Virus record (IMG/VR): IMGVR_UViG_3300021088_000005 | Coordinates: 36,811-100,810 of that record | Origin: a virus | DNA length: 64,000 nt | Direction: 5' to 3' (one strand) | In this document: positions 1-64,000 of the stretch, in pieces | Layout: each line of letters opens with the position of its first letter | How positions within the stretch are numbered: the stretch's first letter is position 1 | Position numbers and translations under genes: made by a program | Notes under the pieces: model-generated | Told to the model about the DNA's origin: nothing | What the model saw: the letters and a program-made list of their open reading frames with translations, nothing else | The model's database searches: none

Positions 1-3000
1 ATTGTTAGCTCCATTTTGTGCTCTCCGTTGAATTTCGTTATGCATTGCTCGAAGTCTATCTTCGCTATAGTGGAACTGACGAGATAGACCCGGCTCTCTA
101 AACCCTGCATTCTCCTTAATGATATCAGAAACTTCCGGTTTTGTCAAGTGAGATTTTGCAGAGTCTACTGCCTGATGTAGTTTTTCTTGAATCTCACCCT
201 CAGTATACCCCGCACGCAACATCATCCTACGCGCCATACCAGCGTCTGATCCTGGGCGCGTCGAGTCGAAATTGACATTATTGTCTCTTGGCTGCTCGTT
301 AAAAACCTCATCCGCAGCTATTCCACCCATCAAACTACGTACAAGACTAGGAACACTCTCTGGCTTTATAGCGCCACTAGGGTCGGATATATTATCGTAC
401 TCGAATCTTACAGCGCCCCTCTTCGCTCCTATGGCCTGCAAATCTGGATGAAGATGGCTAAGCATGCCGCGAACATCTAACCCGCTAGCAAGCCCCACAA
501 GAGCATGGCCTAGCTCATGTCGCTCTACATTTATATCCGGTTTTGTGAATTCCTGGTTAACTCCGGGGTTCCCAAAACGGTGCGACTTGCCAGTTGGAAC
601 CTTATACTCCCCCGCAGGAATCGGCTCGGGTCCGGTCGTGGTGCCCCAAGTAGACTCGCCTGGGAACTTCTTCTGCGCAACTCTGATAGCATCCTTACTA
701 CTGAACGCAGGAACTTTCTCAATGCGGGAGTTTCCCTGGGAGTCTATGACTTCAATAGGCCAGTTTTGTTTTCTGGCTGATTGAAGCTCATGCATCAGGT
801 CTTCGGATTCTTCCGCGCCTAGCTTTGGGTTTTCCGGCTTTAAATTTTCAATTGGCACGTATGCCTTTATAGTTTTATCCCCTCGCATATCTGCCGCAGC
901 TATTCTATGATTGCCATCTACAACTTCACCGTCTCGGTCAAGAACAATAGCTGGAAGAGGAGATTTCAACTTCGCGTATTTTTCAGCTAACGCTGGATTG
1001 TAATTATCTCCAGCATATACATATCCTTTTCTAGGAACAAAATTATCCAAATCTTCTTGGGTGTCGGGAACACGCTGTATAGGAACATCTTTTAAAGCGT
1101 ATTTTCCTGCACCGTATTGTTTAGTGAGATATCTCGCGTCCTCTTCAGATATCTTAGATGTCTTCATCAAGTGGTTAACTACATCGCTGCCGTCTACTAT
1201 TTTTGTCCCTAGCTTTGGGTTTGCTGGTCTGGGCTGGGGCTCTGTTGCGGCTGATTCATTTCTTCGTACGCCTTCGCCTTTTCCTTTAGCAGGTCCCTTC
1301 CCCTTCGGTCGAAGCTTTGCTGGATTCCCTTCCTCAGTTGCTGTTTCTGATCCGGCTCCATTCCCTGTAGCTGGTCCCTTAGCTCCTGGGCCATTTGCTG
1401 GAGGCTTCCCTGTTGGCTGTTCATTTGATGCTCCCTTAGTGTCCTGTATAATTTGTTGTAGCCTGCCAGGAGACACATGATGCTGATTGTCTAGTCCTGC
1501 TTCTCTAAACGACGCGTGATCTTCGATTACTTTCTGAACTCCGGGCTTAGACAGCACTGTCGCAGCATCTTCCTGTGCCTGACGTATCATCTTGTTAGCT
1601 TCTACTTCTGTGAACCCGGCGTCCTTAAATATGCCTTTCAACGCTTTCATATCCGCGCCTAGGTGATGGTTCTCTCCTGCTGGAATATCGTGGTAAAGGT
1701 CATTGGCGACCCCACCAGCCACGTATGTAGCCGCGATGTCCGCCATGCGTGATTTAATCTTGTTCCAGTCAATCTGTTTATCTTCACCTACGAAGTCGGT
1801 CCAGTCAATCGGAGTGCTCATTAAGCTACCCAAAGATACGTTCTCCGGGTGAATGTGACTTCTGATTCCGTCAGACACCTTAAGCCCGCGTGCATCTGCG
1901 ACAACCGCATGAGCTATGTCATGAACTATTCCCATTTGGGTGTCCATTCCCTTAGCTAACCCGGAACGCGGAGCCTGTAGTAGTGGCTCGACCTTCTCCG
2001 GAAGAGTAGCGGTTGGCAACTGCTTACCGGACTCTATGTTCTGCTGCATTTGCTTCTGCGCAGCTATTGTGTCTGCGGCATTCGCCTTGTTAATCTCGGT
2101 AACTATCTTCTTCTCATCCGGCTCTAGCGGCAATCCATGGCTCTGTTTATCTGCGACATCGTCCAGGAATCTCTTCTCTAGATCGACATAGCTAGACTTC
2201 CCTAAAATCTCACCGTAGTGGCTAGCGATAGCAACATGCAGTGGGGTGTTCTCGCGTTGCGGAACGAACATCTGCATAACCGGGCTAACGGGTTCCGGTG
2301 GGCCATATTGTCCCGCAGCTTTGCCTTCGTAGCCAAGGTTTGTTAACGCTACTCCCTTGTCCTTGACAGTGTGAATTCGGTCAGCTAGCTGATCTCGGGT
2401 CAGGTCTCCAGGAGCTATTCGCTTACCTAGTCGGTCTCCAAATGCTTTACCCATTCCATACCCGAGTGTTCCGCCGACTTCCGCACCTACTACTCCACCT
2501 ACATTGTATCCAATAGTTCCGCCTATTCCCGCTCCGCCTGCGGCTCCTAGGGTCGAAGCACCCTTCGCCAAGTTCTTAACAAACCATCCGGACTCTCCTG
2601 AACCTCGAACCGGCTGATCGCCCTTGCTGGCTACCTTCTCTAGAGCAGTCTTAACACGTATAATAGACGCTTGGTCTCTGCGCAGTCCTCTTACTCCGCT
2701 AACTCCACGTTCTTGCAGCGCACCGTCTATGCCAGTTCGGAGGCTATCCGCAGCCCAATACCTAGCTGCAAATTCCGGATCGGCGCGTAGTGCGGTAGCG
2801 ACATCCCAGAAATTTCTCTTAAGAGTAGCTCTATTCAGTGCGTTTATGTCTGTGAGTATCTTTTGTGCTTCTTCTACCGTAGGATCGGTTAGGTTGAACT
2901 TTTGTGACAGATGGTTCATTCCGTCTTCTACAAAATCCTGCTGCGGACTGTCAGCTAGTTTATCGCGAACGTCTTGATTAACATTTGTAGTGATCGCGTC

Positions 3001-4173
3001 CTTTCCATACTTGTCTACGTGTCTTCCTACTTCGGTGTCGATATCATCTGATAGCTGCTGAGCAGCGTTCACATGATCTTCTACCGTATGGATAGGATTA
3101 GTTTCATGCAGCTTCTCCGAAGCGCCTAAGAATATCTGTGCATCTTTATCCGAATATGCGCCTTGTGTTGTATTAGTCGGAGGAGCCATCTTCTTAAAGT
3201 TATCAACAGCTTGGCGAACTGCTCTATCCTGCTTCTCACTAGTCTTCGGTATGTTTTGAACCTTACGGTTTAGCCTATCCAGTTCTGCCCCGGCCTCTAT
3301 TCTTGCAGTGTGGGCGTCCTGTAGCGCAGTGCTTGCCTTACGTGAGTTTGCAGCCGCAGCGGACGCTCGGTTGTTCGCGTCGTCTACGTGCTGCTGAGTT
3401 ACATTCGGATCGCCGCTATCGTGGGCCTGGGTTATTCTCTCGGCTTCCTCGCGTGCTTTGACAGCCTGGTCGGTAGCGATCTGCTGTTCTCTCAAACGCT
3501 GATCGAACATAGCGGTCGCAGAATCATGCGTAGCGCTAGCGACCTGATGCGCACGGATATCTGACCGGAAGGTCTTAGCGATTCTCTCATGCTCGCCGCC
3601 GATTAACGTAGCTGCGATAGCAGGTACAGATTCTCCTACTATTCCTGCGATGTCTCCCTTGGCTGCTCTTTCGCGTATTCCTTCTGGGTCGAGACCAGCA
3701 ACTCCGCCGATACCGCTAGCGACTGAAGATATAACAGGCTGGCCTTCATCGCGAGCCCTAGTATATCCTTCGTATACGCCTTTCGCGCCTTCGTACGCGC
3801 TATAAACTCCGCCTGTCACAAGATTAGCAGCGACAGACTTTGCGGTTTCGGTTGCAGAACTAGGCAACATAGCCTTTGTTCCCGCAGCTACTCCGGAACC
3901 AAATCTAGACACCGCTCCCGGTTGCGCCTGCGGTTGATTATCGAACCCGAAATCGTATCCGGCCTGCGGAGTGGGCGCAGAAGCTGGTGCCGCAGCAACT
4001 GACTGAGGCTTCCCGAATCCGAAATCGAATCCGGACGATTGTGGCTGAGCCTGCGGGTCAACTGGCCCTAGTGGTTTGCCCGAAATGTCGTATGCAACAC
4101 CGTTTTCTACCCTGGTCGCGTTAGGATATTGCGCAGGGGTTTGAATCTGCTCTGGTTCTGGAGTATCAACCAT
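1..4173 (-). CDS. Large virion-associated protein with two M41-like peptidase domains, C-terminus beyond window edge
   Basis: An open frame runs from ATG at 4173 (site AGGATATAAG before it) to base 1 without a stop, about 1390 codons. The N-terminus is Gln/Pro-rich, followed by a long Ala/Gln-rich helical region and a Gly-rich hydrophobic stretch around 2450-2560. Two copies of a domain resembling the FtsH (M41) peptidase follow. Copy 2 has HELGH (about 505-520), then MGGIAADEVF and a later Asp in SDAGMARRMML. Copy 1 has HDIAH (about 1900-1915), then VAGGVANDLY and ADMKALKGIF. Between them lie a Pro/Gly/Lys-rich linker and a ParB-like segment (DGNHRIAAADM, near 900-925). It is the last virion gene seen, after the internal/tail genes. 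A role inside the capsid or during ejection is inferred; proteolysis is not proven. Confidence 0.75.
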   Translation of the reverse strand, partial: MVDTPEPEQIQTPAQYPNATRVENGVAYDISGKPLGPVDPQAQPQSSGFDFGFGKPQSVAAAPASAPTPQAGYDFGFDNQPQAQPGAVSRFGSGVAAGTKAMLPSSATETAKSVAANLVTGGVYSAYEGAKGVYEGYTRARDEGQPVISSVASGIGGVAGLDPEGIRERAAKGDIAGIVGESVPAIAATLIGGEHERIAKTFRSDIRAHQVASATHDSATAMFDQRLREQQIATDQAVKAREEAERITQAHDSGDPNVTQQHVDDANNRASAAAANSRKASTALQDAHTARIEAGAELDRLNRKVQNIPKTSEKQDRAVRQAVDNFKKMAPPTNTTQGAYSDKDAQIFLGASEKLHETNPIHTVEDHVNAAQQLSDDIDTEVGRHVDKYGKDAITTNVNQDVRDKLADSPQQDFVEDGMNHLSQKFNLTDPTVEEAQKILTDINALNRATLKRNFWDVATALRADPEFAARYWAADSLRTGIDGALQERGVSGVRGLRRDQASIIRVKTALEKVASKGDQPVRGSGESGWFVKNLAKGASTLGAAGGAGIGGTIGYNVGGVVGAEVGGTLGYGMGKAFGDRLGKRIAPGDLTRDQLADRIHTVKDKGVALTNLGYEGKAAGQYGPPEPVSPVMQMFVPQRENTPLHVAIASHYGEILGKSSYVDLEKRFLDDVADKQSHGLPLEPDEKKIVTEINKANAADTIAAQKQMQQNIESGKQLPTATLPEKVEPLLQAPRSGLAKGMDTQMGIVHDIAHAVVADARGLKVSDGIRSHIHPENVSLGSLMSTPIDWTDFVGEDKQIDWNKIKSRMADIAATYVAGGVANDLYHDIPAGENHHLGADMKALKGIFKDAGFTEVEANKMIRQAQEDAATVLSKPGVQKVIEDHASFREAGLDNQHHVSPGRLQQIIQDTKGASNEQPTGKPPANGPGAKGPATGNGAGSETATEEGNPAKLRPKGKGPAKGKGEGVRRNESAATEPQPRPANPKLGTKIVDGSDVVNHLMKTSKISEEDARYLTKQYGAGKYALKDVPIQRVPDTQEDLDNFVPRKGYVYAGDNYNPALAEKYAKLKSPLPAIVLDRDGEVVDGNHRIAAADMRGDKTIKAYVPIENLKPENPKLGAEESEDLMHELQSARKQNWPIEVIDSQGNSRIEKVPAFSSKDAIRVAQKKFPGESTWGTTTGPEPIPAGEYKVPTGKSHRFGNPGVNQEFTKPDINVERHELGHALVGLASGLDVRGMLSHLHPDLQAIGAKRGAVRFEYDNISDPSGAIKPESVPSLVRSLMGGIAADEVFNEQPRDNNVNFDSTRPGSDAGMARRMMLRAGYTEGEIQEKLHQAVDSAKSHLTKPEVSDIIKENAGFREPGLSRQFHYSEDRLRAMHNEIQRRAQNGANN

Positions 4174-4182
4174 CTTATATCC

Positions 4183-6375
4183 TTACAGCGGCTGTCCCGT
4201 CTGTTGACTATACTTCTTTCCTGTTGCGTCCTGAATCGAACCGTCAGACATCTTCCATACCGGAGTTCCGTTTGCAGCCTTTCCTGGGTTCGGGTTGACT
4301 GCGCCCTTAGGTGCTGCCGGAGTCTGATCTACTGGCTGACCTGCCATCTTAGCGAGAATATTACGCTGAGCATTCATAGTTGCCAGGTCCCCAGGCATGC
4401 GAGCCGCGTATTCCTTGCTTGGAGCACTCTCGTCCCATGTGTCCTTTAGGGTTCCAAACTTGTCCATCATAGACTGTGCCTGGGTTGTGATTGCTGCTTC
4501 GCGGCCTCCAGGAAGATTAGCTGCCAACGTAGATTTGATGTTGGCAATAGCCGGAACTGTACTATCTCCGTAGAATGCCGCCAATTCTGTTGACAAAGTG
4601 TCAATCTTGTTCATGTAGGCATTGTACGCAGGGGTTCCCGGAACGTGACTTGTGTTGGTGTTGAGTGCCATTGCTTCCTGCAAATGCTTCAACGCAGTGA
4701 CTCCGCTCTTAAGCTGATCTCCGGTCTTCCCAGAAGTGTACTTTGTGTAATTTTCCATATAACTCTTGATCTTGTCTGGTTCGAAATCCGGATATGCTCT
4801 TGTAACCGCGTTGATTACTTCTGGCTTACGCGATAGCAAGTAGCTCAAGTTATTAATAGGAGCCTTTCCTTGCCCGATCAAGTCCACTGTTGAGCGAGCC
4901 GCAGATGGCAAGCTAGCTCTAAATGCCTCTGGGGTTGTTGCGTTCTCGTCGCCCGCGAAGTCGCCGTTCTTAAGCTTGTCTGCCGCAGCCTTAGCATTTA
5001 TCTCCAAGACTTTGTTCTCTTCCTCTTGCTTATTGTGCCTCTCAACTTCGGTCTGCTTGCGATCTTCCTCTACCTTCTTCTCGTAGTTTTCCTTTGCAGC
5101 CGGGGTCAGTGCAGACATAGCTAAGTCAATCTTACGTGATGCGTCTTCCATCTGCTGTTTCTTCTGCTGCAATGCCTGGGTCACCGGATTCGGTTGTCCA
5201 GGTTGACTCGGGTTCTTCTTTTCTACAGCATCGATCATCTGATCTACCGCTGCTAGATGAGCGTCAGCGTTCTTACGTGCTTCGGTCAACCCGCCGACTG
5301 GATCGATGGCGATGTAGTGCTGAATCTGAGGATCGGTCAAAGCATCGTTAACTCTGCGAGACTGTTCCGCAGACATGTCTTCTTGGTTTGCTTTCTCCAT
5401 CCTAGTCTGAGCCGCCCGTACACCGTCGGCTTGTGATGATAGCGCGTCTAGCTCTGAGAAACTCAATGATGTGTTTGCTGGTATCTTCTTGCCTGTCCAT
5501 CTTGATAGATACTCGGCCTCGGCACTTGATATTGGCTGTCTCTTCTCGGTCATGTCAGTCTTAGAAATAGAATATGTCGGAGACATTACCGGATTTCCGT
5601 TCTTATCCACTGCTGGCTTGCCATCTTTGTAAACAGGCTGTTCTCCGGTAGGACGACCTGTGTGGGTCTTCCAGAAGTTTGGGTCTTTAGACAGCATGTC
5701 GTTTAACTGATCTTGGGTGACATCATCCTGATTGTTAGAAGTGTCGTACCTAGATCGCAGGTTCTTCATGAACGATGTGCCCTGGTCGTACTCGGTCTTT
5801 CTATCCTGCATGTCCTGACGGTACATGTTGCGGGTGTTCATTGCGATACGCTGAGTGGTTTCAGCACGTAGCAATTCCTGATTCTTCTCTTTCGAGATAG
5901 CTTCCTTCTCTTGAGCCTGACGCTGACCGCGTGCTTGTAGTGTTCTGGCAACTCCGGTCAGTGCTCCGCCGCCGTTCGGGGCGGGTTCTCCCGCAGCCGC
6001 AGCATCACTGATGCTGCCCATCATACCAGTCACTCCGGCTAGAACAGCCTTAGCCCATCCACCGGGCGCAGCAACCGCAGCCGGATTAGACTTAGCCGCA
6101 GCATCCATTCCCTGCGCCATCCTTGTAACAGCCGGAGACTTTACAGGTCGTAGGATGTTCTGTAGAGCCTGAACCCCAGGCAGGTCGCCTAAAGTAGCGC
6201 GGGTCTGGTCTTCGTCCTGGTTATCTTGGTCAGGTTGTTCCGCGTTCTGTGGTGCAGCTTGTAGCGCGGCGACCCCAGGGGCCATGGTCTGTCCGACCAT
6301 GCCTGCGGGAGTAGTATTTCCTAGAACGTCCGTGCTAGGAGAGCTAGGAAGTTGTCCTGGTACTATCTCTGTCAT
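4183..6375 (-). CDS. Putative internal virion protein, 730 aa, coiled-coil rich
   Basis: No family is recognised. The protein starts at ATG 6375 behind AAGAGGATAAC and ends 9 bases before the next gene. It is Ala/Gln/Lys-rich with long charged helical stretches (roughly residues 330-460), an Ala/Gly-rich N-terminal region and a Pro/Gly C-terminal tail. It sits between a Gly/Ala-rich 212-aa protein and the giant M41-like protein, tightly packed on one strand. In podoviruses this position after the tail genes usually holds internal or ejection proteins, so that role is inferred from place and composition only. Confidence 0.6.
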   Translation of the reverse strand: MTEIVPGQLPSSPSTDVLGNTTPAGMVGQTMAPGVAALQAAPQNAEQPDQDNQDEDQTRATLGDLPGVQALQNILRPVKSPAVTRMAQGMDAAAKSNPAAVAAPGGWAKAVLAGVTGMMGSISDAAAAGEPAPNGGGALTGVARTLQARGQRQAQEKEAISKEKNQELLRAETTQRIAMNTRNMYRQDMQDRKTEYDQGTSFMKNLRSRYDTSNNQDDVTQDQLNDMLSKDPNFWKTHTGRPTGEQPVYKDGKPAVDKNGNPVMSPTYSISKTDMTEKRQPISSAEAEYLSRWTGKKIPANTSLSFSELDALSSQADGVRAAQTRMEKANQEDMSAEQSRRVNDALTDPQIQHYIAIDPVGGLTEARKNADAHLAAVDQMIDAVEKKNPSQPGQPNPVTQALQQKKQQMEDASRKIDLAMSALTPAAKENYEKKVEEDRKQTEVERHNKQEEENKVLEINAKAAADKLKNGDFAGDENATTPEAFRASLPSAARSTVDLIGQGKAPINNLSYLLSRKPEVINAVTRAYPDFEPDKIKSYMENYTKYTSGKTGDQLKSGVTALKHLQEAMALNTNTSHVPGTPAYNAYMNKIDTLSTELAAFYGDSTVPAIANIKSTLAANLPGGREAAITTQAQSMMDKFGTLKDTWDESAPSKEYAARMPGDLATMNAQRNILAKMAGQPVDQTPAAPKGAVNPNPGKAANGTPVWKMSDGSIQDATGKKYSQQTGQPL

Positions 6376-6384
6376 GTTATCCTC

Positions 6385-7023
6385 TTATCCCTTAAGTCCG
6401 CCAGCGAACCCGCTAAAGAAGTTACCTACCTGTTCGCCACCTGTCGAGGTTCCCGCTGTGTCTAGGTTACCTAAACCGCCACTAATACCGCCCATCAAGC
6501 CGCCAGCTAATGAAGTAATACCACCTGCGATAGCCATCTGCTCTTGATTCTTCTGTTCTTGGACTGTCTTAGCTTCACCGAACGCGCTTTGGTTTGACGC
6601 ACTAGTCTCGCCAGCTAGTTGACCCGGAGCGTAATCTGCTTGTAGAGCCTGCAACCCACCTGCGGCGGTCTGCCAGTTCTGTCTTCCCTGATTATAGTTC
6701 GCATTCGTGATGGCAAGGCTTTCTTGAGACGATTGGTTTGCCGCTGCGTTAGCTGCGGTTTGCCTTAAAGTGTCTTCTCCGCCAGTCGGAAGATACTCGT
6801 TTCCGCCGCCGCGTGCAGCCAAGGTATTGTTCAAACTTGTCTGAGCTTTCGCGTAGTTAGCAGCGACCCCTTCTCCCGCTTCGGTGTTCAGCGCAGCTAG
6901 TTGCTGTGGTTCGAACCCCTGCTGATCCGGACCTGCCTGGAATATAGGAGTGTAAACATTGTTCATGTTTTGCAACACCCCGGCCTGGTCAGCGAAGTTT
7001 GTTGCATACTGACCTTGCAGCAA
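6385..7023 (-). CDS. Small Ala/Gly-rich putative internal virion protein, start unclear
   Basis: The frame encodes a Gln/Asn/Ala-rich protein ending in a Gly-rich hydrophobic segment (GGITSLAGGLMGGISGGLG), as in small phage internal virion proteins. The only plausible initiation codon is TTG at 7023, and it lacks a well-spaced Shine-Dalgarno. The frame is open upstream and overlaps the end of the GNAT-like gene in the -1 frame, where CAGAAAAAC lies just before that gene's stop. Either a weak TTG start or frameshift read-through is possible. Ends 9 bases before the next gene. Confidence 0.6.
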   Translation of the reverse strand: MLQGQYATNFADQAGVLQNMNNVYTPIFQAGPDQQGFEPQQLAALNTEAGEGVAANYAKAQTSLNNTLAARGGGNEYLPTGGEDTLRQTAANAAANQSSQESLAITNANYNQGRQNWQTAAGGLQALQADYAPGQLAGETSASNQSAFGEAKTVQEQKNQEQMAIAGGITSLAGGLMGGISGGLGNLDTAGTSTGGEQVGNFFSGFAGGLKG

Positions 7024-7049
7024 CCGACTGAACGCCGATTCCTGGGAAG

Positions 7050-7505
7050 CTAACTGTTTTTCTGAATCACTTGGTCCGCAAATATGGCTACCCTCACCTG
7101 GTAATCGCTACCGCCTGCTGGTTCGAATCCGAATTTTCGTTTCATAAAATCAATAAGCAATTTACTAGTCGATTGGAATACGACCAGATTGGCTTGCTGC
7201 TGTTTACTGTAGTCAAGAACAATCGGAACACACTTAATCATTGCCTTAACCAATCGAAGCTTCTGCACATCTCCGCGAGGCGCGAACTGGGTGTGCAATC
7301 TGATCGCTCCGAATAAGTCTTTCGGGTCGAGTCTGACATAACAGATCGATCCGGTGTCATCGTCCAGTCTGAATGACAACAGACTTCCTGGAACGCCTGT
7401 CAGCCACCAGATCGGATCGAGGCAATCCTTATGGTAAGGATCGTTCTGAATCCATCTGGTAAGCTGATCGATGTCTTCCTGTGTTGATGGGATTAGTTTA
7501 ATCAT
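7050..7505 (-). CDS. GNAT-like acetyltransferase fold protein in the virion cluster
   Basis: This 151-aa protein has the order expected of a GNAT fold: a beta strand SICYVRLDP, a charged helix (KLRLVKAMIKCVPIVLDYSK), then LVVFQSTSKLLIDFMKRKFGFEP, which resembles the C-terminal motif of N-acetyltransferases. GNAT-like proteins occur among podovirus virion genes. Its ATG overlaps the stop of the upstream gene (TAATG), so translation is coupled. Catalytic activity and substrate are unknown. Confidence 0.55.
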   Translation of the reverse strand: MIKLIPSTQEDIDQLTRWIQNDPYHKDCLDPIWWLTGVPGSLLSFRLDDDTGSICYVRLDPKDLFGAIRLHTQFAPRGDVQKLRLVKAMIKCVPIVLDYSKQQQANLVVFQSTSKLLIDFMKRKFGFEPAGGSDYQVRVAIFADQVIQKNS

Positions 7506-9247
7506 TAGGTTATCGTTGTGTCTACAATTGTGTACTGGATAGACAAAGTTACAGTGCCGTCTCCGACGGTAGGATCGGCCACGTCCGTAAATGCGAACAA
7601 CGCTGTGTTAACCTGATCGGCTGTTGGTATATTGCGGTCAAAAGACCCACCGTTGTTGTAGGCATCCGTAGCTTGATCTATAAATCCAGCGTTAGACGCT
7701 AAAAACCACACGGATGAGGCTTGATTATTGTTAAAGCACAATCCGATTTGAGACGAACCGTTCAGTGTAAACGCCGTCGTGTTGTGACGGTAGTGTGCTA
7801 ACGTAGACACAATTAGATAGGTCTTGTTAGCTCCCGGTGCCGGAAGTACTTGTGTCGGCACTGAATGCAGGGTCTTTATCTGTGCTGCTGTCAGTGTAAA
7901 TGTCTTCGACTGGATGTACGCAGCGCTCCCGCTTGTAGAATTCTGGAACTGCAACGCACCCGATACAGATACTCCGCCCCAAGTGAACGCACCGGAGTTG
8001 CTGATATTAGTTGTCGTAGTAGCGTTGGTTCCCGCGCCGACCGTATCGTTTATAGATGTAGACGACAAAATGCCCGCAGAACCGTTCCACCATGAGCTAT
8101 CTACGATGAAACTTGTCGAATTGACATTTCCAATTGCAGTCGCTAACGCGGAAGTCAAAGTAACATTTCCACCGACAAACTGAGACTGAGTTGACAACTG
8201 ACCTGTAGACACTGAAACAGGCATACTTATTAATGAGTTAGCAAGACTCTGCTTATTTTTAATGGTCAGAGTCTGACCACCGATTCCTGCATTCCCCACG
8301 CCGACAGAAACCTGCATCGTGAACGAATCATCTTCGGTTGCCGATCCGGTCCATACCTGTCCGCCGATCTCGAATATCGGAGAGTTCTGGTTAGCAAGGC
8401 TTGTGGCTGCTGTGCGATTAAATATCTGCGTAGTTGTTGTGGCGGTTCCGCCAAAGAAGTTATTCGCGCTAGCGGAATAGAATCCGAAACCACTTCCTGT
8501 CTGAGGGTCCGCATGGAACGCCGCGCTTAAAGTATCGCCCGCCAATCCCTGGTCGTCAGAATGAAAACCGAAGTTATTGTGCATTGTTCCGGAGTTAGAA
8601 GCAGACACTGCCCAAAATGCCATATTGGTAGTAGTCGTACCTCCTTGGCAATTAGTTTCTCCAAGAACGCTGAACATCTTAGTAACTGTACCAGGGCCAT
8701 TATTTGCGGCGAAAGTTACAATTGCGCCGTTAAAAGATTGAACTGCTCCTATGCTAGGAGCGCTAAAAGTATCCGCTTCTACCGCGAACATACTAGAATC
8801 AGCAGTTCCTTCTGCTAATGTAGTAGAATAAACTCCTGACGAAGTAGTGTTATTTGTAGACTGCCCAACGGCCATTACAGCATACTGATTTCCAACCGAC
8901 CCGCTTATCAGCGCAGAAAATCTTGATGTTGTAGGCTGCGGTGTTATAGAAGAAAACAAAGGGTCGAGTCCACTGATAGACCCGACTTCTAGTTCTTGCG
9001 CAACCGTATTCCATGTGAAGTTAGGGTCGCCTATCAAGGTGTCCGTTCCGGAACCGAAACCTACTTGTCCCGCAGGTAAAGTAGCACCAGTACCAAATAG
9101 CAGACTACCCTGAAGATGTCCATCAGAATCGATCCACCCGAACACCTGTCCGCCCTGGCTATTTGCAAGCTGAAGGAAATCGAACGTGGCGCGGCGCGGA
9201 TTTACGAACTGACCTATAACTGTCTGTGTTGTTGGAGTAAGTCCCAT
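7505..9247 (-). CDS. Probable tail fibre / appendage protein, 580 aa
   Basis: Ser/Thr/Gly/Asn-rich beta-type composition. The short N-terminus (PRRATFDFLQLANSQGGQVF) suits attachment to a tail, followed by long low-complexity beta repeats and a C-terminal region resembling a receptor-binding head. The upstream fibre genes 9517-10377 and 10377-11531 share this style. No catalytic motif is seen. Function as a fibre is inferred from composition and position downstream of the tail nozzle gene. Confidence 0.6.
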   Translation of the reverse strand: MGLTPTTQTVIGQFVNPRRATFDFLQLANSQGGQVFGWIDSDGHLQGSLLFGTGATLPAGQVGFGSGTDTLIGDPNFTWNTVAQELEVGSISGLDPLFSSITPQPTTSRFSALISGSVGNQYAVMAVGQSTNNTTSSGVYSTTLAEGTADSSMFAVEADTFSAPSIGAVQSFNGAIVTFAANNGPGTVTKMFSVLGETNCQGGTTTTNMAFWAVSASNSGTMHNNFGFHSDDQGLAGDTLSAAFHADPQTGSGFGFYSASANNFFGGTATTTTQIFNRTAATSLANQNSPIFEIGGQVWTGSATEDDSFTMQVSVGVGNAGIGGQTLTIKNKQSLANSLISMPVSVSTGQLSTQSQFVGGNVTLTSALATAIGNVNSTSFIVDSSWWNGSAGILSSTSINDTVGAGTNATTTTNISNSGAFTWGGVSVSGALQFQNSTSGSAAYIQSKTFTLTAAQIKTLHSVPTQVLPAPGANKTYLIVSTLAHYRHNTTAFTLNGSSQIGLCFNNNQASSVWFLASNAGFIDQATDAYNNGGSFDRNIPTADQVNTALFAFTDVADPTVGDGTVTLSIQYTIVDTTIT

Positions 9248-9255
9248 GTGTCCTC

Positions 9256-9507
9256 TTATGTCTTGCTAATACCTGTGAATCCTGGTCGTGTCCAGTCTTC
9301 TGGGTGCGCCGGAGCAGGCTCTGCCTTCCAGCCCGGTCCCGCCTTCGGGCTCGGAGAAATCTTGTCGTCCGCGTCTCCCGGCTTCGGAAGCGACTGATCG
9401 GTGTATGTTTTCGGCTTGGTCTGGTCTATGACACCTTCGATCTCCATAGACGATTCGCCCTTACGGGCGTTGCGAGCCGATTTATATGATGGTTTGTTGT
9501 CTGCCAT
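9256..9507 (-). CDS. Small charged protein of unknown function, 83 aa
   Basis: Starts at ATG 9507 behind AGAGATATT and lies between two fibre-like genes with gaps of about 10 bases. It is Lys/Pro/Asp-rich, has no membrane segment and no recognised domain. Small, disordered proteins between fibre genes may be chaperones or linkers, but nothing in the sequence supports a specific role. Confidence 0.5.
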   Translation of the reverse strand: MADNKPSYKSARNARKGESSMEIEGVIDQTKPKTYTDQSLPKPGDADDKISPSPKAGPGWKAEPAPAHPEDWTRPGFTGISKT

Positions 9508-9516
9508 AATATCTCT

Positions 9517-10377
9517 TTATAGATCAGAAACTATAAAAACTTGTTCGAGTGTAAGAGCGCTGGACCCGCTGGTAAAGCATTCACTTGACGCGCAATACCG
9601 CAAATTAGTACTAGCAGATGGGAGGTGTGTTGTAATAGTAGCAACAAGAGCGCCATTTATATAAAATGTAACATTAGGAATAGTATCATTAAAAATTATT
9701 CCGAATTCAACCGGACCGTTGATAATCGGGGCAATTCCAGAACTTACGATAGTCTGGGTCGTTCCATCTTTTGTAATACACTGCCACGATGTGTCGGGTA
9801 CTGTAGTATCATACCTAAATGCAGCGTAATTTCCGGCGGGATTAGCGCTTGCACCCTGCGTTGCAAGAGTTTGATCTGTTAACCCAAACCACCATCTTTC
9901 GTCTGTAATCCTTCCTCCGGGACCTGCTATCATCAAAAAAGCTATATTTCTTCCGGTTCTGTAGTTAGCGTTTCCGGATGCACCGCTTACAACATTATTG
10001 CTGTTTACGAAAATACCGATTGCCGGGCCTAGTGTTGCATTTACTATGTCTGCAACTGAACTTCCTGAAGTAGTGTTGACATCCCCTATTGTAGAAAATG
10101 TCGTAGTAGAACCGTCTGCGCTGCCTATGGTCTGTCGTCTATGGCCCAACACACCCGCTGTGGACCCGCTACCAGCGTTGGCCTGAACGAATGCGGTAGT
10201 CGCTATCTGATTTGTATTAGTGCCAAGTGTCGCTGTAGGAGCAGTTGGAATACTGGTCAGAGCAGGGGACACAGACAGAACAACTGTTCCCGACCCTGTA
10301 GTACCATCCGATAGGTCTGCCGCAGCGGGCTGCTGAAGACCTACCGGAGTCAGATACTTGTTAGTTGCATTGCTCAT
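9517..10377 (-). CDS. Tail-fibre-like protein with lectin-like C-terminal domain, 286 aa
   Basis: The N-terminal part carries the fibre motif PTATLGTNTNQIATTAFVQA, a repeat common in phage tail fibres. The C-terminal 180 residues alternate short beta strands (WWFGLTDQ, FGIIFNDT, NVTFYINGALVATI) in a pattern like concanavalin/LamG-type jelly-roll domains, which would fit glycan binding. Its ATG overlaps the end of the upstream fibre gene. The lectin comparison is by eye only. Confidence 0.6.
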   Translation of the reverse strand: MSNATNKYLTPVGLQQPAAADLSDGTTGSGTVVLSVSPALTSIPTAPTATLGTNTNQIATTAFVQANAGSGSTAGVLGHRRQTIGSADGSTTTFSTIGDVNTTSGSSVADIVNATLGPAIGIFVNSNNVVSGASGNANYRTGRNIAFLMIAGPGGRITDERWWFGLTDQTLATQGASANPAGNYAAFRYDTTVPDTSWQCITKDGTTQTIVSSGIAPIINGPVEFGIIFNDTIPNVTFYINGALVATITTHLPSASTNLRYCASSECFTSGSSALTLEQVFIVSDL

Positions 10378-11531
10378 TAGATTCCTATTGCTCTAGCTCT
10401 ATAGGCAAACTGCATCGGAGTAGCTCCGCTAGACGCATATGCGGTTACCTGCCCGACATCAAACTGGATATTTGTAGACGCCTTTGCGTTTACGACAAAT
10501 GTTCCCTGAACAAATGTCGATAAGGTGTTTGTCGTAAGCCCGGATGTCAACGGAACAGTAATCGTTGCTCCGCTATCTTGGTCCGTCCACTTGATTCTAG
10601 AATCCGGTAAGGTAGATGAAACAGTAGCGGCTTGACTTACTATCATGAATACTTCTATCAAATACAACCCCGCACTAACTACAGCAAACAGGGTTGTCGC
10701 TGCTATGTTAGCAGACTGTGCTGTTAAATTTGCGGAACCTGATACAGAAATTCCGCCGCCTGTGCCATTTGACACCGCTGTAATAATGCCCTGAGCATCT
10801 ACAGTTAGGTTTGTATTTGTGTACGATCCGGCTACAACTCCTGCCTGAGCCTTGACCGCTATTGTGTTATTCGGCCACGAACCTGTAATCGTTATATCCG
10901 CGCCCTGTACTAAACCAGGGGTCGCTGTTCCTGTACCACCAGATGCTATGCCAAGTATTCCGGATATGTCTGTGAACGCAAGCTGTCCCACAGTAAACGA
11001 TCCGCCAACTGTGCTTTGCTGGACAACTTGGTGCGCTCCACCAGTAGCCGATAGGATAGACCCCGTTCCACCAGATGCCACGCCTAGCGGATTGCTAATA
11101 GTCAAACTTCCTATAATTGATAGAGTGCTGGTACCGTTGTTCCACTCAAACTGCGCCGCTCCTGCAAGCGCTCCGCCGTTATTAAACTGAACAGCGCTGT
11201 TAGGACCTGCGGCAGCAGCGTTAACAAACTCCTGCACTGTAGATGTAACAGACGAAGCCGCTGCGGAGTTTATGCTTGGTATTCCGCTAGGCGGAAGCGG
11301 CGCGATACGGAATGAGCTAAGGCCGGGACGATTGTACTGCTTTAGAGTATCCGGCGAATACTGCAACGGCAGAGGAATCGTTGTACGTAAATAAGGTGAA
11401 GATTGAGTCTCTGCTGTCGGTGACTGGCTCGGTCCTGTCGGAGTAAGGTTCGGAATTTGCGGCTGCGGAACATCTGGTGGTGGCGCAGGCGTCCAGCCTT
11501 TCATTTCCGGGAAGAAATCGGAAAGAGCCAT
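10377..11531 (-). CDS. Tail-fibre-like protein with GVASGGTG repeats, 384 aa
   Basis: A Pro-rich N-terminus is followed by fibre-type repeats (GVASGGTG, GIASGGTGT) known from many tail fibres, and a C-terminal beta-rich domain. The product is probably trimeric. It starts 3 bases after the nozzle gene stop and overlaps the next fibre gene (TAATG-type junction), so the three fibre genes form one translational string. Confidence 0.65.
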   Translation of the reverse strand: MALSDFFPEMKGWTPAPPPDVPQPQIPNLTPTGPSQSPTAETQSSPYLRTTIPLPLQYSPDTLKQYNRPGLSSFRIAPLPPSGIPSINSAAASSVTSTVQEFVNAAAAGPNSAVQFNNGGALAGAAQFEWNNGTSTLSIIGSLTISNPLGVASGGTGSILSATGGAHQVVQQSTVGGSFTVGQLAFTDISGILGIASGGTGTATPGLVQGADITITGSWPNNTIAVKAQAGVVAGSYTNTNLTVDAQGIITAVSNGTGGGISVSGSANLTAQSANIAATTLFAVVSAGLYLIEVFMIVSQAATVSSTLPDSRIKWTDQDSGATITVPLTSGLTTNTLSTFVQGTFVVNAKASTNIQFDVGQVTAYASSGATPMQFAYRARAIGI

Positions 11532-11534
11532 CCT

Positions 11535-14500
11535 TTATTCCTCTGGAGGCTGCTCTACCGTACCGAAAACGGTTAGGGACAATACCTCGTTCGCAAAATT
11601 TTCCGCAGGGAAGCTTACCTTGACCTGCATGTGTTCCGCTAGAGCAGGAACTCCTGCCGCACGGAAGTAATACGCATTTGAATACAAACTTGTCGGCTGT
11701 TTAGTAGCCCCGTATATCTGCCACGGATACGCCTGAGACTGCGGGAATGTCGTGAATGTTCCGGATATTTCGTTCAACAAGAATCCGACAGTTGGGGTTG
11801 TTCCTACGCGAGTTGCTCGCAGGTTAACGAATGTCAATCCGGCGATCTGCCCTGGGTTTACCAGGTTGATGTTGCCCATCGTGAAACTGCAAGTATATGG
11901 GGTTCCGTCGTCCTCGTAAGTTGAGAAGTCTCTTTGCAAAATATGCTTGTTTGAGCCGATTCCGCCTACAAGTAGTCTGTGAACGCCATTAGAAACTTCG
12001 ATGCTCAACACTGCTCCCGCACCACCTGTAATTGTCGCAAACGGACTCCATACTGCAAGGTTGTTCGGGAATTGGCTCGGATTCAGTCGGTACCAGCCTG
12101 TTACTCCGTCTGATATATAGACAGCATTGTCATTGCCGCTTTCGTGAACGGTGACGAATACTTTGGTTGAATCGAACAATGCGAGCTTGTCCTGGATAGG
12201 ACCGCCCATACGCTGCGCACCACCGCTAGGGTCTAAACTGATAAACTGGTTGTCGGAAGTGTACATGTAAATAACGCCGCCATGAATATCCAGAGCGTTG
12301 TAGTGCAGCAATCCGACTCCTGGAATCATCGGGGTTGGGAAGAACGTAGTGAATACAGGTCCGCCCAATATAGCGTAAACATCTGATGTTAAGAATACCA
12401 AAATGCCTGTTGCTGTCGGCACAATCCTAGTTACCGGACTCGGGAACTCAAAGAAGTCCAACGGGTCGAACGCTTCGTTCGGATTTCCGGTCAATACATC
12501 CGGTCCGCCAGAAGCAAACACGAAGTTTCCTACCGCACCCCAAATTCTCTCGAAGTGATACGCCATAGGCAAGAATCCCGCAGGCGGAGGGTTGTTTTGG
12601 TTGTTGATCGGCGCTTCGATGAACTGGTTTATAACAGAATCCGGCTGCACGTCCTTGACAGTTTGGAACTGTTGAATTCCGCCAATCGGAGGAGTATTTG
12701 GAACTTCGGTCAAGAAGAACAAAGTGCTTCCGCCGTCTAGAGTTCTCCAGATTACGATAGTATCTACCTGAGGGTCAGGTGATCCCGGAATTGTCAACGT
12801 GACCACAGATGTAGGGAACGCAGACGAGAACGTAAACAACGGTGACGCAGTTGACACATGCCCGGTTCCCGACCCTGTCGGAGGTCCTAGAGCACTCGGC
12901 CAGTCTGGGGGAGCAGTCGTATTATAGATATCGTTTGCAGTACGACTCTTGTAGCTATACGCATACGACACACTCTTTGTGATCGAAAATCCTTGAGTCT
13001 GCGCTACTCCAAGATTGAACCAAACTAATCCGTGGGTTGCTATGCCAGAGTGGGTTTCGTTAACTTGGGTTGTGGTTGTGACAACCAATGTTGTTGCGGT
13101 TGAAGCTGTCACCTTTGCTATTACGTTATTTCCGAAGTTCGTGAACCCAGAGAACAAAAATGAGCTACCAGCATAAGCGTTTCCCGCACCGCCAGTTATT
13201 GTTCCGGTATACGTAGTTGACGGTCCGGCAACAGTTACTTGGGTCAGAGCAAAAATACTATCGCTGTCTGCTGTAAGATTTCCAGACGCAGCCCACGTAG
13301 GATGCGCACCTGTCTTACTTTGGCCTGACCTGACCGCAGCTTCGATATTGTTGTTGCTATCGATAATCAGCGCTCCGCCATATGGAACTGCTCCGCTAGG
13401 AGGGAACCATCCGGTAGTCGGCAAATACCATGTCTGATTAGCAGCCCAAGTTAACACTTGTCCTACGCAGGTCCATACTACAGTACCGTCTACAGTGGTC
13501 TGCCCGTATCCTTCTGCCCACGAAATACTTGATGTAGCCGTAGCAGACGAGACTCCGCTAGTGGTGCAAACCTGGAAGTTAGCGTTAGCATCAATGATTA
13601 CAGAGAATACCGTGCCTTGAGCGGTAAACGCCACATACGCAGTGTTTGTCAACCTTGTAGAAGACCCAAGGTTCAACCACGCAAGTTGGTTATCCCCGGT
13701 CACTGTTCCTGTGGTGATCGACCACGGTGGTGAAGTTCCACCTGCTCCGGTTGTCTGTGTTGACCCTGTGAAGTTTACCTGATAGAAAACCGTCTGATTA
13801 CTTGGCAATCCACCAGCTAGACCAACAGGCTCGACTACTGTGTTGGTTCGCGAACCGTCTAGTGTGGGAACAACCATTCCTGGCTTCCACGGCTGCGGAG
13901 TCTTCTGCACGCCAAAGTTAAACCAGATCAGGTTGTTATCTGGGACTGATCCGCCGACTGCTGCGGAGAAGTTCGGACGTGTTGTTCCGCTTGTTCCGGC
14001 GGGGTTAGCCTGCACCTGACAGCAATTTGTGATCGGATCAAATATGATGCAAGGGCTTAATAAAGTTCCACCTGTGGCACTGTTATTGTACGAATGCCCC
14101 GGTTGCCAGAACGTAATCGGGCCGAAGTTCGTCCAGTCCCACCCGTTATCTAGAGTGAATCCGCCGGGAGTCTGATTCCAGTTTGGCTCTCCGTTTCCGC
14201 CCAATCCGAAACGAGTAGAGTTAGGGTTTGTTGCTGGCTGCGCGTTAACTGAAATTAACTGCTCGATGTTTCCGTTAGAATCTAAGATCAGCCCCATCGT
14301 AGAGAATACGGTATCCTGCTGCCACTGCACTGTCGCAGATGCGCTCGGAGTGATTGTAACGACCGGAGCCGTAGGTCCGGCCACTATTCCCCAATTCGAT
14401 ACCTTACCGTTAGCCGGGTTGCAGTCCGCTCCGAGAATGAACTTCTGTAAATCAACTCCGTCTCCGTAATACAGGGTATCTGCTACGCCCTGGTACTGCC

Positions 14501-14891
14501 CCTGGTGCGCTCCCGCAGACTTCGTGAAGATCAGGTTCTGGGTTGTCGCACTCTGAATATAAGTAGACGTAGTTGTATCTACAACCACCTTAGGACCGCA
14601 AGACAAAGTTCTCCAATCGTAGAACCAGTTTATCTGATCTGGGACTGTGACTGAAGACCATTCGGACAATCCTGGGCGACGTATAAGAGTAAGCGCGTTG
14701 CTTATCTCCATGTTGCTGCCGTCGATCAATGCATCCGGATAGCCGCCATACTTTGAAATGTACCAAGACGCAGGATCGTGAAGTGGAGACCTATTGGTGA
14801 ACAACCCGGTCTCCATTCTCGCGATATGTATTGGCTTGCCACGCGAAGGATTTCTTACCTGCGCTCCGACAGCTTCCAGCATTCCTGTCAT
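11535..14891 (-). CDS. Large tail tube/nozzle-like protein, 1118 aa
   Basis: The N-terminal region (RMETGLFTNRSPLHDP, DGSNMEISNALTLIRRPGLS, YYGDGVDLQKF) matches the style of podovirus nozzle (gp12-like) proteins. The middle is expanded by Trp/Gly/Thr-rich modules and by a repeat of the type TYTGTITGGAGNAYAG...ASTATT, also found three times in the protein at 37191-38948. The C-terminal third has beta-propeller-like segments (DVYAILGGPVFTTF, ISDGVTGWYRLNPS). It overlaps the adaptor gene by TAATG. Assignment rests on gene order plus these motifs. Confidence 0.6.
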   Translation of the reverse strand: MTGMLEAVGAQVRNPSRGKPIHIARMETGLFTNRSPLHDPASWYISKYGGYPDALIDGSNMEISNALTLIRRPGLSEWSSVTVPDQINWFYDWRTLSCGPKVVVDTTTSTYIQSATTQNLIFTKSAGAHQGQYQGVADTLYYGDGVDLQKFILGADCNPANGKVSNWGIVAGPTAPVVTITPSASATVQWQQDTVFSTMGLILDSNGNIEQLISVNAQPATNPNSTRFGLGGNGEPNWNQTPGGFTLDNGWDWTNFGPITFWQPGHSYNNSATGGTLLSPCIIFDPITNCCQVQANPAGTSGTTRPNFSAAVGGSVPDNNLIWFNFGVQKTPQPWKPGMVVPTLDGSRTNTVVEPVGLAGGLPSNQTVFYQVNFTGSTQTTGAGGTSPPWSITTGTVTGDNQLAWLNLGSSTRLTNTAYVAFTAQGTVFSVIIDANANFQVCTTSGVSSATATSSISWAEGYGQTTVDGTVVWTCVGQVLTWAANQTWYLPTTGWFPPSGAVPYGGALIIDSNNNIEAAVRSGQSKTGAHPTWAASGNLTADSDSIFALTQVTVAGPSTTYTGTITGGAGNAYAGSSFLFSGFTNFGNNVIAKVTASTATTLVVTTTTQVNETHSGIATHGLVWFNLGVAQTQGFSITKSVSYAYSYKSRTANDIYNTTAPPDWPSALGPPTGSGTGHVSTASPLFTFSSAFPTSVVTLTIPGSPDPQVDTIVIWRTLDGGSTLFFLTEVPNTPPIGGIQQFQTVKDVQPDSVINQFIEAPINNQNNPPPAGFLPMAYHFERIWGAVGNFVFASGGPDVLTGNPNEAFDPLDFFEFPSPVTRIVPTATGILVFLTSDVYAILGGPVFTTFFPTPMIPGVGLLHYNALDIHGGVIYMYTSDNQFISLDPSGGAQRMGGPIQDKLALFDSTKVFVTVHESGNDNAVYISDGVTGWYRLNPSQFPNNLAVWSPFATITGGAGAVLSIEVSNGVHRLLVGGIGSNKHILQRDFSTYEDDGTPYTCSFTMGNINLVNPGQIAGLTFVNLRATRVGTTPTVGFLLNEISGTFTTFPQSQAYPWQIYGATKQPTSLYSNAYYFRAAGVPALAEHMQVKVSFPAENFANEVLSLTVFGTVEQPPEE

Positions 14892-16948
14892 TATCCGCGT
14901 CCTCTAGCTGCTTCGCCCTGTTGGGTTTGAATCTGGTTTATCAACTGCTGTGCGTTGACGTTCATGTAGCTCGCCATGAATGCTACACGATCCATCTGTG
15001 TTAATCCTTCTGTCTTGCCTAGAAGTCCTGCTACTCCACGAGCGATATACTGTGGTGCGCGTGGGTCTTGGCATGAGTCCATGTAATACCCTAAGCATAG
15101 ATTGTTGTATATATCCGAGAACGAATCCGGAATTGGGGACCAGGAGTCAGTAACCGCTGTGAACTGAACAGGTTTCTTCTGGTATATCAAGTTAACTGGA
15201 AATATCTTATTTGGTACGGCTGAAAATCTAAATATAGGAGAGACATTTCCTAGGCCGGGAAGTGTCGGATATCCGACAAGTACTGCCTGCCACTCCGCTG
15301 AGGACGCCTGCGTCCAACTTGATGAGTATGTACCCGCTGTAGAAGCCAGCAGCGCAGCAGTACTTAGTTGAACATTGACAAGAGCCGAATCCGCAATGGT
15401 CCCTGATTGTAGAAGGCTAAACGGCGCTGTAGCCGTAGCTGGCGGAGCGTACCCGGTTGTGAAGGATATTAAAACTTCATTATCCAGTGGGGTAACTATA
15501 GAAGTGGAAGACCAAGATGATCCGGTGCCCTGGCTGTTAACCGGAAATGTAAGCTGTATTGGACCGACTCCTGTTAGAAGCGCCCCCTGAACGAGGAAGT
15601 TTCTAGGTCCCGGTCCGGTGATAGTGATAACGCTGGTTCCGGAAGCCGTCACAGGCATATTGTATACAACAAATTGGTGATCGTCAACAACTGATGGAAC
15701 TGTCGCAACTGTGAGTGTAACCGCAGTTGCGATGGTAACAGCCCCGGAACTAGTTACTATGCCAGCTAGGGCTCGACCATTAAAAGTTCCGCCGCCAAGA
15801 GTAATACTCGTATTAGCCAGAATGTTGCCGTTAAATACTCCTATGGTTCCTACAGTGGTAGCAGAACTACCTACAAGCCAAACCACATTTTCAGCACGAG
15901 CACCGTTAACCAAAAGAATGGATGCCCCGCTCTCCAAAGTAAGCGTGCTTCCAGCCTTAAAAACGAACATGGCATTTGAATTTCCTTGCGCGTCCAATGT
16001 AATGCTGGTCGGAATGTCCATACTTGTACCAGCGGAATAATTGCCAGGAATATAGGTGCTAGCGTTAGAACCGTTTCCTAGAACAGATAGATTAGCAGAA
16101 GAACCGCTCAATGACGTAAAACTTAATGCGCTGTAAAAGTTATACGCAGTAAGCGCATCGGTTAACGCCGCAGAAGCACCAGTATTGTTGATTGCCGCAG
16201 GAGGGGTGAAATTTGCCCCGGTAAAGCCTGTCTCGGTAGCAGTCGGGAACGATCCGATATTACCGCCAGTAATTAGGGTTGCGCCGGAGTTCGTAATTCC
16301 CGCTGCGGCAAGGATAGCGTACGCAGCAGCCGTGCCTAGTTTCGTTGCTACCGGGTCCGATCCCGGAAATGACGCGTTCTGTGATGAAACTAGGGTTATC
16401 ACATTGCCCAAATTATCCGAAACACTTGTGGGATTCCCTACACCGTCACTCATATCAAGCCCGAATACGAGAGTATCTCCGGCTAAAATTGTTTGAGGTA
16501 CGGTAAAGCTAAAAGTTGTCTGTCCCGTAAAATTTGAAGAAGAGAAGCTAGTCTTGATTACGGAGTTCAGATTCGGCGTTAGCGGCGTTACTCCGAAACG
16601 CTGAACTGATATAACTTCAGGACGAGCCTGTGTTGAAGACTTTGCAAGAGACACGGTATTCTGAATGTCCTTCAACTCATAAAGTTTACCATCGGTATCC
16701 TGCACTGTAGTCTGTTCTAGGAACCCGAAATCCAGGATACTTGTCGGGTAATCTTGTTGAGATATAACTGTTGTGATACTGTCGTCAAAGTTACGATTGA
16801 ACGGCCAGGTGAACGGTGCAGATAGGATTAAGTTACGAACAATGTTCGCAATTCCTATGAATGGCATGCCGTTAGTGCCTATATTGGCTGGCATATACCG
16901 ACAGTACGGTACGACATAGTTGATGGTGTCTTGTAGAGTATTAGTCAT
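14891..16948 (-). CDS. Tail adaptor-like protein with inserted ice-binding-like (DUF3494) domain, 685 aa
   Basis: Residues 1-120 (FTWPFNRN, YPTSILDFGFLEQTTV) and the last 100 (IYQKKPVQFT, WSPIPDSFSDIYNNLCLGYY) read like a podovirus tail-adaptor protein. Between them, about residues 202-420 form a DUF3494 domain: LGTAAAYAILAAAGITNSG, YIPGNYSAGTSMDIP, ITLDAQGNSNAMFVFKAGST, VNGARAENVVWLVGSS, ITLGGGTFNGRALAG. DUF3494 folds as a beta-solenoid, and several members bind ice. A beta-sandwich-like region follows. The same domain occurs in the protein at 37191-38948. Ice binding by this copy is not shown; adhesion or decoration is an alternative. Confidence 0.75.
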   Translation of the reverse strand: MTNTLQDTINYVVPYCRYMPANIGTNGMPFIGIANIVRNLILSAPFTWPFNRNFDDSITTVISQQDYPTSILDFGFLEQTTVQDTDGKLYELKDIQNTVSLAKSSTQARPEVISVQRFGVTPLTPNLNSVIKTSFSSSNFTGQTTFSFTVPQTILAGDTLVFGLDMSDGVGNPTSVSDNLGNVITLVSSQNASFPGSDPVATKLGTAAAYAILAAAGITNSGATLITGGNIGSFPTATETGFTGANFTPPAAINNTGASAALTDALTAYNFYSALSFTSLSGSSANLSVLGNGSNASTYIPGNYSAGTSMDIPTSITLDAQGNSNAMFVFKAGSTLTLESGASILLVNGARAENVVWLVGSSATTVGTIGVFNGNILANTSITLGGGTFNGRALAGIVTSSGAVTIATAVTLTVATVPSVVDDHQFVVYNMPVTASGTSVITITGPGPRNFLVQGALLTGVGPIQLTFPVNSQGTGSSWSSTSIVTPLDNEVLISFTTGYAPPATATAPFSLLQSGTIADSALVNVQLSTAALLASTAGTYSSSWTQASSAEWQAVLVGYPTLPGLGNVSPIFRFSAVPNKIFPVNLIYQKKPVQFTAVTDSWSPIPDSFSDIYNNLCLGYYMDSCQDPRAPQYIARGVAGLLGKTEGLTQMDRVAFMASYMNVNAQQLINQIQTQQGEAARGRG

Positions 16949-16951
16949 AAA

Positions 16952-18037
16952 TTATCTCGGGTACTGGAACGGCCACGCCGCCCCCTGATATCGACCGTTT
17001 CTTCCGCCTCCGCCCCTGCTGGTGACTCCCTGCTCCGGGACGAATCGGTTCTCTTCAAGTTCACGGTCTTCGTTCGCACGTAGGTCGTTCAAACTCTTTA
17101 GCCAAATCTGGTAGTTCTTCTCGAACTTCGCCTGGACAGATGCAACTGAACTGTAGCGATAGCACTGCGCGATAACTCCCTGGCGGAAGTACGGCTCGTA
17201 TCTATCCGGCATCGGAGCTAGGGTGTTATCCAAACTTGTAAATCGAACAGGAGGCATCTGTGCGACTAGCTTAAACTGGAACACTGGCCCGGTCTTTGAC
17301 GGCACTGGAAGAATACGGATGCCTACTCCGTCAGGGTCTACTACTGTCCAAACTGTGCCGCCGTCTACTGTGTTTGTTCCTGGTGCTGCGCCAGCGTTCG
17401 GCCAATTAGGTGCGGTTGCTCCGCAGGTGCCGTATGTTGTGACAACCTGAAGGTTGCCGTTCGGATCAATTATCTGTGTGATGGGGTTTGAAGGCTGGTC
17501 GTTCGCAGTTGCGTTCAATGGGTTTGTGTACACTGCGTTCGGGCCTGGGTTGTTTCCGATTGTAGGATTACCTGTGTCGGTAGCTCCCCATGTTCCGTAG
17601 TACAACATGCTGTTCGGAAACCAACTTGCCAAGAATGTCGGGTAAGACCATCCTGCAACCTGCTGGAAGGTTCCTGTGGCTTGCGCCAACTGGCGACCAC
17701 ACTCTACGTACCCAAATGGCTTCGGTATCGCATTATTGGTTGACATCAGAATAGCAACCCCGCGCTCAAGCCATTCAACATTGTAGACGCTAGTGCCGTT
17801 CGGATTCAATAGAGCATAGTCCTGTTGGTAGCTGTTTGTGTAGAAATCGGGCAGCTTGACTTCGTTCCACTTGTGAGGGAACGGAACCCCGCAGATTTCA
17901 GTCATAACATCGGTGCAGATAGTAATGAACGGCTCCAACTGGAAGCCGCCGACATTAGCTAAAACCGGGTTCACGTCTCCGAGAGGCTGAACCTTATCGA
18001 GAATGTTTTGTAGTGTGTATCTAGGTAGAGGAGCCAT
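16952..18037 (-). CDS. Tail adaptor / head-tail connector-like protein, about 361 aa
   Basis: The protein begins MAPLPRYTLQNILDKVQPLG and has DIMTEICGVPFPHKW-like and LPDFYTNSYQQDYAL segments. The C-terminal helix-rich region (APMPDRYEPYFRQGVIAQCY, NYQIWLKSLNDLRANEDREL) is typical of adaptor proteins that form a ring under the portal. A Gly/Asn/Thr-rich insert (about residues 150-250) is low complexity. An in-frame TTG at 18073 would add 12 residues, but neither start has a good ribosome site; ATG 18037 is preferred by its methionine. A terminator-like hairpin lies upstream (18141-18158). Confidence 0.6.
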   Translation of the reverse strand: MAPLPRYTLQNILDKVQPLGDVNPVLANVGGFQLEPFITICTDVMTEICGVPFPHKWNEVKLPDFYTNSYQQDYALLNPNGTSVYNVEWLERGVAILMSTNNAIPKPFGYVECGRQLAQATGTFQQVAGWSYPTFLASWFPNSMLYYGTWGATDTGNPTIGNNPGPNAVYTNPLNATANDQPSNPITQIIDPNGNLQVVTTYGTCGATAPNWPNAGAAPGTNTVDGGTVWTVVDPDGVGIRILPVPSKTGPVFQFKLVAQMPPVRFTSLDNTLAPMPDRYEPYFRQGVIAQCYRYSSVASVQAKFEKNYQIWLKSLNDLRANEDRELEENRFVPEQGVTSRGGGGRNGRYQGAAWPFQYPR

Positions 18038-18131
18038 GGTGTTCGACCAGGCTACGGAAAGGCGGGTCTCCAAGACCCATTGTGCCGTAGTCTTAGAGTG
18101 ATTCGGAATGGTATATCAGGGTCGATCTCCT

Positions 18132-18158
18132 ATAAAAGTTGGGGCTCGTGTGAGCCCC
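18132..18158 (-). terminator. Rho-independent terminator or attenuator
   Basis: On the minus strand GGGGCTC-ACAC-GAGCCCC forms a 7-bp stem with a 4-base loop, followed by AACTTTTAT. It lies just after the stop of the 176-aa gene and before the adaptor gene, so it may reduce read-through from capsid genes into tail genes. Confidence 0.7.
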
Positions 18159-18168
18159 TAGACTGCGC

Positions 18169-18699
18169 TTAGGCTAAATCTGCGGTATTGGTTTGGATCG
18201 GCTGCGTATTCAACTGAACTTCTGATGCTGCTGCCGTGTTTGTAGACTCCTGGACCATCGCATACGCTTGCTTCCAGCCTATTCCCGTATGGTTCGGAAC
18301 CTTCTGTCCCTTTCGGACTAGGGTTTCCGCTGTGTCCAAGCTACGCCACTTCATTCCGCAAATCTGGCAACGGATATAGCTTGAGGCATCGGTAAACGTA
18401 AAGAAATACACCGCGTAATCGGTCTTCGGTGACTTCAATCCTCTGCCGCCCTTCTTGTGAGTACACATTTGCTGAATCTTATTCTTTTCGGCAACTGAGT
18501 ACTCGGCGTTGATGCGGCGCTGCTCGTTCTTAGCCGCTAACGCTCGTGCTTTCTCTTGTCTATCTTGCAGTGCTTCCTGGCGCTCTGCCAATAGAAGCTG
18601 GACCAACATTTGTAAGGTCGCTGCATCGGTTGCTGCTGGTGTTGCTGGCGCTGGAGCAGGAGTGCCCTGTCCAGACGCAGGCTTCGTCTGATCTGTCAT
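18169..18699 (-). CDS. Zinc-motif protein of the head region, 176 aa
   Basis: The N-terminal 45 residues are Ala/Pro/Thr-rich and disordered, followed by a helical Gln/Arg-rich part. A zinc-type motif follows, made of CTHKKGGRG and, about 40 residues on, CQICGMKW. The family is unknown. It lies between the 216-aa gene downstream of the capsid and the adaptor genes. Its 5' side has two or three small hairpins, the last immediately before GTGAG and the ATG. Confidence 0.55.
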   Translation of the reverse strand: MTDQTKPASGQGTPAPAPATPAATDAATLQMLVQLLLAERQEALQDRQEKARALAAKNEQRRINAEYSVAEKNKIQQMCTHKKGGRGLKSPKTDYAVYFFTFTDASSYIRCQICGMKWRSLDTAETLVRKGQKVPNHTGIGWKQAYAMVQESTNTAAASEVQLNTQPIQTNTADLA

Positions 18700-18711
18700 G
18701 ATGACTCACTT

Positions 18712-18775
18712 CAGGGCACTGCCCTGGTTTCCGGTTAACCCCGGTAAGGTTGTTTTCGGCTACAAGCCGTCGGAA
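18712..18775 (-). promoter_or_regulatory. Intergenic hairpin cluster before the zinc-motif gene
   Basis: Minus-strand order: CGGCT-TGT-AGCCG, then CCGG...CCGG around GGTTAA, then CAGGGC-AGT-GCCCTG directly before GTGAGTCATCATG. The last short hairpin near the ribosome site resembles the paired-hairpin elements of the early region (48.4, 48.7, 53.9 and 54.4 kb). It could serve mRNA processing or stability. Confidence 0.5.
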
Positions 18776-18777
18776 TT

Positions 18778-19428
18778 CTACTCCTGGTCCGCCCAGGTTG
18801 CATTGCTTGTTAGCTCTCGTCTATTACGGAGCCAGTACAAGCTTTTGCGGAATCGCCTGCTGACAGGTCCGTCAGTAGGGTGACCGAATATCTCATGGGC
18901 TCTTGCCTCTGAGACGATTCCTTTTTCGATCAACTGGACTTCGACTGTGCGCCATCCGCGAAATGCCTCTCCATTTGGCATGCCACGTTTGTCCAGTCGC
19001 AAGACAGACCATTCGTACATAGCGGGCACTTGGAGGTAGCACACTGGTACGACGTGATCTGTTCCTGGTTTGAAAGCCCATAATGCCACGGTAGCGGGCG
19101 GGAACCCGTTATCGATGGTGTAGCACTTAACGCCTTCGTTACGAAGTTTCTCTATGAAGTCCCGAGTACGGATGGGATTGACCTTCCTTGCTAATTCATT
19201 GATTAGCAATTCCTGATCTTCCATCTTGTACCGATACGCCATTTTATCTGACACTTCTTTGTCAGCGAGAATCGCTTCTTGGGCGAATGCTTTATAGTCT
19301 TTCGGCCACTTGAACCAATTTGGGGTTCCACCAGCGAGAAGTTTCTTGATTGTCTCTCGCGTAGTCTTCAAATCCCGATTAACCTCCCACGGTTTATCGA
19401 GGTTTTGCAGCGGCGGCTTATTAGCCAT
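18778..19428 (-). CDS. Unknown conserved-looking protein downstream of capsid, 216 aa
   Basis: Mixed alpha/beta composition with many charged residues and Trp/Pro motifs (GGTPNWFKWPKDYKAF, GHPTDGPVSRRFRKSLYWLR). No signal peptide, membrane segment or clear catalytic motif. It starts at ATG 19428, two bases before the end of the GIY-YIG gene, so the endonuclease gene sits between capsid and this gene. Codon use looks like its structural neighbours. Confidence 0.55.
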   Translation of the reverse strand: MANKPPLQNLDKPWEVNRDLKTTRETIKKLLAGGTPNWFKWPKDYKAFAQEAILADKEVSDKMAYRYKMEDQELLINELARKVNPIRTRDFIEKLRNEGVKCYTIDNGFPPATVALWAFKPGTDHVVPVCYLQVPAMYEWSVLRLDKRGMPNGEAFRGWRTVEVQLIEKGIVSEARAHEIFGHPTDGPVSRRFRKSLYWLRNRRELTSNATWADQE

Positions 19429-19430
19429 GT

Positions 19431-19958
19431 TCAGTCCTTTATTGCTCTTCGGCGCTGCTGCGCCAAAGACAAATTGTGTTTATGCTCTTCCGTAAAAACA
19501 CGACCTTTTGCCTTTTCAGACATCAGTCTTTTTGTTTCTTCGGAGTGCTTCATGCCGAGGCGAGCTTTATTGCCCATCTTAGCGACGGAAATCTTTTTGC
19601 AATGCTCATCAGACTTCACGTGCTCTGACATACGACGTTTGGTGTCTTCGGACAAACGGAAGCCTAACATCCCTCCGCCGCCGTCAGTTAGATTATACCC
19701 CTTTTCGGGGTTCCTCAAGTCTAAAAACTTAATTAATTCGCGTTCGTAGAAATCCATATCTTCTTTTGTTTTAACAAAAGCCAAGGTTTCTATCTCAAAA
19801 TTATCTATGCCGTACTTCTGAATGGCATTATATAAATACGATGGTCTGCGGTGAGTGAATGGCTTTTGATGCCTCTTCCACCGTTTGTCTAGGCTTTGAG
19901 ATGTTTGCCCAACATACTGCTTACCGTTAATTTTGTTTGTAACAATATAAATCTGCAT
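19431..19958 (-). CDS. GIY-YIG homing endonuclease with NUMOD3 motifs, 175 aa
   Basis: The start is set at ATG 19958 (GAGGAGAACAAA before it), giving MQIYIVTNKINGKQYVGQT: the GIY-YIG core, here IYIV...YVG, with SLDKRWKRH supplying the Arg and ERELIKFLDLRN the catalytic Glu. The C-terminal half has three NUMOD3-type DNA-binding repeats (GFRLSEDTKRRMSEH, GMKHSEETKRLMSEKAKGR, VFTEEHKHNLSLAQ). Such genes spread by cutting a specific site. It lies about 95 bases after the second capsid exon, outside the putative group I intron, with its own promoter and a hairpin. Confidence 0.9.
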   Translation of the reverse strand: MQIYIVTNKINGKQYVGQTSQSLDKRWKRHQKPFTHRRPSYLYNAIQKYGIDNFEIETLAFVKTKEDMDFYERELIKFLDLRNPEKGYNLTDGGGGMLGFRLSEDTKRRMSEHVKSDEHCKKISVAKMGNKARLGMKHSEETKRLMSEKAKGRVFTEEHKHNLSLAQQRRRAIKD

Positions 19959-19983
19959 TTTGTTCTCCTCAAAAGAACGGGTC

Positions 19984-20010
19984 GGGAGATATGTTTGAGG
20001 CATATCTCCC
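19984..20010 (-). promoter_or_regulatory. Perfect 10-bp hairpin upstream of the homing endonuclease
   Basis: GGGAGATATG and CATATCTCCC pair perfectly around a CCTCAAA loop on the minus strand. It lacks a U-run, so it is more likely an mRNA 5' structure controlling the endonuclease than a terminator. Confidence 0.6.
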
Positions 20011-20016
20011 ACCCTA

Positions 20017-20046
20017 ATCCTAACACGGATGGCCGTCCGTTGTCAA
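20017..20046 (-). promoter_or_regulatory. Sigma70-type promoter for the GIY-YIG gene
   Basis: TTGACA (20041-20046) and TAGGAT (20017-20022) are 18 bases apart on the minus strand. The spacer holds a near-perfect palindrome, ACGGACGGCCATCCGT, a possible operator. It would let the endonuclease be transcribed apart from capsid mRNA. Confidence 0.55.
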
Positions 20047-20053
20047 GAGTTAT

Positions 20054-20138
20054 TTACTGAATGGCCGGAACGCTGTCGATCCAACGCATTCTCTGCGTAT
20101 TGGCCCCGCGTGCCGGAGGAAGTGATACTGTTTGGTGG
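20054..20138 (-). CDS. Putative second exon of the major capsid gene
   Basis: After the group I-like RNA core, an open frame of 27 residues follows: HQTVSLPPARGANTQRMRWI, then DSVPAIQ, stop TAA 20054-20056. Joined to exon 1 after base 20341 it keeps the frame (AT+C) and supplies the Arg-rich tail that N4-gp56-like capsid proteins often have after the IGGWxSYK segment. Exon borders were chosen from frame and the expected U-/G- ends. They are a proposal. Confidence 0.55.
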
Positions 20139-20340
20139 CAGTTTTGTTACCTCAATCTCTTGAGGGGTTAGTCATTTCTGCTAACCTCACACGGTTGTTA
20201 TTCCCGTGTAGCTCAGACTATTGCATCACCCTGTCGGGTGTTCTCTCGCTTAGTCGTTCAGGCTACCTTTCGGCTTGCCCCTCGTTGGCATTTCAGCGTT
20301 CGAGTCAATCAGAGAGAATTTTCTAACGATAGATTACGCT
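20139..20340 (-). ncRNA. Putative compact group I intron in the capsid gene
   Basis: On the minus strand the region shows a group I-type core. CTGAACGACTAAGCGAGAG (P7 5' strand GACTA) is followed by a P8 hairpin CACCC-GACA-GGGTG and then ATGCAATAGTCTGAGC (P7 3' strand TAGTC). Upstream is GGGGCAAGCCGAAAGGTAGC (P4-P6 side). A P1-like hairpin GCGATAG/CTATCGT spans the proposed 5' splice site. P9-like hairpins (CACGGG..., GGTTAGCAG...CTAACC, CCTCAAGAGATTGAGG) follow. Length of about 200 bases is near the minimum for this class. The U-1 pairs A rather than the usual G, so the exact 5' border is uncertain. Confidence 0.7.
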
Positions 20341-21335
20341 ATCGCGAGTCCATTGTTAACGGATGTATCAAGTCCATTAACGTCAAACTTATATGAGCAC
20401 CAGCCCCCGATTGTTGCTGTCGGGTCGAAGCTGGACGGTGGTGCATTGTCCACAACCTTACAGTCAATCGTGCGCCAGTCGCCTTCACCTAGGTCCACGT
20501 CGCCCGGAACTTCCAACCATACGCCGATCAAAGCGTAGTTACCGAACACATAGGTTCGATAGCCGATCTTACTAGTTGACTGGTAGTTCGCGGTTGTGGT
20601 AACGAACGGAGTCTGACGTAGCACTATGTTCGTACCCGGAAGCTCGATGTCCATCTTCTGGTCTGCACCAGCGATCTTGTCGAACTTCTCGATGTTGCCA
20701 AGCTTCCACAAGTCAACGATTGAGTTGTTCACTGTCGTTGCGTTGAAGATGTCGCCTAGCACGTTCGGGGAAACTGCGCCCATGAACTTCCCGGCCTTGC
20801 AAGGAAGCACGTTCTTTGAAACTAGCTGCTGCTTCAACTCACGGATTGTGCCCAAATCGAGCGTGTACGGAGATGATAGCAAGCTGCTTTGGTTAACCTG
20901 GGTGTCTACAGAAGATGCGCCTGCTGCGTCAGCTACTGCGCTGTACAACTCAGAGATGCTCTGTCCTGCCTGGTAGCCTAGCTCGACTGCGCTGTTTCCA
21001 ACTACGTCGTCTAGTGCGCTGGCAATAACAAAGGAACTGAAGTTGCTGTAATTGTTCCACTCACCCACCTGAGCAGGAGAACTGATCTGCCCGATGAATT
21101 CAGGTGAACCTACAACACCGTCTCCAACCTGGGTTGTGTCCCCGGTTAGGGTGTTGTACTGGAAGAACTGACGGTTGATACCAGCGTTCAACGGCTGGAC
21201 ACGTCGTTCTGCCGCCGCCAAGAATGCATCTGTTTCTCCCTTTAGGTTCGGGATAAGTTCCTTATCGAACAAGATGCTCTGTGCGGTCAATATATTTCCT
21301 ACGTTTGCTGCTGATGGGGTTGGTGATCCAGCCAT
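20341..21335 (-). CDS. Major capsid protein, exon 1 (332 aa part)
   Basis: Starts MAGSPTPSAANVGNILTAQS at ATG 21335, directly after the scaffold gene. Features fit an HK97-fold coat protein of the N4-gp56 type: RVQPLNAGINRQFFQYNTL, a helix GYQAGQSISELYSAVADAAG, GKFMGAVSPNVLGDIF, YVFGNYALIGVWLEVPG and the closing FDPTATIGGWCSYKF. Without splicing the frame ends four codons later at TAA 20334. With the proposed intron removed it continues into 20138-20054. Capsid identity is supported by position after portal and scaffold. Confidence 0.8.
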
Positions 21336-21378
21336 GGCTGAACCTCGTGTGCGTTAACTCCGCTTGCGCGGGATGCGG

Positions 21379-22533
21379 TTATTTCTTAGCCTGCGAACGG
21401 GATGCGGCGAAAGCTTCTATTTGTGCTCTGATTGCGGGATTACGCATCTTCAGACGCATCGTCGCTCCGTCCCATGACTTAATTTCTTCCGCTGTGAGTC
21501 CTTTCGGGGCTGCTGCACTTGGACGAACGCCTGAGTTCTGTCCAGGTTCAATACCACCGTTGACTCCCGGCCTATGCGCGGCGACTACCGGATTTGCCGG
21601 AGACGCTGCTGGTGCCGGAGCAACTACCTGCGGCTGCACGCTCACAGGTGTTACTGGCTGTTGTACTACTGGTGCTACTACCGGAACCGGATTAGCCGGG
21701 GGTGTAGGCACGACTGGCTTCTCAACAGGAGCCAGTTCAGATTCCAATGCATGAAAAGCTAGCTCAAGGTTATCGGATGTCCAGGCGAGTTCGTTCTCCA
21801 CGAAATACGCCTCGATCATCTTGATATTGGCTTGGCAATTGTTGTAATCGTGCTTGTGATCCGCCAAGAACTTCTGACTTACCATTTGCTGGCGGTGCAA
21901 TTCCTGGGCTTCGGCAACTTTCTTGTCTGCCTCTGCCTGAATCTTTCGGGTGTCAGCTTCGTTAACCTTTCGAACAGCTTCTAGCTGCTTCTGAGGGTCG
22001 TCCGACTTCAAGTCCTTCATGTACGCCAATAGCTCTTCGTCTGTCGCCTTTGGAGCGGCTGGTGCTACTGGTTCTTTGAAGGTAAGCTTCTGCTTCTTCA
22101 AGCGGTGAAATGCTCGGGTCGCCTGAACGTGCGCTTCTATGATCTTGCCGCGCATCTCTTCTTCGGTTGCTGCTTCGAGGTGAGTCGGACGCCCAATCGG
22201 GTTTCCGTCTTCGTCCTTCACCTGATAGTCAACCACAATTTTCTTCGGTGCTACCGAGATTACGGGCTCTACCGGAACAACTTCTGCTACAGGGACTACC
22301 GGGGTCTCGACCACGGGCTCTGCAACGGTCTCGACTACAGGCTCCGCTACCGGAGTCCTGGACTCGATCTCTGCCTGTGCTGCCTCGACTTCTGCAATAG
22401 GCTTGGCTGCAATGACCTTATAGATGGCTTCGCGCATCTCTGGACGGCGCATCTGGTCTTTCATTGTCTGTCCGTCCCACGATTTAATGTGATCGAACGT
22501 GAGAGTTTCAGGCGTTACGCTTGGTGTTGTCAT
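21379..22533 (-). CDS. Scaffold-like protein with terminal duplicated motif, 384 aa
   Basis: Acidic, Glu/Ala/Val/Pro-rich, with coiled-coil segments (about residues 165-235) and a Pro/Val linker, as in phage scaffolding proteins placed between portal and capsid. Near-identical motifs sit at each end: N-terminal IKSWDGQTMKDQMRRPEMRE and C-terminal IKSWDGATMRLKMRNPAIRA. Such a repeated element could be the capsid- or portal-binding hook. It overlaps the upstream 118-aa gene by 26 bases. Confidence 0.7.
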   Translation of the reverse strand: MTTPSVTPETLTFDHIKSWDGQTMKDQMRRPEMREAIYKVIAAKPIAEVEAAQAEIESRTPVAEPVVETVAEPVVETPVVPVAEVVPVEPVISVAPKKIVVDYQVKDEDGNPIGRPTHLEAATEEEMRGKIIEAHVQATRAFHRLKKQKLTFKEPVAPAAPKATDEELLAYMKDLKSDDPQKQLEAVRKVNEADTRKIQAEADKKVAEAQELHRQQMVSQKFLADHKHDYNNCQANIKMIEAYFVENELAWTSDNLELAFHALESELAPVEKPVVPTPPANPVPVVAPVVQQPVTPVSVQPQVVAPAPAASPANPVVAAHRPGVNGGIEPGQNSGVRPSAAAPKGLTAEEIKSWDGATMRLKMRNPAIRAQIEAFAASRSQAKK

Positions 22534-22864
22534 TATTTAATCCTTTTACTATTCGATTAGGTTCCGGCTTAAGCTCCTTCTCTTCCTGCTGGACAGTGAG
22601 TAATCGTTCTTGTAACTCAATAGTCTGTAGGATTAGAAGGGAGAATTCATTACGTTCGCGAGCCCGTGACTGGAGGGCTTTAAGCTTTCGCTCATAGCCC
22701 TCGTCAGTTGGATTCAAGCTTATAACTTCTTCGGTGGCTCTCTTGCAAGCCGCCATGAACAGCTTTTCTAGAACAGGATATCCAGGTTGATGTTTCAGAG
22801 CCGATAGAGACACTCTCTCGGTCTGGGTTAGATCACCCGGTTCCATTAGTAGCGGTACTGGCAT
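22508..22864 (-). CDS. Small helical protein between portal and scaffold, 118 aa
   Basis: Predominantly helical and charged (KHQPGYPVLEKLFMAACKRA, ERKLKALQSRARERNEFSLL), with no membrane segment or metal motif. It begins 11 bases after the portal stop and overlaps the scaffold start. Podoviruses often carry such a small head-assembly gene here. No family is recognised. Confidence 0.6.
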   Translation of the reverse strand: MPVPLLMEPGDLTQTERVSLSALKHQPGYPVLEKLFMAACKRATEEVISLNPTDEGYERKLKALQSRARERNEFSLLILQTIELQERLLTVQQEEKELKPEPNRIVKGLNNDNTKRNA

Positions 22865-22875
22865 TTATATTCCTT

Positions 22876-24996
22876 TTATAGCGAGGTCTCTGAGCCGAAT
22901 GACTCAGGATTATTGCTCGGCTGTCCCTGTTCTTCCATATTCAAACTATGCTCTGTAGCTGCACGTAGGGCTTCCGCGCCAGCCTTGCCCAAGGTCTTCT
23001 GATCTTCCAAAACCTGGTCTTGCTGGAACTTCTGCTGTTGCATAGCCTGCTGACCCTTGATCTGCTGCGCTTGCATTGCGGCAGGAGAGTTAGCTTCGTA
23101 TCTTTGTACTTGTTCCGGCGTCATCGGCTTCAAGAAGTCCTGACTGAACTTCCATCCTGCCGCGTCAGTAAATGCCTTGAAGATCGCCACTGCGTCAAAC
23201 ATCCAGTGCGCGTCATTGACACTCTTCTGGAACGTCGGGTTGTTCAACAACTGTATGATTACTGGTAGCGCCTGGGCCATTTCCTTCTTTGCGCCCAACT
23301 TTGCGCCTGCTAGGACTTCATACTCGAACTTCGCAGTGCGAAACTCGATATGATCCCCTAGATACTTAGTTCCCATCTCTTCGCCAAGAACTCGGCGGAG
23401 AACTGATGTTGGGAGCAACAGGTTGTTTAGCTCGTCCATCTGGTAGAGCCACGGTTCGAAAACCTGCTCTACTAAACGGCTGGTGGGTCCGTCCAATCGA
23501 GACGCATTAGCCTGTCCGACTAATGACGCTCCGGTTGCGGAACGCATTCCGGTTGTCTTAACACCCGGACTGCCTGCGCCCATCATAACTTGTTCGTTAG
23601 CGCCTGATGTCTGCTGCGCGGTAGACGCTGCCTGCTGCAAAAACTGCCACGCTTCGCCGGGAACCGGAGGCATCGTCAAGAACTTGAATGCCTTGTCCAC
23701 GTCGTCGTCCACGTCGATAATGCCGCCCTGCTTCCAGCGGGTCATCTGCGTAGGAACATTGAATCCCTTCTTACGAATAGCAGTTGGCTGCAACCCGTAT
23801 GCAAGTAGATCGAGAGCCAGGTTAGTGATACCCTGCTCTACAACTTGCTCAGGACCGATTAACTGACCGAGACCCTGGCCATAGAAGCTGTCAGGAAGAT
23901 CGCGCCAGTTTGCGCTAAAGAATGGAAGCTTACCGTATGGGTTAGCTTCATTCCTGATTAGAATGTTTATGCCGTTGAATGTCAGAACAACGATAACCCT
24001 ATCCTTATCCCATCGCTCAAGGATTTCCATCGGGTTGTCTAGAGGGTTGGCACTGGTCTTCCTGCTTCTCGGAAGAGCCTGCTGCAAATACCCCCACATG
24101 CCTTCCGGGATGGTCATGCTGATATTGTCTGCGCCGACTGTCGGGGCTGACAAAAAGAATGACTTCAAGTCTGCTTCGCTCGGGATGCTGTACCCCGGAA
24201 CACCACGGAGAATGTTTAGATCGTCGTAGGTCGCGTAGTCTCGGTAGATAACCCACTTAGCTTCGCGAATATCACCAACTCGACAACCCATGTCAACCAA
24301 AACCGTACGGATATCGCAGTACCTGATCCACGGTCGAGAAATCTTAACTGCTTCAACGAATACTTCGTACTCGTCGGAATCGGGCGTATCAATAGCGGGT
24401 GTTGGAGCTATCGAGTCGAGATTAAGCTGTTGAGCCTTGCGGCGAACACTCTTAACCTTATCGTCGCGCTCTAGGTAACCCCACTTGAATATGGTCGTTC
24501 CTAGTAGAGCCATCTGGTCTACGCCGCGCTGCATCTGGGTTCTGAACTTCATGTCCCATAGCTGTGCGGAGAACAGAGCAGTCTTGGCTCGGGTCACGTC
24601 TGGCTTCGTTCCCGGACGCGGGCGAAGCAAGAATGGTGGGTCTTCGTAAAACAAACCCTCTATGACCTTAGGGCTGATTGCGCTCAAATGATTTGATAGA
24701 GTAAACTTCGGAACATTAGCCTGAGCCACGTTTCCGCCGTCAAAAGCTGACGAGTCACGCGGGCTCTGCAAAAGAATCAAACTTTCAGTCCAGTTAGACG
24801 CCCACTGGTTAATGTTGGCGTAGGTGTCAGCAGCCGCAGCATCGTCTATAACAAGCTTTAACGCTGCTTCGTTATCGAACATGTACGCCCCGGTTTCGGC
24901 GTCCTGGGTCATGTTCTCTGATGTTATGGTGCCCACAGGCTCAACCGCTATCCTCTCGATAGTATCGGCTGCATGCTGGTTTAAGGCTTCCGTCAT
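22876..24996 (-). CDS. Portal protein, 706 aa
   Basis: Recognised by large size, place right after terminase, and portal-like segments: NHLSAISPKVIEGLFYEDPP, LWDMKFRTQMQRGVDQMALL, a Pro/Arg-rich crown region, FFSANWRDLPDSFYGQGLGQ followed by IGPEQVVEQGITNLALDLLA, and a Gln-rich C-terminal barrel (MQAQQIKGQQAMQQQKFQQD). It would form the dodecameric vertex for DNA entry and tail attachment. Starts 12 bases after the terminase stop. Confidence 0.8.
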   Translation of the reverse strand: MTEALNQHAADTIERIAVEPVGTITSENMTQDAETGAYMFDNEAALKLVIDDAAAADTYANINQWASNWTESLILLQSPRDSSAFDGGNVAQANVPKFTLSNHLSAISPKVIEGLFYEDPPFLLRPRPGTKPDVTRAKTALFSAQLWDMKFRTQMQRGVDQMALLGTTIFKWGYLERDDKVKSVRRKAQQLNLDSIAPTPAIDTPDSDEYEVFVEAVKISRPWIRYCDIRTVLVDMGCRVGDIREAKWVIYRDYATYDDLNILRGVPGYSIPSEADLKSFFLSAPTVGADNISMTIPEGMWGYLQQALPRSRKTSANPLDNPMEILERWDKDRVIVVLTFNGINILIRNEANPYGKLPFFSANWRDLPDSFYGQGLGQLIGPEQVVEQGITNLALDLLAYGLQPTAIRKKGFNVPTQMTRWKQGGIIDVDDDVDKAFKFLTMPPVPGEAWQFLQQAASTAQQTSGANEQVMMGAGSPGVKTTGMRSATGASLVGQANASRLDGPTSRLVEQVFEPWLYQMDELNNLLLPTSVLRRVLGEEMGTKYLGDHIEFRTAKFEYEVLAGAKLGAKKEMAQALPVIIQLLNNPTFQKSVNDAHWMFDAVAIFKAFTDAAGWKFSQDFLKPMTPEQVQRYEANSPAAMQAQQIKGQQAMQQQKFQQDQVLEDQKTLGKAGAEALRAATEHSLNMEEQGQPSNNPESFGSETSL

Positions 24997-25008
24997 CTTG
25001 ATTCCCTA

Positions 25009-27285
25009 TTACCGTCCCCAATATTTCTTCTTGATATTATCGATTGGAGTTTCCGGCTTCTGTTGTTGCTCTATTTGTTCGGTTCTTCTTTGAAACACAT
25101 CGTAGTCTCTTCCGAACATCATGTCATGCTGTGCCTGAAGTAATTTAGCGCCTATTTCCCTATCTTCTTGTGCTAAATCTTGTTGCTGTTGTTCAGGTGA
25201 CTTCGGAGTACTGCTAGGAAGATATCGACTAATAAACGACATCGCATCCGGAATGTCATCTTTCCTCGTTCGAGTGCTCTTAGCTCCGGTGTACTGGCTC
25301 AACTGCGTAAAGGTCTCGTCATTCCACGGACCCATAGAGAAGAACAGCCTATCGGCTTTAAGAAGCACTTCGAGCCCTTTGATGCGGTTACGTTTTGCGT
25401 CGTACCCCTGCTCAACTGGTGCCCAATAGATGTGATAGCACGGCAAACCTGTCTGCTTGAACGCCATCGGGATAGCTAGCGAGATGAAGGACTCTAGACC
25501 GCCTGTATTCTCGATCTGAATCTTTCTCGGCAACCATTTCTGGTTCATTTTAGCCAAATGGGTTGCTATCTCGGTCTGCGTCCACTTTCCGTAGTCTACG
25601 TCCAACACTACGGTAGCCACGTCGCCGTCTTGAATCCCGGTGTCGGGATTCCTCTTTCTGAAAATCTTCATGGCAATGAAGGTTGACCAATCGGAGTTCT
25701 TCTTGGCTTCCTTCGCCATGTCGCCCATAATGTAGACATCGCCCTTGAGCGCCGCTGCCTCTGTTGGCAGCATCTGGCGACTCTTCAATAACTCTAGAGG
25801 GATGTTTACACCGTCGTCGCCCCAAACTGGCTCATTCAGATACTGACAACGGAACGTGTACTCGTTTCTTAGCTTGCCCTGAAGGAACTTCCAGCTTGCG
25901 TGCTCTGGAAAAGTCAGAGTGACCATGTGTTCTTCAAGTTCTTTAACCTTTCGGTTGCCTGGGTTAGCAAATTCAGGCTTAACATACCACGCTGCTCTCT
26001 TGAACAGCTTAATGCTAAGTTCTTCTGGTTTGTCTTTGGCTGATGTTTCGAGATACCCGTAATAATCATCAGGGAAGTAGCGGGTGCCGATGAAATCGAT
26101 CCAGCCCCAGGTATCGCACACAGACATAGTAGTATCTATGTGATTCTTAAGCTTCTCTCTGGTGATAGGAGTTTGACAGTTGGTATTAGATACCACGTCG
26201 TCAAACTTCAACACATCACAGTGCAATCCGGACAACGTGGAATCGATAGAGTCCGCCCAAAGAGTTGCGTAAGGACGTTCGATTCTGCGGGCGGGACACT
26301 CTAGCGGTTCATTAGACGTTCCCTTGACTCCACGCAATACGTATTCTGGGAATAATAGATGAAGTGGACTCGGCGTTGCGCCCGCCGCAAGAAAGAATTT
26401 CTTCTTGATCTCGTTCACGAATATCTCTGCAAGGTTGTTATCCGCGCAAAGAATAATCATGGTAATGTCAGGGCATGCAAGCATGTGCTGAATAGCATCA
26501 GCACGTCCAATGGTTGACTTAAAGAAATCGCGGGCGTCCTGAGTCAAAGAAATCCGGTCGTAATTGCACGGGTCTTCGACATCGGTTTGCGATTTCGGAA
26601 TATAGTTCTTGGTTTCCGGATTCCATCTCTGCGGAACGCGGTTTTGTCGCTGAATTGCGGAAGTTAGCTCGTGGATGAGATATCCAGGTCGATAAACTCC
26701 GTCATAGTTCTTTGAGACGAACTGATCGCAGACAGTCTGATGGACCCGTTCGATCACTAGGCTGTTACCTAGGACTTCTTGGTTCAGCCACAGCAAGTCT
26801 TTACGAGCCTGATCGCGTGCGTAAAGCCAATCCGGAAAGTCCAGATAGCCGTCGTCATGGAAGTGGGCACCGTACGTAAATCCGTTCGGTACTGGGATTC
26901 CATTCTTATCGAACACAGAAGTGAAGCAAACACGTCGTGCTTTGATTGGCTCTATCGCCAGGTCTTCACGACCTTTCTTGGCTTTCTTTGGTTTTTCCTT
27001 TCCGCGTAGCTGATCTTCTTCGGAAAGATACTGGACGCCGATATACAAGTACCACAACTCCTCCATCGGAGTCTTGCTGCTATTGTTTCCGTCTGCCGGA
27101 CTCACGTGACCTTCGCCACGAAAATACTTGCCTTCAAGACAACACTCTAGGATTTCCTTGTCCACCTTAGACAAGTCGAGACCTTCGATCTCGCCCTTGA
27201 CTAGTTTAGACCAAAATGGGGCTTGCTTCTTCGCACGGTAACTTACAAACTCCCAATCCTTCTTTTCTTGTCCTGATAGGCCCAT
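25009..27285 (-). CDS. terL: Terminase large subunit, 758 aa
   Basis: The ATPase part shows a deviant P-loop (ARDFFKSTIGRADAIQ), a strand TMIILCADNN, and a Walker B-type CDVLKFDDVVS. The nuclease part has GDVYIMGDMAKEAKKNSDWS, VVLDVDYGKWTQTEIA, and the closing RKDDIPDAMSFISRYLP, whose acidic residues match the RNase H-like active site of large terminases. A C-terminal Gln/Glu tail may contact the portal. It starts at ATG 27285 behind CCGAGGCAAAATAT. The protein packages genomic DNA into proheads. Confidence 0.88.
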   Translation of the reverse strand: MGLSGQEKKDWEFVSYRAKKQAPFWSKLVKGEIEGLDLSKVDKEILECCLEGKYFRGEGHVSPADGNNSSKTPMEELWYLYIGVQYLSEEDQLRGKEKPKKAKKGREDLAIEPIKARRVCFTSVFDKNGIPVPNGFTYGAHFHDDGYLDFPDWLYARDQARKDLLWLNQEVLGNSLVIERVHQTVCDQFVSKNYDGVYRPGYLIHELTSAIQRQNRVPQRWNPETKNYIPKSQTDVEDPCNYDRISLTQDARDFFKSTIGRADAIQHMLACPDITMIILCADNNLAEIFVNEIKKKFFLAAGATPSPLHLLFPEYVLRGVKGTSNEPLECPARRIERPYATLWADSIDSTLSGLHCDVLKFDDVVSNTNCQTPITREKLKNHIDTTMSVCDTWGWIDFIGTRYFPDDYYGYLETSAKDKPEELSIKLFKRAAWYVKPEFANPGNRKVKELEEHMVTLTFPEHASWKFLQGKLRNEYTFRCQYLNEPVWGDDGVNIPLELLKSRQMLPTEAAALKGDVYIMGDMAKEAKKNSDWSTFIAMKIFRKRNPDTGIQDGDVATVVLDVDYGKWTQTEIATHLAKMNQKWLPRKIQIENTGGLESFISLAIPMAFKQTGLPCYHIYWAPVEQGYDAKRNRIKGLEVLLKADRLFFSMGPWNDETFTQLSQYTGAKSTRTRKDDIPDAMSFISRYLPSSTPKSPEQQQQDLAQEDREIGAKLLQAQHDMMFGRDYDVFQRRTEQIEQQQKPETPIDNIKKKYWGR

Positions 27286-27316
27286 ATATTTTGCCTCGGT
27301 ATTGTCAAACTATTTC

Positions 27317-27943
27317 CTACGACGCGTAGGCTGTGTCTTCCGATTCTTTCTTCGGCTTGAAAACTGGTTTCGCTTGAAACTTGTTGCCGTCGAACGTAAC
27401 CGCTACTACTCCGCCCGGTTCAACCAATGCGTGCTTGTGGTCGTTGTGAAGCAGATGGCCCAAGCTGTGAATAACCGATGAATGAACTGAAAAGTAGCTC
27501 GGCTTTCCTGATCTTAGCGCTGCTCGAAATCCCTTAAATAGGGGAGGACGGACACGATCATTAACACCGTCGATAGACTCTCCACCTGGGATACGCTTAT
27601 CGGTGTGCTCATGATAGTACTTCATATCTTCTTTGTGGTCGTCTTTGCTCAGTCCGGTGTATTTTCCGGAATCGAGAGGTCTAAGTTTTTCGGTGGAGTT
27701 GAGCCGGACGCCGCGTCCCTTTAGGACTGCCTTGCCTGTATCCTTAGCTCTGCTTAGGTCGCTAGTCCATGCTTGTCCAATCGGCTTGTCTGCCATGAAC
27801 TTAGCTTGGTCTTGCGCGTCCTGCCGACCCTGATCGTCCAAAGGAACATCCCTCTGACCACGATACTTGTTTTCTTTGTTGAGTTCCGTAGTCCCGTGCC
27901 TGCCGACATACGCGATGACTCTCTCATTCTGGTTTTCTGCCAT
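27317..27943 (-). CDS. Histidine phosphatase (phosphoglycerate mutase-like) family protein, 208 aa
   Basis: The N-terminal YVGRHGTTELNKENKYRGQR is the RHG motif of the histidine phosphatase superfamily. SDLSRAKDTGKAVL and IPGGESIDGVNDRVRP are the following conserved blocks, and FSVHSSVIHSLGHLL supplies the second catalytic His. The fold hydrolyses phosphate esters through a phospho-His. A disordered Lys/Glu tail ends the protein. It sits between an HNH gene, whose end overlaps its start by 20 bases, and terL, an unusual place for a metabolic enzyme. Substrate is unknown. Confidence 0.8.
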   Translation of the reverse strand: MAENQNERVIAYVGRHGTTELNKENKYRGQRDVPLDDQGRQDAQDQAKFMADKPIGQAWTSDLSRAKDTGKAVLKGRGVRLNSTEKLRPLDSGKYTGLSKDDHKEDMKYYHEHTDKRIPGGESIDGVNDRVRPPLFKGFRAALRSGKPSYFSVHSSVIHSLGHLLHNDHKHALVEPGGVVAVTFDGNKFQAKPVFKPKKESEDTAYAS

Positions 27944-28331
27944 GGGCTCTCAAATACTCAATCGCTCTTTGTAGTAATACAACGCTATCGTTAAAGAAAC
28001 CGAGTGCCCTATTACACTTATGACACAATAGTTTCCTCAAGCAATTAGAGCAACTTTTCTTTCCTCCACAGCACTCATGATTGTGATCGTATACCAGAAC
28101 CTCTCCGCCTTTCGGAGGATTTCCACATATGGCGCATACTCCGCCTTGAGAATCTAAGTCCTGTTGATACTGCTCGATAGTCTTACCGTGATATCTCTTT
28201 AGATCAGCTTTTCGATAAGTGATTGAGCGAATAATTAAGATTCCCGTGGGGTTCTTTGCTACTCCCTTAAGAGCTTCGCTAATTGCGGTCTTGTGTTCTG
28301 GCGAACACGGTATTCCTTTTGGTCTTGACAT
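27924..28331 (-). CDS. HNH / endonuclease VII-like nuclease, 135 aa
   Basis: The C-terminal half has the recombination endonuclease VII pattern: VCAICGNPP, VLVYDHNHECCGG and LLCHKCNRALGFF, giving zinc cysteines and the DHxH active site. The N-terminus (GIPCSPEHKTAISEALKG) resembles a NUMOD3 DNA-binding motif. This mix suggests a homing-type HNH gene rather than a pure resolvase. It starts at ATG 28331 behind TAGGGGAAAAATAA and overlaps the phosphatase gene. Confidence 0.75.
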   Translation of the reverse strand: MSRPKGIPCSPEHKTAISEALKGVAKNPTGILIIRSITYRKADLKRYHGKTIEQYQQDLDSQGGVCAICGNPPKGGEVLVYDHNHECCGGKKSCSNCLRKLLCHKCNRALGFFNDSVVLLQRAIEYLRAHGRKPE

Positions 28332-28339
28332 TTATTTTT

Positions 28340-28415
28340 CCCCTAAACAGAATCGACTAGTGGCGTGGTTTAGGCACGCCCTCAAGTCTGCTCTTCGGGA
28401 GCTACCCAAAGAATA
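28340..28415 (-). other. Intergenic hairpin region
   Basis: On the minus strand GGCGTG-CCTAAAC-CACGCC forms a hairpin between the 58-aa gene and the HNH gene. No U-run follows, so a processing or attenuation role is as likely as termination. Confidence 0.4.
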
Positions 28416-28592
28416 TCATGATAGTTCTTGTATCCTTCTTTCGATCTCCTCGCTGCTAGGAACCTTAACTGAAAACGGCTCTAGAACAGAAAGTTTGACT
28501 AGAGCTTGGATAGCCTCAATTCTAAGGCGTCTCTCTTCCTCGACTTGCTGCATCAGCTTGCCGATGACTTTCTTAAGAAGTTCCTCGGACAT
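28416..28592 (-). CDS. Small coiled-coil protein, 58 aa
   Basis: Start ATG 28592, stop TGA 28416. The sequence begins MSEELLKKVIGKLMQQVEEE and continues as a charged amphipathic helix, then VPSSEEIERRIQELS. In many phages a small helical gene upstream of terL is the small terminase, but this one is separated from terL by two genes and is very short, so that is only a thought. Confidence 0.45.
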   Translation of the reverse strand: MSEELLKKVIGKLMQQVEEERRLRIEAIQALVKLSVLEPFSVKVPSSEEIERRIQELS

Positions 28593-28620
28593 TGTTTACC
28601 ATTTCCAGAATTCGATGACT

Positions 28621-28905
28621 TTAAGAAACCACTGCCACCAAGTTGGTGGGAGGTTGAATAGGCACCGTTACAGCGACTTCGTTCGAGTGAACGGATTCGA
28701 CGCCTTGTGCGGATACCGCCGTCACCACGTAGTCCAGTTTCTCTCCGCCTGTCACGTTAGGGTCAACAAATGTTGTTCCAGTGATTAGCGACGGATTGAT
28801 CGGGGTTGCCCCTTCGTTTCCTGGGGGATTTGTTCCACGGTATACGTTGTATCCTGCAACTGTGTCAGTAGATGCTACCCAATTAAGAGTTACGGAATGT
28901 GACAT
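28621..28905 (-). CDS. Fibronectin type III domain protein, 94 aa
   Basis: A single FN3 module: VTLNWVASTDTVAGYNVYRG, then a strand pair with TFVDPNVTGGEKLDYVVTAV and SNEVAVTVP. FN3 modules are common accessory adhesion domains of virion proteins. It starts at ATG 28905 behind AGGAGACCA and precedes the small coiled-coil gene. Probably a capsid or tail decoration. Confidence 0.75.
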   Translation of the reverse strand: MSHSVTLNWVASTDTVAGYNVYRGTNPPGNEGATPINPSLITGTTFVDPNVTGGEKLDYVVTAVSAQGVESVHSNEVAVTVPIQPPTNLVAVVS

Positions 28906-28915
28906 TGGTCTCCTA

Positions 28916-29143
28916 TTACTTCTTTGAAAATGCTTCTACAGCCGAACCCACCTTGTTTGCTACATAGTGGGACGTGCTAAATGCAGTTACCCCGGCAGTC
29001 GCTACAGCGTCCGGCAGGGCATGAGTGTGATATACCACGTGCGATATCCAGACTATACTAGCCAATGCGCAGACCGCAGAAACAATGCGTGACGAGCTAG
29101 GCGTTCCGTTATCTGAAAATGCACCTTTGATGAACTGTTTCAT
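28916..29143 (-). CDS. Holin-like small membrane protein, 75 aa
   Basis: After a polar start (GAFSDNGTPSSSR) come one or two hydrophobic segments (IVSAVCALASIVWISHVVYH, then AVATAGVTAFSTSHYVANKV) and a charged end. Size and layout fit a holin, which forms membrane lesions at lysis, but no endolysin is recognised next to it. Other membrane roles are possible. Confidence 0.5.
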   Translation of the reverse strand: MKQFIKGAFSDNGTPSSSRIVSAVCALASIVWISHVVYHTHALPDAVATAGVTAFSTSHYVANKVGSAVEAFSKK

Positions 29144-29149
29144 ATATCC

Positions 29150-29401
29150 CTATTGCGTAAATGTTCCTGCTGCCGTAACTGATGCAACTGCGGTTCCCGT
29201 AGGAGAAGGAATCTCTCCCGCCGCGATAGCCGCGTTCAGCATTAGTGGTGCTATAAAATTTTGGATAGCTGTCGTATTTGGCAAACCTGCGATTGCGCTA
29301 AACCATGGATTAATAGTGACAGGAAATCCGTCTACCGTTCCTGTTATAGTCATAATATCGCCAACGTGGACAGCACTTAAAACCACATATGTATGCGCCA
29401 T
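29150..29401 (-). CDS. Small beta-rich structural protein, 83 aa
   Basis: Val/Thr/Ile-rich with alternating strands (MTITGTVDGFPVTINPWFSA), no cysteine, no membrane segment after residue 1. It sits in the decoration/fibre gene group with gaps under 12 bases to its neighbours. No family is recognised. Confidence 0.5.
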   Translation of the reverse strand: MAHTYVVLSAVHVGDIMTITGTVDGFPVTINPWFSAIAGLPNTTAIQNFIAPLMLNAAIAAGEIPSPTGTAVASVTAAGTFTQ

Positions 29402-29410
29402 TTAATCCTC

Positions 29411-29947
29411 TTATAGGTACCAAACCGAACCAGTCCATGTAATTTGGGTTGTCGTACCGTTAAGCGGAGTTGCCACGTTTATGGCAATACCTGTCGTGAA
29501 GTTCAACAACGCTATTTGCGATGGGCTCAGAATCACAGTTCCTGATGCTGCTATAGGAACGGCTAAAACTGCACCGCTTGTTGCCGTGGTCGCTGTATTA
29601 AAGAACTCAATAAATCCTGCCGTGGCTGTAGCGCTTACGATAGCAAACCCATATAAATTTCCAGCCGATGCTTTTATATTAACCGCAGTGGCTTGCGCGG
29701 AAAGCAATTTGCAGGACAGTGCTCCGCCTGCTCCGCTTGTAGGTACTGCAATATGGGCTAGATTATTAGTAGGCAATGTTCCGACCGCAGCGTCGAGAGA
29801 CGCCCCTGCATTTCCCAATATATCCACTTTACCGATTGTATTGGCCCCCGCTGGGATCGCGTTAACAGAAATAGTGCCGGAAACAGGTTGGGTTGCTGGA
29901 GATGCTCCAGGAGTAACCATGACATTTCCATTTGCGTCAAGATTCAT
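29411..29947 (-). CDS. Beta-rich virion protein, 178 aa
   Basis: Start set at ATG 29947 (MNLDANGNVMVTPGA), behind AGAGGAATAATC, just overlapping the upstream gene. Ala/Thr/Val-rich with repeated short strands, typical of head or tail decoration proteins. It shares the motif DANGN..V with the start of the upstream 702-aa protein, suggesting related attachment parts. Confidence 0.5.
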   Translation of the reverse strand: MNLDANGNVMVTPGASPATQPVSGTISVNAIPAGANTIGKVDILGNAGASLDAAVGTLPTNNLAHIAVPTSGAGGALSCKLLSAQATAVNIKASAGNLYGFAIVSATATAGFIEFFNTATTATSGAVLAVPIAASGTVILSPSQIALLNFTTGIAINVATPLNGTTTQITWTGSVWYL

Positions 29948-29949
29948 GA

Positions 29950-32058
29950 TTATTCCTCTGTGCCCATAGCTATAATACGGCACACACCTGTCGCTAACGC
30001 TGAAGACAAGTTAACATTCAATACGTTATTAGCCGCAGCAGACAAAATTCCAAACTGGCCCAAGTCCAACTGAATTTCTGCTCCGTCACCTATTGTTGTG
30101 GTAACCGCAGTGGTTGGAACGAAAACACTGAAAGTTATGTTTGTAGTCGTGCTTGAATCTTGAATATCAACTGTTAAAACTCCGCCCGAAGCCAACGAAG
30201 CGTTATCGGTGACCTGAATAAACAATTTTAGTAATCTAAATTTATTTCCAGAACCTGGAGTCCAGATTGCTGTATTACCCGATGCGGTAGCCGAGACAGT
30301 TCTAAATACTGTCGGGGTACGCATCTTGCTCCAACCCTGTAAAGCAGCATTGGCTGCGCCGCTAAAAGCTCCTCCATATATAGAGTTTGCCGTATATAAA
30401 GGATTAGATGTTGAACCCGACGATTGAAAGAAATTCACTTGGGCCAAATCGTCTGCAACTGAGGCCCCGTTAACAGTACCTCTGACGTTAACTGGCGCGG
30501 TGGTGTTATTCACATTTACTTGTGAAAGAGCGGGAGACTGCGCTACTGCCTGTATTCCAACATTTACAGTCGCAGTACCAGACAGCGCCAAGGATAAGCG
30601 AACCCGAAAAGCTGCCCATCCAGCCACACTAAACTGAAAAGACGCATTAGTGTTTGCTACGAATGTATAAGTACTAGCGACTCCTGTTGCTGATGCTAAA
30701 GAAAATTGAGAAAGTCCAGATATAGAATACCAATTTGTTCCTGCAACTGTATCTGAAACTTCAAATGCAACCGTACCGCCAGTAATCGTTGATCCTTGGT
30801 TAAGAGTTAGTAATACGGTCCCGTATCCTATACAAGTTTGTTGCAATACCGTATTTAATGCCGTAGCACTTGTCCACGCGGCTGTGACTTGAGGAATATT
30901 AGAACCCATAGTTCGTAGACCGCCGTTAAGGTCTACCGATTCTAAAACCTGATTACCTTCTGTCCACAATGGTCCTGATGCATTAGCGATGGCACCCAAT
31001 GCACCCACATTCGTATTTGCTGAGGGGGCCGCGCTATTGTTAGTCTTAGTTCCGACTAATGTTGCGTTCAAGTTTGCTGCTGTTGCTTGAGCAACTGTAA
31101 AAGGACCAGCAGTGTTGGTGATATTCGCGTTAAGCGAAGTACCTGTAGCAGTGATGCCAGTTACGCCCGCAAATAGCGAAGCATTAACACCTGGAACAGC
31201 AGCCGCAGCAGGAGCGGAACCAAAGTTTGTTACTGCTGTTGCGCCGAGTGATGTTCCAGCCACTTGAGTTAAGTTATTAACCCATGGAGAAGTGCTCTGA
31301 GTTACCGCAACAGTCCCAGTAATTGTTGTGGAAGTTAAACTTACTGGTTGAGTTACACCACTTCCATCAACTCGCAATGCTCCCGCAGTCGTAAGTGACA
31401 ACGAATCACTTTTACCTGTCGTATATGTTGGGGCAGCCGTTGTTACCGCGCCGAATGCTGTTAAGCCTTTAACACCAGAAGTTGTGGCTTCTTGGGCAAT
31501 CAATGCCGCGTCAAGAGTCGCCTCTTGTACCGCAAATGTCCCTGTTCCTACTACAGTTGCATTCAGGTTTGCAGCAGTTGCCTGACGAATAAATACGTTT
31601 CCGTCTGCACCTTTTACATCAACAAATCCAGCAGTAGTAAACGCTGTGCCTAGAGTTCCTAGTAGATTTACATCGGCTGCAAACTTGCTAGTAAACGTAG
31701 TACTATTAGTCGTTATGTGCTGAAGATTTCCGCTACCATCAACTACACCGATTTCAGTGGCTGAAGTTGGAGCCGCTGCGCCGATAGTTCCGACAGATGC
31801 GTTTGACCCGCCGCCAGACACAACAGCAACATTCAAAGCGCCGGAGCCGTTAGAAAGTAATGAAGCGCCTGTAGTGTCCTCAATCTTAACTGTGCCGCTT
31901 GATCCGCCGCCTACTGCAACATTAACTAGAAGATTTCCGTTAGCATCTTGTTGAAGTGATAGAGACTGACCGTCTACTGGCGCAGGAGCTACAACATTAT
32001 AAGTTCCGCCTACTACTGACGCTGTAGGAATTTTCGCGCTATCTAACGGTCCTGACAT
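29950..32058 (-). CDS. Large appendage/fibre-like protein, 702 aa
   Basis: Thr/Ala/Ser/Val-rich with many imperfect repeats (ATAANLNATVVGT, QATAANLNATLVGT; TQSTSPWVNNLTQVAGTSLG). The C-terminal part has jelly-roll-like strands. The N-terminus (DGQSLSLQQDANGNLLVNVA) may be the attachment part. No enzymatic motif is visible. It lies in the decoration gene set and is probably surface exposed. Confidence 0.55.
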   Translation of the reverse strand: MSGPLDSAKIPTASVVGGTYNVVAPAPVDGQSLSLQQDANGNLLVNVAVGGGSSGTVKIEDTTGASLLSNGSGALNVAVVSGGGSNASVGTIGAAAPTSATEIGVVDGSGNLQHITTNSTTFTSKFAADVNLLGTLGTAFTTAGFVDVKGADGNVFIRQATAANLNATVVGTGTFAVQEATLDAALIAQEATTSGVKGLTAFGAVTTAAPTYTTGKSDSLSLTTAGALRVDGSGVTQPVSLTSTTITGTVAVTQSTSPWVNNLTQVAGTSLGATAVTNFGSAPAAAAVPGVNASLFAGVTGITATGTSLNANITNTAGPFTVAQATAANLNATLVGTKTNNSAAPSANTNVGALGAIANASGPLWTEGNQVLESVDLNGGLRTMGSNIPQVTAAWTSATALNTVLQQTCIGYGTVLLTLNQGSTITGGTVAFEVSDTVAGTNWYSISGLSQFSLASATGVASTYTFVANTNASFQFSVAGWAAFRVRLSLALSGTATVNVGIQAVAQSPALSQVNVNNTTAPVNVRGTVNGASVADDLAQVNFFQSSGSTSNPLYTANSIYGGAFSGAANAALQGWSKMRTPTVFRTVSATASGNTAIWTPGSGNKFRLLKLFIQVTDNASLASGGVLTVDIQDSSTTTNITFSVFVPTTAVTTTIGDGAEIQLDLGQFGILSAAANNVLNVNLSSALATGVCRIIAMGTEE

Positions 32059-32077
32059 CCGACCTCTCTAATTCCAT

Positions 32078-32266
32078 TTAGTGCTTGAACTTGCCCATTG
32101 TCTTAGCAAAGTTCTTCATGTGCTTCATGTGCTCGCTATCGTTCTCGTGAACGGCTAGCTTTTCCTGTGGAATTGTCTCGCCCTCCGGTACTCCAAGAGC
32201 CTTATGAAGGCCTCCTTTTCGGAGATGATGCATAGCACGGTACAAACTTACATTATGCTTCGCCAT
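32078..32266 (-). CDS. Small basic protein, 62 aa
   Basis: His/Lys-rich (MAKHNVSLYRAMHHLRKGGL) with a helical C-terminal half (SEHMKHMKNFAKTMGKFKH). Starts at ATG 32266, one base before the stop of the next upstream gene. May bind nucleic acid or act in assembly. No family known. Confidence 0.5.
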   Translation of the reverse strand: MAKHNVSLYRAMHHLRKGGLHKALGVPEGETIPQEKLAVHENDSEHMKHMKNFAKTMGKFKH

Positions 32267-32267
32267 T

Positions 32268-32519
32268 TTATGCCCCCATTGCAGGAAGTGGTGCTGGCGG
32301 TGCTGACGCTCCCGCTGGTGCTGCTTGCGGTTCCGCTTCTGCCTCTCCTGGGTTCGGAGCAGAAGTGTGGTCCATCATGCCGTCGAGCATGGTATCATGA
32401 TCCGCTGATGCATACTTCTTGTGCGACTTGCCATCTTCATGATGGTGAGTCGTTGTGTGACTGCCGTCATCATGGTGCTCTATCGTTGTATGTGTGAACT
32501 TGTGGTGCTTCTTAGCCAT
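32268..32519 (-). CDS. Histidine-rich small protein, 83 aa
   Basis: Start chosen at ATG 32519 behind GAGGAAAACGAAA. The N-terminal half is rich in His (THTTIEHHDDGSHTTTHHHE), which suggests metal binding; the rest is Ala/Pro-rich and disordered. Overlaps the end of the upstream Cys-rich gene by 8 bases. Confidence 0.55.
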   Translation of the reverse strand: MAKKHHKFTHTTIEHHDDGSHTTTHHHEDGKSHKKYASADHDTMLDGMMDHTSAPNPGEAEAEPQAAPAGASAPPAPLPAMGA

Positions 32520-32832
32520 TTTCGTTTTCCTCAGGTGGATCGACAAACTCACAGCATCCACGCTCGATGTTTTCAATGCATAATCCTATATAATCGTGCT
32601 TAACTTCCGGGTCGCTTATGACAACAGGTTGATTACAGCGGCCTTTGCCGTTAGCGTCCTTAAACTTGGTTCCGTCCGGGTTCTTCTTCAAGAATGTGCA
32701 GTCTTCACAATGATACGGTCCGCTCTCTGCGTATCCGGAAAGCTTTGTGCTATTAGGCCACATCGGTCCTACTTCGCGTAGGAGCCTCTTAAGCGCCGCT
32801 ATCTTCTTTAGCCAACTCTTGGTCTCCGCCAT
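32512..32832 (-). CDS. Cysteine-rich small protein, 106 aa
   Basis: Contains YHCEDCTF, GRCNQPVV, GLCIENIERGCCEFVD: six cysteines in a pattern that could bind zinc or an Fe-S cluster. The N-terminal 30 residues are basic and helical. Position is among small structural genes. Metal type and function unknown. Confidence 0.55.
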   Translation of the reverse strand: MAETKSWLKKIAALKRLLREVGPMWPNSTKLSGYAESGPYHCEDCTFLKKNPDGTKFKDANGKGRCNQPVVISDPEVKHDYIGLCIENIERGCCEFVDPPEENENG

Positions 32833-33000
32833 TTACTTATCCTTACGCATAGCCCGAGCCATGTGATATGAAATCTTGTCCCATCCTGCTGGAGGCTTGG
32901 GCGGCATTGGTTTGTCAGGCGCAGGGGTGTGATCTACGGTCTTGACAATATCGGTGCTCTCACCCGGCTTGACATTTAGTCCTGCAAAATCATTTGGCAT
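32833..33000 (-). CDS. Small Pro/Lys-rich protein, 55 aa
   Basis: Start ATG 33000, stop TAA 32833-32835. Begins MPNDFAGLNVKPGESTDIVK, has a PDKPMPPKPPAGWDK centre and a basic end. It fills the space between two other small genes with almost no gap, and shares the Lys/Pro style of its neighbours. Confidence 0.5.
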   Translation of the reverse strand: MPNDFAGLNVKPGESTDIVKTVDHTPAPDKPMPPKPPAGWDKISYHMARAMRKDK

Positions 33001-33001
33001 A

Positions 33002-33217
33002 TTACTTCCTGGCGTCTCGGGCTAACCCGTAGTCGCTCGTAACCTGTTCTGACTTCTGGCGATTTTCCATGCGTGCGGTTTCGTTAGCTGTGCCTTCGTA
33101 ATCCTTGTCCACATTGGCTGAGCCAGCAATATACGACTTGGCTTCTTCATGACCTAGACCAGCCGCCTGCTTGCCCCGCTCTAAAGTCAGCGCTGCCTTA
33201 TCTTGTTCAGTTGCCAT
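33002..33217 (-). CDS. Small charged protein, 71 aa
   Basis: Hydrophilic and helical (LTLERGKQAAGLGHEEAKSY), no membrane part. The ATG overlaps the stop of the upstream 61-aa gene. Unknown function. Confidence 0.5.
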   Translation of the reverse strand: MATEQDKAALTLERGKQAAGLGHEEAKSYIAGSANVDKDYEGTANETARMENRQKSEQVTSDYGLARDARK

Positions 33218-33402
33218 TAGGATTCCTTTCTAGCTTTTCTGGCGTGAGCGTATGTCGGAAGACCTTTGCGCGGAGTTGACGCGAAATCATGCAACTGCTT
33301 ATGCGACATCTCAAGCAAACCCTTATTCTCTGCGTGCAGTTTCTCCGGTTCGTGCTCGGCTATTGCCATGGCAATTTGCTGCTTCTTACTGACTGCTGGC
33401 AT
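33217..33402 (-). CDS. Small basic protein, 61 aa
   Basis: Lys/His/Ala-rich, with SKKQQIAMAIAEHEPEKLHA and a basic C-terminus. The SKKQQ..MAIAEH pattern is seen in small phage proteins of unknown role. Translationally coupled to the next gene. Confidence 0.5.
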   Translation of the reverse strand: MPAVSKKQQIAMAIAEHEPEKLHAENKGLLEMSHKQLHDFASTPRKGLPTYAHARKARKES

Positions 33403-33411
33403 AACTACCCC

Positions 33412-33654
33412 TCAAAACTTCCAATGCAACCATTGGCCCAAATCGTGATGAACAAACGCACCCGCAGTCACGACAAGAGAGTGAATCCACTGGCGTGTTT
33501 CGGTCTTGTCCTGCTCTTCTTCTACAGCGCTTACGCGAGCCTCCATACTACCCTTGAAGCCAGAAAACTCTTGATGTAAATCACCAATTGCTTTCAGCAT
33601 CTCTGCTCGTGCATCGCTAATCGACTGCATTACTGCCTGGGTGTCCCCGTTCAT
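33412..33654 (-). CDS. Coiled-coil protein with C-terminal hydrophobic segment, 80 aa
   Basis: A coiled coil (AEMLKAIGDLHQEFSGFKGS ... EEEQDKTETRQ) is followed by SLVVTAGAFVHHDLGQWLHW. The layout is like XhlA-type membrane-associated lysis accessory proteins, but the hydrophobic part is short and carries His. Assignment is weak. Confidence 0.45.
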   Translation of the reverse strand: MNGDTQAVMQSISDARAEMLKAIGDLHQEFSGFKGSMEARVSAVEEEQDKTETRQWIHSLVVTAGAFVHHDLGQWLHWKF

Positions 33655-33770
33655 ATGAGCCTTATCAAAATGTGTCGGAGGCTTTCACTTCGACTGCTGT
33701 GGCTTTCACACGGTTTTCTGGAGGAGGGCTGGAATCTAATGTGTCCAGCCCGTCACAATCCAGGAAATGC
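33655..33770 (-). other. Intergenic stem-loop region
   Basis: GGGCTGG and CCAGCCC pair around a 12-base loop on the minus strand after the 214-aa gene stop. No U-run, so not a classic terminator. No further open frame with a ribosome site is seen. Confidence 0.4.
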
Positions 33771-34415
33771 TTATTCTTGAACGATCTTGAACTCAGTCAA
33801 GCTCGCGGTGTTGGCTGCGTTCGATGTGCTGAAGGTAATACCTACAACAAAGCCGAACTCAGTTGCGTACAATCCTCCGCCCACCAAACCAGTTACCGGA
33901 GTTATAGCTACCGGAACCTGGGATGAACTTGATCCGCCACCTGCACCCTGAGCATAAGTCCATTCCTGGAATCCACTCAATGTTCCAGAAGTCGGATCAA
34001 AGTATAGATCGCCAGACATAGACCAACCCAATGGTACAGTGGTTACAACTGCACTCGATGCTGTACCGCCCAAGAAGGTGGCATAGCTCGGAGAGGCAAT
34101 TGTTCCGGTGTTGATCTGAACAGTTGCTGTAATAGTTGGCGTGCCTGTTGCAGTCGCTGATCCGGATGCGTACATGTAGAAACGACCACCCTGCAACTTA
34201 AATGCAACTGAGTCAAAAGACAACTGACCCAATGCGCTTGTTGACGACGGGGTTGCTCCTAGCTGTGCGCTAGAAATCGGAGTGTTAACTCCGCTTACGC
34301 CTGTGTTCCAAAGGCTCTGCGGTGGGTTGCTATTGAAATACTTAATGGTTGTGCCCGTTCCGCCTACGACGCTCGGAAACGCTGCGCTTACCAAATACTG
34401 TTCTACTGTTGCCAT
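33771..34415 (-). CDS. Beta-rich capsid/tail decoration-like protein, 214 aa
   Basis: Gly/Ser/Thr-rich, with FKLQGGRFYMYASGSATATG and repeated TATVQINTGTIASPSYATFL strands, and a short Ser/Gly linker near residue 155. Composition fits an immunoglobulin-like or jelly-roll surface protein. Starts MATVEQYLVSAAFP at ATG 34415. Confidence 0.5.
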   Translation of the reverse strand: MATVEQYLVSAAFPSVVGGTGTTIKYFNSNPPQSLWNTGVSGVNTPISSAQLGATPSSTSALGQLSFDSVAFKLQGGRFYMYASGSATATGTPTITATVQINTGTIASPSYATFLGGTASSAVVTTVPLGWSMSGDLYFDPTSGTLSGFQEWTYAQGAGGGSSSSQVPVAITPVTGLVGGGLYATEFGFVVGITFSTSNAANTASLTEFKIVQE

Positions 34416-34507
34416 GTGTTTCTCCCTTTATGTACGGTCTGCCGATGCTACCTTTATTGGTACTTACACCAAGCATCCGCTTTAATAGGACTGCGTTAAG
34501 CGCAACC

Positions 34508-35347
34508 CTAAACTCTTTCTAAGCTAGTCCCGCATTCGTTACAGAACTTAGCTGATGATTTGCTTGTCTTACCGCAAGTCTCGCACTCAAGCACAGTCTT
34601 GACGGTCTTGGCGACCTTGACAGGTGCTCCGTTGGTCTTGCCGATAAGATGAAGAACTAGCGCTTCCGCTGGTTCTGTGTCGAATCCTGAAACTTCTGTG
34701 AATTTCTGATTGCTGATCGAGCCTGGGACTGTGATTCCGGCGTTGTTCACAGCACAGTCCAACTGAACATTGGACTGCTGCGAGTACTTATACATGTCCG
34801 TCGTGCTGTTGCTATAAGAACAGTTGACAGCACCGCTAGCGCTGGTGTTCGTAACCGGAGCACTAAGACCGCGTGTTATTACTGTACCACTGAGCGAATT
34901 GCTCGTACAATAGCGCGTACGGGGATAGTAATGAGGCCAACCGTAGCAACCACCAGGATAATAATGATAGTAATCGTGATGGACAACCACCTTTGGACTT
35001 TCATATATCTTCTCGCGTTTGAACTCAACACGAATGAGTCCGTCTTCCGCCTTAACCCCGCGATGTTCCTCGACCGCTTCAGTGCGCTCGATAAACTTGA
35101 ATCTATTTCCCTTGTCCAGGTTCTTTACGAATCTTTCTACTTCGATGCTTTGACCAGCCGGAATAATCAGCCAGCCTGTTGCAGCTTGCCCGTCGATGGA
35201 AATTTGCGCCTGCATGCGAACTGTGTCTAGGTTCTTCAACAGAACCGAGTACTCAGAGCCGAACGGTAGTTCTACTTGGTTCTTAGACTCACGTAGGACT
35301 TTACCTTCGACCATAATCGCAGCTACAAAATTACTCTTATGCACCAT
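34508..35347 (-). CDS. Protein with C-terminal zinc ribbon, 279 aa
   Basis: Residues 1-110 are beta-rich (LPFGSEYSVLLKNLDTVRMQ), the middle has a Tyr/His/Pro-rich patch (HHDYYHYYPGGCYGWPHYYP) and Ser/Asn-rich linker, and the end is a zinc ribbon CETCGKTSKSSAKFCNECG. The first half resembles phage head proteins with a GQSIEVERF-type strand. Function unknown; the ribbon suggests nucleic acid or protein contact. Confidence 0.55.
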   Translation of the reverse strand: MVHKSNFVAAIMVEGKVLRESKNQVELPFGSEYSVLLKNLDTVRMQAQISIDGQAATGWLIIPAGQSIEVERFVKNLDKGNRFKFIERTEAVEEHRGVKAEDGLIRVEFKREKIYESPKVVVHHDYYHYYPGGCYGWPHYYPRTRYCTSNSLSGTVITRGLSAPVTNTSASGAVNCSYSNSTTDMYKYSQQSNVQLDCAVNNAGITVPGSISNQKFTEVSGFDTEPAEALVLHLIGKTNGAPVKVAKTVKTVLECETCGKTSKSSAKFCNECGTSLERV

Positions 35348-35429
35348 AGTTCACCTTTAACGGTTGACTGACTAGCAACCCGATTCTTAAAGTCAGTTGA
35401 TTTTCCTGTGATGGATCACAGAGAATACT
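35348..35429 (-). other. Short non-coding gap with hairpin
   Basis: Minus strand CTGTGA-TCCA-TCACAG forms a hairpin just downstream of the repeat-protein gene. No promoter box recognised. Confidence 0.35.
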
Positions 35430-35699
35430 TTAGAGATAGCCTTCAGCATCTCCCGCTGATTCGTTTCCAGCATTGCCGACCATGGACGGCTTCTTCTTAG
35501 CCATTCCGCCTAGAGCCTCATCCTTGTGGGATGTTGTTCCCGGCATGCTGTGAGCCATTGGCGGCTTCTTCTTTGACATCCCGCCTAGCGCTTCATCCTT
35601 GTGAGATGTTGTACCTGGCATAGAGTTGCCCATTGCTGGTTTCTTCTTTTGCATACCACCAAGTGCTTCGTGGTTAGAGCTATCTTTCATTGACGGCAT
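35430..35699 (-). CDS. Tandem-repeat protein, 89 aa
   Basis: Built of three near-identical repeats of the form HKDEALGGMxKKKPxM with linkers MGNSMPGTTS / AHSMPGTTS. Met/Lys/Gly-rich, likely disordered. The repeats suggest multivalent binding, for example to capsid or DNA. No family recognised. Confidence 0.6.
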   Translation of the reverse strand: MPSMKDSSNHEALGGMQKKKPAMGNSMPGTTSHKDEALGGMSKKKPPMAHSMPGTTSHKDEALGGMAKKKPSMVGNAGNESAGDAEGYL

Positions 35700-35710
35700 A
35701 AAATCTCCTA

Positions 35711-36091
35711 TTACTTGTAGTTCACAGTAACTGATACGTTCGATGCGGGTGATGAGCTACCAGCGGTTCCGCCAGCGGTGACGCAAATAGCTGACAACGC
35801 GGTGCCGAATGTGACTCCCGGTGCTGCTGCCGTGAAATATGTCTTGGTCACGACTGAGCTTCCAGGAATGTACAAAATTTCGTCCGGTGCGGTCGTGCCT
35901 ACAACAACTGAGCCGCTTGCCAAGTTATATAACTTGACATAGACTGCGCTACCGTTAAGGCTGTTGTCCACAGTTACGGAATATAGCAACGCGGAACTTG
36001 ACTTGATTCCGTCTGCGGTATTGCCCATCGCAGTATCGTTGAAGATGATTTCGTTTGTCGGTGATGATACGTTAATCTGGCTGATGCCCAT
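35711..36091 (-). CDS. Beta-rich virion protein, 126 aa
   Basis: Thr/Val/Ala-rich with LYSVTVDNSLNGSAVYVKLY and a closing NVSVTVNYK strand, an immunoglobulin-like or jelly-roll pattern. Lies in the decoration operon with 21 bases to the next gene. No enzyme motif. Confidence 0.5.
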   Translation of the reverse strand: MGISQINVSSPTNEIIFNDTAMGNTADGIKSSSALLYSVTVDNSLNGSAVYVKLYNLASGSVVVGTTAPDEILYIPGSSVVTKTYFTAAAPGVTFGTALSAICVTAGGTAGSSSPASNVSVTVNYK

Positions 36092-36112
36092 AATTTACTC
36101 CGTCTTATACTG

Positions 36113-36445
36113 TTAGTTCTGAACGTACCAAACAGTTCCACTAATCTGCACAGCGCCAGATTGGTTCAACACAAAGTTGTTTCCCGCTACCGCTGATTGA
36201 TACCAGTCCACTGTTGGATCGGGCGGCAATACCAGTGGAACTCCGGCTGCTAGCGGCATAGCGCCACTTAGCGCGGTCCCGCCAGTACCGTCCTTGACTG
36301 TTATATTTGTGGTACCTGTTGAAACTAATACCATAGAGACAATCGTGATAACCTTTCCTGCTACACCTGCGATAACCGTGTTATCTCCAGTAGTAGTGAA
36401 AGAGATTGCCGCTTGGTGAATTTGTTCACGAAGTGCGATTCCCAT
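36113..36445 (-). CDS. Beta-rich virion protein, 110 aa
   Basis: Begins MGIALREQIHQAAISFTTTG; later GKVITIVSMVLVSTGTTNIT and a C-terminal QSGAVQISGTVWYVQN. Similar in size and strand pattern to its 126-aa neighbour. The end (TWTGSVWYL-like) also recalls the 178-aa protein at 29411-29947, so these may be related decoration proteins. Confidence 0.5.
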   Translation of the reverse strand: MGIALREQIHQAAISFTTTGDNTVIAGVAGKVITIVSMVLVSTGTTNITVKDGTGGTALSGAMPLAAGVPLVLPPDPTVDWYQSAVAGNNFVLNQSGAVQISGTVWYVQN

Positions 36446-37111
36446 TTAGATAGTTCCTCGACGCTTCATATCTAGTATCAAAGCGATTACTTGTTCTTTT
36501 GAAAGTCCTGGACCTGGGATTCCCTGTTCGCCTTCTGGACCCTGAGGACCTATCGGTCCTTGTGACCCCGACTCACCTTGAGGACCCTGCGGTCCTGCTT
36601 CTCCGCGCAGTCCTTGCTCGCCCTGCGGACCTTGTATGCTCAATCCTGTAGGGCCTTGTAACCCTTGAGGACCCTGCGGTCCTGCTTCGCCTTGAGGTCC
36701 TTGAGCGCCAACTGGTCCTTGAGGTCCTGGAATATCGGAAACTCCTGGCTCTCCCTGCGGACCTTGTAATCCTTGTTCTCCCTGCGGACCTTGATCGCCA
36801 TCGCGACCGTCTTTTCCGTCTACTCCGTCGCGACCGTCGCGACCTGCTGGTCCTGTGTCACCTTTTGGCCCTGGCACTGTGCTGTCTGAGCCGGTCGCTC
36901 CGGTTTCGCCCTTCTCGCCGCGTTCACCGCGAAGACCTTGCGGTCCAGGAATGTTAGAAACCCCCGGCTCACCTTGTAGACCTCGTGGACCTTCAAGACC
37001 TCTTCGAGAGTCTCTGTGTCTGTGCAGGTCATTTACTGCTGTTTCAAGTCTTGAGATTCGTTCGTCTAAAGTTAAATCCACAGTATCATCTCCAAATCCA
37101 TCCGCAGACAC
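36446..37111 (-). CDS. Collagen-like Gly-X-Y repeat protein, 221 aa
   Basis: After a 35-residue N-terminal coiled coil ([20 protein letters not shown]) there are about 50 Gly-X-Y triplets ([20 protein letters not shown] and similar), ending in [18 protein letters not shown]. Collagen-like fibres in phages form trimeric rods in tail fibres. Start is GTG at 37111 behind TAAGGT. Overlaps the small zinc-ribbon gene in another frame by 26 bases. Confidence 0.8.
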
Positions 37112-37181
37112 ACCTTACAATATCCAACGGGTTTTTCTTTTGTAGCAGACGTTTACACTGCGGGCAGTTTCGCGTCCACAT
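37086..37181 (-). CDS. Tiny zinc-ribbon protein, 31 aa
   Basis: [20 protein letters not shown] followed by [11 protein letters not shown] gives two CxxC/CxC pairs, a complete small zinc ribbon. ATG 37181 is preceded by AAGAGGTTTAG, a good ribosome site. Very short, so it needs proof of expression. Confidence 0.5.
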
Positions 37182-37190
37182 CTAAACCTC

Positions 37191-38948
37191 TTATGAGCCA
37201 CTTGCGACTCCGTTGTGATCCAGAATATAAACTACATTGCCGCTGTTAGGAACGACTACGTGAACGATGTCTAGCAATGACGGGTTTGTGAATGCATCAG
37301 CGAACAACTGAGCAATTGTTGCCCCGCTGGTTAGGCGTGTGAAATACTGGCCTAGTCTGACCCCATTCGACGGAGTGAAGGACGCAGCAATGGTGGCGGT
37401 AGCAGCATGAGTTTCTGCTGTCTGCGTGGTCTCGGCTACAACTATGGTTGTGGCCGTGCTTGAGATTACAAGAACACTCGATACATTGTTGCCGCTGCTA
37501 GTGAAACCAGTAACTGTTATGAAACGACCAGCAAGACCGTTGGACGCACCGTTCGTTATGGTTCCGGTATATGTGGCCTTGTTGACTCCGGAGATACGAA
37601 CAGTTGCCGCATGCGTTTCAGCCGCTTGGCCCACTATGAAGGTACCAACCAAGGTTGTTGCTGTTGACGCCGTGATAACAAAGCTTACGTTGTTGCCGGA
37701 TGTTGTAAATCCGGCTACTGTCGCAGTAAAACCTACAAATGCGTTAGAAGCACCGCCTGTGATCGTTCCGGTGTAGGTGGTAAGTGATACCCCGGCTATC
37801 TCGGCAGTCGCAGCGTGAGTTTCGTCAACCTGAGTGTTCGGGGTAACCGTGATGGTTGTCGCAGTTGATGCAGTAATAGTGAATGTGCCGTTATTTCCAC
37901 CGTTCACGAAACCAGCGATTACAACCTGCTTACCAGCAAATGCGTTAGAAGCACCACCAGTAAATGTTCCGGTGTAGACACCTGTTGAACCGACAACAGA
38001 TGTGATTGTGAATGACGAAATAGCAACAGAGGTTAGCGCGAAGTCGTCTACCGCGACAGAAGTTAGCGGAGATGTAAACAAAGAACTGGTTGAGACATTG
38101 TGAACTGTTCCGATATTGTCAACCGAAACCAGGATGTCTCCGCCCTCTCCTACAATCTGAAGCAGGTCTAGGTTCTGTGGGCCAACACCGTTAGGGGTAA
38201 CTTGAGGATACGCAGATGGTACGCTTAAGCCGGGCTGAGACGCAATTAGCGCCTGAGCCACTCCGCCAGCAGTTGTTGGGGTGGCTGCGGAAGCAGGGGC
38301 TGTGATGTTTGTAGCTGTCGCGATAGTAACCGCGCCGCTAGACGTGACCAATCCTGCGAGAGCACGGCCCTTCAGGGTGCCGCCTCCCAATGTGATGCTA
38401 GTGTTGGCAAGAATATTACCAACCATGTTAGAAGTACCAGCAAAGATTGAAGTGAAGGAACTTCCTACTAGCCAAACCACGTTTGCAGCCTTAGCGCCAT
38501 TCACAAGCAATACAGACGCACCACTCTCTAAAGTAAGTGTAGAGCCTGCCTTAAAAATAAAAACAGCATTAGGGTTTCCCTGCGCATCTAGGGTAATAGA
38601 TGTCGGGATGTCCATTGATGATCCAGCGGAGTAATTGCCGGGTAGGTATGTGCTAGCCGTCCCGCCATTTCCTAGAGTAGATAGGTTGGCTGAAGACGCA
38701 GACAAAGATGTGAAGGAAAGTGCGGAGAAAGCGTTATAAGCAGTGAGGCCGTCTGCAATAGCTTGCGCGGCGTTTGGGGTATCAACTGCGGCAGGAGGAA
38801 TAAAGATCATCCCGTCCAAAGTATATGTCGCGGTTGGTGACGACCCGACATTGCCACCTGTGATGATGCTAGAGCCTGAGTTAGTAATACCAGCGCCTGC
38901 TAGAATGACATAATTAGCGGCGGTCAACAACTGAGACTGAATAGACAT
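37191..38948 (-). CDS. Ice-binding-like (DUF3494) virion protein with beta repeats, 585 aa
   Basis: Start set at ATG 38948 (MSIQSQLLTAANYVILAGAG) behind CAGGAGCATC. Residues about 5-215 are a DUF3494 domain: AGAGITNSGSSIITGGNVGS, YLPGNYSAGSSMDIP, ITLDAQGNPNAVFIFKAGST, VNGAKAANVVWLVGSS, TLGGGTLKGRALAG. Then three 55-60 residue repeats with YTGTITGGASNAFAG...TASTATT...ETHAATA, and a small C-terminal domain. It is the first gene after the tRNA array terminator and heads the virion operon. The repeats recur in the 1118-aa nozzle-like protein. Likely a surface appendage; ice or glycan binding is inferred. Confidence 0.75.
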   Translation of the reverse strand: MSIQSQLLTAANYVILAGAGITNSGSSIITGGNVGSSPTATYTLDGMIFIPPAAVDTPNAAQAIADGLTAYNAFSALSFTSLSASSANLSTLGNGGTASTYLPGNYSAGSSMDIPTSITLDAQGNPNAVFIFKAGSTLTLESGASVLLVNGAKAANVVWLVGSSFTSIFAGTSNMVGNILANTSITLGGGTLKGRALAGLVTSSGAVTIATATNITAPASAATPTTAGGVAQALIASQPGLSVPSAYPQVTPNGVGPQNLDLLQIVGEGGDILVSVDNIGTVHNVSTSSLFTSPLTSVAVDDFALTSVAISSFTITSVVGSTGVYTGTFTGGASNAFAGKQVVIAGFVNGGNNGTFTITASTATTITVTPNTQVDETHAATAEIAGVSLTTYTGTITGGASNAFVGFTATVAGFTTSGNNVSFVITASTATTLVGTFIVGQAAETHAATVRISGVNKATYTGTITNGASNGLAGRFITVTGFTSSGNNVSSVLVISSTATTIVVAETTQTAETHAATATIAASFTPSNGVRLGQYFTRLTSGATIAQLFADAFTNPSLLDIVHVVVPNSGNVVYILDHNGVASGS

Positions 38949-38962
38949 GATGCTCCTGAAAT

Positions 38963-38990
38963 ACAAAAGCCGCCCAATCTAGGCGGCTTC
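38963..38990 (-). terminator. Rho-independent terminator at the end of the tRNA array
   Basis: Minus-strand AGCCGCC-TAGATTG-GGCGGCT followed by TTTTGT. It separates tRNA-Pro(TGG/CGG) from the virion gene at 38948. Confidence 0.8.
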
Positions 38991-39006
38991 TTTGATGCTT
39001 ATGTTT

Positions 39007-39085
39007 TGGTCGGGAAGGTGGGATTCGGACCCACGTGCTTTCGCTTCCGAAGCGAACGAGATAAGCCAAACTCCTCTACTTCCCG
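39007..39085 (-). tRNA. tRNA-Pro (anticodon CGG)
   Basis: Acceptor CGGGAAG/CTTCCCG, anticodon loop TTCGGAA, T-arm GTGGG-TCCGAAT-CCCAC, CCA encoded. The D-arm is long. Last tRNA before the terminator. Confidence 0.93.
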
Positions 39086-39091
39086 TAAAAT

Positions 39092-39165
39092 TGGTCGGGG
39101 AACTGAGAATCGGACTCAGACCCTACGCTCCCAAAGCGTATGTGCTGCCATAACACTTCTCCCCG
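39092..39165 (-). tRNA. tRNA-Pro (anticodon TGG)
   Basis: Acceptor CGGGGAG/TTCCCCG, anticodon loop TTTGGGA, T-arm CTGAG-TCCGATT-CTCAG, CCA encoded. Confidence 0.93.
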
Positions 39166-39171
39166 ATAAAA

Positions 39172-39936
39172 CTAAAAGAACGAAATTGTTTCTGCTTTCT
39201 CTGGATTAGCCGCGATGAACTTATCGACTGTATTATCCTGTAAGTCATTCAAGAAATCTAGAACACGGTCCGCCGGAGTCACTATATCGTAAGTACCGGA
39301 ATGGAAATCACCGACTGCAATACCGATTAGCGCACGTTCCTTAGCGCTGTAGATTCCGCTTCCACTAGACCCAGGCGCGATAGTCACGTCCATGGGCATT
39401 GTGTGAATCCAAAACGGATACTGCTCAATTATCTCTAGCGGCATGGCTAGGAATGCGGAAGACATGAATCGACCGTAGAATACCTGCTTGCCTGTGCCGT
39501 ACGGGAACGAAACATCAAATATCGGGTCGCCGGACTTTAATCCGCGTTCGTCTTTGATTCGAACTTCCGGGACGCCAGCGCCGTTCCTGATTAGCATCAA
39601 AGCTACATCGTCTGTCAAACTAATCGCAATAGGCATCGCGTCATAGAACGGTCCGCCCTCGTTATCTGAGAAGCTGACCTTCATGCTCTGATTGACGACA
39701 TTCGTGTCCGGGTCTGCTACGCAATGGCGTGCTGTCAAGAAAACACCGTCACCTGTCGAAGTGTGGCCGATTTCTGTGCCGCTGCAATTGAACCTGCGCT
39801 CAGCGCCTACGAATATGGCTCCGGTTGCTGCCCGAGCATCAATCTCGAACGGGTGCCGTGGTGCTCCACTAATCGCTAAGCCTGAGCCTAGGGCGAGTAG
39901 AACGGCTAAAGAAATCACTGCTAGCAACTTCTTCAT
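39172..39936 (-). CDS. Secreted trypsin-like serine protease inside the tRNA array, 254 aa
   Basis: Signal peptide at the N-terminus (MKKLLAVISLAVLLALGSGL AI, then SGAPRHP). Catalytic triad visible: His in FLTARHCVAD, Asp in SLTDDVALMLIRNG, Ser in IAPGSSGSGIYS. Length is normal for chymotrypsin-fold proteases. It would act in the periplasm or outside the cell, unusual for a phage. It lies between tRNA-Pro and tRNA-Gln genes on the same strand and its codon use matches the phage. Possible roles: remodelling the envelope or blocking other phages; no evidence for either. Confidence 0.85.
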   Translation of the reverse strand: MKKLLAVISLAVLLALGSGLAISGAPRHPFEIDARAATGAIFVGAERRFNCSGTEIGHTSTGDGVFLTARHCVADPDTNVVNQSMKVSFSDNEGGPFYDAMPIAISLTDDVALMLIRNGAGVPEVRIKDERGLKSGDPIFDVSFPYGTGKQVFYGRFMSSAFLAMPLEIIEQYPFWIHTMPMDVTIAPGSSGSGIYSAKERALIGIAVGDFHSGTYDIVTPADRVLDFLNDLQDNTVDKFIAANPEKAETISFF

Positions 39937-40029
39937 AGACTACCAACTCATTCGCAATACTTGGCGGAGCACTTATGCGAATGCATGCCGTTCGCTTATT
40001 GGAGCGAGCCTCTGCTCGGCTTGTAAAAA

Positions 40030-40104
40030 TGGCTGCGAGACTAGGACTCGAACCTAGATGCGCGGCTTCAGAGACCGCTATCCTACCAATTAGATGATCT
40101 CGCA
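40030..40104 (-). tRNA. tRNA-Gln (anticodon CTG)
   Basis: Acceptor TGCGAGA/TCTCGCA, loop CTCTGAA, T-arm CTAGG-TTCGAGT-CCTAG, discriminator G, CCA encoded. Confidence 0.93.
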
Positions 40105-40222
40105 ATAAATTTTGGAGGGTAGCCATTTCGTTCCCGCTAGGGCGAAGGGGTCGTTATCACTAGGGCAGTACTACCCTGCTGTTGTTCCCTAATTACCTGA
40201 CCAACGATTTCACAGATCGAAC

Positions 40223-40298
40223 TGGTTGCCTCGACACGACTCGAACGTGTATAGCGGGATTCAAAGTCCCGCGTCCTACCAAATTAGACGACAAGGCA
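40223..40298 (-). tRNA. tRNA-Gln (anticodon TTG)
   Basis: Acceptor TGCCTTG/CGAGGCA, loop CTTTGAA, T-arm ACACG-TTCGAGT-CGTGT, CCA encoded. Confidence 0.93.
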
Positions 40299-40314
40299 AT
40301 AAAATGGAGCGAAC

Positions 40315-40376
40315 TACTTACGGATTCGAACCGTCATCCGGTTGGCCTTCCGGATTACACCCTAGTGCGTGTTCGC
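40315..40376 (-). other. Truncated tRNA-like element (62 bases)
   Basis: Acceptor-like GCGAAC/GTTCGC, encoded CCA and a T-loop TTCGAAT are present. The middle is a hairpin ATCCGG-AAGGCCAA-CCGGAT with an 8-base loop and no U33, and the D-arm is reduced to CAC-TAGG-GTG. It is too short for a normal tRNA, so it is a relic or a tRNA-like RNA. Confidence 0.6.
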
Positions 40377-40382
40377 ATAAAC

Positions 40383-40459
40383 TGGACCAGCAAGTCAGAC
40401 TCGAACTGACTAAGAACAAGGTTGCAGCTTGTCGCCTCGACCGCTTCGGCATTTGCTGG
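40383..40459 (-). tRNA. tRNA-Cys (anticodon GCA)
   Basis: Acceptor CCAGCAA/TTGCTGG, loop CTGCAAC, discriminator U73 as expected for tRNA-Cys, CCA encoded. Confidence 0.93.
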
Positions 40460-40535
40460 TTGGTCGCGGAACCGCCGTGAAGCTAAGTCCCACGATTGGT
40501 GCCCCGCCAGGATTGCTCCGAAGCTAGGGCATAAA

Positions 40536-40622
40536 TGGCGGATGATGAAGGAATCGAACCCTCTTCACCTTTCGGTGAGGACAGTTTTCAAGACTGCTGC
40601 CCCCCATGGAGCCCAATCATCC
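40536..40622 (-). tRNA. tRNA-Ser (anticodon TGA)
   Basis: Class II with long variable arm (CTCACCGAAAGGTGAAG), acceptor GGATGAT/ATCATCC, loop CTTGAAA, discriminator G, CCA encoded. Confidence 0.93.
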
Positions 40623-40629
40623 GTAAAAA

Positions 40630-41145
40630 TTAAGTATGAAACACTGTAATCGGCAACCAAGCAACATGGATATCTACTTCAGTCCCGTTGACTGGTGCGG
40701 AACAAGTTGCGCTAACTCCTAGTCCGAATAGAGAAGACTGAACCGTGCTCCACAAAGACAATGGGTTAATTCCCCATAGATCAGTCGAACTACCAAGAGT
40801 ATAAAACTGTGGCTCGTTAGTTAAAGTAACATGTTTTCCGGTTCCGATTGGGTTGCCGTTCAAAGACATGGCAACATACAACTGACCGCTTCCGCCACCT
40901 GGCGAAGCATAGTACGCCCAGAATCCACCTTCAAGACCTGTTACACTCTGCTGCTCAGCTAATGTAAATCCGTATCGCTGACCGAAGACTGCTACCCCTG
41001 TGTTCTGACTACCGCCACTGAACTCTTTGTTCTGAGCGTAATCGCCTGGGGGCGATCCTACGAGACCACCGATATTAGTCCAGAGTACTTCATTACCGTT
41101 TGCGTACTGTACCGAATAGCCTGCGTATGCGCTTTCACTTGCCAT
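40630..41145 (-). CDS. Putative virion or secreted beta-rich protein in the tRNA array, 171 aa
   Basis: Gly/Ser/Trp-rich, no signal peptide. Segments FGQRYGFTLAEQQSVTGLEG and GGFWAYYASPGGGSGQLYVA suggest a beta-sandwich. Starts MASESAYAGY at ATG 41145 behind GCCGGAGGCTAG. It sits between tRNA-Ser(TGA) and a structured RNA. No family recognised; style is like the decoration proteins further left. Confidence 0.55.
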   Translation of the reverse strand: MASESAYAGYSVQYANGNEVLWTNIGGLVGSPPGDYAQNKEFSGGSQNTGVAVFGQRYGFTLAEQQSVTGLEGGFWAYYASPGGGSGQLYVAMSLNGNPIGTGKHVTLTNEPQFYTLGSSTDLWGINPLSLWSTVQSSLFGLGVSATCSAPVNGTEVDIHVAWLPITVFHT

Positions 41146-41174
41146 CTAGCCTCCGGCAATGCTAGTTAAAAATT

Positions 41175-41275
41175 TGGCGGAGAACCCCTTGCTAAGACTC
41201 CATGTCGCGTTTCCGCTGCAAGGTCCGCTGAAGCGTGTACCTGTTTAAGGTTCCCCGGTCTTTCGACGGTTCTAA
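41175..41275 (-). ncRNA. Unassigned structured RNA ending in CCA
   Basis: Closed by a 9-bp helix CGGGGAACC/GGTTCTCCG directly followed by CCA. Inside: CGC-TTCA-GCG and GCG-GAAA-CGC hairpins and a CCTTGC/GCAAGG stem; a GTC-GAAA-GAC hairpin precedes it. The end looks tRNA-like but no T-loop or anticodon arm is present. Lies between tRNA-Ser(GCT) and the 171-aa gene. Could be a small RNA matured by the tRNA 3' enzymes. Confidence 0.45.
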
Positions 41276-41279
41276 TGTT

Positions 41280-41365
41280 TGGCGGAGAAGGAGGGACTTG
41301 AACCCCCACATCCTTTCGGATGCGAGTTTAGCAAACTCGTGCGTCTACCATTTCGCCACTTCTCC
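41280..41365 (-). tRNA. tRNA-Ser (anticodon GCT)
   Basis: Class II variable arm CATCCGAAAGGATG, acceptor GGAGAAG/CTTCTCC, loop TTGCTAA, discriminator G, CCA encoded. Confidence 0.93.
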
Positions 41366-41374
41366 GTATTCAAC

Positions 41375-41667
41375 TGGTGACCAATAGCCAGGGTTCTGTC
41401 CAGCGCTTTCACGCTTGAACTGTCATTCGTCTTCGCTTCCAACCCGACCTTCGTCACGCTCAACAAGCGCTCTGGTCCTATTTGGAATTGCACCTACAGA
41501 GAGTCACTTCGCTCGAATGACCTATATGACGGTTGTTAAGTTTCTAATCGACCGCTATATGGGTACGAAGCCTTACTAGTCCGGTTACCCGGCCCGCAAC
41601 TTCCACGGTGTAGTGTTGAGATGTGCCCTGAACTTCCTCGGTTTCCCGCGACAGTTTAGGTCACCAA
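41375..41667 (-). ncRNA. rnpB: RNase P RNA (catalytic subunit), phage-encoded
   Basis: On the minus strand the ends pair as P1 (TGGTGACC/GGTCACCA). P2 is AACTGTC/GACAGTT, and a mini P3 is CGG-GAAA-CCG. The conserved blocks of bacterial RNase P RNA are in order: GAGGAAGTTCAGGGC (cf. GAGGAAAGTCCGGGC), CGGGTAACCGG, AACAACCGTC, CCAAATAGGACC (L15 region), AGACGAATGACAGTTC (cf. AGATGAATGACTGTCC) and ACAGAACCCTGGCTATTGGT (cf. ACAGAACCCGGCTTATCGGT). P4 pairs CAGGG with CCCTG. At about 293 bases it is shorter than host forms. The L15 GGU that pairs with tRNA CCA appears changed (AGGACC). It lies between tRNA-Arg(CCT) and tRNA-Ser(GCT), 8-9 bases from each. Expected role: cleaving tRNA 5' leaders, with a host or phage protein subunit. 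Confidence 0.88.
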
Positions 41668-41675
41668 ACTAAAAC

Positions 41676-41752
41676 TGGACGACCTGACTGGACTCGAACC
41701 AGCAAACATTTGTTTAGGAAACAAAGCCCCGATCCTTTCGGGGAACAGGTCG
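41676..41752 (-). tRNA. tRNA-Arg (anticodon CCT)
   Basis: Acceptor CGACCTG/CAGGTCG, GC-rich D-stem CCCC/GGGG, loop TTCCTAA, T-arm GCTGG-TTCGAGT-CCAGT, CCA encoded. Confidence 0.92.
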
Positions 41753-41756
41753 AAAC

Positions 41757-41831
41757 TGGAAGGCCGTAACGGAATCCAACCGTTGTCTCCCCGTTAGAAG
41801 CGGGGCGCATTTTGCACTATACTAACAGCCC
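41757..41831 (-). tRNA. tRNA-Arg (anticodon TCT)
   Basis: Acceptor GGGCTGT/ACGGCCT with G-U pairs, loop CTTCTAA, T-loop TTGGATT, CCA encoded. Confidence 0.9.
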
Positions 41832-41837
41832 ATAAAT

Positions 41838-41912
41838 TGGCAGGGGAAGAGAGATTCGAACTCCCATAACTGGTTTTGGAGACCAGAGTCCTAGCCGTTG
41901 GACGACTCCCCT
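41838..41912 (-). tRNA. tRNA-Trp (anticodon CCA)
   Basis: Acceptor AGGGGAG/TTCCCCT, loop CTCCAAA, discriminator G, T-arm GGGAG-TTCGAAT-CTCTC, CCA encoded. Confidence 0.94.
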
Positions 41913-42039
41913 ATAAACCTTTCCGATGTCACTTTCTCAGATCGCAGGCGCGTGACTGGCCGTGTCACAGTCCTTTGGGCTCGCGTGATCTGCTACGTTA
42001 GGCGATCATCGGTGCTAGTTTTCAAGGCTAGCAGGAACT
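41913..42039 (-). ncRNA. Unassigned structured RNA / tRNA-Ser-like fragment
   Basis: After tRNA-Gly(TCC) comes a hairpin TGCTAG-CCTTGAAAA-CTAGCA, like a tRNA-Ser(TGA) anticodon arm. A nested structure follows: outer CCGATG/CATCGG, then AGATC/GATCT, CGCG/CGCG and GACTG/CAGTC. No T-arm and no open frame. Nature unknown. Confidence 0.4.
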
Positions 42040-42113
42040 TGGAGCGACTGACGTGACTCGGACACGTTTCTCTGGATTGGAAGTCCAGGGCACAACCTAT
42101 ATACCACAGTCGC
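42040..42113 (-). tRNA. tRNA-Gly (anticodon TCC)
   Basis: Acceptor GCGACTG/CAGTCGC, loop CTTCCAA, T-arm ACGTG-TCCGAGT-CACGT, CCA encoded. Confidence 0.93.
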
Positions 42114-42119
42114 AAAACT

Positions 42120-42194
42120 TGGAGCGGCTGACGGGAAATCGAACCCGTACCTGAACCTTGGCAAGGTTCCGTACTACCACTATACTACAGCCGC
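42120..42194 (-). tRNA. tRNA-Gly (anticodon GCC)
   Basis: Acceptor GCGGCTG/CAGCCGC, loop TTGCCAA, CCA encoded. The T-loop reads TTCGATTT, one base longer than usual. Confidence 0.92.
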
Positions 42195-42195
42195 A

Positions 42196-42271
42196 TGGTC
42201 GCTGTGGCTGGATTCGAACCAGCTATACCCGCCTTATGAGAGCGGTGCTTTTCCGGTTAAGCTACACAGCG
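42196..42271 (-). tRNA. tRNA-Met (anticodon CAT)
   Basis: Acceptor CGCTGTG/CACAGCG, anticodon stem CCGCT/GGCGG, loop CTCATAA, T-arm GCTGG-TTCGAAT-CCAGC, CCA encoded. Could be elongator Met or, if lysidine-modified, Ile2. Confidence 0.92.
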
Positions 42272-42277
42272 TAAAAT

Positions 42278-42350
42278 TGGTTGCAGGGGTAGGAGTCGAA
42301 CCTACGTAAGCAAGTTTATGAGGCTTGCCTGAATCCCATTCTCCTCTGCA
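42278..42350 (-). tRNA. Second tRNA with CAT anticodon (Met or Ile2)
   Basis: Loop CTCATAA and T-arm GTAGG-TTCGACT-CCTAC with encoded CCA. The D-arm is minimal (GAAT-GGG-ATTC) and the acceptor has one mismatch. Functional status less certain than its neighbour. Confidence 0.75.
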
Positions 42351-42358
42351 CAGAAATT

Positions 42359-42442
42359 TGGTGCGCGATGAGGGATTTGAACCCCCACGAGTTTCCCCAA
42401 TAGTTTCTAAGACTATCGTGTCTGCCGTTCCACCAATCGCGC
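42359..42442 (-). tRNA. tRNA-Leu (anticodon TAG)
   Basis: Class II; acceptor GCGCGAT/ATCGCGC, loop CTTAGAA, discriminator A, CCA encoded. Confidence 0.93.
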
Positions 42443-42448
42443 AAAACT

Positions 42449-42524
42449 TGGTAGGGATGGAGAGATTCAAACTCTCGTCACTTGGCTTGAAGGGCCAGTA
42501 TCATTATCGCTAGACCACATCCCC
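42449..42524 (-). tRNA. tRNA-Glu (anticodon TTC)
   Basis: Acceptor GGGGATG/CATCCCT, loop CCTTCAA with a C-A pair at one stem end, T-arm GAGAG-TTTGAAT-CTCTC, CCA encoded. Confidence 0.9.
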
Positions 42525-42530
42525 AAAACT

Positions 42531-42604
42531 TGGTCGCGCTGCGGGGAATCGGACCCCGGTTACACGGATGAGAACCGTGTGGCTTGCCACTAACCGACAA
42601 CGCG
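42531..42604 (-). tRNA. tRNA-Glu (anticodon CTC)
   Basis: Acceptor CGCGTTG/CAGCGCG, loop TTCTCAT, T-arm CGGGG-TCCGATT-CCCCG, CCA encoded. Confidence 0.92.
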
Positions 42605-42605
42605 A

Positions 42606-42680
42606 TGGCGGAGATACCGGGGATCGGACCCGGACTTTACCCGTGACAGGGGTACGTCGTTACCAACTGACCCTATCTCC
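42606..42680 (-). tRNA. tRNA-Asp (anticodon GTC)
   Basis: Acceptor GGAGATA/TATCTCC, loop CTGTCAC, discriminator G, CCA encoded. Confidence 0.93.
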
Positions 42681-42681
42681 G

Positions 42682-42755
42682 TGGAGCACCATAAAGGAAT
42701 CTAACCTTTTCTTCCGCTTTACCAAAGCGGTGGACTAACAATATCCTAATAGTGC
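42682..42755 (-). tRNA. tRNA-Thr (anticodon GGT)
   Basis: Acceptor GCACTAT/ATGGTGC, anticodon stem CCGCT/AGCGG, loop TTGGTAA, T-loop TTAGATT, CCA encoded. Confidence 0.92.
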
Positions 42756-42760
42756 GAAAC

Positions 42761-42834
42761 TGGAGCAGCGTCTGAGAATCGGACTCAGGCCAGCGGTTTA
42801 CGAAACCGCGATCATACCACTAGACCAACGCTGC
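42761..42834 (-). tRNA. tRNA-Thr (anticodon CGT)
   Basis: Acceptor GCAGCGT/ACGCTGC, loop TTCGTAA, T-arm CTGAG-TCCGATT-CTCAG, CCA encoded. Confidence 0.93.
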
Positions 42835-42839
42835 AAAAC

Positions 42840-42914
42840 TGGAGCACAATCGAGGAATCCAACCTCGGCTTCCGAGGTACAAGCTCGGCGTCATAGGCGC
42901 TAGACCAATCGTGC
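42840..42914 (-). tRNA. tRNA-Thr (anticodon TGT)
   Basis: Acceptor GCACGAT/ATTGTGC, loop CTTGTAC, T-arm CGAGG-TTGGATT-CCTCG, CCA encoded. Confidence 0.92.
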
Positions 42915-42923
42915 TTACAAAGG

Positions 42924-43019
42924 CTGGGGCAGCAGGATTCGAACCTGCAATGTGCTTACGCACTGTCTGGGTAACGGCCAGATGCTGTACCGGATTGAGC
43001 CACACCCCAATAAAGTCTA
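42924..43019 (-). tRNA. tRNA-Asn (anticodon GTT) with long variable arm
   Basis: Acceptor TGGGGTG/TGCCCCA, loop CCGTTAC, T-arm GCAGG-TTCGAAT-CCTGC. The variable region is about 17 bases with a GTGC-GTAA-GCAC hairpin, as in class II tRNAs, which is abnormal for Asn. No CCA is encoded (GCCT). Its 5' half overlaps the 3' end of the HNH gene. Confidence 0.8.
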
Positions 43020-43489
43020 TCTTCTTCCTCTGCGTGGCAGTTAGCGCAGAGTAAATCACACTTATCTAATTCTAATTCTAATTTTACTTTTTCCCAGGCT
43101 ACAGTTTCTGGGCGCGATATAGCAAATTCTTTTTCTCCAGGTTCTCTATGATGAAATTGTAGTGCTCTTACACACTTACAGTACCCGCACTTCATGCACT
43201 TCCTGCCGAGATATTCAACAGCTCTCTGCTTTATATCTCTACGCCAGTCCATGACTCTTTTACTTACCGCTTTTCTCTTACGGTTAGCGGACTGTTCTTT
43301 CTTTATATTTCTGCACTCATCACTACAATAACTTAATACTGTCCGAATTGCCTTACCGCAAATCTTACAAGACCCTTCTGGTTTCCTCTTAGGAAAACGA
43401 TTGATATTGTTGTTCGCAGAATTGGCACACGTCTTAGAACAATATTTAGGATTGTCTGTGAGTACACCACATCCGTTACATGGGTGCAT
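42956..43489 (-). CDS. HNH endonuclease with zinc fingers in the tRNA array, 177 aa
   Basis: The N-terminus carries repeated zinc-type pairs (CNGCGVLTDNPKYCSKTC, CKICGKAIRTVLSYCSDEC). The C-terminal part has the HNH core: CMKCGYCKC, ALQFHHREPGEKEF, DLLCANCHAEE. ATG 43489 has a strong site AGGAGACTAGA. The stop codon lies inside the tRNA-Asn gene, so about 64 bases are shared. It is probably a mobile homing nuclease that settled in the array. Confidence 0.82.
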   Translation of the reverse strand: MHPCNGCGVLTDNPKYCSKTCANSANNNINRFPKRKPEGSCKICGKAIRTVLSYCSDECRNIKKEQSANRKRKAVSKRVMDWRRDIKQRAVEYLGRKCMKCGYCKCVRALQFHHREPGEKEFAISRPETVAWEKVKLELELDKCDLLCANCHAEEEDRLYWGVAQSGTASGRYPDSA

Positions 43490-43522
43490 TCTAGTCTCCT
43501 AGTTTTAACTTCTAAACAAAAA

Positions 43523-43598
43523 TGGAGACCCTGGAGAGATTCCAACTCCCGACGCCCACGTTCGAAGCGTGGCGCTCTGTGCGCTGAGCTACAGGGTC
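43523..43598 (-). tRNA. tRNA-Arg (anticodon TCG)
   Basis: Acceptor GACCCTG/CAGGGTC, loop CTTCGAA, T-loop TTGGAAT, CCA encoded. Confidence 0.93.
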
Positions 43599-43608
43599 AA
43601 ACTAATCA

Positions 43609-43764
43609 TCAGCGAGGAAACCTACGAATCAACTCCAACTGATGTGTTTCATCTTGGTACCAAACATGAGTGTCCATGTACTTCTTAGAATACCAAAGCA
43701 TAATAGGTAACGGGACCAACCAATAAATCCAAGGTCTCCATGACCAATATATTTTACTCTTCAT
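43609..43764 (-). CDS. Possible small Trp/Tyr-rich membrane protein, 51 aa
   Basis: Begins MKSKIYWSWRPWIYWLVPLP, one hydrophobic segment, then a charged end. The ATG is three bases after the CCA of tRNA-Arg(GCG) and no ribosome site is seen, so expression is doubtful. Confidence 0.3.
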   Translation of the reverse strand: MKSKIYWSWRPWIYWLVPLPIMLWYSKKYMDTHVWYQDETHQLELIRRFPR

Positions 43765-43767
43765 ATC

Positions 43768-43843
43768 TGGTGATCCTATGTGGACTCGAACCACAGCATC
43801 GAGCTTCGCAGGCTCGCACTCTTTCCATCTGAGTTATAGGACC
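43768..43843 (-). tRNA. tRNA-Arg (anticodon GCG)
   Basis: Acceptor GGTCCTA/TAGGATC, loop CTGCGAA, T-arm TGTGG-TTCGAGT-CCACA, CCA encoded. Bacteria normally read CGC/CGU with ACG, so a GCG anticodon is unusual. Confidence 0.9.
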
Positions 43844-43912
43844 ATAAACTTTTAGGGTTACGATCCCTCAACGGCTGCTTATTTCCGGTCTACAGCAAGA
43901 CGATCATTAAAC
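43844..43912 (-). other. Spacer with two hairpins
   Basis: Minus strand GCTG...CAGC around TAGACCGGAAATAAG, then AGGG-ATCGTAA-CCCT. No tRNA and no gene; a similar GGGCT-AAG-AGCCC hairpin lies in the spacer at 45318-45385. Confidence 0.4.
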
Positions 43913-43987
43913 TGGTACGCCGCCGAGGAGTTGAACCTCGCTCTTCCGGGTGTAAACCGGGTGCATCTGCCGATCTGCCAGCAGCGT
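43913..43987 (-). tRNA. tRNA-Val (anticodon TAC)
   Basis: Acceptor ACGCTGC/GCGGCGT, loop TTTACAC, T-arm CGAGG-TTCAACT-CCTCG, CCA encoded. Confidence 0.92.
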
Positions 43988-44138
43988 ATGGTGGAGTCGG
44001 TGTGCCACGGTATCCCGGAAGGTTCTACCTTCTGTAGGTCTTGCCGTGCTCCATAATGTCCGGCGCGGATTGCATGTTGCTCCGCGTCGTCCGATGTGTC
44101 AGATAGTTCGTTGTATACTATCTCACACATCGTAAAAT
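43988..44138 (-). ncRNA. Unassigned structured RNA with strong hairpins, ends in ACCA
   Basis: 5' hairpin: CGATGTGT/ACACATCG stacked on AGATAGT/ACTATCT (15 bp in all). Next GCGGA/TCCGC. Then TGGAG...CTCCA enclosing CACGG/CCGTG and CTAC/GTAG, followed directly by CCA before tRNA-Val. The region is also open for translation from ATG 44130 but without a ribosome site. Pairing argues for RNA function; class unknown. Confidence 0.45.
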
Positions 44139-44212
44139 TGGTGTAGGCGAAGGGAATCGAACCCTCAAATTCTCGGTGCAAGCGAGACAGTTTCCCGTTA
44201 GCTTACGCCCAC
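44139..44212 (-). tRNA. tRNA-Ala (anticodon TGC)
   Basis: Acceptor GTGGGCG/CGCCTAC, loop CTTGCAC, T-arm GAGGG-TTCGATT-CCCTT, CCA encoded. It lacks the G3-U70 pair in standard place but has a G-T pair at position 3. Confidence 0.9.
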
Positions 44213-44219
44213 ATAAAAT

Positions 44220-44293
44220 TGGTAGTCGGCCAGTGACTCGAACACTGATCTCACGTTAATCGGACGCGGGTCCTACCTTTGAACGAGCCGACT
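44220..44293 (-). tRNA. tRNA-Ile (anticodon GAT)
   Basis: Acceptor AGTCGGC/GCCGACT, T-arm CAGTG-TTCGAGT-CACTG, CCA encoded. The anticodon loop CCGATTA has C at position 33 instead of U. Confidence 0.85.
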
Positions 44294-44412
44294 ATAAACT
44301 TTACCGCTACACTTCTTCATATGAAACCAAAGAGCATCAGCCGGATTTATCTTGGCTGTTATCTCTTGCCCACATTTACTGCATCGAAGTACGCGTAGCT
44401 TTGACATAAACT

Positions 44413-44500
44413 GGTGGAGAAGGAGTGAATCGAACACTCTACGTCTCAAGGACGGTTGGTTTTACAGACCAATGCGACTCTCCAACTTCGCCGCTTCTCC
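44413..44500 (-). tRNA. tRNA-Tyr (anticodon GTA)
   Basis: Class II; acceptor GGAGAAG/CTTCTCC, loop CTGTAAA, discriminator A, CCA encoded. Confidence 0.94.
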
Positions 44501-44506
44501 AAAACT

Positions 44507-44582
44507 TGGTGGGACATGACGGGCTCGAACCGTCAACCGACTCCTTAAAAGGGAGCTATGTTGCCACTAACACCTATGTCCC
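44507..44582 (-). tRNA. tRNA-Lys (anticodon TTT)
   Basis: Acceptor GGGACAT/ATGTCCC, loop CTTTTAA, T-arm GACGG-TTCGAGC-CCGTC, CCA encoded. Confidence 0.93.
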
Positions 44583-44588
44583 GAAACT

Positions 44589-44663
44589 TGGTGCGCCTCC
44601 CGTGAATTAAACACGGTCCCGACGGGTTAAGAGCCCGCTGTGCTATCGTAACACCTGAAGCGC
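44589..44663 (-). tRNA. tRNA-Lys (anticodon CTT)
   Basis: Acceptor GCGCTTC/GAGGCGC, loop CTCTTAA, CCA encoded. T-loop is TTTAATT rather than TTCRANN. Confidence 0.88.
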
Positions 44664-44771
44664 AAAACTTAATAACCTGTGGAGGAATCGAACCTCTACT
44701 GACATTAGCGCGTAGACGTTATCGGTCAGCAAGCACCCGAGGTATCTACGTACCCGCCGTGCTCACGGTCT
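44664..44771 (-). pseudogene. Degenerate tRNA-like segment
   Basis: A T-arm-like GAGG-TTCGATT-CCTC and CAGGTTAT end are preceded by stems CTGAC/GTCAG and CGTAGA/TCTACG, but no consistent acceptor, D-arm or CCA exists. Probably a decayed tRNA with an insertion in its anticodon region. Confidence 0.5.
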
Positions 44772-44858
44772 TGGTGCGCTGCCCCGGATTTGAACCGGGA
44801 CGGGGTTTAGTCCAGCGGGTTTTAAGTCCGCTATGTCTGCCTGTTCCATCAGCAGCGC
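44772..44858 (-). tRNA. tRNA-Leu (anticodon TAA)
   Basis: Class II; acceptor GCGCTGC/GCAGCGC, loop CTTAAAA, T-arm CCCGG-TTCAAAT-CCGGG, CCA encoded. Confidence 0.92.
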
Positions 44859-44941
44859 AAAATCATAGATGGCGTCCTATCCGTTAGACGATACACGCCG
44901 ATAGCATGCACCGGGACTCGAACCCGGATTTCCACCTTACT
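44859..44941 (-). ncRNA. tRNA segment in circularly permuted order (3' half before 5' half)
   Basis: Minus-strand order is GGTGG-AAAT-CCGGG-TTCGAGT-CCCGG-TGCATGC (3' half), then TATCG, then GCGTGTA-TC-GTCT-AACGGATA-GGAC-G-CCATC-TATGATTTT (5' half). The halves pair as one tRNA: acceptor GCGTGTA/TGCATGC (7 bp with two G-U) and anticodon stem CCATC/GGTGG (5 bp with one G-U). The D-arm matches that of the array's tRNA-Trp. Processing of the neighbours tRNA-Ile(TAT) and tRNA-Leu(TAA) would free exactly this piece. No CCA is encoded at the joint. It may be an active permuted tRNA, or a relic. Confidence 0.6.
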
Positions 44942-45035
44942 TGGTAGTCTCGAAGAGATTCGAACTCTTATCGCGCCCCAATCTAGGGCTTATCCAGTTT
45001 ATAAGGCTGGCGCTCTGCCGTTGAGCTACGAGACT
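44942..45035 (-). tRNA. tRNA-Ile (anticodon TAT) with 24-base variable region
   Basis: Acceptor AGTCTCG/CGAGACT, anticodon arm CCAGC-CTTATAA-ACTGG, T-arm AAGAG-TTCGAAT-CTCTT, CCA encoded. The variable region holds a GCCC-TAGATT-GGGGC hairpin, not expected in Ile tRNAs. Confidence 0.85.
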
Positions 45036-45232
45036 AAAATCTTGAACCTTCCCGAGCTTTACTAGCGTGACACTCGGTCTTGATTAACAAGTCGTGCCTT
45101 CCACGCTAGCGGTTGCACGATCAATGAACGGTTCAAACTTGATTCGGGACCCGGCATCAACCTTCCCAGGAAGTGCCACGTCGGTTAGAAGCTTGACACT
45201 TACTACCAACGTCGTCAAGGTTTCCCGAAAAC
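45036..45232 (-). other. Spacer with open frame fragment and long-range stem
   Basis: Contains CTAGCGTG/CACGCTAG pairing over about 35 bases, and a frame ending ...FEPFIDRATASVEGTTC at TAA 45084. That frame is open through tRNA-Leu(CAA) back to an ATG at 45359 without a ribosome site. It looks like the remnant of a gene cut by tRNA insertion, or an RNA. Confidence 0.35.
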
Positions 45233-45317
45233 TGGTGCGACAGAGGGGAGTTGAACCCCTATGAGACAAGCTCGGCGGTTTTTGAGACCGCTGCGTATGC
45301 CATTCCGCCACTATCGC
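45233..45317 (-). tRNA. tRNA-Leu (anticodon CAA)
   Basis: Class II; acceptor GCGATAG/CTGTCGC, loop CTCAAAA, T-arm AGGGG-TTCAACT-CCCCT, CCA encoded. Confidence 0.92.
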
Positions 45318-45385
45318 ATAATCTTTAGGGCTCTTAGCCCAAGGTAAGACTTCATCCATGTAGGAGAAGCTTTCTTACCTAAACT

Positions 45386-45460
45386 TGGTCCGGACTCACG
45401 GAATTGAACCGCGTACGCCCACCTCTTCAGGGTGGCGCTCTACCGATGAGCTAAGCCCGG
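45386..45460 (-). tRNA. tRNA-Phe (anticodon GAA)
   Basis: Acceptor CCGGGCT/AGTCCGG, loop CTGAAGA, T-loop TTCAATT, discriminator A, CCA encoded. Confidence 0.93.
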
Positions 45461-45633
45461 ATAAAATAGTATTCATCGTGACAAACGTCTTAAGCCGGAT
45501 GCCTTCGTCACAACGGGTGACCAGCCATATAGAGTTCACGCCCCACCGGGGAATGACTCTAGTCTAAGCAAACTCACCAGATTGGCCTGCGCAAGCCTTA
45601 GCATCTCTCCGGCAAGAAGCAAGTCTCGATTAC
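45461..45633 (-). other. Structured leader between the second promoter and tRNA-Phe
   Basis: About 170 bases with CTAAG/CTTAG, GGCTTGCGCAGGCC, TAGAGT/ACTCTA around CCCC-GGT-GGGG, and GTCAC-CCGTT-GTGAC hairpins. No tRNA and no credible gene. Confidence 0.4.
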
Positions 45634-45639
45634 AAATAC

Positions 45640-45668
45640 ATTGTACCACAACTTTCGAATCTTGTCAA
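45640..45668 (-). promoter_or_regulatory. Internal tRNA-array promoter
   Basis: TTGACA (45663-45668), 17-base spacer, TACAAT (45640-45645). The spacer shares AGTTGTG with the array-head promoter at 46078-46106. The -35 box overlaps the stop codon of the 48-aa gene. Confidence 0.8.
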
Positions 45669-45811
45669 GCGATTTCTTCGACCATCTCAAGAAATATTTC
45701 CATCGCTTCGATCATTCTGCTGCGCCCAAACTCGTCAGCCAGGACATAAACCTCAGCGTCGGACATCTTGCTTGTTATGACTACGCCGTCTTCCAGGGAT
45801 GTCCACACCAT
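45665..45811 (-). CDS. Small acidic helical protein, 48 aa
   Basis: Start ATG 45811 with a strong site GGAGGAACCG; stop TGA 45665. Sequence begins MVWTSLEDGVVITSKMSDAE and ends SRMIEAMEIFLEMVEEIA. No family recognised. It lies between the two tRNA-array promoters, so it is made together with tRNA-His. Confidence 0.6.
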   Translation of the reverse strand: MVWTSLEDGVVITSKMSDAEVYVLADEFGRSRMIEAMEIFLEMVEEIA

Positions 45812-45863
45812 CGGTTCCTCCACCCGCCTGGGGGTTGGACCCGGCGGACAGAATCTAATCCAG

Positions 45864-45917
45864 TGGCGGAGAAAGGATCGTAACCGCTACGCCGGACGCT
45901 CTTATGAGCACACTGGA
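45864..45917 (-). pseudogene. Truncated tRNA-Met-like remnant
   Basis: Keeps a CTCATAA loop-like segment, a T-arm-like GCGG-TTACGAT-CC and the 3' end TTTCTCCGCCA, but has no D-arm and no 5' acceptor strand. Upstream (about 45948-45985) is a triplicated GAAACATACGCT-type repeat. Confidence 0.45.
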
Positions 45918-45987
45918 AACTTTGGGTGGCTGATTGCGCTCTGACAGCCGAAGTTTCAGCGTATGTTTCAGCGTATGTTTCTAATTT

Positions 45988-46063
45988 TGGGGTGTCCCGC
46001 CGGAATCGGACCGAGCGCTACAGGATTCACAGTCCCGTGTGCTTCCATTACACCACGGACACC
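45988..46063 (-). tRNA. tRNA-His (anticodon GTG)
   Basis: Loop CTGTGAA, acceptor GTGTCCG/GGGACAC, and G-1 opposite C73 as tRNA-His needs; CCA encoded. First tRNA after the array promoter. Confidence 0.93.
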
Positions 46064-46077
46064 ATCGATCTAGATAC

Positions 46078-46106
46078 ATTCTATCACAACTTCTAAAATC
46101 TGTCAA
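46078..46106 (-). promoter_or_regulatory. Main tRNA-array promoter
   Basis: TTGACA (46101-46106), 17-base spacer, TAGAAT (46078-46083), leftward, placing +1 near 46071 just upstream of tRNA-His. Confidence 0.85.
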
Positions 46107-46113
46107 GCTTTAT

Positions 46114-46293
46114 TTACAGCTTTGCTTTGACTGCTGCAACTAGTGCCTTTACTTCGGCTACTGTAGATGCTTCGACCTTGGCTAGCTCTGCGCGAACTGC
46201 GGCAAGCTTGCCTGCGTTCTTAACTCTTCCGCCTGCAAAACCCAATGCCAAACTAACAATGACTGTAATCGCAACGTAAGCCAAGTGTACCAT
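46114..46293 (-). CDS. Small membrane-anchored helical protein, 59 aa
   Basis: ATG 46293 behind GGAGACCCGATT; stop TAA 46114. MVHLAYVAITVIVSLALGFA is a membrane segment, followed by a basic turn and an Ala/Val/Lys amphipathic helix. Size and layout could fit a phage lysis or membrane accessory protein; no family recognised. Confidence 0.6.
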   Translation of the reverse strand: MVHLAYVAITVIVSLALGFAGGRVKNAGKLAAVRAELAKVEASTVAEVKALVAAVKAKL

Positions 46294-46313
46294 AATCGGG
46301 TCTCCGTGTCAAG

Positions 46314-46637
46314 CTAATTGTTTACTTTTAAGTCCGACGGATTATCGGTCGGGTTGTTGAAATTCTTCTTAAATGACTGCGGACCCTTCTGCTGCATCTG
46401 GTCATGTCCGTAGCGCTTCCAATTCAATTCGATGTTTGTCCCGAGTTGTTCTTTGCAGGCGTCTTCCACTTTGGAGTCCGGCGCACACTCTGCTACCGTG
46501 GTAGCATTACGCTTGAAGCGGCTCGGGTTTCCTAGAGCATCATTCTTGATATCGCCGGATACCTTACTAGCCGGGGTGGTTGCGCCAGCGCTTGGGTGGG
46601 CTACCTGGTCATAAACTGAATCGTAACGCTTTGCCAT
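46314..46637 (-). CDS. Unknown hydrophilic protein, 107 aa
   Basis: Polar, with MAKRYDSVYDQVAHPSAGAT and two Cys (ECAPDSKVEDACKEQLG), ending in an Asn/Lys-rich tail. Two bases separate it from the upstream gene; both read leftward. Probably a minor virion or assembly protein by context. Confidence 0.5.
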   Translation of the reverse strand: MAKRYDSVYDQVAHPSAGATTPASKVSGDIKNDALGNPSRFKRNATTVAECAPDSKVEDACKEQLGTNIELNWKRYGHDQMQQKGPQSFKKNFNNPTDNPSDLKVNN

Positions 46638-46639
46638 GA

Positions 46640-47050
46640 TTACTCCGGGAAGTACTTTCTGGTGTCTACCCCCATATGCTTCAGGGCGACGATCACCTGG
46701 GTCTTGAATCTTTCGAATTCTGTTCTGCTGACAATAAGGCTGTCCAAAGTTGCCTTTACAATGTTGACGTTACCGATGTTGTCGTTCGGGTCGTCCGCTG
46801 GAGACCCGTACTCATGGATAGCTGTATTTGTACCGTCTTCACGATGCTCGATGGACGTAGACACCAATAGCCCATACGGGTCGGTTGGCGATTCGAATAC
46901 CGGGGCGGGTCCTACTTTGTCCAGTTTTGGCTCCGGGTCTTCGGACGGTGTAGCAATCTGATCTACAGCAGCTCCGGTTTCTTCAACAGGCTTAAGTGCT
47001 TCAAAATGCGGGCCTTGATTGACTCTATTCACGTATGACTCGGTGCTCAT
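46640..47050 (-). CDS. Unknown acidic protein, 136 aa
   Basis: Pro/Glu/Asp-rich N-terminal half, then DGTNTAIHEYGSPADDPNDN and a helical C-terminus (RTEFERFKTQVIVALKHMGV). It is the first leftward gene from the divergent region. No motif identified. Confidence 0.5.
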   Translation of the reverse strand: MSTESYVNRVNQGPHFEALKPVEETGAAVDQIATPSEDPEPKLDKVGPAPVFESPTDPYGLLVSTSIEHREDGTNTAIHEYGSPADDPNDNIGNVNIVKATLDSLIVSRTEFERFKTQVIVALKHMGVDTRKYFPE

Positions 47051-47107
47051 TAGAAGTCCTTTGGTTTCAGTCCGGTCTTAAATTCAGATTGGGCATTGTG
47101 TAAGTGC

Positions 47108-47309
47108 TTTAGAATCAACAACGTACAGGTACCGTATGCGGCAGGAAGTTTGGCACGTTCGTATGCGTGCTCGGCGCCAGACGCCCCTGGGGCGACCCTG
47201 CCTGCGGCAAGCCCACCCGGATACACTTTAGAATCAACGACATACAGAAAATATCTCTAACCTACACATAATCAACAGCGCTCTAACTAGTTTAGAATCA
47301 ACACAATAG
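47108..47309 (+). repeat. Three direct repeats TTTAGAATCAAC
   Basis: Copies at 47108-47128, 47227-47247 and 47291-47309, spacing 119 and 64 bases. The first two differ at two positions over 21 bases. Confidence 0.7.
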
Positions 47310-47584
47310 CGCGTTATGCTTCGGATGCGACCAGAACACAGCATTTATTGCAATTCCTTGCAAACAAACGAGTTAAAATCATTGCGTATAATGAAACATT
47401 ATGCGGATTCTCTGCTATATGTGCTCGAATATGCTGCTAAATGCAGTGTTTTCAGTGTTTTGCGCGGTTTTTCGCGTGTTTTGAGAGTTTTTCCGCGAAT
47501 ATTTCCGAAAATTTTGTGCTGCGAATTTTGCCGAGTGTCCTACAGGCTCCCTACTAGTGGTTCCAATAGCCCCGGCATTATTCT

Positions 47585-47636
47585 AGTACTAGTACCATTT
47601 TGTTGTTGACAAGCGTACGCTATAGTATGGTATAGT
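47585..47636 (+). promoter_or_regulatory. Early promoter with GTAC palindrome (gene at 47658)
   Basis: AGTACTAGTAC (47585-47595), then CATTTTGTTG, TTGACA (47606-47611), 19-base spacer with TGG, TATAGT (47631-47636). Confidence 0.75.
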
Positions 47637-47657
47637 CTAGGCAAGGAGAAACACCTA

Positions 47658-48371
47658 ATGAAACTATTAAGCGTATCATCGGATGCAAAGACGGTCAAAG
47701 GTGAGAAACAAGGATACTTAACTGGCATTCTGTATCTTGCTCCGGCGAACACAAGCGGCACTAACGTGTGTGCAATGGCCACAGACGGATGCAAACGCGG
47801 ATGTTTAGCATTCTCTGGACGCAGCGCAATATTCCCTGCTATCATGGAAGCACGGATTCGCAAAACTCGCGAGTTATTCGCGGACCGTCAAGCTTTCATC
47901 GCGCAATTGCGTAAGGATATCGCGGCGCTAGTGCGCAAAGCAACACGCGAGAACCTTATCCCTTGCGTACGAATCAATGGTACATCTGACCTGCCATGGC
48001 TTGCATTGACGCTAGCGCGTGAGTTTACCGCCGTCCAATTCTACGATTATACTAAACTCCCAGGCGCACATACTCGCACACTCCCGAATTATCACCTTAC
48101 CTTTAGTCATTCCGAGTCAAACGAGCAAGAGTGTGTCAATGAATTGTCCCATGGTATCAATTGCGCTGTAGTCTTCGCGGTCAAACGTGGTCATGTGTTG
48201 CCTACACACTGGCATGGTTTCGAAGTATTGGACGGAGACCTATCGGACCTAAGATTCCTTGACGAATCCGGTAAAGTTATCGGTCTCCGCGCAAAAGGTA
48301 CTAAGGCGAAGAATGATTGCAGTGGATTCGTTGTATCTCCGCTAGTTCAGATTGGACAGGCTATCAGGTAG
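47658..48371 (+). CDS. Cys-signature phage protein, 237 aa
   Basis: First early gene, site AAGGAGAAACACCTA. Key segments: TNVCAMATDGCKRGCLAFSG, RTRK-type RKTRELFADRQAFIAQL, and PCVRINGTSDLPWLALTL. The C-x6-GCxxxC block with the RINGTSD block recalls a phage-specific family of unknown function found near the start of early regions in other phages. Cysteines could bind zinc. Function not known. Confidence 0.65.
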   Translation: MKLLSVSSDAKTVKGEKQGYLTGILYLAPANTSGTNVCAMATDGCKRGCLAFSGRSAIFPAIMEARIRKTRELFADRQAFIAQLRKDIAALVRKATRENLIPCVRINGTSDLPWLALTLAREFTAVQFYDYTKLPGAHTRTLPNYHLTFSHSESNEQECVNELSHGINCAVVFAVKRGHVLPTHWHGFEVLDGDLSDLRFLDESGKVIGLRAKGTKAKNDCSGFVVSPLVQIGQAIR

Positions 48372-48434
48372 AATATTCAAGGTGTAGGGTAGCTAGTCTA
48401 CCCTTATCCTTGAGGATTCTATCCTCACTAGGAG
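48371..48434 (+). promoter_or_regulatory. Paired hairpins before the 80-aa gene
   Basis: GGGTAG-CTAGT-CTACCC extended by flanking pairs, then GAGGAT-TCT-ATCCTC directly before ACTAGGAGACC. Confidence 0.6.
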
Positions 48435-48439
48435 ACCAT

Positions 48440-48682
48440 ATGTCGGGCACAATCAAGGTAAAGAATCTTTGTGGCAAAACACGGAAACAAGATAATCCAT
48501 ATGAAGTATGGCAATCGTTCGATGGCACATGGACATGGAATGTACTTAAGAAGTGGCAAACGGATGATAGCAAACCATACGCAAGGTGGTTCTGCAATGT
48601 AGTTACTCCTATCTGTCCCAACGGCGAATTAGGCGACGTGTACGTTGCAGAGATTAAGTCTAACGCACGGCGAATTAGCTAG
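48440..48682 (+). CDS. Small unknown protein, 80 aa
   Basis: Start at ATG 48440 after AGGAGACCAT. Sequence MSGTIKVKNLCGKTRKQDNP, then beta-rich with several Trp (YEVWQSFDGTWTWNVLKKWQ, ARWFCNVVTPICP). No family. Upstream in-frame sequence lacks a ribosome site. Confidence 0.6.
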   Translation: MSGTIKVKNLCGKTRKQDNPYEVWQSFDGTWTWNVLKKWQTDDSKPYARWFCNVVTPICPNGELGDVYVAEIKSNARRIS

Positions 48683-48683
48683 A

Positions 48684-48736
48684 GTATTCTAGCCTGGGCT
48701 CACAGAGTCTAGGCTAGAGCATTCTTGCTCTATAGG
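48684..48736 (+). promoter_or_regulatory. Paired hairpins before the 77-aa gene
   Basis: CTAGCCT/AGGCTAG enclosing 15 bases, then AGAGCA-TTCT-TGCTCT directly before ATAGGAGACC. Confidence 0.6.
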
Positions 48737-48742
48737 AGACCT

Positions 48743-48976
48743 ATGTCTACCCTGTACCACGTTCAAACCTTGCGCGGGTTGTATTCGATTGCATTAGACC
48801 GTGGCACCCTAGGCTATTCAATTAGGGAGTATAAGCACGGCAATCTACAGGGATGCGCTAGCCTAGGCAATGCTAGCCTAGAGGATTCTATCCTCGAATA
48901 CAATCGGCGGATATCAGACGCGGCAAAATACGACCAAATCTACTATGTCCGGAAAGTCAACCCGGAACAAATTTGA
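48743..48976 (+). CDS. Small unknown protein, 77 aa
   Basis: ATG 48743 after ATAGGAGACCT. MSTLYHVQTLRGLYSIALDR with a Tyr/Arg-rich remainder. No cysteine pairs or membrane segment. Followed by a 226-base gap in which no gene is seen. Confidence 0.55.
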   Translation: MSTLYHVQTLRGLYSIALDRGTLGYSIREYKHGNLQGCASLGNASLEDSILEYNRRISDAAKYDQIYYVRKVNPEQI

Positions 48977-49202
48977 TCGGGTTTCCAATTTTGCGGGTAT
49001 TTTGACTGGCCGGACATTTTCATGGCTATCTAAGCGGCCCGAAGTTCTCCCTCTCCCCAGGACTCTCCCGCAGACCTGGTAGCGCTATCGCTCTATTATA
49101 CGGATAGGTTTACCCGGTAATTAGCGCTGTAGTGCTTAAGCGTCCGACCAGGGAGATTAAATCGTTGCACTTGTTTGTTGCAAATCGTTGCAGTTCTTTG
49201 CG

Positions 49203-49505
49203 TTATTTCTTGTACGTGATGTTAGCTACAGGCTTGTGCAAGCGGATTAGCCTAATCTCTTCTTGATTGGCTTCCTCTTTGTTGTCGAAGACTGTTATAC
49301 GTACCTCATCCGCTTTCCAGAATGCCTGTACCCTAGTCGGCCCAGGGTTGAGGGCGCTGGAATACAGTCCGCTGTATTTGTCGAAGACTCTGGTAAACCC
49401 GATGTAGGATCGTCCGACATACATGACCTTACCATCCGCGATAAACTCATAGACGCAGGGCATGCGGAACTTCTTACCAGATACCGTTAATGTGCCTAAT
49501 CTCAT
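49203..49505 (-). CDS. GIY-YIG domain protein, 100 aa, leaderless
   Basis: Leftward gene inside the rightward early region. FRMPCVYEFIADGKVMYVGR has the GIY-YIG-like pair (VYEF...MYVG), followed by SYIGFTRVFDKYSGLYSSA and NKEEANQEEIRLIRLHKP, where the Glu matches the catalytic acid. No DNA-binding extension, so it is smaller than a typical homing nuclease. ATG 49505 is exactly where transcription should begin from its promoter. Confidence 0.7.
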   Translation of the reverse strand: MRLGTLTVSGKKFRMPCVYEFIADGKVMYVGRSYIGFTRVFDKYSGLYSSALNPGPTRVQAFWKADEVRITVFDNKEEANQEEIRLIRLHKPVANITYKK

Positions 49506-49511
49506 GCTCGA

Positions 49512-49540
49512 ATCATACCACAAAACCGATAATTTGTCAA
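49512..49540 (-). promoter_or_regulatory. Promoter giving a leaderless GIY-YIG mRNA
   Basis: TTGACA (49535-49540), 17-base spacer ending TGG, TATGAT (49512-49517). Counting 7 bases downstream puts +1 at 49505, the A of ATG. Confidence 0.8.
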
Positions 49541-49550
49541 TATAAATCGT

Positions 49551-49594
49551 GTGGCGAAATATCGTCACTTAATTAAGTGGCGAAATATCGTCAC
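49551..49594. repeat. Two perfect 18-bp direct repeats upstream of the leaderless promoter
   Basis: GTGGCGAAATATCGTCAC at 49551-49568 and 49577-49594, separated by TTAATTAA. Each is an imperfect palindrome. Placed 10 bases behind the -35 box, they look like a tandem operator. Confidence 0.75.
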
Positions 49595-49896
49595 CTTGCA
49601 GCCCTAAAAACACGTAGCTCGTAAGTTATTGAAAACACACATGTGGCACCAACCGGGTATTAGAGAGGAAAAGTTATTATGTGTGAGGGTTATTGTAAGG
49701 TTAAAACTATGACAAATAACGACTTGGAGCTATTAAAAAGATAATTATAATTAGCGCGTGTCTCCCTCTTACGGCCTAGTTGGTGACACATATTATACGG
49801 AATATTTTGCTTCTTGTTTTCCGTATAATAAGTGTCACCAACCCACTTGGTGCCACTTATTATACACAATATTTTGGTACTAGTACCATTTTGTTG
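49569..49896. promoter_or_regulatory. Non-coding repeat-rich region
   Basis: No credible gene (one 11-codon ATG frame at 49708). Holds three to four copies of TTGGTGACAC(A/T)TATTATAC: direct at 49780, inverted at 49819-49841, direct at 49847, partial inverted at 49643-49652. The first and second form a 22-bp inverted repeat with a loop of about 16 bases. Confidence 0.65.
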
Positions 49897-49925
49897 TTGA
49901 CATATCTCCGAGCATATGAGACTAT
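49876..49925 (+). promoter_or_regulatory. Early promoter with perfect GTAC palindrome, leaderless
   Basis: GGTACTAGTACC (49876-49887), ATTTTGTTG, TTGACA (49897-49902), 17 bases, GACTAT (49920-49925) preceded by TGA. Predicted +1 is 49932, the A of ATG. Confidence 0.8.
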
Positions 49926-49931
49926 ACGCAC

Positions 49932-50168
49932 ATGGCAACCAGAAAGTGCTTCGCATGCGGTCGCAAGCTAGGCAAGAACCCATACCGTGCGGTATGCGAA
50001 GACGAGCAGATCGTGTTTATAGGCTCCGAGTGCTTTAAGCTGATCGGTCCTGATGGGTTCCAGCTAGACCACGGCCCCAGGCTGTACAGAGGCATATTCG
50101 CGCCTAATGGAGTCCTGTTACAGGTTATCGGACTAGACTCGCATCCGAGCATTGGAAAGCAGTACTAA
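49932..50168 (+). CDS. Zinc-type small protein, 78 aa
   Basis: MATRKCFACGRKLGKNPYRA has one CxxC and later SECFKL gives a further Cys; probably a partial zinc ribbon that senses or binds nucleic acid. It has no Shine-Dalgarno; the ATG coincides with the predicted +1. Its stop overlaps the next start (TAATG). Confidence 0.65.
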   Translation: MATRKCFACGRKLGKNPYRAVCEDEQIVFIGSECFKLIGPDGFQLDHGPRLYRGIFAPNGVLLQVIGLDSHPSIGKQY

Positions 50169-50326
50169 TGCACAAGATCATCAAGCGCAACCGAAACTAT
50201 GAGATTCCCAGGCGGGATAAGATCGAATTTGAGGTCTATCTGGACGGTCAACTAGTCGCGGTGTTCGACTCCAAGCGGGAAGCTATTGATTGGGTTATGG
50301 CCCAGGAGTACCCTAAATCCGTATAA
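50168..50326 (+). CDS. Small basic protein, 52 aa
   Basis: Start overlaps the upstream stop. MHKIIKRNRNYEIPRRDKIE then VYLDGQLVAVFDSKREAIDW: a short beta-beta-helix. Not in a known family. Coupled translation is likely. Confidence 0.6.
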   Translation: MHKIIKRNRNYEIPRRDKIEFEVYLDGQLVAVFDSKREAIDWVMAQEYPKSV

Positions 50327-50337
50327 TAAGGAGACCT

Positions 50338-50658
50338 ATGTACAAATCATTGATCGTCGCAATGTTCGTTGCCAGCACGGTATCGGCAGCACCGAAGCCA
50401 AAGAAAGTCTATAAGGTCACCCCGGTATCTGACTCGGAAGCCATTATAGTCTGCTCGAACGGCGCGGACCCTACTTTTAAGGCGGTCACTTCCGGCGCTG
50501 TCCTGGTCTCATGCGGCGCTACTGTCAAGGCAACCTGGGACGGCACCAAGTTCACATGTCCTGCGAGCGCCCCGTATGTTTGGGCCGATGAGGGCGAAGC
50601 TCTCAATGGTAAGTCGGACTATGTGTATTGTGGCAAGACCCCGCTGTTAGGCCAGTAG
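50338..50658 (+). CDS. Exported small protein with signal peptide, 106 aa
   Basis: MYKSLIVAMFVASTVSAAPK is a clear Sec signal with cleavage after SAA. The mature part is beta-rich with four Cys (IVCSNG, VSCGAT, FTCPAS, VYCGKT), likely two disulfides. Site AAGGAGACCT. Early export to the periplasm suggests an envelope role such as superinfection exclusion or inhibitor; unproven. Confidence 0.7.
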   Translation: MYKSLIVAMFVASTVSAAPKPKKVYKVTPVSDSEAIIVCSNGADPTFKAVTSGAVLVSCGATVKATWDGTKFTCPASAPYVWADEGEALNGKSDYVYCGKTPLLGQ

Positions 50659-50667
50659 TACTTAATC

Positions 50668-50711
50668 GGTACTAAAGTACTATTGCATTCAATCCAAGAC
50701 TGTGAGACTAT
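50668..50711 (+). promoter_or_regulatory. Early promoter with GTAC palindrome
   Basis: GGTACTAAAGTACT (50668-50681), TTGCAT (50683-50688), 17 bases, GACTAT (50706-50711) preceded by TGA. Predicted +1 is 50718, an ATG. Confidence 0.7.
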
Positions 50712-50717
50712 AGCGCC

Positions 50718-50909
50718 ATGGACAACAAACAACTTCGGAAGATAGGAGCTAACATGGAAGAAACTCCAAGATGGATTGGCGCTCATTCAGTGAACTGCGC
50801 AGTCTGCGACACTTTGGTGGACGAACGGGACTGCGCCCCTAGTGCTGACGGTGACGTTTGTCCCGAGTGTCAAGTGCTCGATGCCATCGAATCTGAACGG
50901 ACAGACTAG
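50718..50909 (+). CDS. Zinc-ribbon small protein, 63 aa (alternative start 50754)
   Basis: NCAVCDTLVDERDC and DVCPECQVLDA form a zinc ribbon. Two starts compete: ATG 50718, which equals the predicted +1 and would be leaderless, and ATG 50754 (MEETPRWIGA), which has the site AGGAG at 50745. Both would give the ribbon; a dual-start gene is possible. Confidence 0.65.
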   Translation: MDNKQLRKIGANMEETPRWIGAHSVNCAVCDTLVDERDCAPSADGDVCPECQVLDAIESERTD

Positions 50910-50917
50910 GAGACAAT

Positions 50918-51088
50918 ATGGAAGTCGGCACATATGTCGAGATTATCGGAATGGACTTGCGCGGACGGATTATCAGCATTCGACTGGACGACCGCCGCGA
51001 ATTGATTATCACAGTGGAACTGGACGACCAAACATCTACACCGTCGGGACTATACTACGCACGTGTGTACGAATTGGACGTAATATGA
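50918..51088 (+). CDS. Small beta-rich protein, 56 aa
   Basis: ATG 50918 after AGGAGACAAT. MEVGTYVEIIGMDLRGRIIS, then strands ending YARVYELDVI: an SH3-like small barrel pattern. Its TGA overlaps the next ATG (ATGA). Confidence 0.6.
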   Translation: MEVGTYVEIIGMDLRGRIISIRLDDRRELIITVELDDQTSTPSGLYYARVYELDVI

Positions 51089-51321
51089 ATCCGCGATACC
51101 TAGCGTATTGTCGAGCGCATAATATGAGCCCACAGCAGATGATGCAGCACGACCGCGATAAGTATCCCGGCGGGTGTATGTGTGGCTTTATTATCTGGCA
51201 TAGTGCCAAGCTAAGCGAAGCACGGCATGCGCACCCGGAGTTTTTCTACATTGAGATTGGCGGAACCGCAGGCGGGTTACTTAATCATAAGGCCTATGAT
51301 AGGTGGTTAAATGAAAACTAA
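51085..51321 (+). CDS. Small unknown protein, 78 aa
   Basis: Begins MNPRYLAYCRAHNMSPQQMM at an ATGA overlap. Contains CMCGFIIWHSAKLSEARH, so Cys and His might bind metal. Ends inside the start of the metallopeptidase gene. Confidence 0.6.
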   Translation: MNPRYLAYCRAHNMSPQQMMQHDRDKYPGGCMCGFIIWHSAKLSEARHAHPEFFYIEIGGTAGGLLNHKAYDRWLNEN

Positions 51322-51700
51322 ACTCACAGTCGAAATTGACATAGACACCGAACGTGACGGAGCAACCTGTCTAGCCGGAACACACATTCCCGGACTATAT
51401 CAGATTGAAGTAAGAAAAGACATAATGGATGCATTCGGCGCGTCCCCGCTGTCACCCGGTGTAGCACTGGCCCATGAGCTAGGACATTTGATAGCGCATG
51501 TATTTCAGATGCCCGGTAGCGTTCGCGAACCCAGGCCCCTATATCCGAATCAATGGGGGCAATTCGTCCCTGATTATAGTTTGAGAGTATTAGCGTCCGA
51601 AAAGGAAGCCTGGGACGTAGCCGAGCTAATCTTCCAAACCAAACACGCTAAGATCGAAGCGCTTAAGACGTACGAGAAAGGATTCAAGCTATGGGAATAG
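51311..51700 (+). CDS. HExxH metallopeptidase-like protein, 129 aa
   Basis: VALAHELGHLIAHVF is the zinc-binding HExxH motif, and SEKEAWDVAELIF downstream supplies a likely third ligand Glu, as in ImmA/IrrE-like (M78) peptidases. The N-terminal half is beta-rich. ImmA-type enzymes cleave repressors, but a target here is unknown. Overlaps both neighbours by 9-11 bases. Confidence 0.75.
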   Translation: MKTKLTVEIDIDTERDGATCLAGTHIPGLYQIEVRKDIMDAFGASPLSPGVALAHELGHLIAHVFQMPGSVREPRPLYPNQWGQFVPDYSLRVLASEKEAWDVAELIFQTKHAKIEALKTYEKGFKLWE

Positions 51701-51945
51701 ACTTCGGCCAGGCTAAGAAAATGAAGCCACGAAAATTTCGCTTACACTTCAATAGAGTCAACATGCAACGCGGCAATCCAAATATCTGGACTGTCCATAC
51801 TTCGGACCGATGTTATCAGGTTAAGCGCGTGGTAACATACGTCCAATTGGAAACCGTATTCAAGCCGGACGGCCCGCAGCCGCGTGCTTATTTATCAGGA
51901 CGCGGTACGGTAGTAATCGACGGAGACACAGCGTACTTGACCTAG
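51691..51945 (+). CDS. Small basic beta-rich protein, 84 aa
   Basis: MGIDFGQAKKMKPRKFRLHF, then strands with NIWTVHTSDRCYQVKRVVTY. Ends AYLT at TAG 51943. Basic charge suggests nucleic acid contact; no family. Confidence 0.55.
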   Translation: MGIDFGQAKKMKPRKFRLHFNRVNMQRGNPNIWTVHTSDRCYQVKRVVTYVQLETVFKPDGPQPRAYLSGRGTVVIDGDTAYLT

Positions 51946-52009
51946 TACTTTAGTACCATCAAAATCGGTACTTTCGTACTATTGTGTTTATTTCTGTTTC
52001 TGGTATGAT
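51944..52009 (+). promoter_or_regulatory. Early promoter with two GTAC palindromes
   Basis: AGTACTTTAGTACC (51944-51957) and GGTACTTTCGTACT (51967-51980), TTGTGT (51982-51987), 16 bases, TATGAT (52004-52009) with TGG extension. The gene has a normal leader and AGGAG. Confidence 0.65.
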
Positions 52010-52027
52010 CGTCATATAGGAGATTAC

Positions 52028-52546
52028 ATGGCACTCAAAACAACCTATACCGACGGTGGCAAGACCACAGAAGGATTCGCTCATGAGCACAACGACTGTG
52101 GTGTTCGAGCGCTGGCAATAGCAGCCGCCATCCCATACTCTGAGGCTCACGGTCTACTCAAGGCAGAGGGTAGACGAGACCGTAAGGGCACAAAGGCAAA
52201 CTGGATTATATCCGCGATGCGCAAATCTGGAATCCAAGCGGAAGAGATCACAGTACGCGACCCTAAGCTGCACTGGTATGGTGGTAACTCATACACTAAT
52301 CCAACCCTGGCAGAGATAATCCGGGCACATCAGACCGGGCGCTATCTTGTTATAGTCAACGGGCACGCTCTCGCAATGATCGATGGGGTTATACACGACA
52401 AGGGCGAAATCGCAGGCGCACGTTCGCGAGTCCGGATGATGTACCGCGTGACTCCGAAGACCCAGGAAACAGCGCAACCACAGATAACCCAGGGACAGAT
52501 CAATGAACTGTGGGAGCGCATGAACCGCCTAGCAGCGAAGCTGTAG
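52028..52546 (+). CDS. Cysteine-peptidase-like protein, 172 aa
   Basis: AHEHNDCGVRALAIAAAIPY resembles the Cys-containing start of a papain/C39-like domain; GRRDRKGTKANW follows, and GRYLVIVNGHALAMIDGVIH would give the His. This Cys-His layout is found in a phage family of unknown substrate. C-terminal coiled coil (QITQGQINELWERMNRLAAK). Site AGGAGATTAC. Confidence 0.6.
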   Translation: MALKTTYTDGGKTTEGFAHEHNDCGVRALAIAAAIPYSEAHGLLKAEGRRDRKGTKANWIISAMRKSGIQAEEITVRDPKLHWYGGNSYTNPTLAEIIRAHQTGRYLVIVNGHALAMIDGVIHDKGEIAGARSRVRMMYRVTPKTQETAQPQITQGQINELWERMNRLAAKL

Positions 52547-52594
52547 TACTGGTACCATTTTGTTGTTGACATTATTCCGGATCGGTGAGACAAT
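52545..52594 (+). promoter_or_regulatory. Early promoter with GTAC palindrome, leaderless
   Basis: AGTACTGGTACC (52545-52556), ATTTTGTTG, TTGACA (52566-52571), 17 bases, GACAAT (52589-52594) after TGA. Predicted +1 is 52601, the A of ATG. Confidence 0.8.
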
Positions 52595-52600
52595 CTCTAT

Positions 52601-52795
52601 ATGAAAAGCATACAAGCAACAGTAGGACAACACAAACGGCAACACCCGGAGCAATACTGTCCGGTTCGTGATTGCCTGTGGAAGACCAACGGCGGGCTGT
52701 GCCCGCGTCATATCTCGAAAGGTGAACCCGATGGCTATGTCTTCGGCCACCCGGTATGGCTTCCCGAAGTAGCAAAGCGAAAGGCGGTGCGATAA
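52601..52795 (+). CDS. Small Cys/His protein, 64 aa, leaderless
   Basis: QYCPVRDCLWKTNGGLCPRH has three Cys and a His, a possible zinc knuckle. No ribosome site; ATG equals the predicted +1. Its stop overlaps the following ATG (TAATG). Confidence 0.65.
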   Translation: MKSIQATVGQHKRQHPEQYCPVRDCLWKTNGGLCPRHISKGEPDGYVFGHPVWLPEVAKRKAVR

Positions 52796-53022
52796 TGTTT
52801 AAGTCAATTACTCCTGTTGTGCTGTTGACAGTGGCCGAAGCCGAGTACAGGGCGCTAATTCAGAAGCACTGGCAATCAATGTGGCGCACGTACATGTGGT
52901 CTGCTGATGGCTGCGGAGACAACCTGTACAGGACTGCGGGCGATGCGCTACAGGCCTACAAAGCATACCAGATGTTGGCGGTCGTAATGACCCAATACGA
53001 CATCGATACAGAGCACGCCTAA
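52795..53022 (+). CDS. Small helical protein, 75 aa
   Basis: MFKSITPVVLLTVAEAEYRA, then a Trp/Tyr-rich helix (WQSMWRTYMWSADGCGDNLY). Translationally coupled to the upstream leaderless gene. No family. Confidence 0.55.
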   Translation: MFKSITPVVLLTVAEAEYRALIQKHWQSMWRTYMWSADGCGDNLYRTAGDALQAYKAYQMLAVVMTQYDIDTEHA

Positions 53023-53071
53023 GTACTAGTACGTTTTTGTTGTTGACAAGCTTTCGAGTTCATGAGATACT
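53022..53071 (+). promoter_or_regulatory. Early promoter with GTAC palindrome (DUF932-like gene)
   Basis: AGTACTAGTAC (53022-53032), GTTTTTGTTG, TTGACA (53043-53048), 17 bases, GATACT (53066-53071) after TGA. +1 near 53078; the leader starts with a GCGGC-ACA-GCCGC hairpin before AAGAGATAAA. Confidence 0.8.
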
Positions 53072-53111
53072 CAGTACATCAAAAGCGGCACAGCCGCAGA
53101 AAAGAGATAAA

Positions 53112-53933
53112 ATGAGATTCCAACGCAATCGTAACTTCAACAACGAACCCTTGACGAATGACCAGATTCAGAAGGTCGCTCCGTCAGCATTCGCGGGACA
53201 GCCGCATGAGTCCCGGTCAGATCGTTACGCGTTCGTTCCCACCGTGGATGTTATCGACGGCTTGCGCAATGCAGGCTTCGCTCCGATGTTCGCTACTCAG
53301 TCGTCTTCCCGTATCGCGGGGAAGTCGTTTTTCACAAAGCATCAATTGCGCTTCCGGTCCCTAGGTCAGACTTTGACCGTAGTTGGCGATACAGCCGTGG
53401 AAGCGATCATGACCAATTCCCACGATGGCACTTCGGTGTTCGAGATGGCGCTTGGCGCTTTCCGGCTGGCTTGCTTGAACGGCATGACCGTAAGTGAGGG
53501 CATGGTTCAGTCTATCAAGGTTCGCCACACCGGGAATATCATTGAGCAGGTTGTCGAATCCGTCCACCACCTGATTACGATGGCCCCAAAGGTTGTCGAA
53601 GCTATCCAGACTTGGAAGCGCATTGAGATGTCCGATGAAGAGCAGATGATCCTGGCAGAGGGCGCTTTGGCTCTCCGCTACGAAGACAACGCTCCTATCA
53701 CTGCCGATAAGCTTCTGATTGCGAATCGCAACCAAGACACGGCTAATGACCTGTGGACCGTGTTCAATCGTGTCCAGGAGAATGCAGTGCGCGGTGGTAT
53801 CAAGTACAAGACCGAAACCGATTCGCAGACCCGGCGGATGCGTACCCGCGAAGTCAAAGGGATCGATCAGAACAGCCGTTTGAACCGCGAACTGTGGGCT
53901 CTCGCGGAGAAGATGGCCGAACTCAAGAGCTAG
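53112..53933 (+). CDS. DUF932-like phage protein, 273 aa
   Basis: Start MRFQRNRNFNNEPLTNDQIQ at ATG 53112 after AAGAGATAAA. VPTVDVIDGLRNAGFAPMFA, ALGAFRLACLNGMTVSEG, IKVRHTGNIIEQVVESVHHL are blocks of the DUF932 family, widespread in phages and plasmids near replication or early genes. Role unknown; a link to DNA recombination or host take-over has been suggested for the family only by context. Confidence 0.75.
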   Translation: MRFQRNRNFNNEPLTNDQIQKVAPSAFAGQPHESRSDRYAFVPTVDVIDGLRNAGFAPMFATQSSSRIAGKSFFTKHQLRFRSLGQTLTVVGDTAVEAIMTNSHDGTSVFEMALGAFRLACLNGMTVSEGMVQSIKVRHTGNIIEQVVESVHHLITMAPKVVEAIQTWKRIEMSDEEQMILAEGALALRYEDNAPITADKLLIANRNQDTANDLWTVFNRVQENAVRGGIKYKTETDSQTRRMRTREVKGIDQNSRLNRELWALAEKMAELKS

Positions 53934-53937
53934 CTAT

Positions 53938-53990
53938 CCAGGGTGAGGGGCAGTTAGCTGCCCCGATCCCTAGGCAACTAGCCTACTAGG
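53938..53990 (+). promoter_or_regulatory. Paired hairpins before the 140-aa gene
   Basis: GGGGCAG-TTAG-CTGCCCC with flanking AGGG/CCCT pairs, then TAGGC-AACTA-GCCTA directly before CTAGGAGCTAC. Confidence 0.65.
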
Positions 53991-53997
53991 AGCTACA

Positions 53998-54420
53998 ATG
54001 GGAACCAGGTCGTTGACAATTTTCCAGTCGGACAAAAAGGATGTTTGCGTGATGTATCGCCAGTACGACGGATATCTCTCGGGTCACGGCAAGGAATTGA
54101 AAGAGTTCTTGGCCAGCTTTGACGCTATCACCAACGGTATCGCAGTCGGTGAGACCCGTAAGACCGCCAACGGAATGGGCTGTTTAGCGGCGCAGGCAGT
54201 CATGCACTTCAAATCACAGAACCCTGTCGGCGGGTTTTACTTGGAGCCTTCCGGGACTCGGGACGCTGGCGCGGAGTACCGCTACTTTGTCACATTGAGT
54301 GACGAATCCGAAATGAGGTGTCCCAAAATCATGCTCAAGGTTCAAAGCGGATATGGCCGGAAGTGGAAGACAATCTATAACGGTCCCGTATCCGCAATGC
54401 CGACCGAAGACAACGAATAG
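53998..54420 (+). CDS. Conserved phage protein, MGTRSL-type, 140 aa
   Basis: MGTRSLTIFQSDKKDVCVMY, then RQYDGYLSGHGKELKEFL, matches a small family common in phages and some bacteria whose members begin MGTRSLT and contain YRQ.DGYxxGHG. No function is known. Site CTAGGAGCTACA. Confidence 0.7.
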   Translation: MGTRSLTIFQSDKKDVCVMYRQYDGYLSGHGKELKEFLASFDAITNGIAVGETRKTANGMGCLAAQAVMHFKSQNPVGGFYLEPSGTRDAGAEYRYFVTLSDESEMRCPKIMLKVQSGYGRKWKTIYNGPVSAMPTEDNE

Positions 54421-54423
54421 GTT

Positions 54424-54478
54424 ATTCTGCCTAGGGCTCTAGGTCACGTGAGCCCCAGGTTGAGCAACTTGCTCAGAG
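54424..54478 (+). promoter_or_regulatory. Paired hairpins before the 135-aa gene
   Basis: GGGCTC/GAGCCC with flanking CCT/AGG pairs, then TGAGCA-ACT-TGCTCA directly before GAGGAGAACAC. Confidence 0.65.
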
Positions 54479-54486
54479 GAGAACAC

Positions 54487-54894
54487 ATGTTTACTGATAA
54501 GCAAATCAGGCGCTTCCGCAAGGTTATCAAGTTCATCATTGCTGAGCCCCGGCGATTCAACATGGTGGCAGGAGTCGAGTACGCATCCGCCCACCGTGAT
54601 ACTCAACTGGAGACTCCGCCTTGCGGTACTGCGTGCTGCATCGGTGGCGCTGCGTTCATTGTCGGCCAACGCATCAAGCTTGATATGCCTGTCCGATTGG
54701 GATGGAATCCAGTTGCGGAATATGCAATGGAGTATCTTGGATTGGACCGTGGGCAACGCGAGCGCTTGTTTTATACCGCATATTGGCCTGCGACATTCAA
54801 GACTGCTTACGAACAATCGAGGTCAGCGCAAGAGCGTGCGTATGTCGGCGCGGCTCGCTTCGAGCACTTCATTGCGACCAATGGCGCAGAGTAA
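54487..54894 (+). CDS. Conserved phage protein with CGTxCC motif, 135 aa
   Basis: Start MFTDKQIRRFRKVIKFIIAE. TPPCGTACCIGGAAFIVGQR is the core of a small phage family; the rest is helical (LGLDRGQRERLFYTAYWPAT). Cysteine spacing suggests metal or structural role. Function unknown. Confidence 0.6.
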   Translation: MFTDKQIRRFRKVIKFIIAEPRRFNMVAGVEYASAHRDTQLETPPCGTACCIGGAAFIVGQRIKLDMPVRLGWNPVAEYAMEYLGLDRGQRERLFYTAYWPATFKTAYEQSRSAQERAYVGAARFEHFIATNGAE

Positions 54895-54908
54895 CGGAGG
54901 CACATACT

Positions 54909-55394
54909 GTGACAAACCAACAAGTCATAGCGATATTCGAGCAACACAAGCCAAGCGAGCCCGAGCAGGTCAAAGACCTGGGATTCGGTCTAGAGCATGT
55001 TGGTTCAGGTGGAGCTAGACTAGTCTACCGCGTCATACGCGGCAAGCAAAAGACCGGGCTCGTAATCAAGTTCGATCAGAACGGTGGATTGCAGAACCAG
55101 CGCGAGATACAAGCGATGAAGAAGTTCCATAATGACCCACAGATGGAAATGTTGCGGGTTCACACCCCGCCGCTGTATTATGAGTCTCCCGATCAAAAGC
55201 TGATTGTGACAAAGTACTATGCTACTAAACTTCCGCCCGGAGACGACCCAGAGTTGAATAATTTCATGAGCAAGATGGAACAAGCCGGAGTAGGCGATTT
55301 GTTCTACAAGAATGTCAGCAAGGATCGACACGGTAGGTTTGTTGCAATTGACCTGGGCTATTATCGGGGAACACCGGAGCCCGAGAACGATTAA
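54909..55394 (+). CDS. Compact protein-kinase-like protein, 161 aa
   Basis: GTG start at 54909 after CGGAGGCACATACT. Kinase-fold landmarks are in order: glycine loop LEHVGSGGARLVYRV, beta-3 Lys in GLVIKFDQ, helix-C Glu in NQREIQAMKKF, hinge LIVTKYY, catalytic loop GVGDLFYKNV (D, then N five residues on) and IDLGYY for the Mg-binding Asp, 13 residues after that Asn, as in protein kinases. The helical lobe is almost absent. It may phosphorylate or nucleotidylate a host target, or be a pseudokinase. Confidence 0.6.
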   Translation: MTNQQVIAIFEQHKPSEPEQVKDLGFGLEHVGSGGARLVYRVIRGKQKTGLVIKFDQNGGLQNQREIQAMKKFHNDPQMEMLRVHTPPLYYESPDQKLIVTKYYATKLPPGDDPELNNFMSKMEQAGVGDLFYKNVSKDRHGRFVAIDLGYYRGTPEPEND

Positions 55395-55396
55395 GC

Positions 55397-55426
55397 TTGA
55401 CAAGTTTCGTATTTCTGATAGACTAT
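55397..55426 (+). promoter_or_regulatory. Promoter before the HNH gene
   Basis: TTGACA (55397-55402), 18 bases, GACTAT (55421-55426) with TGATA before it. No GTAC palindrome here. Confidence 0.7.
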
Positions 55427-55446
55427 ACAAGTGAGGATGATGGCAA

Positions 55447-55803
55447 GTGACACAGAGGCATAGAACTAAGGGCCAACGAAAGTGCGAGCAAAGATATGAG
55501 AAGTCCGCCAGAGGGCGATACAGAAGGTATAAAGACGATGCCAGAAGCAAGGGTCATCGTTTCGCCATATCTCTTGCATACTTCGACACTCTAATAAATC
55601 AAGTTTGCACTTATTGTGGTAGTAAGGACCCACGTAAACTAAATGGCATAGACCGGGTAGATAACAGGCGCGGGTATATTCGCGGAAATGTTGTCTCCTG
55701 CTGCACCGATTGTAATTTTGCAAAGAGGATTCGATCTAAGGAAGATTTTATAGACCACTGCATCAAAGTGGCTGAATACCAGAAGAGTTTGAACCGCACT
55801 TAG
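55447..55803 (+). CDS. HNH endonuclease, 118 aa
   Basis: GTG start at 55447 behind GAGGATGATGGCAA. The N-terminus is very basic (MTQRHRTKGQRKCEQRYEKS); the HNH core is VCTYCGSKDPRKLNGIDRVD, RGYIRGNVVSCC and TDCNFAK. Small, own promoter, and not in a clear operon: typical of a homing-type nuclease inserted between genes. Confidence 0.8.
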   Translation: MTQRHRTKGQRKCEQRYEKSARGRYRRYKDDARSKGHRFAISLAYFDTLINQVCTYCGSKDPRKLNGIDRVDNRRGYIRGNVVSCCTDCNFAKRIRSKEDFIDHCIKVAEYQKSLNRT

Positions 55804-55832
55804 ACTACGCTTAAGAATCAGGTAGAGGTCGA

Positions 55833-55895
55833 ATGGTTTACGCCAGCGACCCAAATGCTGCGGAAGCCCTGGGCGTAGGAGGTTCGAAACCATGA
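55833..55895 (+). CDS. Possible 20-aa peptide
   Basis: ATG 55833 behind AGGTAGAGGTCGA; encodes MVYASDPNAAEALGVGGSKP and stops in an ATGA overlap with the next frame. Very short; only the ribosome site and coupling support it. Confidence 0.3.
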   Translation: MVYASDPNAAEALGVGGSKP

Positions 55896-56005
55896 GCGGG
55901 CGGGAACACTCGACACCGAAATGGTTAAAGACCAGCGGCGAGCAGCGCGGAGTGGCGATTCTGCATTGGCTGAGAAGCCCCCAGGAGCCATCGGTCAGCG
56001 ACTAA
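55892..56005 (+). CDS. Small protein, 37 aa
   Basis: ATG 55892 with an excellent site TAGGAGGTTCGAAACC. Encodes MSGREHSTPKWLKTSGEQRG and a short helix AILHWLRSPQEPSVSD. Looks like a short winged-helix fragment. Needs proof of expression. Confidence 0.45.
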   Translation: MSGREHSTPKWLKTSGEQRGVAILHWLRSPQEPSVSD

Positions 56006-56034
56006 GCGGCTGGCAAAATTAATCGGAGGATTAT

Positions 56035-56418
56035 ATGTGGACACGATTCATGGACATGCATTCAGGCGGCGAGACAAAGGAACGAAATCTAAAGACAGGC
56101 CGTGGGTATGAATACATCTACATCGAAGCTACGCTAGAGCAAGCGAAGTTAATTTTCTGTAGTAGATTTGGGCACGATCCCGAGCATGTCACATGCGATT
56201 GCTGCGGCGAAGATTACAGTATCAGCGAAGAACAATCGTTGCAGCAAGCGACTGCATTTGAACGTGGCTGCTATTTTGATATGGAAGTGAACGACTATGT
56301 TGAGCACGGAGACCCGGACAAGTCCTATCGTCCGTATCGCACGCTCGAAGACTATCTAACCGACCCTGAGGTTTGTGTGATCCGGGCGGAAGACATTCCA
56401 CATGGGAGACTAGTGTGA
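56035..56418 (+). CDS. Conserved phage protein, MWTRFMDMHSGG-type, 127 aa
   Basis: The start MWTRFMDMHSGGETKERNLK and VTCDCCGEDYSISEEQSLQQ are typical of a widespread phage family of unknown function. The CDCCG pair could bind zinc. Site ATCGGAGGATTAT. The TGA overlaps the next GTG start. Confidence 0.7.
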   Translation: MWTRFMDMHSGGETKERNLKTGRGYEYIYIEATLEQAKLIFCSRFGHDPEHVTCDCCGEDYSISEEQSLQQATAFERGCYFDMEVNDYVEHGDPDKSYRPYRTLEDYLTDPEVCVIRAEDIPHGRLV

Positions 56419-56603
56419 GCGAAACCAAGACCGAGCGCATCGAAGCAGTCAACAAAAAGATTGTCTACTTGATGTTGATGCGTGCCAAAGAGCGCAGGCA
56501 CGGAACATGGGCGAAAGAGTGTGAGATCAACGACCAGATAGCCGCGCTAGAGCTACAAATCAAATCTATCAGAGCAGAGGGCCGCGATGTCGAAGTCGAA
56601 TAA
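56415..56603 (+). CDS. Small coiled-coil protein, 62 aa
   Basis: GTG start at 56415 overlapping the upstream stop. Sequence after the start is SETKTERIEAVNKKIVYLML, continuing as a charged heptad helix (NDQIAALELQIKSIRAEG). No family. Confidence 0.6.
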   Translation: MSETKTERIEAVNKKIVYLMLMRAKERRHGTWAKECEINDQIAALELQIKSIRAEGRDVEVE

Positions 56604-56799
56604 CTCGATGCTATGGGTTCTGATATTGTGGTTCTTGATAATCTTGATGCTGGTCGCTTTGTACGGCTGCGGAGCCCGCGAAGTATCGTCAACCGATCAT
56701 CATGACCGAGTTCCCGAAGTTCATTGCGTATTAGTAAAGTACCAGGGACAGATCAAACAACTATGCTGCGAATCAGGGAGATGTGCATTTACTAACTAG
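56587..56799 (+). CDS. Small membrane lipoprotein-like protein, 70 aa
   Basis: MSKSNNSMLWVLILWFLIIL begins a membrane segment that ends LVALYGCGAREV, a possible lipobox before Cys28. The rest carries four Cys. Size and layout recall outer-membrane spanin subunits, but no partner overlaps it in the classical way. Confidence 0.5.
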   Translation: MSKSNNSMLWVLILWFLIILMLVALYGCGAREVSSTDHHDRVPEVHCVLVKYQGQIKQLCCESGRCAFTN

Positions 56800-56806
56800 G
56801 AGACAT

Positions 56807-57016
56807 ATGACAGAACAACAGATCAAACAACAGTACGAACAAAAGCACGGCAGACCGATGTCGCAGGGAGACTATGAAGCTTTCCTGAAACTAACCGCGA
56901 TGCTAGGGGTCACCACGTATGTATCGTACGTGGACGCCCAAGAGCAGGTTATTCAAGCTATCGCATCTCGTTTCAATGTTGCTGCTAAATATCCAGAAAG
57001 CGAATACATTAACTAA
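56807..57016 (+). CDS. Small helical protein, 69 aa
   Basis: ATG 56807 after TAGGAGACAT. MTEQQIKQQYEQKHGRPMSQ followed by helices and ...ASRFNVAAKYPESEYIN. No motif identified. Confidence 0.55.
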   Translation: MTEQQIKQQYEQKHGRPMSQGDYEAFLKLTAMLGVTTYVSYVDAQEQVIQAIASRFNVAAKYPESEYIN

Positions 57017-57026
57017 GGGAGATCAC

Positions 57027-57278
57027 ATGTCTTACTCACGCAAGAGTATCAAAGTATTCGCAGCAAAGAAAGTCACAGACACAGGAAATAAAGCGGTCAA
57101 CGAAGACATCAAACCGAACACAGGAATTGTCGTCCAGGCGTCACCGTACGGAGATGAGATGCTAGGAACCCCAGGAACGAAGTGCGAGCATGGAGTCTAC
57201 ATCCCTGCTAGCGCGTCGAACCCGAATCTCGCACCGTTCTGTTCATGGTGCCATCCGTACCTGATTAAACCTAACTAG
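57027..57278 (+). CDS. Small zinc-type protein, 83 aa
   Basis: ATG 57027 after AAGGGAGATCAC. MSYSRKSIKVFAAKKVTDTG; C-terminal TKCEHGVYIP and PFCSWCHPYLI form a Cys/His zinc motif. Function unknown. Confidence 0.6.
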   Translation: MSYSRKSIKVFAAKKVTDTGNKAVNEDIKPNTGIVVQASPYGDEMLGTPGTKCEHGVYIPASASNPNLAPFCSWCHPYLIKPN

Positions 57279-57286
57279 GAGACCAT

Positions 57287-57451
57287 ATGGCACGTCCAGA
57301 GTACGACGGAGAGAAGTGGGACAGATTCATTACGCACAGACGGATATTTGTCCGCACATGGATTGACAAACAACGCAAGCGAGATTCTGACGAAGATATT
57401 CGCGAAGCAATGCGACAGTCGCCGTCGGAGTATCTAAGGGAGACTAAATGA
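57287..57451 (+). CDS. Small basic protein, 54 aa
   Basis: ATG 57287 after TAGGAGACCAT. MARPEYDGEKWDRFITHRRI and a charged helix RKRDSDEDIREAMRQSPSEY. Stop overlaps the next ATG (ATGA). Confidence 0.55.
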   Translation: MARPEYDGEKWDRFITHRRIFVRTWIDKQRKRDSDEDIREAMRQSPSEYLRETK

Positions 57452-57660
57452 AGAAACCGTTTATTGCATACGACAACGAGAACACCACCACAATGGGCGC
57501 ACTAGCATACAGCGAGTATGAGATACTTGTGGGCCGAAATTGGTACGGAATCAATCCAGCCGAACCTATACTGCCGCAATTGCGCGGCATGCGTGCATAC
57601 CGTCTGATAGGTACATACGGAGACATGAAGTACTCGACAATAAATCCGTCATACGAATAG
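57448..57660 (+). CDS. Small unknown protein, 70 aa
   Basis: MKKPFIAYDNENTTTMGALA, Tyr/Gly-rich, no cysteines. Coupled to the gene before it by ATGA. Confidence 0.5.
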   Translation: MKKPFIAYDNENTTTMGALAYSEYEILVGRNWYGINPAEPILPQLRGMRAYRLIGTYGDMKYSTINPSYE

Positions 57661-57668
57661 GAGACCAA

Positions 57669-57902
57669 ATGCGTCAGCTTACGGGCCTTCCCCAGGTGGT
57701 CCGATGCTCCGGGTGTCAGCAAGAGTTTACCGCAGGAAGCTTGCCACATGTCAGTGCGTCGGGCAGACTTCTGGATATTGTTTACGAAGATCAGGAATTG
57801 TTCTACTGCGAACAATGCGCGGCGAAGGTGTCCGAAGCAGTTGATACCACGCGTTCTGTCACGCAATTTTACGCTGATACAGCGGGCGAAATCATACAGT
57901 AA
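57669..57902 (+). CDS. Zinc-ribbon protein, 77 aa
   Basis: VVRCSGCQQEF and LFYCEQCAAKV are the two halves of a zinc ribbon separated by about 36 residues. Site TAGGAGACCAA. Probably binds nucleic acid or a protein partner. Confidence 0.6.
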   Translation: MRQLTGLPQVVRCSGCQQEFTAGSLPHVSASGRLLDIVYEDQELFYCEQCAAKVSEAVDTTRSVTQFYADTAGEIIQ

Positions 57903-57936
57903 TACCGGGGCCATAGGAACCTCTAATAGAGGGACT

Positions 57937-58338
57937 ATGGACGCGCGGGAACGTCACTTAAACACAGCATTCGACATCACGTCCGCAGAGTGGGACGAAG
58001 TACTGCGGTATCAACGCGGTTGTTGCGCCATTTGCGGCAAGCAAATTACTGGCAAGCCAAGACCCCACACAGATCACGATCACGACAACGGAAACCTACG
58101 CGGACTGTTGTGTAGCCAGTGCAACCGTGCGCTTGGGAAGGCTCAGGACAAGCGATGGGCATGGACCCCGGTGTGTTTCCTCAAAGCGTATTTATATCTC
58201 ATCCAGCACCCTGCCAAGCTCGCTTTAGGGCGTCAACCCGTAGGGTATCCTGGCAAGATCGGAACCGGGGTTTATCGCAAGTGGGCAAAGAAGAAAAATG
58301 CCGGGGCCATAAGGACACCCAATAGGAGAGCATGTTAG
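57937..58338 (+). CDS. Recombination endonuclease VII-like protein, 133 aa
   Basis: GCCAICGKQITGKPRPHTDH, DHDNGNLRGLLCSQCNRALG is the endonuclease VII signature (zinc CxxC pairs and DHDH catalytic block), related to T4 gp49, which resolves branched DNA before packaging. Unlike the HNH at 27924 it lacks NUMOD repeats. A related gene may be mobile instead. Start ATG 57937 with GAGGGACT. Overlaps the next gene by 7 bases. Confidence 0.8.
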   Translation: MDARERHLNTAFDITSAEWDEVLRYQRGCCAICGKQITGKPRPHTDHDHDNGNLRGLLCSQCNRALGKAQDKRWAWTPVCFLKAYLYLIQHPAKLALGRQPVGYPGKIGTGVYRKWAKKKNAGAIRTPNRRAC

Positions 58339-59012
58339 ACAAATATATAACTTTCGTTAAGGCGCATGAGAAGCTGCTGATTGTCGGTCTTGCCGGACTT
58401 TTGTTGTTCAAGACCGGACAGGGCATCGAGAACATGTGGATTCGTCATGACGATCATGTGGCGCAGCAAGCGGCTATACAGGTCACGACCGATACCACGT
58501 CTAACAAGGCCCTGGCGGATATTTTAGCAGCGTCAAAGGCAAATCAAGATGCGGCATTCGCGAAGATTAATCAAAGCATCGCTCAGGCCGAAGCAGACTT
58601 AAAGAAACAACAGGCAGTAGATTCAATAGCAACACAACAACAAATCCTAGATAGATGGAAGCTTTTGCTCCCATTGAAACCAGGGGCAGTCCAATCCAAC
58701 GGCAGCACCGACACAATCACTACAGAAGCGGCAACACAAACGGTGCAGGCGTTAGAGAAAATACCAGTGCTCGAATTGCAGGTGAGTGATTTAAATGCCA
58801 AGCTTCTAATCGATGATGGCATCATTGGAAAGCAAGACGATTTAATCACCGGGCTTAACAAGCAAATTGTGGACGAGAAAGCTTCACATGTCGCGGATGT
58901 TAACCTGGAAAAGGCAAAAGCAAAGCGCAGTTGGTTCCGTGGATTCAAGATCGGCGTGATAGTTAGCGCTGTAGGAACCGAAGCGATTCGAGTCTGGGTT
59001 GGACACCCTTGA
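58332..59012 (+). CDS. Membrane protein with long coiled coil, 226 aa
   Basis: A membrane segment near the start (HEKLLIVGLAGLLLFKTG) is followed by a 130-residue coiled coil (FAKINQSIAQAEADLKKQQA; LELQVSDLNAKLLIDDGIIG) and a short C-terminal hydrophobic helix (GFKIGVIVSAVGTEAIRVWV). Layout is like an inner-membrane spanin or a septal-type anchor. Partner not found. Confidence 0.6.
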   Translation: MLDKYITFVKAHEKLLIVGLAGLLLFKTGQGIENMWIRHDDHVAQQAAIQVTTDTTSNKALADILAASKANQDAAFAKINQSIAQAEADLKKQQAVDSIATQQQILDRWKLLLPLKPGAVQSNGSTDTITTEAATQTVQALEKIPVLELQVSDLNAKLLIDDGIIGKQDDLITGLNKQIVDEKASHVADVNLEKAKAKRSWFRGFKIGVIVSAVGTEAIRVWVGHP

Positions 59013-59014
59013 TT

Positions 59015-59755
59015 ATGCAAACACAAGTCAAAGTTTTGCTGTTAGATATTGAAACCGCCCCGTCTCTAGGATGGGTGTGGGAGAAGTACGAAACAAACGT
59101 GATCGATTTTAAGTCCGATTGGTACATTCTTTCCTACGCGTACAAGTGGCTAGGAGACAAGAAAGTCACAGCCGTTGGTTTGGTTGACTACCCGAGCTAT
59201 GACCGAGATCGCGAGAACGATAAGCAGTTGATGAAGTCATTGTGGAAGTTGTTAGACGAAGCAGACATTATTATTGCGCACAACGGAGACAAGTTCGACC
59301 TTAAGAAGATCAACACCCGGTTCTTAACCCACGGTCTTAAGCCGCCTACACCGTACAAGACAGTGGACACCTTGAAGATCGCTCGCAGTAACTTCGCGTT
59401 CGATTCGAACAAGCTAGACGATCTAGGGCGGTACCTGGGAGTCGGACGCAAGTTGCCTAACACAGGGTTCCATCTGTGGAAGGGCTGCATGATCGGTGAC
59501 CGCAAGTCGTGGCAGCAAATGAAGGAATACAATGCTCACGATGTGGAACTACTAGAGCAGGTTTACAACATCGTGTTCCCTTGGGACAAGAAACACCCGG
59601 CAGTTAATCTTGGAATAGCTGAGACCTGTCCGAAGTGCGGAAGTAACAAGGTTCAGAAGCGTGGTTACAACTTCACACTGCTATCAAGGGCTCAGCGTTA
59701 TCAATGCCGCGAATGCGCGGGCTGGTTCCAGGGTAGCTCGAAGAGGATTAAGTAG
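59015..59755 (+). CDS. DnaQ-like 3'-5' exonuclease with zinc ribbon, 246 aa
   Basis: LLLDIETAPSLG has the DxE motif, IIIAHNGDKFDLKKIN the second Asp, YNAHDVELLEQVYN the YxxxD (DEDDy type). A C-terminal zinc ribbon ETCPKCGSNKVQKRG...YQCRECAGWF follows. RNase H-like DEDD nucleases of this type act in DNA degradation or processing. Start ATG 59015; no strong site, coupled to the upstream gene. Confidence 0.82.
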   Translation: MQTQVKVLLLDIETAPSLGWVWEKYETNVIDFKSDWYILSYAYKWLGDKKVTAVGLVDYPSYDRDRENDKQLMKSLWKLLDEADIIIAHNGDKFDLKKINTRFLTHGLKPPTPYKTVDTLKIARSNFAFDSNKLDDLGRYLGVGRKLPNTGFHLWKGCMIGDRKSWQQMKEYNAHDVELLEQVYNIVFPWDKKHPAVNLGIAETCPKCGSNKVQKRGYNFTLLSRAQRYQCRECAGWFQGSSKRIK

Positions 59756-60472
59756 ATGTTGATTATAGGTTTCGGCAATAAGGCACGGCAGGGGAAAGAT
59801 TCCGCAGCGGAAGCGATCTGCGAGCACTACACCAAAGAGAATCGCTTCGCTGATGTTTACACTTTCAAGCCAACTAGAGTCGGTACATTCAAGTTCGCGA
59901 CCGCGCTGTACCAAGAAGTCAACCAGGCTTTATCTGAGGGAATCTGGGAATCACGTATCGCTAAGGATGTGGAAGTAGATCGATGGGTTTATTGTAACTG
60001 CGAAAAACATCCGCCGCATGAACATAGTATGTTTTCAACCACATCTTTGCCAGATTGGGTTCAGCCAGAGCCGAACCCAGAAGTCAACGAACTAGCGCCA
60101 TACGGAAAGCATCCGAAGTTATTGCAGTGGTGGGGTACAGAATTTCGCCGTGCGCAGGACCCGGACTATTGGGTTAAGCAGACATTCGCGAGTATTCCAG
60201 CTAATCTGGATATCGCACTTATCACCGATGTTCGATTCCCTAATGAAGCGCAAGCGGTGGAACAACGGGACGGTTATAACGTCAACGTACAAAGACTGCG
60301 CGAAGACGGAGCACAGTATTATGCAACTGACCGCCCTGTTGACCATCCTTCGGAGACCGCCCTGGACGGCTATAATTGGGACTTCAAGCTGATTAACTCA
60401 GCAGGACACCAAGCGTTGCTAGGAGAGCAGGCAATCACCCTGGCAGCGTACTTAAGGGGACTAACCAAGTGA
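59756..60472 (+). CDS. Deoxynucleoside monophosphate kinase, 238 aa
   Basis: Starts directly after the exonuclease stop. GFGNKARQGKDSAAE is the P-loop variant of T4 gp1-like kinases; LLQWWGTEFRRAQDPDYWV and ALITDVRFPNEAQAVEQRDG are further family blocks. It phosphorylates dNMPs to feed phage DNA synthesis. A Cys/His patch CNCEKHPPHEH is an extra insertion. Confidence 0.85.
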   Translation: MLIIGFGNKARQGKDSAAEAICEHYTKENRFADVYTFKPTRVGTFKFATALYQEVNQALSEGIWESRIAKDVEVDRWVYCNCEKHPPHEHSMFSTTSLPDWVQPEPNPEVNELAPYGKHPKLLQWWGTEFRRAQDPDYWVKQTFASIPANLDIALITDVRFPNEAQAVEQRDGYNVNVQRLREDGAQYYATDRPVDHPSETALDGYNWDFKLINSAGHQALLGEQAITLAAYLRGLTK

Positions 60473-60660
60473 ACAAGCCCAGGAAGCAGAAGGACTACAA
60501 GCCGATAGGGTCTGTTAATGGCTTGATGCAATGCCAGCGGACGCATAGATGGGATGTCTTCGATCTGAATCTAGAGCGCAAGACAGTCAACTGCCCGGTC
60601 TGTGGTGGATATACTAGCATCTCAGAAGGGTTAATACGAAATGATGGACCTCAAGGGTAA
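60469..60660 (+). CDS. Small zinc-type protein, 63 aa
   Basis: GTG start at 60469 overlapping the kinase stop. GLMQCQRTHRW and VNCPVCGGYTS give a Cys/His zinc motif. Ends overlapping the next ATG by about 20 bases. Confidence 0.55.
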   Translation: MNKPRKQKDYKPIGSVNGLMQCQRTHRWDVFDLNLERKTVNCPVCGGYTSISEGLIRNDGPQG

Positions 60661-61213
60661 CGACACAAAGAAGGCGTATATCGCCACTGTTAGCGGTAAG
60701 AAGTTTTACCTGCTAGAGCCCAGGCTCGAAGACATCGATATTCACGATATAGCGCATGCTCTAGCGCTACAATGCCGATGGACAGGACACTGTAAGTTTC
60801 ACTATTCAGTGGCGCAGCATAGCTACTATTGCAGTTTCCTAGGACCGGACGCAGAAGCATTCGATAGACTGATGCACGATGCCCCGGAAGCATATATCGG
60901 TGACATGAACCGACCGCTTAAGCACTACACTGAAGCCGGAAAGTTCTATCGCCAGCAAGAGACAGTAATTCAAAAGGCGATTGCAGAGAGATTCGGATTT
61001 TCCGTAGTTGAGCCGCCATCGGTTAAGCTAGCAGACAATTCGATGCTGTACGCAGAAAAGAAACAGATCATGGGATACAAGTTCGAGGAAGCAGAAAATT
61101 GGGAGCACTATGACGAGAACAATGGAATAGTGATCGCAGAGTGGACCCCGCAACAAGCAAAACAAATGTTTCTCAAGAGATTTGAGGAACTATATTCAGG
61201 TAGGCTTAATTAA
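60641..61213 (+). CDS. HD-domain phosphohydrolase, 190 aa
   Basis: IDIHDIAHALALQCRWTGHC, HYSVAQHSYYCSFL, DRLMHDAPEAYIGDMNRPLK show the H...HD...D metal ligands of HD hydrolases of the YfbR (5'-nucleotidase) kind, common in phages. Likely removes phosphate from dNMPs or related nucleotides; next to the dNMP kinase this suggests nucleotide-pool control. Confidence 0.82.
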   Translation: MMDLKGNDTKKAYIATVSGKKFYLLEPRLEDIDIHDIAHALALQCRWTGHCKFHYSVAQHSYYCSFLGPDAEAFDRLMHDAPEAYIGDMNRPLKHYTEAGKFYRQQETVIQKAIAERFGFSVVEPPSVKLADNSMLYAEKKQIMGYKFEEAENWEHYDENNGIVIAEWTPQQAKQMFLKRFEELYSGRLN

Positions 61214-61225
61214 AGGAGAACTACA

Positions 61226-61561
61226 TTGGGCACAATAGTAACTAGTTTCGTAACGATTTCTTGCGATACTCCGTCTTGCGACAAAACAATCACGTTTCCG
61301 CAGACCGAGCAAGGCGAGAAGGAAACAATCGCGGCTAATCCATGGATGAACTCCATCCGATTCGCTAATACACTTGACGGGCGTAAGTTCACTTACTGTT
61401 CTGACGAGTGCGAAGCCAAGGCAGTAGGATTCGGCCAACACAATAAGAAGGTCATTGTCCCACCGACAGGCGCTAACACAGTTGATCTAGCGGCGCAGGC
61501 TCAAGAAGCTGCACGCAAGGCAACCGAAGAACTAAAGAAGGGTCCGGTCACACTAGCATAG
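61226..61561 (+). CDS. Small zinc-type protein, 111 aa
   Basis: TTG start at 61226 supported by AAGGAGAACTACA. ISCDTPSCDKTITFPQTEQG and FTYCSDECEAKAVGFGQ form two Cys pairs, a zinc finger of the TRASH-like style. A long helix and Ala/Lys tail end it. Confidence 0.6.
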   Translation: MGTIVTSFVTISCDTPSCDKTITFPQTEQGEKETIAANPWMNSIRFANTLDGRKFTYCSDECEAKAVGFGQHNKKVIVPPTGANTVDLAAQAQEAARKATEELKKGPVTLA

Positions 61562-61569
61562 GAGAAACA

Positions 61570-61728
61570 ATGAGAATATACGAAGTAAACATCGAGCACA
61601 AAAAAGCGGGTCTAAACTGGCGCTCAGAGAAAGTTGCTGCCAACACTGCGGAAGAAGCCATAAAGAAGATAAAGTTCGAGTCATTTGAACGACTTGAAAG
61701 TATCGAACTTTTGGCGTCCACAGATTAA
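61570..61728 (+). CDS. Small beta-alpha protein, 52 aa
   Basis: ATG 61570 after TAGGAGAAACA. MRIYEVNIEHKKAGLNWRSE, then ANTAEEAIKKIKFESFERLE. Resembles small DpnD/PcfM-like domains. TAATG overlap with the next gene. Confidence 0.55.
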   Translation: MRIYEVNIEHKKAGLNWRSEKVAANTAEEAIKKIKFESFERLESIELLASTD

Positions 61729-62006
61729 TGCTATACAACGGAAATCATGGTCCGAGTCTGGTGTCGGAAGAGTTTAATCAGATGTGCATAGACAATCATG
61801 TCGAAGCCACTGTGCAAGCTTTTCCGAACCCAGGCAGTCCGTTCAAAGCAATGCGGCTGGTCACGTTCCGCAATTTTAACGAGACAACAATTCGCGTAAT
61901 TCAGTTCGACCGCGACGGTAAGACGCACGACATTCCAGGTAAGGGCACAGTCCAGGTTATGCTAATGCCAGACGAGCCTCTTCCCATATTCGAAAAGGTG
62001 GAATAA
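61728..62006 (+). CDS. Unknown protein, 92 aa
   Basis: MLYNGNHGPSLVSEEFNQMC; beta-rich C-terminus with VMLMPDEPLPIFEKVE. Overlaps both neighbours by one to four bases, part of a tight operon. Confidence 0.55.
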   Translation: MLYNGNHGPSLVSEEFNQMCIDNHVEATVQAFPNPGSPFKAMRLVTFRNFNETTIRVIQFDRDGKTHDIPGKGTVQVMLMPDEPLPIFEKVE

Positions 62007-62374
62007 TGTCCTCAAGTTACTTTGTAGACTTTACGGGATACATCGATGAACGCAAACGTCCTGAGGGATTCCCGAAGCAAGTGCATGTCAAGGATGTGTA
62101 CGATTCGATAGAGAGCATCATACATCTTCAGGCAGTAGTCAACACCCGATTCATCGATTTAATCAAGGCAGCGGGACTGGTGGTGCTCAAGGACGAAGAC
62201 GAGCCTATAGAGACCGGGCACATTACATTCGATAAGCGAATATTCGTACCGTGGCACATGATAACCCACATGACCCTGGACGTAAAGCACATCCCTAATC
62301 AGGCAGGCCCAGAGGATTTGTTAATACCGCTGACAACCGAGCCGGATAAGAAGCCGAAAGAAGTGGTGAACTAA
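62006..62374 (+). CDS. Unknown protein, 122 aa
   Basis: Starts MSSSYFVDFTGYIDERKRPE. Mixed alpha/beta with KRIFVPWHMITHMTLDVKHI. Lies one base before the exonuclease gene. No family recognised. Confidence 0.5.
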   Translation: MSSSYFVDFTGYIDERKRPEGFPKQVHVKDVYDSIESIIHLQAVVNTRFIDLIKAAGLVVLKDEDEPIETGHITFDKRIFVPWHMITHMTLDVKHIPNQAGPEDLLIPLTTEPDKKPKEVVN

Positions 62375-63097
62375 ATGATTTTGATGAGTTTGGACTTCGA
62401 AACAACAGGGCTCGATGTTGTCAATGATCGCGTCATAGAATTTGGGGCGGTGTTGTATAGCACGACCCAGAAGAAATGTCTGGATAACCAGGGGATGCTA
62501 GTCAGTGCAGATGTTCCGGTAACTCCGCAGATCACAAAGATCACAGGGATCACCCAGGCAGCGGTAGATCGATTTGGATACGCACCGGACGATGCACTCG
62601 GGGTCATTCTTGACATGGCAATGAATGCCGACGCAATGATCGGATTCAACGTCAAGCGGTTCGATAAGCATGTCTTCGAGAATTGGGCGAAGCGTGCGGG
62701 GCGTACGCACGGTGTCAGTCTGTGGATCGATCTGTACACAGACCTTCCGTGGCAAGTCCCGATGGGCAAGCTGTCCCATGTCGCCGCAGATCACGGAATC
62801 CTGAACCTGTTCCCACACTCCGCATTAGCTGATGCTCAGACCGTATTAGCTATCGCAGAGAAGTATGACGCGGAAGAGTTACTACACCGGGCGCAGTCAC
62901 AAGTCGTGGTATTGCAGGCACGCCAGGATCGTAGTCAGAACGAGCTAGTCAAGCAGGCACCGTTCAAGTTTCGGTGGTGCCCAAGTCACAAGATTTGGTG
63001 GAAGGGAGTCAAGCAGCAAGATGTAGACGAAGTAATACAATCGGCCCCGTTCGCAATATCAATAGAGCGGTGGACCCCAGAGGAGCTAGAAAACTAA
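62375..63097 (+). CDS. DnaQ-like 3'-5' exonuclease, 240 aa
   Basis: MSLDFETTGLDVVNDRVIEF has the DxE motif, GFNVKRFDKHVFENW the second Asp, FPHSALADAQTVLAIA the HxAxxD motif: a DEDDh exonuclease such as DNA polymerase proofreading subunits. C-terminal extension (KFRWCPSHKIWWKGVKQQDV) is unusual. Second DnaQ-like gene of the module, of the other subtype. Confidence 0.82.
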   Translation: MILMSLDFETTGLDVVNDRVIEFGAVLYSTTQKKCLDNQGMLVSADVPVTPQITKITGITQAAVDRFGYAPDDALGVILDMAMNADAMIGFNVKRFDKHVFENWAKRAGRTHGVSLWIDLYTDLPWQVPMGKLSHVAADHGILNLFPHSALADAQTVLAIAEKYDAEELLHRAQSQVVVLQARQDRSQNELVKQAPFKFRWCPSHKIWWKGVKQQDVDEVIQSAPFAISIERWTPEELEN

Positions 63098-63291
63098 TGG
63101 CACAACAGGCACAAAAGGCGTTAGCAATAGGAGATGTAGTCAGGCTGAACGGTACGACCGGACCAGCTTTGACAGTGATTAATATTCCGTCGCCGCAAAC
63201 AGTACAAGTGGCGTGGTTCAATGAAGAACTATCTTTGCGTCTAGCAGAAGTCACTATCAATGCTGTGACTCTGTTGAAGGTGAGGAAGTAA
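63097..63291 (+). CDS. DUF2158-like small protein, 64 aa
   Basis: GDVVRLNGTTGPALTVINIP and VQVAWFNEELSL match the pattern of the YodC/DUF2158 family (GDxVxLxSGGxxMTV...CxWF). TAATG overlap with the exonuclease. Function unknown. Confidence 0.6.
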   Translation: MAQQAQKALAIGDVVRLNGTTGPALTVINIPSPQTVQVAWFNEELSLRLAEVTINAVTLLKVRK

Positions 63292-63782
63292 TGAACAGAG
63301 GCGGAGACCAACTGGCTAGTGGCGCAGCAAGTGCGCAGTTCAGTCCGGCGAACGTGTCGGAAGAGAAGTGGAAGGAAATATTTGGTGAGGAAGGCTATCG
63401 TAAGCTTAACGCGATGTCCCAAGAAGATCGTGAAAAGCTACAGCAGCAAGCGGTCGCTGAAGTCGAGAAGATCGAACAGCAAGCTAAGCCAATTCCAGTA
63501 AAGTTTCGCGCAGTCCAGGATCGAATCGTCGTGACTCGTTTTGAGGAAGAGGAGAAACGCAACGGACTGTTCGTACCCGATGAAGGCAAGGAAAAGCCTG
63601 CAAAGGGGATCGTTGTAGCAGTTGGGCCAGGTAAGTATGTGAACGGGACATTGCAGAAACCAGGCGTCGAAGTTGGCGAGAAGGTGGCTTTCGGTAAGTT
63701 CTCGGGCGCAGAGATTCAAATCGGATTTGAACACTACCTTGTGCTACGGGAAGAAGATATTTTCGTAGTCGAGGAAAACTAG
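63291..63782 (+). CDS. GroES-like co-chaperonin with N-terminal extension, 163 aa
   Basis: Residues about 68-163 follow GroES: FRAVQDRIVVTRFEEEEKRN, GLFVPDEGKEKPAKGIVVAV, GPGKYVNGTLQKPGVEVGEK, VAFGKFSGAEIQIGFEHYLV, REEDIFVVEEN. The first 65 residues are a charged helical extension not found in GroES. Phage co-chaperonins (T4 gp31, RB49 CocO) replace GroES on host GroEL to fold the capsid. Here it sits in the early replication module. Confidence 0.85.
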   Translation: MNRGGDQLASGAASAQFSPANVSEEKWKEIFGEEGYRKLNAMSQEDREKLQQQAVAEVEKIEQQAKPIPVKFRAVQDRIVVTRFEEEEKRNGLFVPDEGKEKPAKGIVVAVGPGKYVNGTLQKPGVEVGEKVAFGKFSGAEIQIGFEHYLVLREEDIFVVEEN

Positions 63783-63790
63783 GAGATAGC

Positions 63791-64000
63791 ATGACATTCA
63801 TTATTCCCACAAAAACGTACGAAAAGCCAGAAAGCGGACAGTACTTCGCAGTGTTGGCGGATATCGTTGACTTGGGTGAAGTAACGACAACTTATAACAA
63901 TCAAGTTAAGAAGTTTCCGGCAGTCCGATTTGTCTGGATTCTCAACGTGAACGGTAAAGATGGAAAGCCTCTTCAGGTGCAACAGCGCTTCAATGTCACC
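63791..64000 (+). CDS. Probable ssDNA-binding-like phage protein, N-terminal part
   Basis: ATG 63791 after TAGGAGATAGC; runs past the window end. MTFIIPTKTYEKPESGQYFA, VLADIVDLGEVTTTYNNQVK and AVRFVWILNVNGKDGKPLQV follow a family of phage proteins usually annotated as ssDNA-binding or DUF-type next to recombination genes. Truncation prevents a firmer call. Confidence 0.6.
   Translation, partial: MTFIIPTKTYEKPESGQYFAVLADIVDLGEVTTTYNNQVKKFPAVRFVWILNVNGKDGKPLQVQQRFNVT

What the first reader, a model, noticed from the sequence alone, without database searches (positions are those of the whole stretch)
49512..52601. Leaderless transcripts: predicted +1 equals the start codon in four genes
For the promoters at 49512 (minus), 49897, 50683 and 52566, counting 7 bases from the -10 box lands exactly on the A of ATG at 49505, 49932, 50718 and 52601. 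None of these ATGs has a Shine-Dalgarno. Four exact coincidences in 3 kb suggest a set of genes built for leaderless translation by 70S ribosomes, perhaps favoured when the host ribosome or initiation factors are altered.
Basis: partly seen in the sequence, partly recalled or inferred. Interest (0 to 1): 0.78.

Follow-up and report, generated by a model that had tools for sequence, protein, structure and literature searches.

The report
Phage promoters ending in a start codon
In a group of soil phages that probably infect Acidobacteriota, many promoters place the start codon exactly on the predicted first base of the mRNA, so those genes are probably translated without a leader, and a dozen of the promoters add a second, ribosome-site-led start in the same reading frame.

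Summary
The four coincidences are real: base +7 after each -10 hexamer is the A of ATG at 49505(-), 49932, 50718 and 52601. They are not four independent events. Three promoters belong to one phage promoter family: a GTAC-nn(nn)-GTAC palindrome, then -35, usually 17 bp, then often TGAGANNNT. Three other family members in the window have leaders.

The pattern holds beyond the window. In seven related phages ATG sits at +7 in 15 of 98 promoter-like sites, against about 2 per other offset (p 2e-9). It recurs in an independently chosen set (10/135, p 5e-4) and in cultured Acidobacteriota phage Tunturi_3 (5/20, p 8e-6), where four such ATGs are deposited gene starts. Two unrelated phages show no spike. 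Of 75 promoters picked by the palindrome, blind to ATG, 24 have ATG at +7. Twelve of these have no ribosome site; twelve have a second, ribosome-site-led start 12, 15 or 36 nt downstream, always in frame (controls 13/28, Fisher 9e-4). Gene 50718 is of this dual type; 49505, 49932 and 52601 look leaderless.

An altered host ribosome is not supported: no IF2, IF3 or MazF gene was found, and Acidobacteria already have about 13% predicted leaderless genes. No RNA 5' end has been mapped.

The parts
49512..49540 (-). sigma70-type promoter TTGACA-17-TATGAT with TG extension
   Evidence: 11 of 12 hexamer match; ATG starts 7 nt after it
49203..49505 (-). small GIY-YIG-like endonuclease ORF (100 aa), predicted leaderless start at 49505
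   Evidence: phrog_16880 endonuclease E 1.7e-6, Pfam GIY-YIG E 0.0038, below cut-off; first 22 residues align start to start with a relative in G003 whose start has AGGAGG
49877..49925 (+). family promoter: palindrome GTACTAGTAC, TTTTGTTG, -35 TTGACA, 17 bp, TGA-GACTAT
49932..50168 (+). 78-aa Cys-containing ORF, predicted leaderless; TGA of the extended -10 is an in-frame stop 15 nt upstream, so no ATG, GTG or TTG start exists upstream in that frame
50669..50711 (+). family promoter, second type: GTACTAAAGTAC, -35 TTGCAT, 17 bp, TGA-GACTAT
   Evidence: weak hexamers
50718..50909 (+). 63-aa Cys-rich ORF with dual start: 5'-terminal ATG 50718 and in-frame ATG 50754 preceded by AGGAG (50744-50748)
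52546..52594 (+). family promoter: GTACTGGTAC, TTTTGTTG, TTGACA, 17 bp, TGA-GACAAT
52601..52795 (+). 64-aa ORF, predicted leaderless start at 52601
53023..53071 (+). family promoter with a leader: ATC at +7, then a short hairpin, GAGA, ATG 53112 (DUF932 protein)
   Evidence: relative G003 keeps CAGTACATCAAA at the orthologous promoter
47586..47636 (+). family promoter with SD leader (AAGGAG, ATG 47658, GP88-family gene); -10 TGGTATAGT read with a 19-bp spacer
51968..52009 (+). family promoter, second type, with 12-nt leader ATAGGAGATTAC before ATG 52028

Best explanation
These are sigma70-type phage promoters that place transcription start (+1 = A, 7 nt after the -10 hexamer) on the A of an ATG, so the mRNA begins with AUG. 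In genes such as 49505, 49932 and 52601 this AUG is the only start, and the mRNA is translated as a leaderless message by the host's ordinary ribosomes. In others (50718 and several relatives) the 5' AUG is followed by an SD-led second start in the same frame, so either mode of initiation makes the same protein apart from a few N-terminal residues. Shown by sequence statistics: the exact spacing, the conserved initiator, the missing SD and the frame agreement. Inferred: the mapped +1, ribosome binding at the 5' AUG, and that the host (probably Acidobacteriota) routinely translates such messages.
For: Spike of ATG at exactly +7 in seven related phages (15/98 sites, p 2.4e-9), in an independent set (10/135, p 5.5e-4) and in cultured Tunturi_3 (5/20, p 8e-6); no spike in Curvibacter phage P26059A (0/10) or GAP32 (0/16). 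Of 75 palindrome-selected promoters, 63 have A at +7 and 69 have a pyrimidine before it. Even in the 51 without ATG, 39 have A at +7, which supports +7 as the transcription start independently of start codons. 24/75 have ATG at +7; among the 32 that begin AT, 24 continue with G (p 4e-9), so ATG rather than a mere AT initiator is kept. Twelve of the 24 have no SD-led start. In the other 12 the SD-led start is always in frame, against 13/28 in leaders without a 5' start codon (Fisher 9e-4). ORFs from +7 ATGs have a median of 104 aa against 49 aa for ATGs at other offsets. Four of the +7 ATGs in Tunturi_3 are deposited CDS starts: 93131 RNase H, 63359 integrase, 70377 and 43518. Acidobacteria: 3 of 3 genomes with on average 13.3% predicted leaderless genes (PMC3160421).
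Against: No RNA 5' end or translation data. The genomes are related and some promoters within a genome are probably duplicates, so the p values overstate independence. Sister promoters in the window (47606, 51982, 53043) make leaders, so the family does not impose leaderlessness. Some -10 hexamers (GAGGAT, in G001 and in Tunturi_3 70377) resemble an SD, and a transcript from farther upstream could use it. My own check of 174 genes of an Acidobacteriota plasmid was inconclusive for a leaderless signal. Genes 49932, 50718 and 52601 have no relatives in the other phages compared, so start conservation cannot be checked for them.
Confidence: 0.8

Rival explanations
1. AT(G) at +1 is only a promoter initiator element. 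The AT dinucleotide favours transcription start, and the ATG codon is not where translation begins.
For: A at +7 is conserved even in leadered promoters (39/51), and ATC occurs at the same place at 53078 and in G003. In several non-family promoters ATGGAGG is followed by an out-of-frame SD start (G001 61110 and 79822, G009 53659).
Against: Among AT starts G follows in 24/32 (p 4e-9). In 12 family cases no SD start exists and the +7 ATG opens an ORF (32-475 aa where classified). Frame agreement is 12/12 in the dual class. At 49932 no ATG, GTG or TTG start lies upstream in frame.
Confidence: 0.12
2. The 5' AUG in the dual class works as a ribosome landing signal that boosts the SD-led start, as in E. 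coli ptrB, rather than as a start in its own right.
For: In E. coli ptrB, changing the 5' AUG to AUC cut downstream expression to below 8% (PMC4965119). The family layout ATGGAGG-N5 or N8-ATG is shorter than the 26-nt ptrB leader. Out-of-frame cases exist at non-family promoters.
Against: The in-frame bias (12/12; 18/19 with NTG at +8) is not needed for a pure landing signal.
Confidence: 0.35
3. Chance plus selective reading: the reader picked -10 registers that fit.
For: The 50683 hexamers are weak (6/12), and three of four sites are from one duplicated family.
Against: The spike at offset 7 appears in a blind scan, in independent contigs and in a cultured phage with deposited annotation, and in promoters selected only by the upstream palindrome.
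Confidence: 0.02
4. Phage-altered ribosomes or initiation factors favour these messages.
For: None found; leaderless messages are known to respond to initiation-factor and initiator-tRNA levels in E. coli (PMC9031893).
Against: No IF3, IF2 or MazF/PemK match in the record; the phage CAT tRNA is not initiator-like; 119/146 Tunturi_3 genes are SD-led; host phylum already rich in leaderless genes.
Confidence: 0.04

Closest known systems
Leaderless (TA-led) bacterial genes, Zheng et al. 2011 (PMC3160421)
   Same: -10-like box ending about 6 nt before the start codon, no SD; found in Acidobacteria at about 13%
   Different: Here in phages, tied to a phage-specific promoter family with an upstream palindrome; mixed with SD-led sister promoters
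5'-uAUG mRNAs with Shine-Dalgarno sequences in E. coli, Beck et al. 2016 (PMC4965119)
   Same: AUG at the predicted mRNA 5' end followed by an SD-led start
   Different: Beck et al. chose out-of-frame cases; in this family the two starts are in frame, 12 or 15 nt apart (once 36)
Leaderless lambda cI mRNA
   Same: Phage message beginning with AUG, translated without leader (cited in PMC4965119 and PMC9031893)
   Different: Single repressor gene; here many unrelated genes across a clade
ESAS/SAS elements of cluster K mycobacteriophages (PMC11373665)
   Same: Repeated phage promoter with inverted repeat upstream of a conserved start region; one leaderless gene predicted in Adephagia
   Different: Different sequences and host; SAS lies 3-9 bp upstream of the start codon, not at +1
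Tunturiibacter phage Tunturi_3 (PP885686)
   Same: Nearest cultured relative by portal protein; same +7 ATG spike
   Different: 36% portal identity

Membership tests
Leaderless (TA-led) genes | -10 box about 10-12 bp upstream of the start codon | tested here: met
   Exact 6-nt gap at all four sites and clade-wide
Leaderless (TA-led) genes | No SD upstream of the start | tested here: met
   Met for 49505, 49932 and 52601; 50718 has an additional SD-led in-frame start
Leaderless (TA-led) genes | Mapped transcription start at the start codon | not testable with these tools
   Only the YA initiator at +7 supports it
5'-uAUG plus SD mRNAs | AUG at 5' terminus and SD-led start downstream | tested here: met
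   50718 and 11 other palindrome-family promoters; the 5' terminus itself is predicted, not mapped
5'-uAUG plus SD mRNAs | 5' AUG binds 70S ribosomes and affects the downstream start | not testable with these tools
   needs toeprint or reporter assays
Cluster K ESAS/SAS | Inverted repeat joined to a SigA-like promoter | tested here: met
   GTAC palindrome before the -35; resemblance of layout only, sequences not compared
Cluster K ESAS/SAS | 13-bp SAS 3-9 bp upstream of the start codon | not tested
   SAS sequence not searched
Specialised (MazF-type) ribosome system | Phage gene for MazF or an initiation factor | tested here: not met
   no match for PF02452, PF00707 or PF11987 in the record

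The most novel reading that the evidence does not exclude
This phage clade has evolved a promoter family with a built-in start codon at +1. Its dual-start members (5'-AUG, SD, second AUG, in frame) are a deliberate hedge that lets either leaderless or SD-led initiation make the same protein, under control of one palindrome-binding regulator.
Probability: 0.4. Interest if true: 0.7.

Novelty: new variant of a known kind. Interest (0 to 1): 0.58.

Why it matters
Leaderless translation in phages is usually shown gene by gene (lambda cI). Here a phage clade uses it systematically, together with tandem in-frame starts, and one member (Tunturi_3) and its host are in culture, so mapping 5' ends and ribosomes is feasible. 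Start-codon annotation of such phages should consider promoter-adjacent ATGs as well as SD sites.

Tried and rejected
DNA similarity to known phages: none in near or distant mode. Relatives of the 49932 protein and of the DUF932 protein in IMG/VR by sequence: none found. The promoter pattern in GTDB genomes gave 7 hits, none with the palindrome, about what chance would give by my estimate. L012, L015 and L018 have TTGTTGTTGACA but are unrelated and were dropped. A leaderless signal in Granulicella plasmid genes was inconclusive.

Full report
What was checked. The window is bases 36811-100810 of a 100,810-bp virus record. I read the region, confirmed that base +7 after each of the four -10 hexamers is the A of ATG, and confirmed that no Shine-Dalgarno (SD) lies between. 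The 49512(-) and 52566 promoters match the consensus at 11 and 10 of 12 bases. 49897 has a perfect -35 but a -10 of GACTAT. 50683 is weak (TTGCAT/GACTAT).

Three of the four are one family. 49897 and 52566 share a 50-bp element with 47606 and 53043: GTACTNGTAC, then NNTTTTGTTG, TTGACA and, in three of the four, 14 bp and TGAGANNNT. 50683 carries a second form of the same palindrome, GTACTAAAGTAC two bases before the -35; 51982 has it too. So the coincidences at 49932, 50718 and 52601 come from one promoter type. The family also includes leadered members in this window: 47606 with AAGGAG before ATG 47658, 51982 with a 12-nt leader ATAGGAGATTAC before ATG 52028, and 53043 with ATC at +7 and a start at 53112.

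Relatives. A pattern scan of IMG/VR found the promoter in further contigs. Seven distinct phages share about 70% DNA identity over parts and a conserved portal protein (60-77% identity). The nearest cultured phage by portal is Tunturiibacter phage Tunturi_3 (36% identity), a podovirus of an Acidobacteriota host (PMC11924767). I therefore infer an Acidobacteriota host; this is not shown.

Statistics. In the seven phages, a blind scan for promoter-like sites (-35 at least 5/6, extended -10, spacing 16-18) gives 98 sites. ATG begins at +7 in 15 and at other offsets about 2 each (p 2.4e-9). Twelve contigs chosen only by their portal protein give 10/135 against 2.8 (p 5.5e-4); offset 9 is also raised there (8). 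Tunturi_3 gives 5/20 against 0.3 (p 7.7e-6). Curvibacter phage P26059A and Cronobacter phage GAP32 show none at offset 7. With slightly wider criteria I classified 45 sites with ATG at +7: 30 have no SD-led start nearby, and ORFs from the +7 ATG have a median of 104 aa against 49 aa for ATGs at other offsets. In Tunturi_3, ATGs at 93131, 63359, 70377 and 43518 are deposited gene starts, among them RNase H and an integrase. 119 of its 146 genes tested are SD-led, and among the 27 without SD, five have a strong promoter ending 6-7 nt before the start.

Promoters chosen by palindrome only. A second scan enlarged the set to 75 promoters selected without reference to ATG. Base +7 is A in 63 and the base before it is C or T in 69. 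In the 51 without ATG, +7 is still A in 39. This supports +7 as the transcription start independently of any start codon. ATG is at +7 in 24. Among the 32 that begin AT, 24 continue with G (p 4e-9). Of the 24, 12 have no SD-led start and 12 have one 12, 15 or 36 nt downstream. All 12 are in frame, while leaders without a 5' start codon are in frame in 13 of 28 (Fisher 9e-4). Leaders with NTG one base later (AGTGGAGG and similar) are in frame in 6 of 7. At promoters outside the family the frame agreement is not seen; several ATGGAGG leaders there have the next start 11 or 13 nt on. Because the genomes are related and some promoters may be duplicates, these p values overstate the strength of the evidence.

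Individual genes. 49505: the first 22 residues align start to start with a G003 protein whose start has AGGAGG, so this start codon is right although it lacks an SD here. 49932: the TGA of the extended -10 is an in-frame stop 15 nt upstream, and none of the codons between is ATG, GTG or TTG. 50718: ATG 50754, in frame, has AGGAG 5 nt upstream; this gene is of the dual type. 52601: only start of a 64-aa ORF. None of the last three has a relative in the other phages compared.

Mechanism. Most likely the host's own ribosomes start at the 5' AUG, as in known leaderless messages. Zheng et al. predicted leaderless genes in 3 of 3 Acidobacteria genomes, on average 13.3% (PMC3160421). Beck et al. showed that 5' AUGs on SD-led E. 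coli messages bind 70S ribosomes and can control the downstream start (PMC4965119). The idea of altered ribosomes is not supported: no IF3, IF2 or MazF/PemK match, and the CAT tRNA of the phage has a paired first position, unlike an initiator. My own test on a Granulicella plasmid was inconclusive. What remains unshown is any mapped 5' end or ribosome position.

Noticed in passing
L034:9622-9788 (G002), L029:5711-5929 (G001), L038 about 9374-9481 (G003): Family promoters drive a non-coding RNA whose ends look like a tRNA acceptor stem and T arm (GAGTCGG ... GGTTCGAATCCC.CCCGACTC) around a longer insert; ARAGORN calls no tRNA or tmRNA at these places and Rfam has no hit in L034.
   Followed up: partly
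G013, G017 and L223 family promoters: A second hairpin RNA with a shared ACCTGAGA(G/A)ACC sequence follows palindrome promoters in three contigs.
   Followed up: partly
window 49551-49594 and 49779-49865: Tandem GTGGCGAAATATCGTCAC palindromes and a 24-bp inverted repeat GTTGGTGACACATATTATACGGAA with a third partial copy, between the divergent promoters; possibly an origin or operator region.
   Followed up: no
window 39007-46062: About 32 tRNA genes on the minus strand covering most amino acids (Rfam agrees and adds one at 42452-42524).
   Followed up: no
G017 family promoters near 38.9, 40.0, 41.2 and 43.7 kb: Transcripts are predicted to begin AGTG(G)AGG with GTG at +2, again in frame with the SD-led ATG in all four.
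   Followed up: yes
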